A stretch of DNA of 64,000 nt from Gordius sp. MW1 (taxonomy: Eukaryota > Nematomorpha > Gordioida > Gordea > Gordiidae): positions 9,988,501 to 10,052,500 of the forward strand of contig OZ038528.1 in assembly GCA_964036665.1 (NCBI GenBank), read 5' to 3'. Below are positions 1 through 64,000 of this stretch, piece after piece. The first letter of the stretch is position 1; each line of letters begins with the position of its first letter. The position numbers were made by a program, and so were the translations under genes. The notes under the pieces were generated by a model, which ran no database searches, was not told the origin of the DNA, and was given only the letters and a program-made list of their open reading frames with translations.

Positions 1-194
1 AAAATGGCTCTATGCAATCATGATTTCAAAGTAATAGTTTTCAGATTCTGATAAATTTTTACTTGGGATCATAGAAACCAAGTCTAAAAACCACAACTTT
101 CATCGGATGATAACGGTTCAAAGAAAAAAATGTGAAAAATTTCGAGGTAAAAATATTTATTTTTTTCGATTTTATGTGAAAGAGCATGAAAAAA

Positions 195-204
195 TATATA
201 AAAG
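195..204 (+). promoter_or_regulatory. TATA-box-like motif (representative; recurs once per unit)
   Basis: The sequence tatataaaag matches the canonical TATA-box core and occurs at unit positions 195-204 in the great majority of units, always followed by taagcc. Variants include tatttaaaag (21659, 24069 and 26818 units), tatgtaaaag (58050, 59427), ttatataaaag (1379, 4482, 30261 and others) and tatatataag in the short B lineage. Any start site would fall around unit positions 225-235. Promoter activity is not shown by the sequence. In a 69% A+T repeat such a match can arise by chance and then be copied. Confidence 0.35.
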
Positions 205-644
205 TAAGCCAATTTGAGAATCCTATTATCCTCGATTGACTTCCGAAAAGAGGTTTTAAGTTGCGAGAACTATCATTTTGACAAAAGACAACGTTTTATT
301 GTTGCCATTAGTTTTTGTATCGCAACGTGAGTGCTTAATTTTTGAAAATGGCTCTATGCGATCATGATTTCAAAGTAATAGTTTACAGATTCTGATAAAT
401 TTTTATTTGGGATCATAGAAATCACGTCTTAAAACCAAAACTTTCATCGGATGATAACGGTTCAAAGAAAAATATGTGAAAAATTTTGAGGTAAAAATAT
501 TTATTTTTTTCAATTCTATGTGAAAGAGCATGAAAAAATATATAAAAGTAAGCCAATTTGAGAATCCTATTATCCTTGATTGACTTCCGAAAAGAGGTTT
601 TAAGCTGCGAGAACTATCATTTTGACAAAAGACAACGTTTTATT

Positions 645-671
645 GTTGCGATTAGTTTGTTGTATCGCAAC
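645..671 (+). other. Potential hairpin (representative; near the end of each unit)
   Basis: A perfect 8-bp inverted repeat, gttgcgat and atcgcaac, surrounds an 11-base loop (653-663, tagtttgttgt). An upstream caac (unit 289-292) can alternatively pair with the same gttg, giving two competing folds. Many units carry the intact stem. Others break one arm without compensation: gttgccat (for example the 1379, 2759 and 3104 units), gatgcgat, and gtcccgat (46707-50142 region). The common atcgtaac variant keeps a G-T pair. Selection on the hairpin is therefore not established. Confidence 0.6.
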
Positions 672-1724
672 GTGATGCTTAATTTTTGAAAATGGCTCTA
701 TGCAATCATGATTTCAAAGTAATAGTTTTCAGATTCTGATAAATTTTTACTTGGGATCATAGAAACCAAGTCTAAAAACGACAACTTTCATCGGATGAAT
801 ACGGTTCAAAGAAAAATATGTGAAAAATTTTGAGGTAAATATATTTATTTTTTTCGATTCTATGTGAAAGAGCATGAAAAAATATATAAAAGTAAGCCAA
901 TTTGAGAATCCTATTATCCTCGATTGACTTCCGAAAAGAGGTTTTAAGCTGCTAGAACTATCATTTTGACAAAAGACAACGTTTTATTGATGCGATTAGT
1001 TTGTTGTATCGCAACGTGAGTGCTTAATTTTTCAAAAATGCACTATGCGATCATGATTTTAAAGTAATAGTTTTCTGATTCTGATAAATTTTTACTTTTT
1101 ATTATCGAAACCACGTCTGAAAATGACAACTTTCTTCGGATGCATATGGTTGAAAGAAAAATATGTGAAAAATTTTTAGGTAAAAATATTTATTTTTTTC
1201 AATTCTATGTGAAAGAGCATGAAAAAATATATAAAAGTAAGCCAATTTGAGAATCCTATTATCCTCGATTTACTTCCGAAAAGAGGTTTTAAGCTGCCAG
1301 AACTATTCATTTTGACAAAAGACAACGTTTTCTTGTTGCGATTAGTTTGTTGTATCGTAACGTGATGCTTAACTTTTGAAAATGGCTCTATGCGATCATG
1401 ATTTCAAAGTAATAGTTTTCAGATTCTGATAAATTTTTACTTGGGATCATGGAAACCACATCTGAAAACGACAACTTTCATCGGATGCATACGGTTGAAA
1501 GAAAAATATGTGAAAAATTTTGAGGTAAAAATATTAATTTTTTTCGATTCTATGTGAAAGAGCATGAAAAATTATATAAAAGTAAGCCAATTTGAGAATC
1601 CTATTATCCTCGATTGACTTTCGAAAAGAGGTTTTAAGCTGCGAGAACTATCATTTTGACAAAAGACAACGTTTTATTGTTGCCATTAGTTTGTTGTATC
1701 GCAACGTGAGTGCTTAATTTTTCA

Positions 1725-2068
1725 AAAATGCACTATGCGATCATGATTTTAAAGTAATAGTTTTCTGATTCTGATAAATTTTTACTTTTTATCATCGAAA
1801 CCACGTCTGAAAACGACAACTTTCTTCGGATGCATATGGTTGAAAGAAAAATATGTGAAAAATTTTGAGGTAAAAATATTTATTTTTTTCAATTCTATGT
1901 GAAAGAGCATGAAAAAATATATAAAAGTAAGCCAATTTGAGAATCCTATTATCCTCGATTTACTTCCGAAAAGAGGTTTTAAGCTGCCAGAACTATTCAT
2001 TTTGACAAAAGACAACGTTTTCTTGTTGCGATTAGTTTGTTGTATCGTAACGTGATGCTTAATTTTTG
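1725..2068 (+). repeat. Representative family B unit
   Basis: This is a typical 344-bp B unit. It differs from family A by a linked set of changes in the first 80 positions: aaaatgcac for aaaatggct, gattttaaag for gatttcaaag, ttttctgattc for ttttcagattc, and ctttttatcatcg for cttgggatcatag. Downstream it carries the linked ccagaactattcat / cttgttgcg / atcgtaac tail that is also found in some A units, so head and tail variants reassort. Forty-two of 187 units have the B head; none lies between 13756 and 24758. Confidence 0.88.
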
Positions 2069-2414
2069 AAAATGGCTCTATGCGATCATGATTTCAAAGT
2101 AATAGTTTTCTGATTCTGATAAATTTTTACTTTTTATCATCGAAACCACGTCTGAAAACGACAACTTTCATCGGATGCATACGGTTGAAAGAAAAATATG
2201 TGAAAAATTTTGAGGTAAAAATATTTATTTTTTTCAATTCTATGTGAAAGAGCATGAAAAAATATATAAAAGTAAGCCAATTTGAGAATCCTATTATCCT
2301 CAATTGACTTCCGAAAAGAGGTTTTAAGCTGCGAGAACTATCATTTTGACAAAAGACAACGTTTTATTGATGCGATTAGTTTGTTGTATCGCAACGTGAG
2401 TGCTTAATGTTTCA
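2069..2414 (+). repeat. Recombinant A-head/B-body unit
   Basis: The first 30 or so bases are family A (aaaatggctc, gatttcaaag) but from unit position 42 the sequence is family B (ttttctgattc, ctttttatcatcg). The switch lies between about unit positions 28 and 42. Comparable A-to-B switches, slightly further downstream (about 43-63), occur in the units at 55994, 60460, 62174 and 62518. The unit at 7231 is the reciprocal form, with a B head and A body. Conversion or unequal crossover between families is inferred. Confidence 0.8.
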
Positions 2415-2758
2415 AAAATGCACTATGCGATCATGATTTTAAAGTAATAGTTTTCTGATTCTGATAAATTTTTACTTTTTATCATCGAAACCACGTCTGA
2501 AAACGACAACTTTCATCGGATGCATATGGTTGAAAGAAAAATATGTGAAAAATTTTGAGGTAAAAATATTTATTTTTTTCAATTCTATGTGAAAGAGCAT
2601 GAAAAAATATATAAAAGTAAGCCAATTTGAGAATCCTATTATCCTCGATTTACTTCCGAAAAGAGGTTTTAAGCTGCCAGAACTATTCATTTTGACAAAA
2701 GACAACGTTTTCTTGTTGCGATTAGTTTGTTGTATCGTAACGTGATGCTTAATTTTTG

Positions 2759-3447
2759 AAAATGGCTCTATGCGATCATGATTTCAAAGTAATAGTTTTC
2801 AGATTCTGATAAATTTTTACTTGGGATCATAGAAACCACGTCTTAAAACCACAACTTTCATCGGATGATAACGGTTCAAAGAAAAATATGTGAAAAATTT
2901 TGAGGTAAAAATATTTATTTTTTTCGATTTTATGTGAAAGAGCATGAAAAAATATATAAAAGTAAGCCAATTTGAGAATCCTATTATCCTCGATTGACTT
3001 CCGAAAAGAGGTTTTAAGTTGCGAGAACTATCATTTTGACAAAAGACAACGTTTTATTGTTGCCATTAGTTTGTTGTATCGCAACGTGAGTGCTTAATTT
3101 TTGAAAATGGCTCTATGCGATCATGATTTCAAAGTAATAGTTTACAGATTCTGATAAATTTTTACTTGGGATCATAGAAACCACGTCTTAAAACCACAAC
3201 TTTCATCGGATGATAACGGTTCAAAGAAAAATATGTGCAAAATTTTGAGGTAAAAATATTTATTTTTTTCGATTTTATGTGAAAGAGCATGAAAAAATAT
3301 ATAAAAGTAAGCCAATTTGAGAATCCTATTATCCTCGATTGACTTCCGAAAAGAGGTTTTAAGTTGCGAGAACTATCATTTTGACAAAAGACAACGTTTT
3401 ATTGTTGCCATTAGTTTTTGTATCGCAACGTGAGTGCTTAATTTTTG
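2759..3447 (+). repeat. Two consecutive near-identical A units
   Basis: The units at 2759 and 3104 share gaaaccacgtcttaaaacc, gatgataacggttcaaag, cgattttatg and gttgccattag. They differ at only a few positions, for example gtgcaaaa for gtgaaaaa near 3236 and the shortened loop of the second. This looks like a simple one-unit tandem duplication. Confidence 0.8.
2882..2952 (+). other. Phased A/T-tract block (representative unit)
   Basis: In this unit the runs aaaaa (2882-2886), aaaaatttt (2893-2901), aaaaa (2907-2911), ttttttt (2918-2924) and aaaaaa (2947-2952) are spaced at roughly one helical turn (about 11-13 bp between the first four centres). The same block recurs at unit positions 124-194 of almost every unit. 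Such phasing is known to bend DNA and is typical of many satellites. Intrinsic curvature here is inference from spacing, not measured. Confidence 0.6.
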
Positions 3448-4826
3448 AAAATGGCTCTATGCGATCATGATTTCAAAGTAATAGTTTACAGATTCTGATA
3501 AATTTTTATTTGGGATCATAGAAATCACGTCTTAAAACCAAAACTTTCATCGGATGATAACGGTTCAAAGAAAAATATGTGAAAAATTTTGAGGTAAAAA
3601 TATTTATTTTTTTCAATTCTATGTGAAAGAGCATGAAAAAATATATAAAAGTAAGCCAATTTGAGAATCCTATTATCCTTGATTGACTTCCGAAAAGAGG
3701 TTTTAAGCTGCGAGAACTATCATTTTGACAAAAGACAACGTTTTATTGTTGCGATTAGTTTGTTGTATCGCAACGTGATGCTTAATTTTTGAAAATGGCT
3801 CTATGCAATCATGATTTCAAAGTAATAGTTTTCAGATTCTGATAAATTTTTACTTGGGATCATAGAAACCAAGTCTAAAAACGACAACTTTCATCGGATG
3901 AATACGGTTCAAAGAAAAATATGTGAAAAATTTTGAGGTAAATATATTTATTTTTTTCGATTCTATGTGAAAGAGCATGAAAAAATATATAAAAGTAAGC
4001 CAATTTGAGAATCCTATTATCCTCGATTGACTTCCGAAAAGAGGTTTTAAGCTGCGAGAACTATCATTTTGACAAAAGACAACGTTTTATTGATGCGATT
4101 AGTTTGTTGTATCGCAACGTGAGTGCTTAATTTTTCAAAAATGCACTATGCGATCATGATTTTAAAGTAATAGTTTTCTGATTCTGATAAATTTTTACTT
4201 TTTATCATCGAAACCACGTCTGAAAATGACATTTTTCTTCGGATGCATATGGTTGAAGGAAAAATATGTGAAAAATTTTTAGGTAAAAATATTTATTTTT
4301 TTCAATTCTATGTGAAAGAGCATGAAAAAATATATAAAAGTAAGCCAATTTGAGAATCCTATTATCCTCGATTTACTTCCGAAAAGAGGTTTTAAGCTGC
4401 CAGAACTATTCATTTTGACAAAAGACAACGTTTTCTTGTTGCGATTAGTTTGTTGTATCGTAACGTGATGCTTAACTTTTGAAAATGGCTCTATGCGATC
4501 ATGATTTCAAAGTAATAGTTTTCAGATTCTGATAAATTTTTACTTGGGATCATGGAAACCACATCTGAAAACGACAACTTTCATCGGATGCATACGGTTG
4601 AAAGAAAAATATGTGAAAAATTTTGAGGTAAAAATATTAATTTTTTTCGATTCTATGTGAAAGAGCATGAAAAATTATATAAAAGTAAGCCAATTTGAGA
4701 ATCCTATTATCCTCGATTGACTTTCGAAAAGAGGTTTTAAGCTGCGAGAACTATCATTTTGACAAAAGACAACGTTTTATTGTTGCCATTAGTTTGTTGT
4801 ATCGCAACGTGAGTGCTTAATTTTTG
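3104..4826 (+). repeat. Second copy of the 3103-bp-offset duplication
   Basis: Units start at 3104, 3448, 3792, 4138 (family B) and 4482. They repeat in order the variants of units 1-1724, including atttgggatc, aatatattta, cttaactttt, attaatttttt and gaaaaattata. A few differences have accumulated, for example gacatttttcttcgg near 4229 for gacaactttcttcgg and ggttgaagg for ggttgaaag near 4255. Homology ends at about 4822, where the first copy continues into a B unit and this one into an A unit. Confidence 0.9.
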
Positions 4827-6197
4827 AAAATGGCTCTATGCGATCATGATTTCAAAGTAACAGTTTACAGATTCTGATAAATTTTTACTTGGGATCATAG
4901 AAACGTCGTCTTAAAACCACAACTTTCATCGGATGAATACGGTTGAAAGAAAAATATTTGAAAAATTTTGAGGTAAAAATATTTATTTTTTTCGATTCTA
5001 TGTGAAAGAGCATAAAAAAATATATAAAAGTAAGCCAATTTGAGAATCCTATTATCCTCGATTGACTTCCGAAAAGAGGTTTTAAGCTGCGAGAACTATC
5101 ATTTTGACAAAAGAGAACGTTTTATTGTTGCGATTAGTTTGTTGTATCGCAACGTGAGTGCTTAATTTTTGAAAATGGCTCCATGCGATCATGATTTCAA
5201 AGTAATAGTTTTCAGATTCTGATAAATTTTTACTTGGGATCATAGAAACCACGTCTTAAAACCACAACTTTCATCGGATGAATACGGTCAAAGAAAAATA
5301 TGTGAAAAATTTTGAGGTAAAAATATTTATTTTTTTCAATTCTATGTGAAAGAGCATAAAAAAATATATAAAAGTAAGCCAATTTGAGAATCCTATTATC
5401 CTCGATTGACTTCCGAAAAGAGGTTTTAAGCTGCGAGAACTATCATTTTGACAAAAGACAACGTTTTATTGTTGCGATTAGTTTGTTGTATCGCAACGTG
5501 AGTGCTTAATTTTTGAAAATGGCTCTATGCGATCATGATTTCAAAGTAATAGTTTTAAGATTCTGATAAATTTTTACTTGGGATCTTGGAACACGTCTGA
5601 AAACGACAACTTTCATCGGATGCATACGGTTGAAAGAAAAATATTTGAAAAATTTTGAGGTAAAAATATTTATTTTTTTCGATTCTATGTGAAAGAGCAT
5701 AAAAAAATATATAAAAGTAAGCCAATTTGAGAATCCTATTATCCTCGATTGACTTCCGAAAAGAGGTTTTAAGCTGCGAGAACTATCATTTTGACAAAAG
5801 AGAACGTTTTATTGTTGCGATTAGTTTGTTGTATCGCAACGTGAGTGCTTAATTTTTGAAAATGGCTCCATGCGATCATGATTTCAAAGTAATAGTTTTC
5901 AGATTCTGATAAATTTTTACTTGGGATCATAGAAACCACGTCTTAAAACCACAACTTTTATCGGATGAATACGGTTCAAAGAAAAACATGTGAAAAATTT
6001 TGAGGTAAAAATTTTTATTTTTTTCAATATTATGTGAAAGAGCATAAAAAAATATATAAAAGTAAGCCAATTTGAGAATCCCTCGATTGACTTCCGAAAA
6101 GAGGTTTTAAGCTGCGAGAACTATCATTTTGACAAAAGACAACGTTTTATTGTTGCGATAAGTTTGTTGTATCGCAACGTGAGTGCTTAATTTTTCA
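4827..6197 (+). repeat. Dimeric repeat, ~688-bp period
   Basis: Units at 4827 and 5516 share aaaaatatttgaaaaa, gcataaaaaaata and agagaacg. Units at 5172 and 5859 share the ctccatgcg head. The pair is thus a two-unit repeat in two copies. The 5859 unit is 339 bp because bases are missing between gagaatcc and ctcgattg. A related A unit recurs at 6539. Confidence 0.8.
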
Positions 6198-8261
6198 AAA
6201 ATGCACTATGCGATCATGATTTTAAAGTAATTGTTTTCTGATTCTGATAAATTTTTACTTTTTATCATCGAAACCACCTCTGAAAACGACAACTTTCATC
6301 GGATGCATACGGTTGAAAGAAAAATATGTGAAAAATTTTGAGGTAAAAATATTTTTTTTTTCCATTCTATGTGAAAGAGCATGAAAAAAAATATAAAAGT
6401 AAGCCAATTTGAGAATCCTATTATCCTCGATTGACTTTCGAAAAGAGGTTTTAAGCAGCGAGAACTATCATTTTGACAAAAGACAACGTTTTATTGTTGC
6501 GATTAGTTTGTTGTATCGCAACGTGATGCTTAATTTTGAAAATGGCTCTATGCGATCATGATATCAAAGTAATAGTTTTCAGATTCTGATAAATTTTTAC
6601 TTGGGATCATAGAAACCACGTCTTAAAACCACAACTTTCATCGGATGAATACGGTCAAAGAAAAATATGTGAAAAATTTTGAGGTAAAAATATTTATTTT
6701 TTTCAATTCTATGTGAAAGAGCATAAAAAAATATATAAAAGTAAGCCAATTTGAGAATCCTATTATCCTCGATTGACTTCCGAAAAGAGGTTTTAAGCTG
6801 CGAGAACTATCATTTTGACAAAAGACAACGTTTTATTGTTGCGATTAGTTTGTTGTATCGCAACGTGAGTGCTTAATTTTTGAAAATGGCTCTATGCGAT
6901 CATGATTTCAAAGTAATAGTTTTCAGATTCTGATAAATTTTTACTTGGGATCATGGAAACCACGTCTGAAAACGACAACTTTCATCGGATGCATACGGTT
7001 GAAAGGAAAATATGTGAAAAATTTTGAGGTAAAAATATTTATTTTTTTCCATTCTATGTGAAAGAGCATGAAAAAATATATATAAAAGTAAGCCAATTTA
7101 AGAATCCTATTATCCTCGATTGACTTCCTAAAAGAGGTTTTAAGTTGCGAGAACTATCATTTTGACAAAAGACAACGTTTTATTGTTGCGATTAGTTTGT
7201 TGTATCGCAACGTGAGTGCTTAATTTTTCAAAAATGCACTATGCGATCATGATTTCAAAGTAATAGTTTTCAGATTCTGATAAATTTTTACTTGGGATCA
7301 TGGAAACCACGTCTGAAAACGACAACTTTCATCGGATGAATACGGTTCAAAGAAAAATATCTGAAAAATTTTTAGGTAAAAATATCTATTTTTTTCCATT
7401 CTATGTGAAAGAGCATGAAAAAATATATAAAAGTAAGCCAATTTGAGAATCCTATTATCCTCGATTGACTTCCGAAAAGATGTTTTAAGCTGCGAGAACT
7501 ATCATTTTGACAAAAGACAACGTTTTATTGTTGCGATTAGTTTGTTGTATCGCAACGTGAGTGCTTAATTTTTGAAAATGGCTCCATGCGATTATGATTT
7601 CAAAGTAATAGTTTTCAGATTCTGATAAATTTTTACTTGGGATCATAGAAACTAAGTCTGAAAACGACAACTTTCATCGGATGAATACGGTTCAAAGAAA
7701 AATATGTGAAAAATTTTGAGGTAAAAATATTTATTTTTCCATTCTATGTGAAAGAGCATGAAAAAATATATAAAAGTAAGCCAATTTGAGAATCCTATTA
7801 TCCGCGATTGACTTCGGAAAATAAGTTTTAAGCTGCGAGAACTATCTTTTTGACAAAAGACAACGTTTTATTGTTGCGATTAGTTTGTTGTATCGCAACG
7901 TGAGTGCTTAATTTTTCAAAAATGCACTATGCGATCATGATTTTAAAGTAATAGTTTTCTGATTCTGATAAATTTTTACTTTTTATCATCAAAACCACGT
8001 CTGTAAACGACAACTTTCATCGGATGCATACGGTTGAAAGAAAAATATGTGAAAAATTTTGAGGTAAAAATATTTATTTTTTTCGATTCTATGTGAAAGA
8101 GCATGAAAAAATATATAAAAGTAAGCCAATTTGAGAATCCTATTATCCTCGATTGTTTCGAAAAGAGGTTTTAAGTTGCGAGAATTATCATTTTGACAAA
8201 AGAAAACGTTTTATTGTTGCGATTAGTTTGTTGTATCGCAACGTGAGTGCTTAATTTTTCA
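6198..8261 (+). repeat. Mixed A/B units without clear higher-order period
   Basis: Units start at 6198 (B), 6539, 6883, 7231 (B head, A body), 7575 and 7919 (B). The 6883 unit is 348 bp because of an extra ta in the TATA-like tract, and the 6539 neighbourhood matches the 5172 unit. Several single-unit oddities occur here: attttttttttcc near 6350, and tccgcgattg with ataagtttt near 7801-7828. I see no longer period. This looks like an older or less recently amplified stretch between two higher-order blocks. Confidence 0.75.
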
Positions 8262-11200
8262 AAAATGCACTATGTGATCATGATTTTAAAGTAATAGTTT
8301 TCTGATTCTGATAAATTTTTACTTTTTATCATCGAAACCACGTCTGAAAACGATAACTTTCATCGGATGCATACGGTTGAAAGAAAAATATGTGAAAAAT
8401 TTTGAGGTAAAAATATTTATTTTTTTCGATTCTATATAAAAGAGCATGAAAAAATATATAAAAGTAAGCCAATTTGAGAATCCTATTATCCTCGATTTAC
8501 TTCCGAAAAGAGGTTTTAAGCTGCCAGAACTATTCATTTTGACAAAAGACAACGTTTTATTGTTGCGATTAGTTTGTTGTATCGCAACGTGAGTGCTTAA
8601 TTTTTCAAAAATGCACTATGCGATCATGATTTTAAAGTAATAGTTTTCTGATTCTGATAAATTTTTACTTTTTATCATCGAAACCACGTCTAAAAACGAT
8701 AACTTTCATCGGATGCATACGGTTGAAAGAAAAATATGTGAAAAATTTTGAGGTAAAAATATTTATTGTTTTCGATTCTATGTGAAAGAGCATGAAAAAA
8801 TATATAAAAGTAAGCCAATTTGAGAATCCTATTATCCTCGATTTACTTCCGAAAAGAGGTTTTAAGCTGCCAGAACTATTTGACAAAAGACAACGTTTTC
8901 TTGTTGCGATTAGTTAGTTGTATCGCAACGTGATGCTTAATTTTTGAAAATGGCTCTACTCGATCATGATATCAGAGTAATAGTTTACAGATTCTGATAA
9001 ATTTTTACTTGGGATCATATAAACCACGTCTTAAAACCACAACTTTCATCGGATGAATACGGTTCAAAGAAAAATATGTGAAAAATTTTGAGGTAAAAAT
9101 ATTTATTTTTTTCGATTCTATGTGAAAGAGCATGAAAAAATATATAAAAGTAAGCCAATTTGAGAATCCTATTATCCTTAATTGACTTCCGAAAAGAGGT
9201 TTTAAGCTGCGAGAACTATCATTTTGACAAAAGATAACGTTTTATTGTTGCGATTAGTTTGTTGTATCGCAACGTGAGTGCTTAATTTTTGAAAATGGCT
9301 CCATGCGATAATGATTTCAAAGTAATAGTTTTCAGATTCTGATAAATTTTTACTTGGGATCATGGAAACCACGTCTGAAAACGACAACTTTCATCGGATG
9401 CATACAATTGAAAGAAAAATATGTGAAAAATTTTTAGGTAAAAATATTTATTTTTTTCCATTCTCTGTGAAAGAGCATGAAAAAATATATAAAAGTAAGC
9501 CAATTTGAGAATCCTATTATCCTCGATTGTTTCGAAAAGAGGTTTTAAGTTGCGAGAATTATCATTTTGACAAAAGACAACGTTTTATTGTTGCGATTAG
9601 TTTGTTGTATCGCAACGTGAGTGCTTAATTTTTCAAAAATGCACTATGTGATCATGATTTTAAAGTAATAGTTTTCTGATTCTGATAAATTTTTACTTTT
9701 TATCATCGAAACCACGTCTGAAAACGATAACTTTCATCGGATGCATACGGTTGAAAGAAAAATATGTGAAAAATTTTGAGGTAAAAATATTTATTTTTTT
9801 CGATTCTATGTAAAAGAGCATGAAAAAATATATAAAATAAGCCAATTTGAGAATCCTATTATCCTCGATTTACTTCCGAAAAGAGGTTTTAAGCTGCCAG
9901 AACTATTCATTTTGACAAAAGATAACGTTTTATTGTTGCGATTAGTTTGTTGTATCGCAACGTGAGTGCTTAATTTTTCAAAAATGCACTATGCGATCAT
10001 GATTTTAAAGTAATAGTTTTCTGATTCTGATAAATTTTTACTTTTTATCATCGAAACCACGTCTAAAAACGATAACTTTCATCGGATGCATACGGTTGAA
10101 AGAAAAATATATGAAAAATTTTGAGGTAAAAATATTTATTTTTTTCGATTCTATGTGAAAGAGCATGAAAAAATATATAAAAGTAAGCCAATATGAGAAT
10201 TCTATTATCCTCGATTTACTTCCGAAAAGAGGTTTTAAGCTGCCAGAACTATTTGACAAAAGACAACGTTTTCTTGTTGCGATTAGTTTGTTGTATCGCA
10301 ACGTGATGCTTAATTTTTGAAAATGGCTCTACTCGATCATGATATCAAAGTAATAGTTTACAGATTCTGATAAATTTTTACTTGGGATCATATAAACCAC
10401 GTCTTAAAACCACAACTTTCATCGGATGAATACGGTTCAAAGAAAAATATGTGAAAAATTTTGAGGTAAAAATATTTATTTTTTTCAATTCTATGTGAAA
10501 GAGCATAAAAAAATATATAAAAGTAAGTCAATTTGAGAATCCTATTATCCTCGATTGTTTCGAAAAGAGGTTTTAAGTTGCGAGAATTATCATTTTGACA
10601 AAAGACAACGTTTTATTGTTGCGATTAGTTTGTTGTATCGCAACGTGAGTGCTTAATTTTTCAAAAATGCACTATGTGATCATGATTTTAAAGTAAAAGT
10701 TTTCTGATTCTGATAAATTTTTACTTTTTATCATCGAAACCACGTCTGAAAACGATAACTTTCATCGGATGCATACGGTTGAAAGAAAAATATGTGAAAA
10801 ATTTTGAGGTAAAAATATTTATTTTTTTCGATTCTATGTAAAAGAGCATGAAAAAATATATAAAAGTAAGCCAATTTGAGAATCCTATTATCCTCGATTT
10901 ACTTCCGAAAAGAGGTTTTAAGCTGCCAGAACTATTCATTTTGACAAAAGACAACGTTTTATTGTTGCGATTAGTTTGTTGTATCGCAACGTGAGTGCTT
11001 AATTTTTCAAAAATGCACTATGCGATCATGATTTTAAAGTAATAGTTTTCTGATTCTGATAAATTTTTACTTTTTATCATCGAAACCACGTCTAAAAACG
11101 ATAACTTTCATCGGATGCATACGGTTGAAAGAAAAATATGTGAAAAATTTTGAGGTAAAAATATTTATTGTTTTCGATTCTATGTGAAAGAGCATGAAAA

Positions 11201-13755
11201 AATATATAAAAGTAAGCCAATTTGAGAATCCTATTATCCTCGATTTACTTCCGAAAAGAGGTTTTAAGCTGCCAGAACTATTTGACAAAAGACAACGTTT
11301 TCTTGTTGCGATTAGTTAGTTGTATCGCAACGTGATGCTTAATTTTTGAAAATGGCTCTACTCGATCATGATATCAGAGTAATAGTTTACAGATTCTGAT
11401 AAATTTTTACTTGGGATCATATAAACCACGTCTTAAAACCACAACTTTCATCGGATGAATACGGTTCAAAGAAAAATATGTGAAAAATTTTGAGGTAAAA
11501 ATATTTATTTTTTTCGATTCTATGTGAAAGAGCATGAAAAAATATATAAAAGTAAGCCAATTTGAGAATCCTATTATCCTTAATTGACTTCCGAAAAGAG
11601 GTTTTAAGCTGCGAGAACTATCATTTTGACAAAAGATAACGTTTTATTGTTGCGATTAGTTTGTTGTATCGCAACGTGAGTGCTTAATTTTTGAAAATGG
11701 CTCCATGCGATAATGATTTCAAAGTAATAGTTTTCAGATTCTGATAAATTTTTACTTGGGATCATGGAAACCACGTCTGAAAACGACAACTTTCATCGGA
11801 TGCATACAATTGAAAGAAAAATATGTGAAAAATTTTTAGGTAAAAATATTTATTTTTTTCCATTCTCTGTGAAAGAGCATGAAAAAATATATAAAAGTAA
11901 GCCAATTTGAGAATCCTATTATCCTCGATTGTTTCGAAAAGAGGTTTTAAGTTGCGAGAATTATCATTTTGACAAAAGACAACGTTTTATTGTTGCGATT
12001 AGTTTGTTGTATCGCAACGTGAGTGCTTAATTTTTCAAAAATGCACTATGTGATCATGATTTTAAAGTAATAGTTTTCTGATTCTGATAAATTTTTACTT
12101 TTTATCATCGAAACCACGTCTGAAAACGATAACTTTCATCGGATGCATACGGTTGAAAGAAAAATATGTGAAAAATTTTGAGGTAAAAATATTTATTTTT
12201 TTCGATTCTATGTAAAAGAGCATGAAAAAATATATAAAATAAGCCAATTTGAGAATCCTATTATCCTCGATTTACTTCCGAAAAGAGGTTTTAAGCTGCC
12301 AGAACTATTCATTTTGACAAAAGATAACGTTTTATTGTTGCGATTAGTTTGTTGTATCGCAACGTGAGTGCTTAATTTTTCAAAAATGCACTATGCGATC
12401 ATGATTTTAAAGTAATAGTTTTCTGATTCTGATAAATTTTTACTTTTTATCATCGAAACCACGTCTAAAAACGATAACTTTCATCGGATGCATACGGTTG
12501 AAAGAAAAATATATGAAAAATTTTGAGGTAAAAATATTTATTTTTTTCGATTCTATGTGAAAGAGCATGAAAAAATATATAAAAGTAAGCCAATATGAGA
12601 ATTCTATTATCCTCGATTTACTTCCGAAAAGAGGTTTTAAGCTGCCAGAACTATTTGACAAAAGACAACGTTTTCTTGTTGCGATTAGTTTGTTGTATCG
12701 CAACGTGATGCTTAATTTTTGAAAATGGCTCTACTCGATCATGATATCAAAGTAATAGTTTACAGATTCTGATAAATTTTTACTTGGGATCATATAAACC
12801 ACGTCTTAAAACCACAACTTTCATCGGATGAATACGGTTCAAAGAAAAATATGTGAAAAATTTTGAGGTAAAAATATTTATTTTTTTCAATTCTATGTGA
12901 AAGAGCATAAAAAAATATATAAAAGTAAGTCAATTTGAGAATCCTATTATCCTCGATTGTTTCGAAAAGAGGTTTTAAGTTGCGAGAATTATCATTTTGA
13001 CAAAAGACAACGTTTTATTGTTGCGATTAGTTTGTTGTATCGCAACGTGAGTGCTTAATTTTTCAAAAATGCACTATGTGATCATGATTTTAAAGTAAAA
13101 GTTTTCTGATTCTGATAAATTTTTACTTTTTATCATCGAAACCACGTCTGAAAACGATAACTTTCATCGGATGCATACGGTTGAAAGAAAAATATGTGAA
13201 AAATTTTGAGGTAAAAATATTTATTTTTTTCGATTCTATGTAAAAGAGCATGAAAAAATATATAAAAGTAAGCCAATTTGAGAATCCTATTATCCTCGAT
13301 TTACTTCCGAAAAGAGGTTTTAAGCTGCCAGAACTATTCATTTTGACAAAAGACAACGTTTTATTGTTGCGATTAATTTGTTGTATCGCAACGTGAGTGC
13401 TTAATTTTTCAAATATGCACTATGCGATCATGATTTTAAAGTAATAGTTTTCTGATTCTGATAAATTTTTACTTTTTATCATCGAAACCACGTCTAAAAA
13501 CGATAACTTTCATCGGATGCATACGGTTGAAAGAAAAATATGTGAAAAATTTTGAGGTAAAAATATTTATTTTTTTCGATTCTATGTGAAAGAGCATGAA
13601 AAAATATATAAAAGTAAGCCAATTTGAGAATCCTATTATCCTCGATTTACTTCCGAAAAGAGGTTTTAAGCTGCCAGAACTATTTATTTTGACAAAAGAC
13701 AACGTTTTCTTGTTGCGATTAGTTTGTTGTATCGCAACGTGATGCTTAATTTTTG
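8262..13755 (+). repeat. 7-unit higher-order repeat, 2402-bp period, ~2.3 copies
   Basis: Units at 8262, 8608, 8947, 9292, 9636, 9981 and 10320 recur at 10664, 11010, 11349, 11694, 12038, 12383 and 12722, each exactly 2402 bp later, and again begin at 13066 and 13412. The order by family is B, B, A, A, B, B, A. Private markers are shared: ctctactcg heads, the tail deletion leaving ctatttgacaaaag (339-bp units at 8608, 9981, 11010 and 12383), atacaattg near 9406 and 11808, and agttagttg near 8911 and 11313. The 8262 unit is less similar to its counterparts (ctatataaaag, gtaatag), so the best-matching copies start inside it. The seven-unit block also contains an internal 1373-bp duplication of the B-B-A trio. 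Confidence 0.92.
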
Positions 13756-16700
13756 AAAATGGCTCTATGCGATCATGATATCAAAGTAATAGTTTACAGA
13801 TTCTGATAAATTTTTACTTGGGATCATAGAAACCACGTCTTAAAACCACAACTTTCATCGGATGAATACGGTTCAAAGAAAAATATGTGAAAAATTTTGA
13901 GGTAAAAATATTTATTTTTTTCAATTCTATGTGAAAGAGCATAAAAAAATATATAAAAGTTAGCCAATTTGAGAATCCTTTTATCCTCGATTGACTTCCG
14001 CGAAAAGAGGTTTGAAGTTGCGAGAACTATCATTTTGACAAAAGACAACGTTTTATTGTTGCGATAAGTTTGTTGTATCGCAACGTGAGTGCTTAATTTT
14101 TGAAAATGGCTCTATGCGATCATGATTTCAAAGTAATAGTTTTCAGATTCTGATAAATTTTTACTTGGGATCAGGGAAACCACGTCTGAAAACGACAACT
14201 TTCATCGGATGCATACGGTTGAAAGAATAATATGTGAAAAATTTTGAATTAAAAATATTTATTTTTTTCAATTCTATGTGAAAGAGCATGAAAAAATATA
14301 TAAAAGTAAGCCAATTTGAGAATCCTATTATCCTCGATTGACTTCCGAAAAGAGGTTTTAAGTTGCGAGAACTATCAGTTTGACAAAAGACAACGTTTTA
14401 TTGTTGCGATTAGTTTGTTGTATGGCAACGTGAGTGCTTAATTTTTGAAAATGGCTCCATGCGATCATGATTTCAAAGTAATAGTTTTCAGATTCTGATA
14501 AATTGTTACTTGGGATCATGGAAACCACGTCTGAAAACGACAACTTTCATCGGATGCATACGGTTAAAAGAAAAATATATGAAAAATTTTGAGGTAAAAA
14601 TGTTTATTTTTTTCCATTCTATGTGAAAGAGCATGAAAAAATATATAAAAGTAAGCCAATTTGAGAATCCTATTATCCTCGATTGACTTTCGAAAAGAGG
14701 TTTTAAGCTGCTAGAACTATCATTTTGACAAAAGACAACGTTTTATTGTCGCCATTAGTTTGTTGTATCGCAACGTGAGTGATTAAAAATGGCTCTATGC
14801 GATCATAATTTCAAAGTAATAGTTTTCAGATTCTGATAAATTTTTACTTGGGATCATAGAAACCAAGTCTGTAAACAACAACTTTCATCGGATGAATACG
14901 GTTCAAAGAAAAATATGTGAAAAATTTTGGCGTAAAATATTTATTTTTTTCCATTCTATGTGAAAGAGCATGAAAAAATATATAAAAGTAAGCCAATTTG
15001 AGAATCCTATTATCCTCGATTGACTTTCGAAAAGAGGTTTTAAGCTGCGAGAACTATCATTTTGACAAAAGACAACGTTTTATTGTTGCCATTAGTTTGT
15101 TGTATCGCAACGTGAGTGCTTAATTTTTGAAAATGGCTCTATGCGATCATGATTTCAAAGTAATAGTTTTCAGATTCTGATAAATTTTTACTTGGGATCA
15201 TAGAAACCAAGTCTGAAAACGACAACTTTCATCGGATGCATACGGTTGAAAGAAAAATATGTGAAAAATTTTGAGGTAAAAATATTTATTTTTTTCGATT
15301 CTATGTGAAAGAGCATGAAAAAATATATAAAAGTAAGCCAATTTGAGAATCCTATTATCCTCGATTTACTTCCGAAAAGAGGTTTTAAGCTGCCAGAACT
15401 ATTCATTTTGACAAAAGACAACGTTTTCTTGTTGCGATTAGTTTGTTGTATCGCAACGTGATGCTTAATTTTTGAAAATGGCTCTACTCGATCATGATAT
15501 CAAAGTAATAGTTTACAGATTCTGATAAATTTTTACTTGGGATCATATAACTCACGTCTTAAAACCACAACTTTCATCGGATGAATACGGTTCAAAGAAA
15601 AATATGTGAAAAATTTTGAGGTAAAAATATTTATTTTTTTCAATTCTATGTGAAAGAGCATAAAAAAATATATAAAAGTAAGCCAATTTGAGAATCCTAT
15701 TATCCTCGATTGACTTCCGCGAAAAGAGGTTTTAAGTTGCGAGAACTATCATTTTGACAAAAGACAACGTTTTATTGTTGCGATAAGTTTGTTGTATCGC
15801 AACGTGAGTGCTTAATTTTTGAAAATGGCTCTATGCGATCATGATTTCAAAGTAATAGTTTTCAGATTCTGATAAATTTTTACTTGGGATCATGGAAACC
15901 ACGTCTGAAAACGACAACTTTCATCGGATGCATACGGTTGAAAGAATAATATGTGAAAAATTTTGAGGTAAAAATATTTATTTTTTTTCAATTCTATGTG
16001 AAAGAGCATGAAAAAATATATAAAAGTAAGCCAATTTGAAAATCCTATTATCCTCGATTGACTTCCGAAAAGAGGTTTTAAGTTGCGAGAACTATCATTT
16101 TGACAAAAGACAACGTTTTATTGTTGCGATTAGTTTGTTGTATCGCAACGTGAGTGCTTAATTTTTGAAAATGGCTCCATGCGATCATGATTTCAAAGTA
16201 ATAGTTTTCAGATTCTGATAAATTTTTACTTGGGATCATGGAAACCACGTCTGAAAACGACAACTTTCATCGGATGCATACGGTTAAAAGAAAAACATGT
16301 GAAAAATTTTGAGGTAAAAATATTTATTTTTTTCCATTCTATGTGAAAGAGCATGAAAAAATATATAAAAGTAAGCCAATTTGAGAATCCTATTATCCTC
16401 GATTGACTTTCGAAAAGAGGTTTTAAGCTGCTAGAACTATCATTTTGACAAAAGACAACGTTTTATTGTCGCCATTAGTTTGTTGTATCTCAACGTGAGT
16501 GATTAAAAATGGCTCTATGCGATCATAATTTCAAAGTAATAGTTTTCAGATTCTGATAAATTTTTACTTGGGATCATAGAAACCAAGTCTGAAAACAACA
16601 ACTTTCATCGGATGAATACGGTTGAAAGAAAAATATGTGAAAAATTTTGAGGTAAAAATATTTATTTTTTTCGATTCTATGTGAAAGAGCATGAAAAAAT

Positions 16701-19252
16701 ATATAAAAGTAAGCCAATTTGAGAATCCTATTATCCTCGATTTACTTCCGAAAAGAGGTTTTAAGCTGCCAGAACTATTCATTTTGACAAAAGACAACGT
16801 TTTCTTGTTGCGATTAGTTTGTTGTATCGCAACGTGATGCTTAATTTTTGAAAATGGCTCTATGCGATCATGATATCAAAGTAATAGTTTACAGATTCTG
16901 ATAAATTTTTACTTGGGATCATAGAAACCACGTCTTAAAACCACAACTTTCATCGGATGAATACGGTTCAAAGAAAAATATGTGAAAAATTTTGAGGTAA
17001 AAATATTTATTTTTTTCAATTCTATGTGAAAGAGCATAAAAAAATATATAAAAGTTAGCCAATTTGAGAATCCTATTATCCTCGATTGACTTCCGCGAAA
17101 AGAGGTTTGAAGTTGCGAGAACTATCATTTTGACAAAAGACAACGTTTTATTGTTGCGATAAGTGTGTTGTATCGCAACGTGAGTGCTTAATTTTTGAAA
17201 ATGGCTCTATGCGATCATGATTTCAAAGTAATAGTTTTCAGATTCTGATAAATTTTTACTTGGGATCATGGAAACCACGTCTGAAAACGACAACTTTCAT
17301 CGGATGCATACGGTTGAAAGAATAATATGTGAAAAATTTTGAATTAAAAATATTTATTTTTTTCAATTCTATGTGAAAGAGCATGAAAAAATATATAAAA
17401 GTAAGCCAATTTGAGAATCCTATTATCCTCGATTGACTTCCGAAAAGAGGTTTTAAGTTGCGAGAACTATCAGTTTGACAAAAGACAACGTTTTATTGTT
17501 GCGATTAGTTTGTTGTATGGCAACGTGAGTGCTTAATTTTTGAAAATGGCTCCATGCGATCATGATTTCAAAGTAATAGTTTTCAGATTCTGATAAATTG
17601 TTACTTGGGATCATGGAAACCACGTCTGAAAACGACAACTTTCATCGGATGCATACGGTTAAAAGAAAAATATATGAAAAATTTTGAGGTAAAAATGTTT
17701 ATTTTTTTCCATTCTATGTGAAAGAGCATGAAAAAATATATAAAAGTAAGCCAATTTGAGAATCCTATTATCCTCGATTGACTTTCGAAAAGAGGTTTTA
17801 AGCTGCTAGAACTATCATTTTGACAAAAGACAACGTTTTATTGTCGCCATTAGTTTGTTGTATCGCAACGTGAGTGATTAAAAATGGCTCTATGCGATCA
17901 TAATTTCAAAGTAATAGTTTTCAGATTCTGATAAATTTTTACTTGGGATCATAGAAACCAAGTCTGAAAACAACAACTTTCATCGGATGAATACGGTTCA
18001 AAGAAAAATATGTGAAAAATTTTGAGGTAAAAATATTTATTTTTTTCCATTCTATGTGAAAGAGCATGAAAAAATATATAAAAGTAAGCCAATTTGAGAA
18101 TCCTATTATCCTCGATTGACTTTCGAAAAGAGGTTTTAAGCTGCGAGAACTATCATTTTGACAAAAGACAACGTTTTATTGTTGCCATTAGTTTGTTGTA
18201 TCGCAACGTGAGTGCTTAATTTTTGAAAATGGCTCTATGCGATCATGATTTCAAAGTAATAGTTTTCAGATTCTGATAAATTTTTACTTGGGATCATAGA
18301 AACCAAGTCTGAAAACGTCAACTTTCATCGGATGCATACGGTTGAAAGAAAATATGTGAAAAATTTTGAGGTAAAAATATTTATTTTTTTCGATTCTATG
18401 TGAAAGAGCATGAAAAAATATATAAAAGTAAGCCAATTTGAGAATCCTATTATCCTCGATTTACTTCCGAAAAGAGGTTTTAAGCTGCCAGAACTTTCAT
18501 TTTGACAAAAGACAACGTTTTCTTGTTGCGATTAGTTTGTTGTATCGCAACGTGATGCTTAATTTTTGAAAATGGCTCTACTCGATCATGATATCAAAGT
18601 AATAGTTTACAGATTCTGATAAATTTTTACTTGGGATCATATAAACCACGTCTTAAAACCACAACTTTCATCGGATGAATACGGTTCAAAGAAAAATATG
18701 TGAAAAATTTTGAGGTAAAAATATTTTTTTTTTCAATTCTATGTGAAAGAGCATAAAAAAATATATAAAAGTAAGCCAATTTGAGAATCCTATTATCCTC
18801 GATTGACTTCCGCGAAAAGAGGTTTTAAGTTGCGAGAACTATCATTTTGACAAAAGACAACGTTTTATTGTTGCGATAAGTTTGTTGTATCGCAACGTGA
18901 GTGCTTAATTTTTGAAAATGGCTCTATGTGATCATGATTTCAAAGTAATAGTTTTCAGATTCTGATAAATTTTTACTTGGGATCATGAAAACCACGTCTG
19001 AAAACGACAACTTTCATCGGATGCATACGGTTGAAAGAATAATATGTGAAAAATTTTGAGGTAAAAATATTTATTTTTTTCAATTCTATGTGAAAGAGCA
19101 TGAAAAAATATATAAAAGTAAGCCAATTTGAGAATCCTATTATCCTCGATTGACTTTCGAAAAGAGGTTTTAAGCTGCTAGAACTATCATTTTGACAAAA
19201 GATAACGTTTTATTGTCGCCATTAGTTTGTTGTATCTCAACGTGAGTGATTA
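13756..19252 (+). repeat. Nested 9-unit higher-order repeat, 3095-bp period, ~1.8 copies
   Basis: Units at 13756, 14103, 14448, 14786, 15130, 15475, 15822, 16168 and 16506 recur from 16851 (17198, 17543, 17881, 18226, 18569, 18915) at offsets of 3093-3096 bp. Shared markers include agttagcc near 13959 and 17054, tttgaatt near 14243 and 17338, atcagtttg, gtatggcaac, and the 338-bp units ending gtgagtgattaaaaatgg. Within the block, the units at 13756-14786 are themselves related to those at 15475-16506 at about 1720 bp, so it is a 5+4 nested duplication. No family B unit occurs in this stretch. Confidence 0.88.
14448..14785 (+). repeat. Representative 338-bp deletion sub-lineage unit
   Basis: This unit ends gtgagtgattaaaaatgg, lacking about seven bases of the usual gtgagtgcttaatttttg end. 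The same junction closes the units at 16168, 17543, 18915, 20287 and 25446, six in all, confined to 14-26 kb. It is a clean lineage tag for tracing the 9-, 4- and 15-unit amplifications. Confidence 0.88.
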
Positions 19253-21658
19253 AAAATGGCTCTATGCGATCATAATTTCAAAGTAATAGTTTTCAGATTC
19301 TGATAAATTTTTACTTGGGATCATAGAAACAAAGTCTGAAAACAACAACTTTCATCGGATGAATACGGTTCAAAGAAAAATATGTGAAAAATTTTGAGGT
19401 AAAAATATTTATTTTTTTCGATTCTATGTGAAAGAGCATGAAAAAATATATAAAAGTAAGCCAATTTGAGAATCCTATTATCCTCGATTTACTTCCGAAA
19501 AGAGGTTTTAAGCTGCCAGAACTATTCATTTTGACAAAAGACAACGTTTTCTTGTTGCGATTAGTTTGTTGTATCGCAACGTGATGCTTAATTTTTGAAA
19601 ATGGCTCTACTCGATCATGATATCAAAGTAATAGTTTACAGATTCTGATAAATTTTTACTTGGGATCATATAAACCACGTCTTAAAACCACAACTTTCAT
19701 CGGATGAATACGGTTCAAAGAAAAATATGTGAAAAATTTTGAGGTAAAAATATTTATTTTTTTCAATTCTATGTGAAAGAGCATAAAAAAATATATAAAA
19801 GTAAGCCAATTTGAGAATCCTATTATCCTCGATTGACTTCCGAAAAGAGGTTTTAAGCTGCGAGAACTATCATTTTGACAAAAGACAACGTTTTATTGTT
19901 GCGATTAGTTTGTTGTATCGCAACGTGATGCTTAATTTTTGAAAATGGCTCTATGCGATCATGATATCAAAGTAACAGTTTACAGATTCTAATAAATTTT
20001 TACTTGGGATCATAGAAACGTCGTCTTAAAACCACAACTTTCATCGGATCAATACGGTTCAAAGAAAAATATGTGAAAAATTTTGAGGTAAAAATATTTA
20101 TTTTTTTCAATTCTATGTGAAAGAGCATAAAATAATATATAAAAGTAAGCCAATTTGAGAATCCTATTATCCTCGATTGACTTCCGAAAAGAGGTTTTAA
20201 GCTGCGAGAACTATCATTTTGACAAAAGACAACGTTTTATTGTTGCGATAAGTTTGTTGTATCGCAACGTGAGTGCTTAATTTTTGAAAATGGCTCTATG
20301 TGATCATGATTTCAAAGTAATAGTTTTCAGATTCTGATAAATTTTTACTTGGGATCATGAAAACCACGTCTGAAAACGACAACTTTCATCGGATGCATAC
20401 GGTTGAAAGAATAATATGTGAAAAATTTTGAGGTAAAAATATTTATTTTTTTCAATTCTATGTGAAAGAGCATGAAAAAATATATAAAAGTAAGCCAATT
20501 TGAGAATCCTATTATCCTCGATTGACTTTCGAAAAGAGGTTTTAAGCTGCTAGAACTATCATTTTGACAAAAGATAACGTTTTATTGTCGCCATTAGTTT
20601 GTTGTATCTCAACGTGAGTGATTAAAAATGGCTCTATGCGATCATAATTTCAAAGTAATAGTTTTCAGATTCTGATAAATTTTTACTTGGGATCATAGAA
20701 ACAAAGTCTGAAAACAACAACTTTCATCGGATGAATACGGTTCAAAGAAAAATATGTGAAAAATTTTGAGGTAAAAATATTTATTTTTTTCGATTCTATG
20801 TGAAAGAGCATGAAAAAATATATAAAAGTAAGCCAATTTGAGAATCCTATTATCCTCGATTTACTTCCGAAAAGAGGTTTTAAGCTGCCAGAACTATTCA
20901 TTTTGACAAAAGACAACGTTTTCTTGTTGCGATTAGTTTGTTGTATCGCAACGTGATGCTTAATTTTTGAAAATGGCTCTACTCGATCATGATATCAAAG
21001 TAATAGTTTACAGATTCTGATAAATTTTTACTTGGGATCATATAAACCACGTCTTAAAACCACAACTTTCATCGGATGAATACGGTTCAAAGAAAAATAT
21101 GTGAAAAATTTTGAGGTAAAAATATTTATTTTTTTCAATTCTATGTGAAAGAGCATAAAAAAATATATAAAAGTAAGCCAATTTGAGAATCCTATTATCC
21201 TCGATTGACTTCCGAAAAGAGGTTTTAAGCTGCGAGAACTATCATTTTGACAAAAGACAACGTTTTATTGTTGCGATTAGTTTGTTGTATCGCAACGTGA
21301 TGCTTAATTTTTGAAAATGGCTCTATGCGATCATGATATCAAAGTAACAGTTTACAGATTCTAATAAATTTTTACTTGGGATCATAGAAACGTCGTCTTA
21401 AAACCACAACTTTCATCGGATCAATACGGTTCAAAGAAAAATATGTGAAAAATTTTGAGGTAAAAATATTTATTTTTTTCAATTCTATGTGAAAGAGCAT
21501 AAAATAATATATAAAAGTAAGCCAATTTGAGAATCCTATTATCCTCGATTGACTTCCGAAAAGAGGTTTTAAGCTGCGAGAACTATCATTTTGACAAAAG
21601 ACAACGTTTTATTGTTGCGATTAGTTTGTTGTATCGCAACGTGAGTGCTTAATTTTTG
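18915..21658 (+). repeat. 4-unit higher-order repeat, 1372-bp period, two copies
   Basis: Units at 18915, 19253, 19598 and 19942 repeat at 20287, 20625, 20970 and 21314 with an exact 1372-bp offset. Shared markers include ctctatgtgatc, catgaaaacc, gaaacaaagtctg, gtatctcaacg, ctctactcg, and the cgtcgtc/gatcaatac unit. A third copy lies at 25446-26817, carried there by the larger 15-unit duplication. The two tandem copies look nearly identical by eye. Confidence 0.92.
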
Positions 21659-24600
21659 AAAATGGCTCTATGCGATCATGATTTCAAAGTAATTGTTTTC
21701 AGATTCTGATAAATTTTTACTTGGGATCATGGAAACTACGTCTGAAAACGACAACTTTCATCGGATGCATACGGTTGAAAGAAAAATATGTGAAAAATTT
21801 TGAGGTAAAAATATTTATTTTTTTCCATTCTATGTGAAAGAGCATGAAAAAATATTTAAAAGTAAGCCAATTTGAGAAGCCTATTATCCTCGATTGACTT
21901 CGGAAAAGAGGTTTTAAGCTGCGAGAACTATCTTTTTGACAAAAGACAACGTTTTATTGTTGCGATTAGTTTGTTGTATCGCAACGTGATGCTTAATTTT
22001 TGAAAATGGCTCTATGCGATCATGATTTCAAAGTAATAGTTTACAGATTCTGATAAATTTTTACTTTGGATCATAGAAACCACGTCTTAAAACCACAACT
22101 TTCATCGGATGAATACGGTTCAAAGAAAAATATGTGAAAAATTTTGAGGTAAAAATATTTATTTGTTTCGATTCTATGTGAAAGAGCATGAAAAAATATA
22201 TAAAAGTAAGCCAATTTGAGAATCCTATTATCCTCGATTTACTTCCGAAAAGAGGTTTTAAGCTGCCAGAACTATTCATTTTGACAAAAGACAACGTTTT
22301 CTTGTTGCGATTAGTTTGTTGTATCGCAACGTGATGCTTAATTTTTGAAAATGGCTCTACTCGATCATGATATCAAAGTAATAGTTTACAGATTCTGATA
22401 AATTTTTACTTGGGATCATATAAACCACGTCTTAAAACCACAACTTTCATCGGATGAATACGGTTCAAAGAAAAATATGTGAAAAATTTTGAGGTAAAAA
22501 TATTTATTTTTTTCAATTCTATGTGAAAGAGCATAAAAAAATATATAAAAGTAAGCCAATTTGAGAATCCTATTATCCTCGATTGACTTCCGAAAAGAGG
22601 TTTTAAGCTGCGAGAACTATCATTTTGACAAAAGACAACGTTTTATTGTTGCGATTAGTTTGTTGTATCGCAACTTGAGTGCTTAATTTTTGAAAATGGC
22701 TCTATGCGATGATGATTTCAAAGTAATAGTTTTCAGATTCTGATAAATTTTTACTTGGGATCATGGAAACCACGTCTGAAAACCACAACTTTCATCGGAT
22801 GCATACGGTTGAAAGAATAATTGGTGAAAAATTTTGAGGTAAAAATATTTATTTTTTCCATTCTATGTGAAAGAGCATGAAAAAATATATAAAAGTAAGC
22901 CAATTTGAGAATCCTATTATCCTCGATTGACTTTCAAAAAGAGGTTTTAAGCTGCGAGAACTATCATTTTGACAAAAGACAACGTTTTATTGTTGCGATT
23001 AGTTTGTTGTATCGCAACGTGATGCTTAATTTTTGAAAATGGCTCTATGCGATCATGATATCAAAGTAACAGTTTACAGATTCTGATAAATTTTTACTTG
23101 GGATCATAGAAACCACGTCTTAAAACCACAACTTTCATCGGATGCATACGGTTGAAATAAAAATATGTGAAAAATTTTGAGGTAAAAATATTTATTTTTT
23201 TCCATTCTATGTGAAATAGCATGAAAAAATATATAAAAGTAAGCCAATTTGAGAAGCCTATTATCCTCGATTGACTTCGGAAAAGAGGTTTTAAGCTGCG
23301 AGAACTATCTTTTTGACAAAAGACAACGTTTTATTGTTGCGATTAGTTTGTTGTATCGCAACGTGATGCTTAATTTTTAAAAATGGCTCTATGCGATCAT
23401 GATTTCAAAGTAATAGTTTACAGATTCTGATAAATTTTTACTTGGGATCATAGAAACCACGTCTTAAAACCACAACTTTCATTGGATGCATACGGTTGAA
23501 ATAAAAATATGTGAAAAATTTTGAGGTAAAAATATTTATTTTTTTCCATTCTATGTGAAAGAGCATGAAAAAATATATAAAAGTAAGCCAATTTGAGAAT
23601 CCTATTATCCTCGATTGACTTTCAAAAAGAGGTTTTAAGCTGCGAGAACTATCATTTTGACAAAAGACAACGTTTTATTGTTGCGATTAGTTTGTTGTAT
23701 CGCAACGTGATGCTTAATTTTTGAAAATGGCTCTATGCGATCATGATATCAAAGTAACAGTTTACAGATTCTGATAAATTTTTACATGGGATCATAGAAA
23801 CGTCGTCTTAAAACCACAACTTTCATCGGATCAATACGGTTCAAAGAAAAATATGTGAAAAATTTTGAGGTAAAAATATTTATTTTTTTCAATTCTATGT
23901 GAAAGAGCATAAAATAATATATAAAAGTAAGCCAATTTGAGAATCCTATTATCCTCGATTGACTTCCGAAAAGAGGTTTTAAGCTGCGAGAACTATCATT
24001 TTGACAAAAGACAACGTTTTATTGTTGCGATTAGTTTGTTGTATCGCAACGTGAGTGCTTAATTTTTGAAAATGGCTCTATGCGATCATGATTTCAAAGT
24101 AATAGTTTTCAGATTCTGATAAATTTTTACTTGGGATCATGGAAACCACGTCTGAAAACGACAACTTTCATCGGATGCATACGGTTGAAAGAAAAATATG
24201 TGAAAAATTTTGAGGTAAAAATATTTATTTTTTTCCATTCTATGTGAAAGAGCATGAAAAAATATTTAAAAGTAAGCCAATTTGAGAAGCCTATTATCCT
24301 CGATTGACTTCGGAAAAGAGGTTTTAAGCTGCGAGAACTATCTTTTTGACAAAAGACAACGTTTTATTGTTGCGATTAGTTTGTTGTATCGCAACGTGAT
24401 GCTTAATTTTTGAAAATGGCTCTATGCGATCATGATTTCAAAGTAATAGTTTACAGATTCTGATAAATTTTTACTTTGGATCATAGAAACCACGTCTTAA
24501 AACCACAACTTTCATCGGATGAATACGGTTCAAAGAAAAATATGTGAAAAATTTTGAGGTAAAAATATTTATTTGTTTCGATTCTATGTGAAAGAGCATG

Positions 24601-25100
24601 AAAAAATATATAAAAGTAAGCCAATTTGAGAATCCTATTATCCTCGATTGACTTCCGAAAAGAGGTTTTAAGCTGCGAGAACTATCATTTTGACAAAAGA
24701 CAACGTTTTATTGATGCGATTAGTTTGTTGTATCGCAACGTGAGTGCTTAATTTTTCAAAAATGCACTATGCGATCATGATTTTAAAGTAATAGTTTTCT
24801 CATTCTGAAAAATTTTTACTTTTTATCATCGAAACCACGTCTGAAAACGACAACTTTCATCGGATGCATACGGTTGAAAGAAAAATATGTGAAAATTTTG
24901 AGGCTAAAATATTTATTTTTTTCGATTCTATGTGAAAGAGCATGAAAAAATATATAAAAGTAAGCCAATTTGAGAATCCTATTATCCTCGATTGACTTCC
25001 GAAAAGAGGTTTTAAGCTGCGAGAACTATCATTTTGACAAAAGACAACGTTTTATTGTTGCGATTAGTTTGTTGTATCGCAACGTGATGCTTAATTTTTG
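19942..25100 (+). repeat. 15-unit higher-order repeat, copy 1 (5159 bp)
   Basis: Units start at 19942, 20287, 20625, 20970, 21314, 21659, 22003, 22348, 22693, 23036, 23380, 23724, 24069, 24413 and 24759 (the only family B unit). Every start recurs exactly 5159 bp later. Markers include gtaattgtttt and gaaactacg (21659), tactttggatc and atttgtttcg (22003), gcgatgatg and ataattggtg (22693), gaaatagcatg (23036), catttggatg-type cattggatg (23380), tacatggg (23724) and aggctaaaat (24759). Homology extends leftward into the previous unit to roughly 19800. Confidence 0.95.
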
Positions 25101-28100
25101 AAAATGGCTCTATGCGATCATGATATCAAAGTAACAGTTTACAGATTCTAATAAATTTTTACTTGGGATCATAGAAACGTCGTCTTAAAACCACAACTTT
25201 CATCGGATCAATACGGTTCAAAGAAAAATATGTGAAAAATTTTGAGGTAAAAATATTTATTTTTTTCAATTCTATGTGAAAGAGCATAAAATAATATATA
25301 AAAGTAAGCCAATTTGAGAATCCTATTATCCTCGATTGACTTCCGAAAAGAGGTTTTAAGCTGCGAGAACTATCATTTTGACAAAAGACAACGTTTTATT
25401 GTTGCGATAAGTTTGTTGTATCGCAACGTGAGTGCTTAATTTTTGAAAATGGCTCTATGTGATCATGATTTCAAAGTAATAGTTTTCAGATTCTGATAAA
25501 TTTTTACTTGGGATCATGAAAACCACGTCTGAAAACGACAACTTTCATCGGATGCATACGGTTGAAAGAATAATATGTGAAAAATTTTGAGGTAAAAATA
25601 TTTATTTTTTTCAATTCTATGTGAAAGAGCATGAAAAAATATATAAAAGTAAGCCAATTTGAGAATCCTATTATCCTCGATTGACTTTCGAAAAGAGGTT
25701 TTAAGCTGCTAGAACTATCATTTTGACAAAAGATAACGTTTTATTGTCGCCATTAGTTTGTTGTATCTCAACGTGAGTGATTAAAAATGGCTCTATGCGA
25801 TCATAATTTCAAAGTAATAGTTTTCAGATTCTGATAAATTTTTACTTGGGATCATAGAAACAAAGTCTGAAAACAACAACTTTCATCGGATGAATACGGT
25901 TCAAAGAAAAATATGTGAAAAATTTTGAGGTAAAAATATTTATTTTTTTCGATTCTATGTGAAAGAGCATGAAAAAATATATAAAAGTAAGCCAATTTGA
26001 GAATCCTATTATCCTCGATTTACTTCCGAAAAGAGGTTTTAAGCTGCCAGAACTATTCATTTTGACAAAAGACAACGTTTTCTTGTTGCGATTAGTTTGT
26101 TGTATCGCAACGTGATGCTTAATTTTTGAAAATGGCTCTACTCGATCATGATATCAAAGTAATAGTTTACAGATTCTGATAAATTTTTACTTGGGATCAT
26201 ATAAACCACGTCTTAAAACCACAACTTTCATCGGATGAATACGGTTCAAAGAAAAATATGTGAAAAATTTTGAGGTAAAAATATTTATTTTTTTCAATTC
26301 TATGTGAAAGAGCATAAAAAAATATATAAAAGTAAGCCAATTTGAGAATCCTATTATCCTCGATTGACTTCCGAAAAGAGGTTTTAAGCTGCGAGAACTA
26401 TCATTTTGACAAAAGACAACGTTTTATTGTTGCGATTAGTTTGTTGTATCGCAACGTGATGCTTAATTTTTGAAAATGGCTCTATGCGATCATGATATCA
26501 AAGTAACAGTTTACAGATTCTAATAAATTTTTACTTGGGATCATAGAAACGTCGTCTTAAAACCACAACTTTCATCGGATCAATACGGTTCAAAGAAAAA
26601 TATGTGAAAAATTTTGAGGTAAAAATATTTATTTTTTTCAATTCTATGTGAAAGAGCATAAAATAATATATAAAAGTAAGCCAATTTGAGAATCCTATTA
26701 TCCTCGATTGACTTCCGAAAAGAGGTTTTAAGCTGCGAGAACTATCATTTTGACAAAAGACAACGTTTTATTGTTGCGATTAGTTTGTTGTATCGCAACG
26801 TGAGTGCTTAATTTTTGAAAATGGCTCTATGCGATCATGATTTCAAAGTAATTGTTTTCAGATTCTGATAAATTTTTACTTGGGATCATGGAAACTACGT
26901 CTGAAAACGACAACTTTCATCGGATGCATACGGTTGAAAGAAAAATATGTGAAAAATTTTGAGGTAAAAATATTTATTTTTTTCCATTCTATGTGAAAGA
27001 GCATGAAAAAATATTTAAAAGTAAGCCAATTTGAGAAGCCTATTATCCTCGATTGACTTCGGAAAAGAGGTTTTAAGCTGCGAGAACTATCTTTTTGACA
27101 AAAGACAACGTTTTATTGTTGCGATTAGTTTGTTGTATCGCAACGTGATGCTTAATTTTTGAAAATGGCTCTATGCGATCATGATTTCAAAGTAATAGTT
27201 TACAGATTCTGATAAATTTTTACTTTGGATCATAGAAACCACGTCTTAAAACCACAACTTTCATCGGATGAATACGGTTCAAAGAAAAATATGTGAAAAA
27301 TTTTGAGGTAAAAATATTTATTTGTTTCGATTCTATGTGAAAGAGCATGAAAAAATATATAAAAGTAAGCCAATTTGAGAATCCTATTATCCTCGATTTA
27401 CTTCCGAAAAGAGGTTTTAAGCTGCCAGAACTATTCATTTTGACAAAAGACAACGTTTTCTTGTTGCGATTAGTTTGTTGTATCGCAACGTGATGCTTAA
27501 TTTTTGAAAATGGCTCTACTCGATCATGATATCAAAGTAATAGTTTACAGATTCTGATAAATTTTTACTTGGGATCATATAAACCACGTCTTAAAACCAC
27601 AACTTTCATCGGATGAATACGGTTCAAAGAAAAATATGTGAAAAATTTTGAGGTAAAAATATTTATTTTTTTCAATTCTATGTGAAAGAGCATAAAAAAA
27701 TATATAAAAGTAAGCCAATTTGAGAATCCTATTATCCTCGATTGACTTCCGAAAAGAGGTTTTAAGCTGCGAGAACTATCATTTTGACAAAAGACAACGT
27801 TTTATTGTTGCGATTAGTTTGTTGTATCGCAACTTGAGTGCTTAATTTTTGAAAATGGCTCTATGCGATGATGATTTCAAAGTAATAGTTTTCAGATTCT
27901 GATAAATTTTTACTTGGGATCATGGAAACCACGTCTGAAAACCACAACTTTCATCGGATGCATACGGTTGAAAGAATAATTGGTGAAAAATTTTGAGGTA
28001 AAAATATTTATTTTTTCCATTCTATGTGAAAGAGCATGAAAAAATATATAAAAGTAAGCCAATTTGAGAATCCTATTATCCTCGATTGACTTTCAAAAAG

Positions 28101-30260
28101 AGGTTTTAAGCTGCGAGAACTATCATTTTGACAAAAGACAACGTTTTATTGTTGCGATTAGTTTGTTGTATCGCAACGTGATGCTTAATTTTTGAAAATG
28201 GCTCTATGCGATCATGATATCAAAGTAACAGTTTACAGATTCTGATAAATTTTTACTTGGGATCATAGAAACCACGTCTTAAAACCACAACTTTCATCGG
28301 ATGCATACGGTTGAAATAAAAATATGTGAAAAATTTTGAGGTAAAAATATTTATTTTTTTCCATTCTATGTGAAATAGCATGAAAAAATATATAAAAGTA
28401 AGCCAATTTGAGAAGCCTATTATCCTCGATTGACTTCGGAAAAGAGGTTTTAAGCTGCGAGAACTATCTTTTTGACAAAAGACAACGTTTTATTGTTGCG
28501 ATTAGTTTGTTGTATCGCAACGTGATGCTTAATTTTTAAAAATGGCTCTATGCGATCATGATTTCAAAGTAATAGTTTACAGATTCTGATAAATTTTTAC
28601 TTGGGATCATAGAAACCACGTCTTAAAACCACAACTTTCATTGGATGCATACGGTTGAAATAAAAATATGTGAAAAATTTTGAGGTAAAAATATTTATTT
28701 TTTTCCATTCTATGTGAAAGAGCATGAAAAAATATATAAAAGTAAGCCAATTTGAGAATCCTATTATCCTCGATTGACTTTCAAAAAGAGGTTTTAAGCT
28801 GCGAGAACTATCATTTTGACAAAAGACAACGTTTTATTGTTGCGATTAGTTTGTTGTATCGCAACGTGATGCTTAATTTTTGAAAATGGCTCTATGCGAT
28901 CATGATATCAAAGTAACAGTTTACAGATTCTGATAAATTTTTACATGGGATCATAGAAACGTCGTCTTAAAACCACAACTTTCATCGGATCAATACGGTT
29001 CAAAGAAAAATATGTGAAAAATTTTGAGGTAAAAATATTTATTTTTTTCAATTCTATGTGAAAGAGCATAAAATAATATATAAAAGTAAGCCAATTTGAG
29101 AATCCTATTATCCTCGATTGACTTCCGAAAAGAGGTTTTAAGCTGCGAGAACTATCATTTTGACAAAAGACAACGTTTTATTGTTGCGATTAGTTTGTTG
29201 TATCGCAACGTGAGTGCTTAATTTTTGAAAATGGCTCTATGCGATCATGATTTCAAAGTAATAGTTTTCAGATTCTGATAAATTTTTACTTGGGATCATG
29301 GAAACCACGTCTGAAAACGACAACTTTCATCGGATGCATACGGTTGAAAGAAAAATATGTGAAAAATTTTGAGGTAAAAATATTTATTTTTTTCCATTCT
29401 ATGTGAAAGAGCATGAAAAAATATTTAAAAGTAAGCCAATTTGAGAAGCCTATTATCCTCGATTGACTTCGGAAAAGAGGTTTTAAGCTGCGAGAACTAT
29501 CTTTTTGACAAAAGACAACGTTTTATTGTTGCGATTAGTTTGTTGTATCGCAACGTGATGCTTAATTTTTGAAAATGGCTCTATGCGATCATGATTTCAA
29601 AGTAATAGTTTACAGATTCTGATAAATTTTTACTTTGGATCATAGAAACCACGTCTTAAAACCACAACTTTCATCGGATGAATACGGTTCAAAGAAAAAT
29701 ATGTGAAAAATTTTGAGGTAAAAATATTTATTTGTTTCGATTCTATGTGAAAGAGCATGAAAAAATATATAAAAGTAAGCCAATTTGAAAATCCTATTAT
29801 CCTCGATTGACTTCCGAAAAGAGGTTTTAAGCTGCGAGAACTATCATTTTGACAAAAGACAACGTTTTATTGATGCGATTAGTTTGTTGTATCGCAACGT
29901 GAGTGCTTAATTTTTCAAAAATGCACTATGCGATCATGATTTTAAAGTAATAGTTTTCTCATTCTGAAAAATTTTTACTTTTTATCATCGAAACCACGTC
30001 TGAAAACGACAACTTTCATCGGATGCATACGGTTGAAAGAAAAATATGTGAAAATTTTGAGGCTAAAATATTTATTTTTTTCGATTCTATGTGAAAGAGC
30101 ATGAAAAAATATATAAAAGTAAGCCAATTTGAGAATCCTATTATCCTCGATTGACTTCCGAAAAGAGGTTTTAAGCTGCGAGAACTATCATTTTGACAAA
30201 AGACAACGTTTTATTGTTGCGATTAGTTTGTTGTATCGCAACGTGAGTGCTTAATTTTTG
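25101..30260 (+). repeat. 15-unit higher-order repeat, copy 2
   Basis: Units start at 25101, 25446, 25784, 26129, 26473, 26818, 27162, 27507, 27852, 28195, 28539, 28883, 29228, 29572 and 29918 (B). The only internal difference I noticed from copy 1 is tttgaaaatcc at about 29785-29795 (A at 29789, G at 24630). At the right end the copies part at gtgagtgc here versus gtgatgc in copy 1. Such identity over about 5 kb implies a very recent duplication, or an assembly artefact that should be excluded. Confidence 0.95.
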
Positions 30261-31641
30261 AAAATGGCTCTATGCGATCATGATTTCAAAGTAATAGTTT
30301 TCAGATTCTGATAAATTTTTACTTGGGATCATGGAAACCACGTCTGAAAACGACAACTTTCATCGGATGCATACGGTTGAAAGAAAAATATGTGAAAAAT
30401 TTTGAGGTAAAAATATTTATTTTTTTCCATTCTATGTGAAAGAGCATGAAAAATTATATAAAAGTAAGCCAATTTGAGAATCCTATTATCCTCGATTGAC
30501 TTTCGAAAAGAGGTTTTAAGCTGCGAGAACTATCATTTTGACAAAAGACAACGTTTTATTGTTGCCATTAGTTTGTTGTATCGCAACGTGAGTGCTTAAT
30601 TTTTGAAAATGGCTCTATGCGATCATGATTTCAAAGTAATAGTTTTCAGATTCTGATAAATTTTTACTTGGGATCATAGAAACCAAGTCTGAAAACGACA
30701 ACTTTCATCGGATGCATACGGTTGAAAGAAAAATATGTGAAAAATTTTGAGGTAAAAATATTTATTTTTTTCGATTCTATGTGAAAGAGCATGAAAAAAA
30801 TATAAAAGTAAGCCAATTTGAGAATCCTATTATCCTCGATTTACTTCCGAAAAGAGGTTTTAAGCTGCCAGAACTATTCATTTTGACAAAAGACAACGTT
30901 TTCTTGTTGCGATTAGTTTGTTGTATCGCAACGTGATGCTTAATTTTTGAAAATGGCTCTACTCGATCATGATATCAAAGTAATAGTTTACAGATTCTGA
31001 TAAATTTTTACTTGGGATCATATAAACCACGTCTTAAAACCACAACTTTCATCGGATGAATACGGTTCAAAGAAAAATATGTGAAAAATTTTGAGGTAAA
31101 AATATTTATTTTTTTCAATTCTATGTGAAAGAGCATAAAAAAATATATAAAAGTAAGCCAATTTGAGAATCCTATTATCCTCGATTGACTTCCGCGAAAA
31201 GAGGTTTTAAGTTGCGAGAACTATCATTTTGACAAAAGACAACGTTTTATTGTTGCGATAAGTTTGTTGTATCGCAACGTGAGTGCTTAATTTTTCAAAA
31301 ATGCACTATGCGATCATGATTTTAAAGTAATAGTTTTCTGATTCTGATAAATTTTTACTTTTTATCATCGAAACCACGTCTAAAAACGACAACTTTAATC
31401 GGATGCATACGGTTGAAAGAAAAATATGTGAAAAATTTTTAGGTAAAAATATTTATTTTTTTCGATTCTATGTGAAAGAGCATGAAAAAATATATAAAAG
31501 TAAGCCAATTTGAGAATCCTATTATCCTCGATTGACTTCCGAAAAGAGGTTTTAAGCTGCGAGAACTATCATTTTGACAAAAGACAACGTTTTATTGTTT
31601 CGATTAGTTTGTTGTATCGCAACGTGAGTGCTTAATTTTTG
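30261..31641 (+). repeat. Four units, junction between higher-order blocks
   Basis: Units start at 30261, 30606, 30950 and 31298 (B). The 30606-31297 pair carries the marker set of the 15130-15821 pair about 15 kb upstream: aaccaagtctg, ccagaactattcat, ctctactcg, catataaacc, cttccgcgaaaag and gttgcgataag. This shows a two-unit segment shared between distant blocks. The 30950 unit is 348 bp, with the extra cg in ccgcgaaaag. Confidence 0.8.
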
Positions 31642-34390
31642 AAAATGGCTCTATGCGATGATGATTTCAAAGTAATAGTTTTCAGATTCTGATAAATTTT
31701 TACTTGGGATCATGGAAACCACGTCTGAAAACCACAACTTTCATCGGATGCATACGGTTGAAAGAATAATTGGTGAAAAATTTTGAGGTAAAAATATTTA
31801 TTTTTTCCATTCTATGTGAAAGAGCATGAAAAAATATATAAAAGTAAGCCAATTTGAGAATCCTATTATCCTCGATTGACTTTCAAAAAGAGGTTTTAAG
31901 CTGCGAGAACTATCATTTTGACAAAAGACAACGTTTTATTGTTGCGATTAGTTTGTTGTATCGCAACGTGATGCTTAATTTTTGAAAATGGCTCTATGCG
32001 ATCATGATATCAAAGTAACAGTTTACAGATTCTGATAAATTTTTACTTGGGATCATAGAAACCACGTCTTAAAACCACAACTTTTATCGGATGCATACGG
32101 TTGAAATAAAAATATGTGAAAAATTTTGAGGTAAAAATATTTATTTTTTTTGATTCTATGTGAAAGAGCATGAAAAAATATATAAAAGTAAGCCAATTTG
32201 AGAATCCTATTATCCTCGATTGACTTCCGAAAAGAGGTTTTAAGCTGCGAGAACTATCATTTTGACAAAAGACAACGTTTTATTGTTGCGATTAGTTTGT
32301 TGTATCGCAACGTGAGTGCTTAATTTTTCAAAAATGCACTATGCGATCATGATTTTAAAGTAATAGTTTTCTGATTCTGATAAATTTTTACTTTTTATCA
32401 TCGAAACCACGTCTGAAAACGACAACTTTCATCGGATGCATACGGTTGAAAGAAAAATATGTGAAAATTTTGAGGTAAAAATATTATTTTTTTCGATTCT
32501 ATGTGAAAGAGCATGAAAAAATATATATAAGTAATCCAATTTGAGAATCCTATTATCCTCGATTTACTTCCGAAAAGAGGTTTTAAGCTGCGAGAACTAT
32601 CATTTTGACAAAAGACAATGTTTTATTGTTGCGATTAGTTTGTTGTATCGCAACGTGATGCTTAATTTTTGAAAATGGCTCTATGCGATCATGATTTCAA
32701 AGTAATAGTTTACAGATTCTGATAAATTTTTACTTGGGATCATAGAAACGTCGTCTTAAAACCACAACTTTCATCGGATCAATACGGTTCAAAGAAAAAT
32801 ATGTGAAAAATTTTGAGGTAAAAATATTTATTTTTTTCAATTCTATGTGAAAGAGCATAAAAAAATATATAAAAGTAAGCCAATTTGAGAATCCTATTAT
32901 CCTCGATTGACTTCCGAAAAGAGGTTTTAAGCTGCGAGAACTATCATTTTGACAAAAGACAACGTTTTATTGTTGCGATTAGTTTGTTGTATCGCAACGT
33001 GAGTGCTTAATTTTTGAAAATGGCTCTATGCGATGATGATTTCAAAGTAATAGTTTTCAGATTCTGATAAATTTTTACTTGGGATCATGGAAACCACGTC
33101 TGAAAACCACAACTTTCATCGGATGCATACGGTTGAAAGAATAATTGGTGAAAAATTTTGAGGTAAAAATATTTATTTTTTCCATTCTATGTGAAAGAGC
33201 ATGAAAAAATATATAAAAGTAAGCCAATTTGAGAATCCTATTATCCTCGATTGACTTTCAAAAAGAGGTTTTAAGCTGCGAGAACTATCATTTTGACAAA
33301 AGACAACGTTTTATTGTTGCGATTAGTTTGTTGTATCGCAACGTGATGCTTAATTTTTGAAAATGGCTCTATGCGATCATGATTTCAAAGTAATAGTTTA
33401 CAGATTCTGATAAATTTTTACTTGGGATCATAGAAACCACGTCTTAAAACACAACTTTCATCGGATGATAACGGTTCAAAGAAAAATATGTGAAAAATTT
33501 TGAGGTAAAAATATTTATTTTTTTCGATTCTATGTGAAAGAGCATGAAAAAATATATAAAAGTAAGCCAATTTGAGAATCCTATTATCCTCGATTGACTT
33601 CCGAAAAGAGGTTTTAAGCTGCGAGAACTATCATTTTGACAAAAGACAACGTTTTATTGTTGCGATTAGTTTGTTGTATCGCAACGTGAGTGCTTAATTT
33701 TTCAAAAATGCACTATGCGATCATGATTTTAAAGTAATAGTTTTCTGATTCTGATAAATTTTTACTTTTTATCATCGAAACCACGTCTGAAAACGACAAC
33801 TTTCATCGGATGCATACGGTTGAAAGAAAAATATGTGAAAATTTTGAGGTAAAAATATTATTTTTTTCGATTCTATGTGAAAGAGCATGAAAAAATATAT
33901 ATAAGTAATCCAATTTGAGAATCCTATTATCCTCGATTTACTTCCGAAAAGAGGTTTTAAGCTGCGAGAACTATCATTTTGACAAAAGACAATGTTTTAT
34001 TGTTGCGATTAGTTTGTTGTATCGCAACGTGATGCTTAATTTTTGAAAATGGCTCTATGCGATCATGATTTCAAAGTAATAGTTTACAGATTCTGATAAA
34101 TTTTTACTTGGGATCATAGAAACGTCGTCTTAAAACCACAACTTTCATCGGATCAATACGGTTCAAAGAAAAATATGTGAAAAATTTTGAGTTAAAAATA
34201 TTTATTTTTTTCAATTCTATGTGAAAGAGCATAAAAAAATATATAAAAGTAAGCCAATTTGAGAATCCTATTATCCTCGATTGACTTCCGAAAAGAGGTT
34301 TTAAGCTGCGAGAACTATCATTTTGACAAAAGACAACGTTTTATTGTTGCGATTAGTTTGTTGTATCGCAACGTGAGTGCTTAATTTTTG
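31642..34390 (+). repeat. 4-unit higher-order repeat, ~1375-bp period, two copies
   Basis: Units at 31642, 31985, 32331 and 32672 recur at 33017, 33360, 33705 and 34046 (offset 1374-1375). The first unit (gcgatgatg, ataattggtg, gactttcaaaaag) is the lineage of the 22693 and 27852 units. The third is a short 341-bp B unit with tatatataagtaatcc. The second unit is poorly matched between copies (gcatacggttgaaat at 31985 versus gataacggttcaaag at 33360), indicating replacement of one unit after duplication. Confidence 0.85.
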
Positions 34391-35768
34391 AAAATGGCTC
34401 TATGCGATCATGATTTCAAAGTAATAGTTTTCAGATTCTGATAAATTTTTACTTGGGATCATGGAAACCACGTCTGAAAACGACAACTTTCATCGGATGC
34501 ATACGGTTGAAAGAAAAATATGTGAAAAATTTTGAGGTAAAAATATTTATTTTTTTCCATTCTATGTGAAAGAGCATGAAAAAATATTTAAAAGTAAGCC
34601 AATTTGAGAAGCCTATTATCCTCGATTGACTTCGGAAAAGAGGTTTTAAGCTGCGAGAACTATCTTTTTGACAAAAGACAACGTTTTATTGTTGCGATTA
34701 GTTTGTTGTATCGCAACGTGATGCTTAATTTTTGAAAATGGCTCTATGCGATCATGATTTCAAAGTAATAGTTTACAGATTCTGATAAATTTTTACTTTG
34801 GATCATAGAAACCAAGTCTTAAAACCACAACTTTCATCGGATGAATACGGTTCAAAGAAAAATATGTGAAAAATTTTGAGGTAAAAATATTTATTTGTTT
34901 CGATTCTATGTGAAAGAGCATGAAAAAATATATAAAAGTAAGCCAATTTGAGAATCCTATTATCCTCGATTGACTTCCGAAAAGAGGTTTTAAGCTGCGA
35001 GAACTATCATTTTGACAAAAGACAACGTTTTATTGATGCGATTAGTTTGTTGTATCGCAACGTGAGTGCTTAATTTTTCAAAAATGCACTATGCGATCAT
35101 GATTTTAAAGTAATAGTTTTCTCATTCTGAAAAATTTTTACTTTTTATCATCGAAACCACGTCTGAAAACGACAACTTTCATCGGATGCATACGGTTGAA
35201 AGAAAAATATGTAAAAATTTTGAGGTAAAAATATTTATTTTTTTCGATTCTATGTGAAAGAGCATGAAAAAATATATAAAAGTAAGCCAATTTGAGAATC
35301 CTATTATCCTCGATTGACTTCCGAAAAGAGGTTTTAAGCTGCGAGAACTATCATTTTGACAAAAGACAACGTTTTATTGTTGCGATTAGTTTGTTGTATC
35401 GCAACGTGAGTGCTTAATTTTTGAAAATGGCTCTATGCGATCATGATTTCAAAGTAATAGTTTTCAGATTCTGATAAATTTTTACTTGGGATCATGGAAA
35501 CCACGTCTGAAAACGACAACTTTCATCGGATGCATACGGTTGAAAGAAAAATATGTGAAAAATTTTGAGGTAAAAATATTTATTTTTTTCCATTCTATGT
35601 GAAAGAGCATGAAAAATTATATAAAAGTAAGCCAATTTGAGAATCCTATTATCCTCGATTGACTTTCGAAAAGAGGTTTTAAGCTGCGAGAACTATCATT
35701 TTGACAAAAGACAACGTTTTATTGTTGCCATTAGTTTGTTGTATCGCAACGTGAGTGCTTAATTTTTG
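34391..35768 (+). repeat. Partial third copy of the 15-unit block
   Basis: Units at 34391, 34735, 35081 (B) and 35424 match those at 29228, 29572, 29918 and 30261 with a constant 5163-bp offset, in the same order. Shared rare features include gagaagcctattatcc, cttcggaaaag, tactttggatc, atttgtttcg and ttttctcattctgaaaaa. Differences include aaccaagtctt near 34811 and gtaaaaattttgagg near 35211, so it has diverged more than the two full copies from each other. Confidence 0.88.
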
Positions 35769-38700
35769 AAAATGGCTCTATTCGATCATAATTTCAAAGT
35801 AATAGTTTTCAGATTCTGATAAATTTTTACTTGGGATCATAGAAACCAAGTCTGAAAACGACAACTTTCATCGGATGAATGCGGTTCAAAAAAAAATATG
35901 TGAAAAATTTTGAGGTAAAAATATTTATTTTTTTCGATTCTATGTAAAAGAGCATAAAAAAATATATAAAAGTAAGCCAATTTGAGAATCCTATTATCCT
36001 CGATTGACTTCCGAAAAGAGGTTTTAAGCTGCGAGAACTATCATTTTGACAAAAGACAATGTTTTATTGTTGCGATTAGTTTGTTGTATCGCAACGTGAT
36101 GCTTAATTTTTGAAAATGGCTCTATGCGATCATGATTTCAAAGTAATAGTTTACAGATTCTGATAAATTTTTACTTGGGATCATAGAAACCACGTCTTAA
36201 AATCACAACTTTCATCGGATGATAACGGTTCAAAGAAAAATATGTGAAAAATTTTGAGGTAAAAATATTTATTTTTTTCGATTCTATGTGAAAGAGCATG
36301 AAAAAATATAAAAAAGTAAGCCAATTTGAGAATCCTATTATCCTCGATTGACTTCCGAAAAGAGGTTTTAAGTTGCGAGAACTATCATTTTGACAAAAGA
36401 CAACGTTTTATTGTTACCATTAGTTTGTTGTATCGCAACGTGAGTGCTTAATTTTTGAAAATGGCTCTATGCGATAATGATTTCAAAGTAATAGTTTACA
36501 GATTCTGATAAATTTTTACTTGGGATCATAGAAACCACGTCTTAAAACCACAACTTTCATCGGATGATAACGGTTCAAAGAAAAATATGGGAAAATTTTT
36601 GAGGTAAAAATATTTATTTTTTTCGATTCTATGTGAAAGAGCATAAAAAAATATATAAAAGTAAGCCAATTTGAGAATCCTATTATCCTCGATTGACTTC
36701 CGAAAAGAGGTTTTAAGTTGCGAGAACTATCATTTTGACAAAAGACAACGTTTTATTGTTGCCATTAGTTTGTTGTATCGCAACGTGATGCTTAATTTTT
36801 GAAAATGGCTCTATGCGATCATGATTTCAAAGTAATAGTTTACAGATTCTGATAAATTTTTACTTGGGATCATAGAAACCACGTCTTAAAACCACAACTT
36901 TCATCGGATGCATACGGTTGAAATAAAAATACGTGAAAAATTTTGAGGTAAAAATATTTCTTTTTTTCCATTCTATGTGAAAGAGCATGAAAAAATATAT
37001 AAAAGTAAGCCAATTTGAGAAGCCTATTATCCTCGATTGACTTCGGAAAAGAGGTTTTAAGCTGCGAGAACTATCTTTTTGACAAAAGACAACGTTTTAT
37101 TGTTGCGATTAGTTTGTTGTATCGCAACGTGATGCTTAATTTTTGAAAATGGCTCTATGCGATCATGATTTCAAATTAATAGTTTACAGATTCTGATAAA
37201 TTTTTACTTGGGTTCATAGAAACCACGTCTTAAAACCACAACTTTCATTGGATGCATACGGTTGAAATAAAAAAATGTGAAAAATTTTGAGGTAAAAACA
37301 TTTATTTTTTTCCATTCTATGTGAAAGAGCATGAAAAAATATATAAAAGTAAGCCAATTTGAGAATCCTATTATCCTCGATTGACTTCCGAAAAGAGGTT
37401 TTAAGCTGCGAGAACTATCATTTTGACAAAAGACAACGTTTTATTGATGCGATTAGTTTGTTGTATCGCAACGTGAGTGCTTAATTTTTCAAAAATGCAC
37501 TATGCGATCATGATTTTAAAGTAATAGTTTTCTCATTCTGATAAATTTTTACTTTTTATCATCGAAACCACGTCTGAAAACGACAACTTTCATCGGATGC
37601 ATACGGTTGAAAGAAAAATATGTGAAAATTTTGAGGTAAAAATATTTATTTTTTTCGATTCTATGTGAAAGAGCATGAAAAAATATATAAAAGTAAGCCA
37701 ATTTGAGAATCCTATTATCCTCGATTGACTTCCGAAAAGAGGTTTTAAGCTGCGAGAATTATCATTTTGACAAAAGACAACGTTTTATTGTTGCGATTAG
37801 TTTGTTGTATCGCAACGTGAGTGCTTAATTTTTGAACATGGCTCTATGCGATCATGATTTCAAAGTAATAGTTTTCAGATTCTGATAAATTTTTACTTGG
37901 GATCATGGAAACCACGTCTGAAAACGACAACTTTCATCGGATGCATACGGTTGAAAGAAAAATATGTGAAAAATTTTGAGGTAAAAATATTTATTTTTTT
38001 CCATTCTATGTGAAAGAGCATGAAAAATTATATAAAAGTAAGCCAATTTGAGAATCCTATTATCCTCGATTGACTTTCGAAAAGAGGTTTTAAGCTGCGA
38101 GAACTATCTTTTTGACAAAAGACAACGTTTTATTGTTACCATTAGTTTGTTGTATCGCAACGTGAGTGCTTAATTTTTGAAAATGGCTCTATGCGATCAT
38201 GATTTCAAAGTAACAGTTTACAGATTCTGATAAATTTTTACTTGGGATCATAGAAACCACGTCTTAAAGGTTCAAAGAAAAATATGTGAAAAATTTTGAG
38301 GTAAAAATATTTATTTTTTTCGATTCTATGTGAAAGAGCATGAAAAAATATATAAAAGTAAGCCAATTTGAGAATCCTATTATCCTCGATTGACTTCCGA
38401 AAAGAGGTTTTAAGCTGCGAGAACTATCATTTTGACAAAAGACAACTTCATATTGTTGCGATTAGTTTGTTGTATCGCAACGTGAGTGCTTAATTTTTGA
38501 AAATGGCTCTATGCGATCATGATTTCAAAGTAACAGTTTACAGATTCTGATAAATTTTTACTTGGGATCATAGAAACCACGTCTTAAAGGTTCAAAGAAA
38601 AATATGTGAAAAATTTTTAGGTAAAAATATTTATTTTTTTCGATTCTATGTGAAAGAGCATGAAAAAATATATAAAAGTAAGCCAATTTGAGAATCCTAT

Positions 38701-38819
38701 TATCCTCGATTGACTTCCGAAAAGAGGTTTTAAGCTGCGAGAACTATCATTTTGACAAAAGACAACGTTTTATTGTTGCGATTAGTTTGTTGTATCGCAA
38801 CGTGAGTGCTTAATTTTTG
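35424..38819 (+). repeat. 10-unit higher-order repeat, copy 1 (3396 bp)
   Basis: Units start at 35424, 35769, 36113, 36458, 36802, 37146, 37492 (B), 37835, 38180 and 38500. Each of 35424-38180 has its counterpart exactly 3396 bp later. Markers include ctctattcgatcataattt, gaatgcggttcaaaaaaa, gttaccattag, gcgataatg, atgggaaaat, atatttcttttt, gggttcatag, aaaaacattta and tgaacatgg. The copy ends with two successive 320-bp deletion units, whereas copy 2 has only one. Confidence 0.93.
38180..38819 (+). repeat. Two adjacent 320-bp units with a 25-bp internal deletion
   Basis: The units at 38180 and 38500 both read gtcttaaaggttcaaag, lacking the 25 bases from accacaactttcatcgg through the following gataac-type segment. 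The 38180 unit also has acttcatattg in place of acgttttattg; the 38500 unit does not. A third such unit lies at 41576-41895. One deletion event followed by a single-unit duplication in copy 1 (or a single-unit loss in copy 2) explains the pattern. Confidence 0.92.
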
Positions 38820-41800
38820 AAAATGGCTCTATGCGATCATGATTTCAAAGTAATAGTTTTCAGATTCTGATAAATTTTTACTTGGGATCATGGAAACCAC
38901 GTCTGAAAACGACAACTTTCATCGGATGCATACGGTTGAAAGAAAAATATGTGAAAAATTTTGAGGTAAAAATATTTATTTTTTTCCATTCTATGTGAAA
39001 GAGCATGAAAAATTATATAAAAGTAAGCCAATTTGAGAATCCTATTATCCTCGATTGACTTTCGAAAAGAGGTTTTAAGCTGCGAGAACTATCATTTTGA
39101 CAAAAGACAACGTTTTATTGTTGCCATTAGTTTGTTGTATCGCAACGTGAGTGCTTAATTTTTGAAAATGGCTCTATTCGATCATAATTTCAAAGTAATA
39201 GTTTTCAGATTCTGATAAATTTTTACTTGGGATCATAGAAACCAAGTCTGAAAACGACAACTTTCATCGGATGAATGCGGTTCAAAAAAAAATATGTGAA
39301 AAATTTTGAGGTAAAAATATTTATTTTTTTCGATTCTATGTGAAAGAGCATAAAAAAATATATAAAAGTAAGCCAATTTGAGAATCCTATTATCCTCGAT
39401 TGACTTCCGAAAAGAGGTTTTAAGCTGCGAGAACTATCATTTTGACAAAAGACAATGTTTTATTGTTGCGATTAGTTTGTTGTATCGCAACGTGATGCTT
39501 AATTTTTGAAAATGGCTCTATGCGATCATGATTTCAAAGTAATAGTTTACAGATTCTGATAAATTTTTACTTGGGATCATAGAAACCACGTCTTAAAATC
39601 ACAACTTTCATCGGATGATAACGGTTCAAAGAAAAATATGTGAAAAATTTTGAGGTAAAAATATTTATTTTTTTCGATTCTATGTGAAAGAGCATGAAAA
39701 AATATAAAAAAGTAAGCCAATTTGAGAATCCTATTATCCTCGATTGACTTCCGAAAAGAGGTTTTAAGTTGCGAGAACTATCATTTTGACAAAAGACAAC
39801 GTTTTATTGTTACCATTAGTTTGTTGTATCGCAACGTGAGTGCTTAATTTTTGAAAATGGCTCTATGCGATAATGATTTCAAAGTAATAGTTTACAGATT
39901 CTGATAAATTTTTACTTGGGATCATAGAAACCACGTCTTAAAACCACAACTTTCATCGGATGATAACGGTTCAAAGAAAAATATGGGAAAATTTTTGAGG
40001 TAAAAATATTTATTTTTTTCGATTCTATGTGAAAGAGCATAAAAAAATATATAAAAGTAAGCCAATTTGAGAATCCTATTATCCTCGATTGACTTCCGAA
40101 AAGAGGTTTTAAGTTGCGAGAACTATCATTTTGACAAAAGACAACGTTTTATTGTTGCCATTAGTTTGTTGTATCGCAACGTGATGCTTAATTTTTGAAA
40201 ATGGCTCTATGCGATCATGATTTCAAAGTAATAGTTTACAGATTCTGATAAATTTTTACTTGGGATCATAGAAACCACGTCTTAAAACCACAACTTTCAT
40301 CGGATGCATACGGTTGAAATAAAAATAAGTGAAAAATTTTGAGGTAAAAATATTTCTTTTTTTCCATTCTATGTGAAAGAGCATGAAAAAATATATAAAA
40401 GTAAGCCAATTTGAGAAGCCTATTATCCTCGATTGACTTCGGAAAAGAGGTTTTAAGCTGCGAGAACTATCTTTTTGACAAAAGACAACGTTTTATTGTT
40501 GCGATTAGTTTGTTGTATCGCAACGTGATGCTTAATTTTTGAAAATGGCTCTATGCGATCATGATTTCAAAGTAATAGTTTACAGATTCTGATAAATTTT
40601 TACTTGGGTTCATAGAAACCACGTCTTAAAACCACAACTTTCATTGGATGCATACGGTTGAAATAAAAAAATGTGAAAAATTTTGAGGTAAAAACATTTA
40701 TTTTTTTCCATTCTATGTGAAAGAGCATGAAAAAATATATAAAAGTAAGCCAATTTGAGAATCCTATTATCCTCGATTGACTTCCGAAAAGAGGTTTTAA
40801 GCTGCGAGAACTATCATTTTGACAAAAGACAACGTTTTATTGATGCGATTAGTTTGTTGTATCGCAACGTGAGTGCTTAATTTTTCAAAAATGCACTATG
40901 CGATCATGATTTTAAAGTAATAGTTTTCTCATTCTGATAAATTTTTACTTTTTATCATCGAAACCACGTCTGAAAACGACAACTTTCATCGGATGCATAC
41001 GGTTGAAAGAAAAATATGTGAAAATTTTGAGGTAAAAATATTTATTTTTTTCGATTCTATGTGAAAGAGCATGAAAAAATATATAAAAGTAAGCCAATTT
41101 GAGAATCCTATTATCCTCGATTGACTTCCGAAAAGAGGTTTTAAGCTGCGAGAATTATCATTTTGACAAAAGACAACGTTTTATTGTTGCGATTAGTTTG
41201 TTGTATCGCAACGTGAGTGCTTAATTTTTGAACATGGCTCTATGCGATCATGATTTCAAAGTAATAGTTTTCAGATTCTGATAAATTTTTACTTGGGATC
41301 ATGGAAACCACGTCTGAAAACGACAACTTTCATCGGATGCATACGGTTGAAAGAAAAATATGTGAAAAATTTTGAGGTAAAAATATTTATTTTTTTCCAT
41401 TCTATGTGAAAGAGCATGAAAAATTATATAAAAGTAAGCCAATTTGAGAATCCTATTATCCTCGATTGACTTTCGAAAAGAGGTTTTAAGCTGCGAGAAC
41501 TATCTTTTTGACAAAAGACAACGTTTTATTGTTACCATTAGTTTGTTGTATCGCAACGTGAGTGCTTAATTTTTGAAAATGGCTCTATGCGATCATGATT
41601 TCAAAGTAACAGTTTACAGATTCTGATAAATTTTTACTTGGGATCATAGAAACCACGTCTTAAAGGTTCAAAGAAAAATATGTGAAAAATTTTGAGGTAA
41701 AAATATTTATTTTTTTCGATTCTATGTGAAAGAGCATGAAAAAATATATAAAAGTAAGCCAATTTGAGAATCCTATTATCCTCGATTGACTTCCGAAAAG

Positions 41801-41895
41801 AGGTTTTAAGCTGCGAGAACTATCATTTTGACAAAAGACAACTTCATATTGTTGCGATTAGTTTGTTGTATCGCAACGTGAGTGCTTAATTTTTG
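38820..41895 (+). repeat. 10-unit higher-order repeat, copy 2 (nine units)
   Basis: Units start at 38820, 39165, 39509, 39854, 40198, 40542, 40888 (B), 41231 and 41576. The differences from copy 1 I noticed are few: ctatgtgaaag near 39342 versus ctatgtaaaag, aaaaataagtg near 40321 versus aaaaatacgtg, and tcaaagtaat near 40568 versus tcaaattaat. The 320-bp unit at 41576 is followed directly by a normal 344-bp unit at 41896, so the last deletion unit of copy 1 is missing. Confidence 0.93.
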
Positions 41896-43960
41896 AAAAT
41901 GGCTCTATGCGATCATGATTTCAAAGTAATAGTTTTCAGATTCTGATAAATTTTTACTTGGGATCATGGAAACCACGTCTGAAAACGACAACTTTCATCG
42001 GATGCATACGGTTGAAAGAAAAATATGTGAAAAATTTTGAGGTAAAAATATTTATTTTTTTAGATTCTATGTGAAAGAGCATGAAAAAATATATAAAAGT
42101 AAGCCAATTTGAGAATCCTATTATCCTCGATTGACTTCCGAAAAGAGGTTTTAAGTTGCGAGAACTATCATTTTGACAAAAGACAACGTTTTATTGTTGC
42201 CATTAGTTTGTTGTATCGCAACGTGATGCTTAATTTTTGAAAATGGCTCTATGCGATCATGATTTCAAAGTGGTAGTTTACAGATTCTGATAAATTTTTA
42301 CTTGGGATGATAGAAACCACGTCTTAAAACCACAACTTTCATCGGATGCATACGGTTGAAATAAAAATATGTGAAAAATTTTGAGGTAAAAATATTTATT
42401 TTTTTCCATTCTATGTGAAAGAGCATGAAAAAATATATAAAAGTAAGCCAATTTGAGAAGCCTATTATCCTCGATTGACTTCGGAAAAGAGGTTTTAAGC
42501 TGCGAGAACTATCTTTTTGACAAAAGACAACGTTTTATTGTTGCGATTAGTTTGTTGTATCGCAACGTGATGCTTAATTTTTGAAAATGGCTCTATGCGA
42601 TCATGATTTCAAAGTAATAGTTTACAGATTCTGATAAATTTTTACTTGGGTTCATAGAAACCACGTCTTAAAACCACAACTTTCATTGGATGCATACGGT
42701 TGAAATAAAAATATGTGAAAAGTTTTGAGGTAAAAATATTTATTTTTTTCCATTCTATGTGAAAGAGCATGAAAAAATATATAAAAGTAAGCCAATTTGA
42801 GAATCCTATTATCCTCGATTGACTTCCGAAAAGAGGTTTTAAGCTGCGAGAACTATCATTTTGACAAAAGACAACGTTTTATTGATGCGATTAGTTTGTT
42901 GTATCGCAACGTGAGTGCTTAATTTTTCAAAAATGCACTATGCGATCATGATTTTAAAGTAATAGTTTTCTCATTCTGATAAATTTTTACTTTTTATCAT
43001 CGAAACCACGTCTGAAAACGACAACTTTCATCGGATGCATACGATTGAAAGAAAAATATGTGAAAATTTTGAGGTAAAAATATTTATTTTTTTCGATTCT
43101 ATGTGAAAGAGCATGAAAAAATATATAAAAGTAAGCCAATTTGAGAATCCTATTATCCTCGATTGACTTCCGAAAAGAGGTTTTAAGCTTCGAGAATTAT
43201 CATTTTGACAAAAGACAACGTTTTATTGTTGCGATTAGTTTGTTGTATCGCAACGTGAGTGCTTAATTTTTGAAAATGGCTCTATGCGATCATGATTTCA
43301 AAGTAATAGTTTTCAGATTCTGATAAATTTTTACTTGGGATCATGGAAACCACGTCTGAAAACGACAATTTTCATCGGATGCATACGGTTGAAAGAAAAA
43401 TATGTGAAAAATTTTGAGGTAAAAATATTTCTTTTTTTCCATTCTATGTGAAAGAGCATGAAAAAATATATAAAAGTAAGCCAATTTGAGAATCCTATTA
43501 TCCTCGATTGACTTCCGAAAAGAGGTTTTAAGTGGCGAGAACTATCATTTTGACAAAAGACAACGTTTTATTGATGCGATTAGTTTGTTGTATCGCAACG
43601 TGAGTGCTTAATTTTTCAAAAATGCACTATGCGATCATGATTTTAAAGTAATAGTTTTCTCATTCTGATAAATTTTTACTTTTTATCATCGAAACCACGT
43701 CTGAAAACGACAACTTTCATCGGATGCATACGGTTGAAAGAAAAATATGTGAAAATTTTGAGGTAAAAATATTTATTTTTTTCGATTCTATGTGAAAGAG
43801 CATGAAAAAATATATAAAAGTAAGCCAATTTGAGAACCCTATTATCCTCGATTGACTTCGGAAAAGAGGTTTTAAGCTGCGAGAACTATCTTTTTGACAA
43901 AAGACAACGTTTTATTGTTGCGATTAGTTTGTTGTATCGCAACGTGATGCTTAATTTTTG
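41896..43960 (+). repeat. Partial, more diverged copy of the 10-unit block
   Basis: Units start at 41896, 42240, 42584, 42930 (B), 43273 and 43619 (B). Units 42240-43272 follow the order of 40198-41230 with a 2042-bp offset (and of 36802-37834). They share gagaagcctattatcc, gggttcatag, cattggatg and ttttctcattctg, but carry private changes such as aagtggtag near 42269, gggatgatag near 42304 and tacgattg near 43043. This is an older duplicate of part of the same higher-order unit. Confidence 0.82.
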
Positions 43961-45676
43961 AAAATGGCTCTATGCGATCATGATTTAAAAGTAATAGTTT
44001 ACAGATTCTGATAAATTTTTACTTGGGATCATAGAAACCACGTCTTAAAACACAACTTTCATCGGATGATTACGGTTCAAAGAAAAATATGTGAAAAATT
44101 TTGAGGTAAAAATATTTATTTTTTTCGATTCTATGTGAAAGAGCATGAAAAAATATATAAAAGTAAGCCAATTTGAGAATCCTATTATCCTCGATTGACT
44201 TCCGAAAAGAGGTTTTAAGCTGCGAGAACTATCATTTTGACAAAAGACAACGTTTTATTGTTGCGATTAGTTTGTTGTATCGCAACGTGAGTGCTTAATT
44301 TTTCAAAAATGCACTATGCGATCATGATTTTAAAGTAATAGTTTTCTGATTCTGATAAATTTTTACTTTTTATCATCGAAACCACGTCTGAAAACGACAA
44401 CTTTCATCGGATGCATACGGTTGAAAGAAAAATATGTGAAAATTTTGAGGTAAAAATATTATTTTTTTCGATTCTATGTGAAAGAGCATGAAAAAATATA
44501 TATAAGTAATCCAATTTGAGAATCCTATTATCCTCGATTTACTTCCGAAAAGAGGTTTTAAGCTGCGAGAACTATCATTTTGACAAAAGACAATGTTTTA
44601 TTGTTGCGATTAGTTTGTTGTATCGCAACGTGATGCTTAATTTTTGAAAATGGCTCTATGCGATCATGATTTCAAAGTAATAGTTTACAGATTCTGATAA
44701 ATTTTTACTTGGGATCATAGAAACCACGTCTTAAAACACAACTTTCATCGGATGATAACGGTTCAAAGAAAAATATGTGAAAAATTTTTAGGTAAAAATA
44801 TTTATTTTTTTCGATTCTATGTGAAAGAGCATGAAAAAATATATAAAAGTAAGCCAATTTGAGAATCCTATTATCCTCGATTGACTTCCGAAAAGAGGTT
44901 TTAAGCTGCGAGAACTATCATTTTGACAAAAGACAACGTTTTATTGTTGCGATTAGTTTGTTGTATCGCAACGTGAGTGCTTAATTTTTCAAAAATGCAC
45001 TATGCGATCATGATTTTAAAGTAATAGTTTTCTGATTCTGATAAATTTTTACTTTTTATCATCGAAACCACGTCTGAAAACGACAACTTTCATCGGATGC
45101 ATACGGTTGAAAGAAAAATATGTGAAAATTTTGAGGTAAAAATATTATTTTTTTCGATTCTATGTGAAAGAGCATGAAAAAATATATATAAGTAATCCAA
45201 TTTGAGAATCCTATTATCCTCGATTTACTTCCGAAAAGAGGTTTTAAGCTGCGAGAACTATCATTTTGACAAAAGACAATGTTTTATTGTTGCGATTAGT
45301 TTGTTGTATCGCAACGTGATGCTTAATTTTTGAAAATGGCTCTATGCGATCATGATTTCAAAGTAATAGTTTACAGATTCTGATAAATTTTTACTTGGGA
45401 TCATAGAAACTACGTCTTAAAACACAACTTTCATCGGATGATAACGGTTCAAAGAAAAATATGTGAAAAATTTTGAGGTAAAAATATTTATTTTTTTCGA
45501 TTCTATGTGAAAGAGCATGAAATAATATATAAAAGTAAGCCAATTTGAGAATCCTATTATCCTCGATTAACTTCCGAAAAGAGGTTTTAAGCTGCGAGAA
45601 CTATCATTTTGACAAAAGACAACGTTTTATTGTTGCGATTAGTTTGTTGTATCGCAACGTAAGTGCTTAATTTTTG
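43961..45676 (+). repeat. A/short-B dimer, 686-bp period, 2.5 copies
   Basis: A units at 43961, 44647 and 45333 alternate with 341-bp B units at 44306 and 44992. The A units share cgtcttaaaacacaacttt (one base pair of the usual acc lost). The B units share gtgaaaattttgagg, aaatattatttttttcg, tatatataagtaatcc and gacaatg. The same A-B pair is seen at 33360-34045, about 10.6 kb upstream. Small differences such as gatgattacgg near 44065 and gaaactacg near 45411 mark individual units. Confidence 0.9.
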
Positions 45677-48600
45677 AAAATGGCTCTATGCGATCATGAT
45701 TTCATAGTAATAGTTTTTAGATTCTGATAAATTTTTACTTGGGATCATAGAAACAAAGTCTGAAAACGACAACTTTCATCGGATGAATACGGTTCAAAGA
45801 AAAATATGTGAAAATTTTTGAGGTAAAAATATTTATTTTTTTCCATTCTATGTGAAAGAGCATGAAAAAATATATAAAAGTAAGCCAATTTGAGAATCCT
45901 ATTATCCTCGATTTACTTCCGAAAAGAGGTTTTAAGCTGCGAGAACTATCATTTTGACAAAAGACAATGTTTTATTGTTGCGATTAGTTTGTTGTATCGC
46001 AACGTGATGCTTAATTTTTGAAAATGGCTCTATGCGATCATGATTTCATAGTAATAGTTTTTAGATTCTGATAAATTTTTACTTGGGATCATAGAAACCA
46101 AGTCTGAAAACGACAACTTGCATCGGATGAATACGGTTCAAAGAAAAATATGTGAAAATTTTTGAGGTAAAAATATTTATTTTTTTCGATTCTATGTGAA
46201 AGAGCATGAAAAAATATATAAAAGTAAGCCACTTTGAGAATCCTATTATCCTCGATTGACTTCCGAAAAGAGGTTTTAAGTTGCGAGAACTATCATTTTG
46301 ACAAAAGACAAATTTTTATTGATGCGATTAGTTGTTGTATCGCAACGTGAGTGCTTAATTTTTCAAAAATGCACTATGCGATCATGATTTTAAAGTAATA
46401 GTTTTCTGATTCTGATAAATTTTTACTTTTTATCATCGAAACCACGTCTGAAAACGACAACTTTCATCGGATGCATACGGTTGAAAGAAAAATATGTGAA
46501 AATTTTGAGGTAAAAATATTATTTTTTTCGATTCTATGTGAAAGAGCATGAAAAAATATATATAAGTAATCCAATTTGAGAATCCTATTATCCTCGATTT
46601 ACTTCCGAAAAGAGGTTTTAAGCTGCGAGAACTATCATTTTGACAAAAGACAATGTTTTATTGTTGCGATTAGTTTGTTGTATCGCAACGTGATGCTTAA
46701 TTTTTGAAAATGGCTCTATGCGATCATGATTTCAAAGTAATAGTTTACAGATTCTGATAAATTTTTACTTGGGATCATAGAAACCACGTCTTAAAACCAC
46801 AACATTCATCGGATGATAACGGTTCAAAGAAAAATATGTGAAAAATTTTGAGGTAAAAATATTTATTTTTTTCGATTCTATGTGAAAGAGCATGAAAAAA
46901 TATATAAAAGTAAGCCAATTTGAGAATCCTATTATCCTCGATTTACTTCCGAAAAGAGGTTTTAAGCTGCCAGAACTATTCATTTTGACAAAAGACAACG
47001 TTTTCTTGTCCCGATTAGTTTGTTGTATCGCAACGTGATGCTTAATTTTTGAAAATGGCTCTATGCGATCATGATATCAAAGTAATAGTTTTCAGATTCT
47101 GATAAATTTTTACTTGGGATCGTGGAAACCACGTCTTAAAACCACAACTTTCATCGGATGAATACGGTTCAAAGAAAAATATGTGAAAAATTTTGAGGTA
47201 AAAATATTTATTTTTTTCAATTCTTTGTGAAAGAGCATAAAAAAATATATAAAAGTAAGCCCGTATTATCCTCGATTTACTTCCGAAAAGAGGTTTTAAG
47301 CTGCCAGAACTATTCATTTTGACAAAAGACAACGTTTTCTTGTCCCGATTAGTTTGTTGTATCGCAACGTGATGCTTAATTTTTGAAAATGGCTCTATGC
47401 GATCATGATTTCAAAGTAATAGTTTTCAGATTCTGATAAATTTTTACTTGGGATCGTGGAAACCACGTCTTAAAACCACAACTTTCATCGGATGACAACG
47501 GTTCAAAGAAAAATATGTGAAATATTTTGAGGTAAAAATATTTATTTTTTTCAATTCTTTGTGAAAGAGCATAAAAAAATATATAAAAGTAAGCCAATTT
47601 GAGAATCCTATTATCCTCGATTTACTTCCGAAAAGAGGTTTTAAGCTGCCAGAACTATTCATTTTGACAAAAGACAACGTTTTCTTGTTGCGATTAGTTT
47701 GTTGTATCGCAACGTGATGCTTAATTTTTGAAAATGGCTCTATGCGATCATGATTTCAAAGTAATAGTTTTCAGATTCTGATAAATTTTTACTTGGGATC
47801 GTGGAAACCACGTCTTAAAACCACAACTTTCATCGGATGATAACGGTTCAAAGAAAAATATGTGAAAAATTTTGAGGTAAAAATATTTATTTTTTTTAAT
47901 TCTATGTGAAAGAGCATGAAAAAATATATAAAAGTAAGCCAATTTGAGAATCCTATTATCCTCTATTGACTTCCGAAAAGAGGTTTTAAGCTGCCAGAAC
48001 TATTCATTTTGACAAAAGGCAACGTTTTATTGTTGCGATTAGTTTGTTGTATCGCAACGTGATGCTTAATTTTTGAAAATGGCTGTATGCGATCATGATA
48101 TCAAAGTAATAGTTTACAGATTCTGATAAATTTTTACTTGGGATCATAGAAACCACGTCTTAAAACCACAACTTTCATCGGATGAATACGGTTCAAAGAA
48201 AAATATGTGAAAAATTTTGAGGTAAAAATATTTATTTTTTTCAATTCTTTGTGAAAGAGCATAAAAAAATATATAAAAGTAAGCCAATTTGAGAATCCTA
48301 TTATCCTCGATTTACTTCCGAAAAGAGGTTTTAAGCTGCCAGAACTATTCATTTTGACAAAAGACAACGTTTTCTTGTCCCGATTAGTTTGTTGTATCGC
48401 AACGTGATGCTTAATTTTTGAAAATGGCTCTATGCGATCATGATATCAAAGTAATAGTTTTCAGATTCTGATAAATTTTTACTTGGGATCGTGGAAACCA
48501 CGTCTTAAAACCACAACATTCATCGGATGATAACGGTTCAAAGAAAAATATGTGAAAAATTTTGAGGTAAAAATATTTATTTTTTTTGATTCTATGTGAA

Positions 48601-51523
48601 AGAGCATGAAAAAATATATAAAAGTAAGCCACTTTGAGAATCCTATTATCCTCGATTGACTTCCGAAAAGAGGTTTTAAGTTGCGAGAACTATCATTTTG
48701 ACAAAAGACAAATTTTTATTGATGCGATTAGTTGTTGTATCGCAACGTGAGTGCTTAATTTTTCAAAAATGCACTATGCGATCATGATTTTAAAGTAATA
48801 GTTTTCTGATTCTGATAAATTTTTACTTTTTATCATCGAAACCACGTCTGAAAACGACAACTTTCATCGGATGCATACGGTTGAAAGAAAAATATGTGAA
48901 AATTTTGAGGTAAAAATATTATTTTTTTCGATTCTATGTGAAAGAGCATGAAAAAATATATATAAGTAATCCAATTTGAGAATCCTATTATCCTCGATTT
49001 ACTTCCGAAAAGAGGTTTTAAGCTGCGAGAACTATCATTTTGACAAAAGACAATGTTTTATTGTTGCGATTAGTTTGTTGTATCGCAACGTGATGCTTAA
49101 TTTTTGAAAATGGCTCTATGCGATCATGATTTCAAAGTAATAGTTTACAGATTCTGATAAATTTTTACTTGGGATCATAGAAACCACGTCTTAAAACCAC
49201 AACATTCATCGGATGATAACGGTTCAAAGAAAAATATGTGAAAAATTTTGAGGTAAAAATATTTATTTTTTTCGATTCTATGTGAAAGAGCATGAAAAAA
49301 TATATAAAAGTAAGCCAATTTGAGAATCCTATTATCCTCGATTTACTTCCGAAAAGAGGTTTTAAGCTGCCAGAACTATTCATTTTGACAAAAGACAACG
49401 TTTTCTTGTCCCGATTAGTTTGTTGTATCGCAACGTGATGCTTAATTTTTGAAAATGGCTCTATGCGATCATGATATCAAAGTAATAGTTTTCAGATTCT
49501 GATAAATTTTTACTTGGGATCGTGGAAACCACGTCTTAAAACCACAACATTCATCGGATGATAACGGTTCAAAGAAAAATATGTGAAAAATTTTGAGGTA
49601 AAAATATTTATTTTTTTCGATTCTATGTGAAAGAGCATGAAAAAATATATAAAAGTAAGCCAATTTGAGAATCCTATTATCCTCGATTGACTTCCGAAAA
49701 GAGGTTTTAAGCTGCGAGAACTATCATTTTGACAAAAGACAACGTTTTATTGTTGCGATTAGTTTGTTGTATCGCAACGTAAGTGCTTAATTTTTGAAAA
49801 TGGCTCTATGCGATCATGATTTTAAAGTAATAGTTTTCAGATTCTGATAGATTTTTACTTGGGATCATGGAAACCACGTCTGAATACGACAACTTTCATC
49901 GGATGCATACGGTTGAAAGAAAAATATGTGAAAAATTTTGAGGTAAAAATATTTATTTTTTTCCATTCTATGTGAAAGAGCATGAAAAAATATATAAAAG
50001 TAAGCCAATTTGAGAATCCTATTATCCTCGATTGACTTTCGAAAAGAGGTTTTAAGCTGCGAGAACTATTATTTTGACAAAAGACAACGTTTTATTGTTG
50101 CCATTAGTTTGTTGTATCGCAACGTGAGTGCTTAATTTTTGAAAATGGCTCTATGCGATCATGATTTCATAGTAATAGTTTTCAGATTCTGATAAATTTT
50201 TACTTGGGATCATAGAAACCAAGTCTTAAAACCACAACTTTCATCGGATGAATACGGTTCAAAGAAAAATATGTGAAAAATTTTGAGGTAAAAATATTTA
50301 TTTTTTTCAATTCTTTGTGAAAGAGCATAAAAAAATATATAAAAGTAAGCCAATTTGAGAATCGTATTATCCTCGATTTACTTCCGAAAAGAGGTTTTAA
50401 GCTGCCAGAACTATTCATTTTGACAAAAGAAAACGTTTTCTTGTCCCGATTAGTTTGTTGTATCGCAACGTGATGCTTAATTTTTGAAAATGGCTCTATG
50501 CGATCATGATTTCAAAGTAATAGTTTTCAGATTCTGATAAATTTTTACTTGGGATCGTGGAAACCACGTCTTAAAACCACAACTTTCATCGGATGACAAC
50601 GGTTCAAAGAAAAATATGTGAAATATTTTGAGGTAAAAATATTTATTTTTTTCAATTCTTTGTGAAAGAGCATAAAAAAATATATAAATGTAAGCCAATT
50701 TGAGAATCCTATTATCCTAGATTTACTTCCGAAAAGAGGTTTTAAGCTGCCAGAACTATTCATTTTGACAAAAGACAACGTTTTCTTGTTGCGATTAGTT
50801 TGTTGTATCGCAACGTGATGCTTAATTTTTGAAAATGGCTCTATGCGATCATGATTTCAAAGTAATAGTTTTCAGATTCTGATAAATTTTTACTTGGGAT
50901 CGTGGAAACCACGTCTTAAAACCACAACTTTCATCGGATGATAACGGTTCAAAGAAAAATATGTGAAATAATTTTGAGGTAAAAATATTTATTTTTTTCG
51001 ATTCTATGTGAAAGAGCATGAAAAAATATATAAAAGTAAGCGAATTTGAGAATCCTATTATCCTCGAATGACTTCCGAAAAGAGGTTTTAAGCTGCCAGA
51101 ACTATTCATTTTGACAAAAGACAACGTTTTCTTGTTGCGATTAGTTTGTTGTATCGCAACGTGATGCTTAATTTTTGAAAATGGCTCTATGCGATCATGA
51201 TTTCAAAGTAATAGTTTTTAGATTCTGATAAATTTTTACTTGGGATCGTGGAAACCACGTCTTAAAACCACAACTTTCATCGGATGATAACGGTTCAAAG
51301 AAAAATATGTGAAAAATTTTGAGGTAAAAATATTTATTTTTTTTAATTCTATGTGAAAGAGCATGAAAAAATATATAAAAGTAAGCCAATTTGAGAATCC
51401 TATTATCCTCGATTGACTTCCGAAAAGAGGTTTTAAGTTGCGAGAACTATCATTTTGACAAAAGACAACGTTTTATTGATGAGATTAGTTTGTTGTATCG
51501 CAACGTGAGTGCTTAATTTTTCA
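45677..51523 (+). repeat. Mosaic block of cgtgg-type A units with 2400- and 3101-bp duplications
   Basis: Units start at 45677, 46021, 46366 (B), 46707, 47052, 47386, 47731, 48076, 48421, 48766 (B), 49107, 49452, 49797, 50142, 50487, 50832 and 51178. The stretch from about 46210 to 47130 recurs at 48610 to 49530 (offset 2400), sharing gccactttgag, gacaaatttttattg and gattagttgttg. Units 47386-48075 recur at 50487-51177 (offset 3101), and 47052 corresponds to 50142. A frequent local variant is gatcgtggaaaccacg. Many units carry gtcccgat in place of gttgcgat, which destroys the hairpin arm. Confidence 0.82.
47052..47385 (+). repeat. 334-bp unit with an 11-bp deletion
   Basis: This unit reads gtaagcccgtattatcc. 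Compared with the related unit at 50142 (gccaatttgagaatcgtattatcc region) it lacks exactly the 11 bases aatttgagaat. The shared cgtattatcc shows that the two units are close relatives and that the deletion happened in this copy. Confidence 0.85.
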
Positions 51524-53244
51524 AAAATGCACTATGCGATCATGATTTTAAAGTAATAGTTTTCTGATTCTGATAAATTTTTACTTTTTATCATCGAAAC
51601 CACGTCTGAAAACGACAACTTTCATCGGATGCATATGGTTGAAAGAAAAATATGTGAAAAATTTTGAGGTAAAAATATTTATTTTTTTCCATTCTATGTG
51701 AAAGAGCATGAAAAAATATATAAAAGTAAGCCAATTTGAGAATCCTATTATCCTCGATTGACTTCCGAAAAGAGGTTTTAAGCTGCGAGAACTATCATTT
51801 TGACAAAAGACAATGTTTTATTGTTGCGATTAGTTTGTTGTATCGCAACGTGATGCTTAATTTTTGAAAATGGCTCTATGCGATCATGATTTCAAAGTAA
51901 TAGTTTTCAGATTCTGATAAATTTTTACTTGGGATCATAGAAACCAAGTCTGAAAACGACAACTTTCATCGGATGAATACGGTTCAAAGAAAAATATGTG
52001 AAAAATTTTGAGGTAAAAATATTTATTTTTTTCGATTCTATGTGAAAGAGCATGAAAAAATATATAAAAGTAAGCGAATTTGAGAATCCTATTATCCTCG
52101 ATTGACTTCCGAAAAGAGGTTTTAAGCTGCCAGAACTATTCATTTTGACAAAAGACAATGTTTTATTGTTGCGATTAGTTTGTTGTATCGCAACGTGATG
52201 CTTAATTTTTGAAAATGGCTCTATGCGATCATGATTTCAAAGTAATAGTTTTCAGATTCTGATAAATTTTTACTTGGGATCATAGAAACCAAGTCTGAAA
52301 ACGACAACTTTCATCGGATGAATACGGTTCAAAGAAAAATATGTGAAAAATTTTGAGGTAAAAATATTTATTTTTTTCAATTCTTTGTGAAAGAGCATAA
52401 AAAAATATATAAAAGTAAGCCAATTTGAGAATCCTATTATCCTCGATTTACTTCCGAAAAGAGGTTTTAAGCTGCCAGAACTATTCATTTTGACAAAAGA
52501 CAACGTTTTCTTGTTGCGATTAGTTTGTTGTATCGCAACGTGATGCTTAATTTTTGAAAATGGCTCTATGCGATCATGATATCAAAGTAAGAGTTTACAT
52601 ATTCTGATAAATTTTTACTTGGGATCATAGAAACCACGTCTTAAAACCACAACTTTCATCGGATGAATACGGTTCAAAGAAAAATATGTGAAAAATTTTG
52701 AGGTAAAAATATTTATTATTTTGATTCTATGTGAAAGAGCATGAAAAAATATATAAAAGTAAGCCAATTTGAGAATCCTATTATCCTCGATTGACTTCCG
52801 AAAAGAGGTTTTAAGTTGCGAGAACTATCATTTTGACAAAAGACAACGTTTTATTGATGCGATTAGTTTGTTGTATCGCAACGTGAGTGCTTAATTTTTC
52901 AAAAATGCACTATGCGATCATAATTTTAAAGTAATAGTTTTCTGATTCTGATAAATTTTTACTTTTTATCATCGAAACCACGTCTGAAAACGACAACTTT
53001 CATCGGATGCATACGATTGAAAGAAAAATATGTGAAAAATTTTGAGGTAAAAATATTTATTTTTTTCAATTCTTTGTGAAAGAGCATGAAAAAATATATA
53101 AAAGTAAGCCAATTTGAGAATCCTATTATCCTCGATTGACTTCCGAAAAGAGGTTTTAAGCTGCGAGAACTATCATTTTGACAAAAGACAATGTTTTATT
53201 GTTGCGATTAGTTTGTTGTATCGCAACGTGATGCTTAATTTTTG
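51524..53244 (+). repeat. Mixed units, incomplete ~1378-bp duplication
   Basis: Units start at 51524 (B), 51867, 52212, 52557 and 52902 (B). The 51524/51867 pair resembles 52902/53245 at an offset of 1378. The 51867 and 52212 units share their first halves (aaccaagtctg, gatgaatacgg) but differ in the second (cgattctatg versus caattctttg). Private features include gatgagattag near 51479, gtaagcgaatt near 52072 and tttattattttgattc near 52712. Confidence 0.75.
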
Positions 53245-55304
53245 AAAATGGCTCTATGCGATCATGATTTCAAAGTAATAGTTTTCAGATTCTGATAAAT
53301 TTTTACTTGGGATCATAGAAACCAAGTCTGAAAACGACAACTTTCATCCGATGAATACGGTTCAAAGAAAAATATGTGAAAAATTTTGAGGTAAAAATAT
53401 TTATTTTTTCGATTCTATGTGAAAGAGCATAAAAAAATATATAAAAGTAAGCCAATTTGAGAATCCTATTATCCTCGATTGACTTCCGAAAAGAGGTTTT
53501 AAGTTGCGAGAACTATCATTTTGACAAAAGACAACGTTTTATTGTTGCGATTAGTTTGTTGTATCGCAACGTGATGCTTAATTTTTGAAAAGGGCTCTAT
53601 GCGATCAAGATTTCAAAGTAATAGTTTACAGATTCTGATAAATTTTTACTTGGGATCATAGAAACCACGTCTTAAAACCACAACTTTCATCGGATGAATA
53701 CGGTTCAAAGAAAAATATGTGAAAAATTTTGAGGTAAAAATATTTATTTTTTTCGATTCTATGTGAAAGAGCATGAAAAAATATATAAAAGTAAGCCAAT
53801 TTGAGAATCCTATTATCCTCGATTTACTTCCGAAAAGAGGTTTTAAGCTGCGATAACTATCATTTTGACAAAAGACAATGTTTTATTGTTGCGATTAGTT
53901 TGTTGTATCGCAACGTGATGCTTAATTTTTGAAAATGGCTCTATGCGATCATGATTTCAAAGTAATAGTTTTCAGATTCTGATAAATTTTTACTTGGGAT
54001 CATAGAAACCACGTCTTAAAACCACAACTTTCATCGGATGATAACGGTTCAAAGAAAAATATGTGAAAAATTTTGAGGTAAAAATATTTATTTTTTCGAT
54101 TCTATGTGAAAGAGCATAAAAAAATATATAAAAGTAAGCCAATTTGAGAATCCTATTATCCTCGATTGACTTCCGAAAAGAGGTTTTAAGTTGCGAGAAC
54201 TATCATTTTGACAAAAGACAACGTTTTATTGTTGCGATTAGTTTGTTGTATCGCAACGTGATGCTTAATTTTTGAAAATGGCTCTATGCGATCAAGATTT
54301 CAAAGTAATAGTTTACAGATTCTGATAAATTTCTACTTGGGATCATAGAAACCACGTCTTAAAACCACAACTTTCATCGGATAATAACGGTTCAAAGAAA
54401 AATATGTGAAAAATTTTGAGGTAAAAATATTTATTTTTTTCAATTCTATGTGAAAGAGCATGAAAAAATATATAAAAGTAAGCCAATTTGAGAATCCTAT
54501 TATCCTCGATTGACTTCCGAAAAGAGGTTTTAAGCTGCGAGAACTATCATTTTGACAAAAGCGTTTTATTGTTGCGATTAGTTTGTTGTATCGCAACGTA
54601 AGTGCTTAATTTTTTAAAATGGCTCTATGCGATCATGATTTCAAAGTTTAGGTTTTCAGATTCTGATAAATTTTTACTTGGGATCGTGGAAACCACGTCT
54701 TAAAACCACAACTTTCATCGGATGATAACGGTTCAAAGAAAAATATGTGAAAAATTTAGAGGTAAAAATATTTATTTTTTTCAATTCTTTGTGAAAGAGC
54801 ATGAAAAAATATATAAAAGTAAGCCAATTTGAGAATAGTATTATCCTCGATTGACTTCCGAAAAGAGGTTTTAAGCTGCGAGAACTATCATTTTGACAAA
54901 AGACAATGTTTTATTGTTGCGATTAGTTTGTTGTATCGCAACGTGATGCTTAATTTTTGAAAATGGCTCTATGCGATCATGATTTCAAAGTAATAGTTTT
55001 CAGATTCTGATAAATTTTTACTTGGGATCATAGAAACCACGTCTTAAAACCACAACTTTCATCGGATGATAACGGTTCAAAGAAAAATATGTGAAAAATT
55101 TTGAGGTAAAAATATTTATTTTTTCGATTCTATGTGAAAGAGCATGAAAAAATATATAAAAGTAAGCCAATTTGAGAATCCTATTATCCTCGATTGACTT
55201 CGGAAAAGAGGTTTTAAGTTGCGAGAACTATCATTTTGACAAAAGACAACGTTTTATTGATGCGATTAGTTTGTTGTATCGCAACGTGAGTGCTTAATTT
55301 TTCA
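53245..55304 (+). repeat. Dimer-like A units, ~687-bp period
   Basis: Units start at 53245, 53588, 53932, 54275, 54616 and 54960. The 53588 and 54275 units share the rare gcgatcaagattt. The 53245, 53932 and 54960 units share tatttattttttcgattc with a shortened T run. Private changes include agggctc at the head of 53588, ttctacttggg near 54333, a loss of gacaa before cgtttt near 54561, caaagtttaggtt near 54644, and aatttagagg near 54756. No B unit is present. Confidence 0.78.
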
Positions 55305-57705
55305 AAAATGCACTATGCGATCATGATTTTAAAGTAATAGTTTTCTGATTCTGATAAATTTTTACTTTTTATCATCGAAACCACGTCTGAAAACGACAAC
55401 TTTCATCGGATGCATACGGTTGAAAGAAAAATATGTGAAAAATTTTGAGGTAAAAATATTTATTTTTTTCCATTCTATGTGAAAGAGCATGAAAAAATAT
55501 ATAAAAGTAAGCCAATTTGAGAATCCTATTATCCTCGATTGACCTCCGAAAAGAGGTTTTAAGCTGCCAGAACTATTCATTTTGACAAAAGACAACGTTT
55601 TCTTGTTGCGATTAGTTTGTTGTATCGCAACGTGATGCTTAATTTTGGAAAATGGCTCTATGCGATCATGATTTCAAAGTAATAGTTTTCAGATTCTGAT
55701 AAATTTTTACTTATATCATAGAAACCACGTCTTAAAACCACAACTTTCATCGGATGCATACGGTTGAAAGAAAAATATGTGAAAAATTTTGAGGTAAAAA
55801 TATTTATTTTTTTCGATTCTATGTGAAAGAGCATTTAAAAATATATAAAAGTAAGCCAATTTGAGAATCCTATTATCCTCGATTTACTTCCGAAAAGAGG
55901 TTTTAAGCTGCCAGAACTATTCATTTTGACAAAAAGACAACGTTTTCTTGTTGCGATTAGTTTGTTGTATCGTAACGTGATGCTTAATTTTTGAAAATGG
56001 CTCTATGCGATCATGATTTCAAAGTAATAGTTTTCAGATTCTGATAAATTTTTACTTTTTATCATCGAAACCACGTCTGAAAACGACAACTTTCATCGGA
56101 TGCATACGGTTGAAAGAAAAATATGTGAAAATTTTGAGGTAAAAATATTTATTTTTTTCGATTCTATGTGAAAGAGCATGAAAAAATATATAAAAGTAAG
56201 CCAATTTGAGAATCCTATTATCCTCGATTGACTTCCGAAAAGAGGTTTTAAGCTGCCAGAACTATTCATTTTGACAAAAAACAACGTTTTATTGTTGCGA
56301 TTAGTTTGTTGTATCGCAACGTGAGTGCTTAATTTTTCAAAAATGCACTATGCGATCATGATTTTAAAGTAACAGTTTTCTGATTCTGATAAATTTTTAC
56401 TTTTTATCATCGAAACCACGTCTGAAAACGACAACTTTCATCGGATGCATACGGTTGAAAGAAAAATATGTGAAAAATTTTGAGGTAAAAATATTTATTT
56501 TTTTCGATTCTATGTGAAAGAGCATGAAAAAATATATAAAAGTAAGCCAATTTGAGAATCCTATTATCCTCGATTGACTTCTGAAAAGAGGTTTTAAGCT
56601 GCGAGAACTATCATTTTGACAAAAGACAACGTTTTATTGTTGCGATTAGTTTGTTGTATCGCAACGTGAGTGCTTAATTTTTGAAAATGGCTCCATGCGA
56701 TCATGATTTCAGTAATAGTTTTCAGATTCTGATAAATTTTTACTTGGGATCATGGAAACCACGTCTGAAAACGACAACTTTCATCGGATGCATACGGTTG
56801 AAAGAAAAATATGTGAAAAATTTTGAGGTAAAAAAATATTAATTTTTTTCCATTCTATGTGAAAGAGCATGAAAAAATATATAAAAGTAAGCCAATTTGA
56901 GAATCCTATTATTCTCGATTGACTTTCGAAAAGAGGTTTTAAGCTGCGAGAACTATCATTTTGACAAAAGACAACGTTTTATTGTTGCCATTAGTTTGTT
57001 GTATCGCAACGTGAGTGCTTAATTTTTGAAAATGGCTCTATGCGATCATGATTTCAAAGTAATAGTTTTCAGATTCTGATAAATTTTTACTTGGGATCAT
57101 AGAAACCAAGTCTGAAAACGACAACTTTCATCGGATGAATCCGGTTCAAAGAAAAATATGTGAAAAATTTTGAGGTAAAAATATTTATTTTTTTCGATTC
57201 TATGTGAAAGAGCATGAAAAAACATATAAAAGTAAGCCAATTTGAGAATCCTATTATCCTCGATTGACTTCCGAAAAGAGGTTTTAAGTTGCGAGAACTA
57301 TCATTTTGACAAAAGACAACGTTTTATTGTTGCGATTAGTTTGTTGTATCGCAACGTGAGTGCTTAATGTTTCAAAAATGCACTATGCGATCATGGTAAT
57401 AGTTTTCTGATTTTGATAAATTTTTACTTTTTATCATTGAAACCACGTCTGAAAACGACAACTTTCATCGGATGCATACGGTTGAAAGAAAAATATGTGA
57501 AAAATTTTGAGGTAAAAATATTTTTTTTTTTAATTCTATGTGAAAGAGCATGAAAAAATATATAAAAGTAAGCCAATTTGAGAATCCTATTATCCTCGAT
57601 TTACTTCCGAAAAGAGATTTAAGCTGCCAGAACTATTCATTTTGACAAAAGACAACGTTTTCTTGCGATTAGTTTGTTGTATCGTAACGTGATGCTTAAT
57701 TTTTG
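55305..57705 (+). repeat. Mixed A, B and recombinant units, indel-rich
   Basis: Units start at 55305 (B), 55649, 55994 (A head, B body), 56340 (B), 56684, 57029 and 57375 (B). The 55649-56683 segment is related to 60115-61150 at an offset of 4466 bp, sharing acttatatcatag, gacaaaaagacaacg, gtgaaaattttgagg and caaaaaacaacg. Small indels are more frequent than elsewhere: gatttcagtaatag (56684), aaaaaaatattaa near 56832, and several in the 57375 unit. Confidence 0.8.
57375..57705 (+). repeat. 331-bp degraded B unit
   Basis: Relative to a typical B unit this one lacks eight bases between gatcatg and gtaatag, one in gaaaagagatttaag, one in the T-rich tract and three in cttgcgattag. It also has substitutions such as gattttgata and atcattgaa. 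It is the most indel-rich unit I found and has no close copy in the window, unlike its neighbours. Confidence 0.8.
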
Positions 57706-60459
57706 AAAATGGCTCTATGCGATCATGATTTCAAAGTAATAGTTTTCAGATTCTGATAAATTTTTACTTGGGATCGTGGAAACCACGTTTGAAAACGACA
57801 ACTTTCATCGGAGGCATACGGTTGAAAAAAAAATATGTGAAAAATTTTGAGGTAAAAATATTTATTTTTTTCGATTCTATGTGAAAGAGCATGAAAAAAT
57901 ATATAAAAGTAAGCCAATTTGAGAATCCTATTATACTCGATTGACTTCGGAAAAGAGGTTTTAAGCTGCGAGAACTATCTTTTTGACAAAAGACAACGTT
58001 TTATTGTTGCGATTAGTTTGTTGTATCGCAACGTGATGCTTAATTTTTGAAAATGGCTCTATGCGATCATGATTTCAAAGTAATAGTTTACAGATTCTGA
58101 TAAATTTTTACTTATATCATAGAAACCACGTCTGAAAACCACCACTTTCATCGGATGAATACGGTTCAAAGAAAAATATGTGAAAATTTTTGAGGTAAAA
58201 ATATTTATTTTTTTCAATTCTATGTGAAAGAGCATAAAAAAATATGTAAAAGTAAGCCAATTTGAGAATCCTATTATCCTCGATTGACTTCCGAAAAGAG
58301 GTTTCAAGTTGCGAGAACTATCATTTTGACAAAAGACAACGTTTTATTGTTGCGATAAGTTTGTTGTATCGCAACGTGAGTGCTTAATTTTTCAAAAATG
58401 CACTATGCGATCATGATTTTAAAGTAAAAGTTTTCTGATTCTGATAAATTTTTACTTTTTATCATCGAAACCACGTCTGAAAACGACAACTTTCATCGGA
58501 TGCATACGGTTGAAAGAAAAATATGTCAAAAATTTTGAGGTAAAAATATTTATTTTTTTCGATTCTATGTGAAAGAGCATAAAAAAATATATAAAAGTAA
58601 GCCAATTTGAGAATCCTATTATCCTCGATTGACTTCCGAAAAGAGGTTTTAAGCTGCGAGAACTATCTTTTTGACAAAAGACAACGTTTTATTGTTGCGA
58701 TTAGTTTGTTGTATCGCAACGTGATGCTTAATTTTTGAAAATGGCTCTATGCGATCATGATTTCAAAGTAATAGTTAACAGATTCTGATAAATTTTTACT
58801 TATATCATAGAAACCACGTCTTAAAACCACAACTTTCATCGGATGCATACGGTTGAAAGAAAAATATGTGAAAAATTTTGAGGTAAATATATTTATTTTT
58901 TTCGATTCTATGTGAAAGAGCATAAAAAAATATATAAAAGTAAGCCAATTTGAGAATCCTATTATCCTCGATTTACTTCCGAAAAGAGGTTTTAAGCTGC
59001 CAGAACTATTCATTTTGACAAAAAGACAACGTTTTCTTGTTGCGATTAGTTTGTTGTATCGTAACGTGATGCTTAATTTTTGAAAATGGCTCTATGCGAT
59101 CATGATTTCAAAGTAATAGTTTTCAGATTCTGATAAATTTTTACTTGGGATCGTGGAAACCACGTTTGAAAACGACAACTTTCATCGGAGGCATACGGTT
59201 GAAAGAAAAATATGTGAAAAATTTTGAGGTAAAAATATTTATTTTTTTCGATTCTATGTGAAAGAGCATGAAAAAATATATAAAAGTAAGCCAATTTGAG
59301 AATCCTATTATACTCGATTGACTTCGGAAAAGAGGTTTTAAGCTGCGAGAACTATCTTTTTGACAAAAGACAACGTTTTATTGTTGCGATTAGTTTGTTG
59401 TATCGCAACGTGATGCTTAATTTTTGAAAATGGCTCTATGCGATCATGATTTCAAAGTAATAGTTTACAGATTCTGATAAATTTTTACTTATATCATAGA
59501 AACCACGTCTGAAAACCACCACTTTCATCGGATGAATACGGTTCAAAGAAAAATATGTGAAAAATTTTGAGGTAAAAATATTTATTTTTTTCAATTCTAT
59601 GTGAAAGAGCATAAAAAAATATGTAAAAGTAAGCCAATTTGAGAATCCTATTATCCTCGATTGACTTCCGAAAAGAGGTTTCAAGTTGCGAGAACTATCA
59701 TTTTGACAAAAGATAACGTTTTATTGTTGCGATAAGTTTGTTGTATCGCAACGTGAGTGCTTAATTTTTCAAAAATGCACTATGCGATCATGATTTTAAA
59801 GTAAAAGTTCTCTGATTCTGATAAATTTTTACTTTTTATCATCGAAACCACGTCTGAAAACGACAACTTTCATCGGATGCATACGGTTGAAAGAAAAATA
59901 TGTCAAAAATTTTGAGGTAAAAATATTTATTTTTTTCGATTCTATGTGAAAGAGCATAAAAAAATATATAAAAGTAAGCCAATTTGAGAATCCTATTATC
60001 CTCGATTGACTTCCGAAAAGAGGTTTTAAGCTGCGAGAACTATCTTTTTGACAAAAGACAACGTTTTATTGTTGCGATTAGTTTGTTGTATCGCAACGTG
60101 ATGCTTAATTTTTGAAAATGGCTCTATGCGATCATGATTTCAAAGTAATAGTTAACAGATTCTGATAAATTTTTACTTATATCATAGAAACCACGTCTTA
60201 AAACCACAACTTTCATCGGATGCATACGGTTGAAAGAAAAATATGTGAAAAATTTTGAGGTAAATATATTTATTTTTTTCGATTCTATGTGAAAGAGCAT
60301 AAAAAAATATATAAAAGTAAGCCAATTTGAGAATCCTATTATCCTCGATTTACTTCCGAAAAGAGGTTTTAAGCTGCCAGAACTATTCATTTTGACAAAA
60401 AGACAACGTTTTCTTGTTGCGATTAGTTTGTTGTATCGTAACGTGATGCTTAATTTTTG
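57706..60459 (+). repeat. 4-unit higher-order repeat, 1377-bp period, two copies
   Basis: Units at 57706, 58050, 58395 (B) and 58738 recur at 59083, 59427, 59772 (B) and 60115, all with an exact 1377-bp offset. Shared markers are cggaggcatac, ccacgtttg, ttatactcg, acttatatcatag, accaccactttc, aatatgtaaaag, tttcaagttg, tatgtcaaaaa and aggtaaatatattta. The few differences include gttgaaaaaaaaa near 57822 versus gttgaaagaaaaa, and agttctctg near 59807 versus agttttctg. Confidence 0.93.
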
Positions 60460-63400
60460 AAAATGGCTCTATGCGATCATGATTTCAAAGTAATAGTTCT
60501 CAGATTCTGATAAATTTTTACTTTTTATCATCGAAACCACGTCTGAAAACGACAACTTTCATCGGATGCATACGGTTGAAAGAAAAATATGTGAAAATTT
60601 TGAGGTAAAAATATTTATTTTTTTCGATTCTATGTGAAAGAGCATGAAAAAATATATAAAAGTAAGCCAATTTGAGAATCCTATTATCCTCGATTGACTT
60701 CCGAAAAGAGGTTTTAAGCTGCCAGAACTATTCATTTTGACAAAAAACAACGTTTTATTGTTGCGATTAGTTTGTTGTATCGCAACGTGAGTGCTTAATT
60801 TTTCAAAAATGCACTATGCGATCATGATTTTAAAGTAATAGTTTTCTGATTCTGATAAATTTTTACTTTTTATCATCGAAACCACGTCTGAAAATTACAA
60901 CTTTCATCGGATGCATACGGTTGAAAGAAAAATATGTGAAAAATTTTGAGGTAAAAATATTTATTTTTTTCGATTTTATGTGAAAGAGCATGAAAAAATA
61001 TATAAAAGTAAGCCAATTTGAGAATCCTATTATCCTCGATTGACTTCCGAAAAGAGGTTTTAAGTTGCGAGAACTATCATTTTGACAAAAGACAACGTTT
61101 TATTATTGCGATTAGTTTGTTGTATCGCAACGTGAGTGCTTAATTTTTCAAAAATGCATTAGATCATGATTTTAAAGTAATAGTTTTCTGATTCTGATAA
61201 ATTTTTACTTTTTATCATCGAAACCACATCTGAAAAAGACAACTTTCATCGGATGCATACGGTTGAAAGAAAAATATGTGAAAAATTTTGAGGTAAAAAT
61301 ATTAATTTTTTTCGATTCTATGTGAAAGAGCATGAAAAAATATATAAAAGTAAGCAAATTTGAGAATCCTATTATCCTCGATTGACTTCGGAAAAGAGGT
61401 TTTAAGCTGCGAGAACTATCTTTTTGACAAAAGACAACGTTTTCTTGTTGCGATTAGTTTGTTGTATCGCAACGTGATGCTTAGTTTTTGAAAATGGCTC
61501 TATGCGATCATGATTTCAAAGTAATAGTTTACAGATTCTGATAAATTTTTATTTATATCATAGAAACAACGTCTTAAAACCACAACGTTCATCGGATGCA
61601 TACGGTTGAAAGAAAAATATGTGAAAAATTTTGAGGTAAAAATATTTATTTTTTTCCATTCTATGTGAAAGAGCATGAAAAAATATATAAAAGTAAGCCA
61701 ATTTGAGAATCCTATTATCCTCGATTGACTTTCGAAAAGTGGTTTTAAGCTGCGAGAACTATCATTTTGACAAAAGACAACGTTTTATTGTTGCGATTGT
61801 TGCATCGTAACGTGATGCTTAATTTTTGAAAATGGCTCTATGCGATCATGATATCAAAGTAATAGTTTTCAGATTCTGATAACTTTTTACTTGGGATCAT
61901 AGAAACCAAGACTGAAAACGACAACTTTCATCGGATGAATACGGTTCAAAGAAAAATATGTGAAAAATTTTGAGGTAAAAATATTTATTTTTTTCGATTC
62001 TATGTGAAAGAGCATGAAAAAATATATAAAAGTAAGCCAATTTGAGAATCCTATTATCCTCGATTGACTTCCGAAAAGAGGTTTTAAGCTGCGAGAACTA
62101 TCATTTTGACAAAAGACAACGTTTTATTGTTGCGATTAGTTTGTTGTATCGCAATGTGAGTGCTTAATTTTTTAAAATGGCTCCATGCGATCATGATTTC
62201 AGTAATAGTTTTCAGATTCTGATAAATTTTTACTTTTTATCATCGAAACCACGTCTGAAAACGACAACTTTCATCGGATGCATACGGTTGAAAGAAAAAT
62301 ATGTGAAAAATTTTGAGGTAAAAATATTTATTTTTTTCGATTTTATGTGAAAGAGCATGAAAAAATATATAAAAGTAAGCCAATTTGAGAATCCTATTAT
62401 CCTCGATTTACTTCCGAAAAGAGGTTTTAAGCTGCCAGAACTATTCATTTTGACAAAAAGACAACGTTTTCTTGTTGCGATTAGTTTGTTGTATCGTAAC
62501 GTGATGCTTAATTTTTGAAAATGGCTCTATGCGATCATGATTTCAAAGTAATAGTTCTCAGATTCTGATAAATTTTTACTTTTTATCATCGAAACCACGT
62601 CTGAAAACGACAACTTTCATCGGATGCATACGGTTGAAAGAAAAATATGTGAAAATTTTGAGGTAAAAATATTTATTTTTTTCGATTCTATGTGAAAGAG
62701 CATGAAAAAATATATAAAAGTAAGCCAATTTGAGAATCCTATTATCCTCGATTGACTTCCGAAAAGAGGTTTTAAGCTGCCAGAACTATTCATTTTGACA
62801 AAAAACAACGTTTTATTGTTGCGATTAGTTTGTTGTATCGCAACGTGAGTGCTTAATTTTTCAAAAATGCACTATGCGATCATGATTTTAAAGTAATAGT
62901 TTTCTGATTCTGATAAATTTTTACTTTTTATCATCGAAACCACGTCTGAAAATTACAACTTTCATCGGATGCATACGGTTGAAAGAAAAATATGTGAAAA
63001 ATTTTGAGGTAAAAATATTTATTTTTTTCGATTTTATGTGAAAGAGCATGAAAAAATATATAAAAGTAAGCCAATTTGAGAATCCTATTATCCTCGATTG
63101 ACTTCCGAAAAGAGGTTTTAAGTTGCGAGAACTATCATTTTGACAAAAGACAACGTTTTATTATTGCGATTAGTTTGTTGTATCGCAACGTGAGTGCTTA
63201 ATTTTTCAAAAATGCATTAGATCATGATTTTAAAGTAATAGTTTTCTGATTCTGATAAATTTTTACTTTTTATCATCGAAACCACATCTGAAAAAGACAA
63301 CTTTCATCGGATGCATACGGTTGAAAGAAAAATATGTGAAAAATTTTGAGGTAAAAATATTAATTTTTTTCGATTCTATGTGAAAGAGCATGAAAAAATA

Positions 63401-64000
63401 TATAAAAGTAAGCAAATTTGAGAATCCTATTATCCTCGATTGACTTCGGAAAAGAGGTTTTAAGCTGCGAGAACTATCTTTTTGACAAAAGACAACGTTT
63501 TCTTGTTGCGATTAGTTTGTTGTATCGCAACGTGATGCTTAGTTTTTGAAAATGGCTCTATGCGATCATGATTTCAAAGTAATAGTTCACAGATTCTGAT
63601 AAATTTTTACTTATATCATAGAAACAACGTCTTAAAACCACAACGTTCATCGGATGCATACGGTTGAAAGAAAAATATGTGAAAAATTTTGAGGTAAAAA
63701 TATTTATTTTTTTCCATTCTATGTGAAAGAGCATGAAAAAATATATAAAAGTAAGCCAATTTGAGAATCCTATTATCCTCGATTGACTTTCGAAAAGTGG
63801 TTTTAAGCTGCGAGAACTATCATTTTGACAAAAGACAACGTTTTATTGTTGCGATTAGTTTGTTGCATCGTAACGTGATGCTTAATTTTTGAAAATGGCT
63901 CTATGCGATCATGATATCAAAGTAATAGTTTTCAGATTCTGATAACTTTTTACTTGGGATCATAGAAACCAAGACTGAAAACGACAACTTTCATCGGATG
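60460..64000 (+). repeat. 6-unit higher-order repeat, 2058-bp period, cut by window end
   Basis: Units at 60460, 60806 (B), 61151 (B), 61491, 61829 and 62174 form copy 1. Copy 2 has units at 62518, 62864 (B), 63209 (B), 63549 and 63892 (partial). Offsets are 2058 bp, rising to 2063 at the last because copy 1 has lost five bases at about 61799 (gcgattgttgcatcg). Shared markers are agttctcag, gaaaattacaac, ttattattgcg, aatgcattagatc, aaaagacaac, gtaagcaaatt, gcttagttttt, gaaacaacg, aaaagtggtttt and aaccaagactg. The array continues beyond the window. Confidence 0.92.

Follow-up and report, generated by a model that had tools for sequence, protein, structure and literature searches.

An apparently recent tandem duplication of 15 satellite units, with a hybrid unit at its junction, in Gordius sp. 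MW1

Results

The window lies within a large satellite array

The window, by which we mean the whole 64-kb stretch of DNA analyzed here (C2:9988501-10052500 in the 211.8-Mb, 12-contig assembly of Gordius sp. MW1), is occupied from end to end by a single 345-bp tandem satellite, hereafter family A (TRF: period 345, 186.3 copies, 93% matches, 1-64000). Across 264 kb of C2, family A anchors were found 762 times in forward and 0 times in reverse orientation, and only one anchor spacing exceeded 700 bp, an interval of 1495 bp at C2:9892042-9893537. The insert at this interval starts with TGT, ends with ACA, has GGATC on both sides and contains an internal direct repeat (by eye); it is presumably LTR-like. 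Array-wide statistics refer to 274 kb (C2:9788501-10062500, window included), and the array continues past the left end of this region. On the right, family A ends at C2:10062094, abutting a 393-bp element (C2:10062095-10062487) which has 18-bp inverted ends (TAGAGATGCACCGATACC) and which we take to be hAT-like. The element sits between family A on the plus strand and, on the opposite strand, a second satellite family whose units are of similar length and ~66% identical to family A. The two 8-bp flanks of the element differ (read by eye), which would follow if the junction had arisen via recombination between two copies.

To estimate abundance, an exact 35-mer from the unit was counted across the assembly, giving 31,413 occurrences (12,465 forward and 18,948 reverse, with 0 for the reversed control). 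Since this 35-mer is carried by 35% of the units in the 274 kb, family A would by rough extrapolation total ~89,000 units, or 31 Mb and 14% of the assembly. At 28 points on C1-C4 (chosen near hits, one only on C1), family A was present at 16, its 66% relative at 8 and neither at 4. The relative occupied 6/6 sampled C2 points between 10.075 and 10.5 Mb, in addition to its position directly right of the array, and was also seen at a single point on each of C1 and C3. As for the contig ends, C1-C3 begin with CCCTAA repeats, while the start of C4 (1-1500) has a short tandem repeat around CCGTTGTCCGT in place of CCCTAA telomere repeats; C12 (14,798 bp) carries mitochondrial COX1.

An internal dimer (2 x 172 bp) in the 345-bp unit was considered and rejected, the half-versus-half score being 71 against a mean of 72.9 (sd 6.8) in 60 shuffles. 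Four ORFs of at least 60 aa (table 11) overlap 19700-30300, all of 77 aa, on the minus strand and at repeated positions; we read them as chance products of the repeat, and by this search no coding role was found for the block described below. The features on which the analysis rests are as follows (window positions, units numbered along the window).

1..64000, plus strand: 345-bp satellite array, family A, in one orientation throughout (TRF and anchors)
8437..13375, plus strand: recent tandem duplication of 7 units (offset 2402, 0 mismatches in 2537 bp)
18831..21621, plus strand: nested 4-unit duplication straddling the left edge of the 15-unit block (18831-20249 = 20203-21621, offset 1372)
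19786..19941, plus strand: last 156 bp of unit 58, identical to the last 156 bp of hybrid unit 73 at 24945-25100 (offset-5159 self-comparison)
19942..25100, plus strand: copy 1, units 59-73, 15 units and 5159 bp (offset-5159 self-comparison, unit starts)
24759..25100, plus strand: hybrid junction unit 73, 342 bp (alignment of units 58, 73 and 88)
24945..25087, plus strand: interval with the putative exchange point, 143 bp identical in units 58, 73 and 88 (unit alignment)
25101..30260, plus strand: copy 2, units 74-88 (offset-5159 self-comparison, unit starts)
29075..30618, plus strand: partial, diverged echo of the 15-unit spacing (= 34238-35781, offset 5163, 5 mismatches in 1544 bp)
29789, plus strand: sole substitution between the copies, A here and G at 24630 (offset-5159 self-comparison)
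30247, plus strand: 1-bp indel (GTGATGC / GTGAGTGC) relative to 25088, where the copies lose register (offset-5159 self-comparison)
35223..41929, plus strand: recent tandem duplication of 10 units (offset 3396, 3 mismatches in 3311 bp)

Two nearly identical copies of a 15-unit block

A sequence-only reading of the window had described two almost identical tandem copies of a 5159-bp, 15-unit block starting at 19942, and had proposed self-alignment at offset 5159 as a check. Its 15 unit starts do recur at exactly this distance (19942...24759 -> 25101...29918), and the self-alignment of 19786-25087 with 24945-30246 gave one substitution in 5302 columns, in two exact runs of 4844 bp and 457 bp split by 24630 G / 29789 A. 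The observation is thus confirmed as real in the assembly, the duplication being read from the assembled sequence. Two details needed amendment: the substitution at 29789 is indeed the only one, but a further 1-bp indel (25088/30247) had been missed, and the unit starts hold while the match itself reaches 156 bp farther upstream, to 19786. At its other end the match at offset 5159 is stopped by the indel, beyond which phase is lost, and the unit following copy 2 starts at 30261, one base past the offset-5159 prediction. Between the copies, 13 of the 15 unit pairs are identical, one carries the substitution and the pair 73/88 carries the 1-bp indel. The A state of 29789 was found in 8 of 670 such contexts in the 274 kb (29789 itself counted), and this rarity makes A the likely derived state.

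Units within one copy differ from each other by 1-34 positions, with a mean of 18.1 (105 pairs; gap columns counted). On average, then, divergence among the units of the block is greater than that between the copies, as had been proposed, but near-twins exist, such as units 59 and 63, which differ by 1. Similarly, the private variants said to be preserved in order apply to part of the block only, as 68.4% of its 100-mers are also present in other parts of the 274 kb. The expectation that identity should exceed that of random units was borne out: we compared each of the 184 units of the window with the unit lying a fixed lag farther on and scored uninterrupted runs in which no pair showed more than 1 difference. 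The longest such run was 15, versus 1 (155 times) or 2 (45 times) when unit order was shuffled 200 times.

The junction unit and a proposed exchange

Unit 73, at the junction of the two copies, is a hybrid. In its columns 1-188, all 26 informative columns (two being gaps) match unit 88, and past column 188 the single informative column (332) matches unit 58 (1/1). The right half of this mosaic consists of one indel column together with the identity of unit 74, which follows the hybrid, to unit 59, which follows unit 58. As units 58, 73 and 88 agree across 24945-25087, the exchange is placed within these 143 bp. The duplicated length is a whole number of units (15) and the junction unit is of normal length (342 bp). 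Two copies, an in-register junction and a hybrid unit can thus be read directly from the assembled letters, and they bear out the earlier description of a very recent tandem duplication.

We favor the interpretation that homology-directed unequal exchange produced, in a single recent event, the tandem duplication of a 15-unit segment, and assign it a probability of roughly 0.72. Under this model the ancestral unit order would have been ...58, 59-72, 73', 89..., and unit 73' of one chromatid would have aligned in register with unit 58 on its partner. An exchange inside the 143-bp tract identical in 73' and 58 would then have yielded 59-72, hybrid 73, 74-87, 88, 89. The partners were most likely misaligned sister chromatids, and the event was presumably a crossover rather than a copying event (break-induced replication), with the proviso that exchange, break-induced replication and long slippage leave an identical end product.

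We also considered whether identity at such junctions is longer than chance would provide. The 143 bp of this junction were reached by 9.9% of random nonzero in-phase tracts. Among nine junction tracts (19-242 bp; the tenth clean event, 162 bp, lay outside the comparison), five were reached by 35-60% and four by 6-11% of random in-phase tracts, and longer-than-chance identity was not supported, with none of the nine below 5.9% under a null that retained duplicated pairs. The midpoints of the exchange intervals fell at unit columns 177-344 in 9 of the 10 clean events and at column 56 of the next unit in the remaining one. This distribution is weakly suggestive of a clustering of exchange points at one unit phase, a pattern seen post hoc and in columns (177-344) that are mostly well conserved.

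Age and order of events

The 4-unit duplication across the left edge of the block has 0 mismatches in 1419 bp at offset 1372. Units 56-58, 60-62 and 75-77 are identical, and 59/63 and 74/78 differ by one. The units of the 4-unit duplication are contained in both 15-unit copies. This suggests that the 4-unit event is the older one, preceding the 15-unit event, and that the change at 29789 came later. Between the copies, pairwise divergence amounts to 1.9e-4 per site, with a 95% Poisson interval from 4.8e-6 to 1.05e-3. With an assumed rate of 1e-9 per site per generation, the point estimate of age would be ~94,000 generations (2,400-525,000), and with an assumed 5e-9 it would be ~19,000 generations (480-105,000). 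Gene conversion would make the duplication look younger.

Other tandem blocks in the satellite

Searching the 274 kb for tandem blocks (offset at least 600 bp, with no less than 85% of it matched), we found 24, some of which are copies of each other and so not independent. They span 2 to ~18 units, with an offset that changes along the array. Each is below 0.5% divergence, and the 24 together account for 36.5% of the 274 kb; within the window their share is 38.1%. As one of 24 comparable blocks, the 15-unit block is unexceptional. The junction monomer is 320-346 bp long in 24/24 blocks, as in-register exchange, unlike random end-joining, would predict; the hybrid-unit analysis itself concerned the 15-unit block. 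Three short 320-bp units, two of them adjacent, were observed at 38180-38819 and 41576-41895 of the window, and two of the three are identical partners in the 10-unit duplication.

Three of the C2 blocks exceed 5 kb (offsets 5859, 6090 and 5159, with one mismatch each). A 20-kb sample of C1 (C1:11650001-11670000), sited where an array was already known rather than at random, held a 17-unit near-tandem duplication with 4806 bp exact at offset 5820; this match is 83% of the offset, just below the cut-off used for C2, and continues at 5832 after a 12-bp shift. Only 2.3% of the 100-mers of this C1 sample occur in the 274 kb of C2, which indicates that the arrays differ between the two contigs. The near-identical blocks longer than 4.8 kb, three of them on C2 and the fourth on C1, have offsets of 5.16, 5.82, 5.86 and 6.09 kb, or 15-18 units. 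A preferred size of the largest recent duplications, reflecting an exchange or re-copying length characteristic of this heterochromatin, nonetheless seems very unlikely to us, given that there are four events, that the C1 sample was non-random and that there is also a 13-unit offset at which 3294 bp, or 74% of the offset, are identical.

Alternative explanations

The same range of offsets (5159-6090 bp among near-identical blocks above 4.8 kb, none longer) could reflect a read-length ceiling, and would then fit an assembly artefact in which 5.16 kb was inserted twice or two alleles were joined in tandem. We regard this as unlikely, because the copies are separated by a substitution with a rare A state (8/670), which is not what a plain repeat of the same letters would give, and because the block falls within a size series of 2 to ~18 units whose smaller members have the same in-register anatomy. 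Rolling-circle amplification of an excised 15-unit circle, reinserted beside its source, would by reasoning yield the same two in-register copies. Such amplification is usually expected to yield several copies, and here there are only 2.03, with two steps needed where one suffices; we consider it very unlikely.

The sequence-only reading had spoken of an amplified higher-order repeat, and this label is too strong for the 15-unit block. The repeated segment does consist of several diverged monomers, as the differences among its units indicate, but a series of many near-identical copies sharing one period is not what the array contains: there are 2.03 copies plus one partial, diverged echo, and offsets vary across the 274 kb. 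A true higher-order repeat of 15-unit period, either nascent or in decay and formerly present in more copies, could account for the 1544-bp echo at offset 5163, with its 5 mismatches, and for the lag-15 pairs 82/97, 86/101 and 89/104 with 0 differences and 85/100, 87/102 and 88/103 with 5, 2 and 3. However, units 74-81 differ from units 89-96 by 8-25, lag-15 pairs lying between or next to these (83/98, 84/99 and 90/105) differ by 16, 24 and 14, the longest blocks in the 274 kb include no third copy of comparable length, and tandem blocks elsewhere in the array have other offsets. We therefore consider a true higher-order repeat to be quite unlikely, and retain a single, recent unequal exchange as the preferred reading.

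Discussion

Turnover of satellite DNA by unequal crossing-over is a picture reportedly due to Smith in 1976. The array resembles it in its in-register multi-unit duplications, in the hybrid unit at the junction and in neighbouring blocks of differing ages; we found no substantive difference, with one event narrowed here to an interval of 143 bp. The block fits the known picture of satellite turnover as something ordinary rather than special, and neutral satellite turnover is its likeliest reading. Excerpts of PMC9549924 and PMC8099727 treat unequal-crossover satellite turnover, citing Smith 1976. As described in those excerpts, human alpha-satellite higher-order repeats are alike in that identity between blocks is far above identity between monomers, and unlike in that here there are two copies, with a block size that varies by place, and a monomer of 345 bp rather than 171.

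The large satellite stretches inside C1-C4 suggest that family A may be a (peri)centromeric satellite. A search with the CENP-B box motif gave no exact match and 5 matches with one mismatch, versus 5.47 expected by shuffling, and a CENP-B-like box was rejected with counts at chance level. To our knowledge, a CENP-B box is not needed in all animals.

By itself, the 15-unit duplication overturns nothing. It offers a base-resolved example of satellite turnover, in which one sequence yields an individual event, the interval where exchange took place, the timing of that event relative to a second one and a near-zero divergence. With more than one third of the 274 kb in recent tandem blocks, this array could serve to measure the event-size spectrum of satellite turnover.
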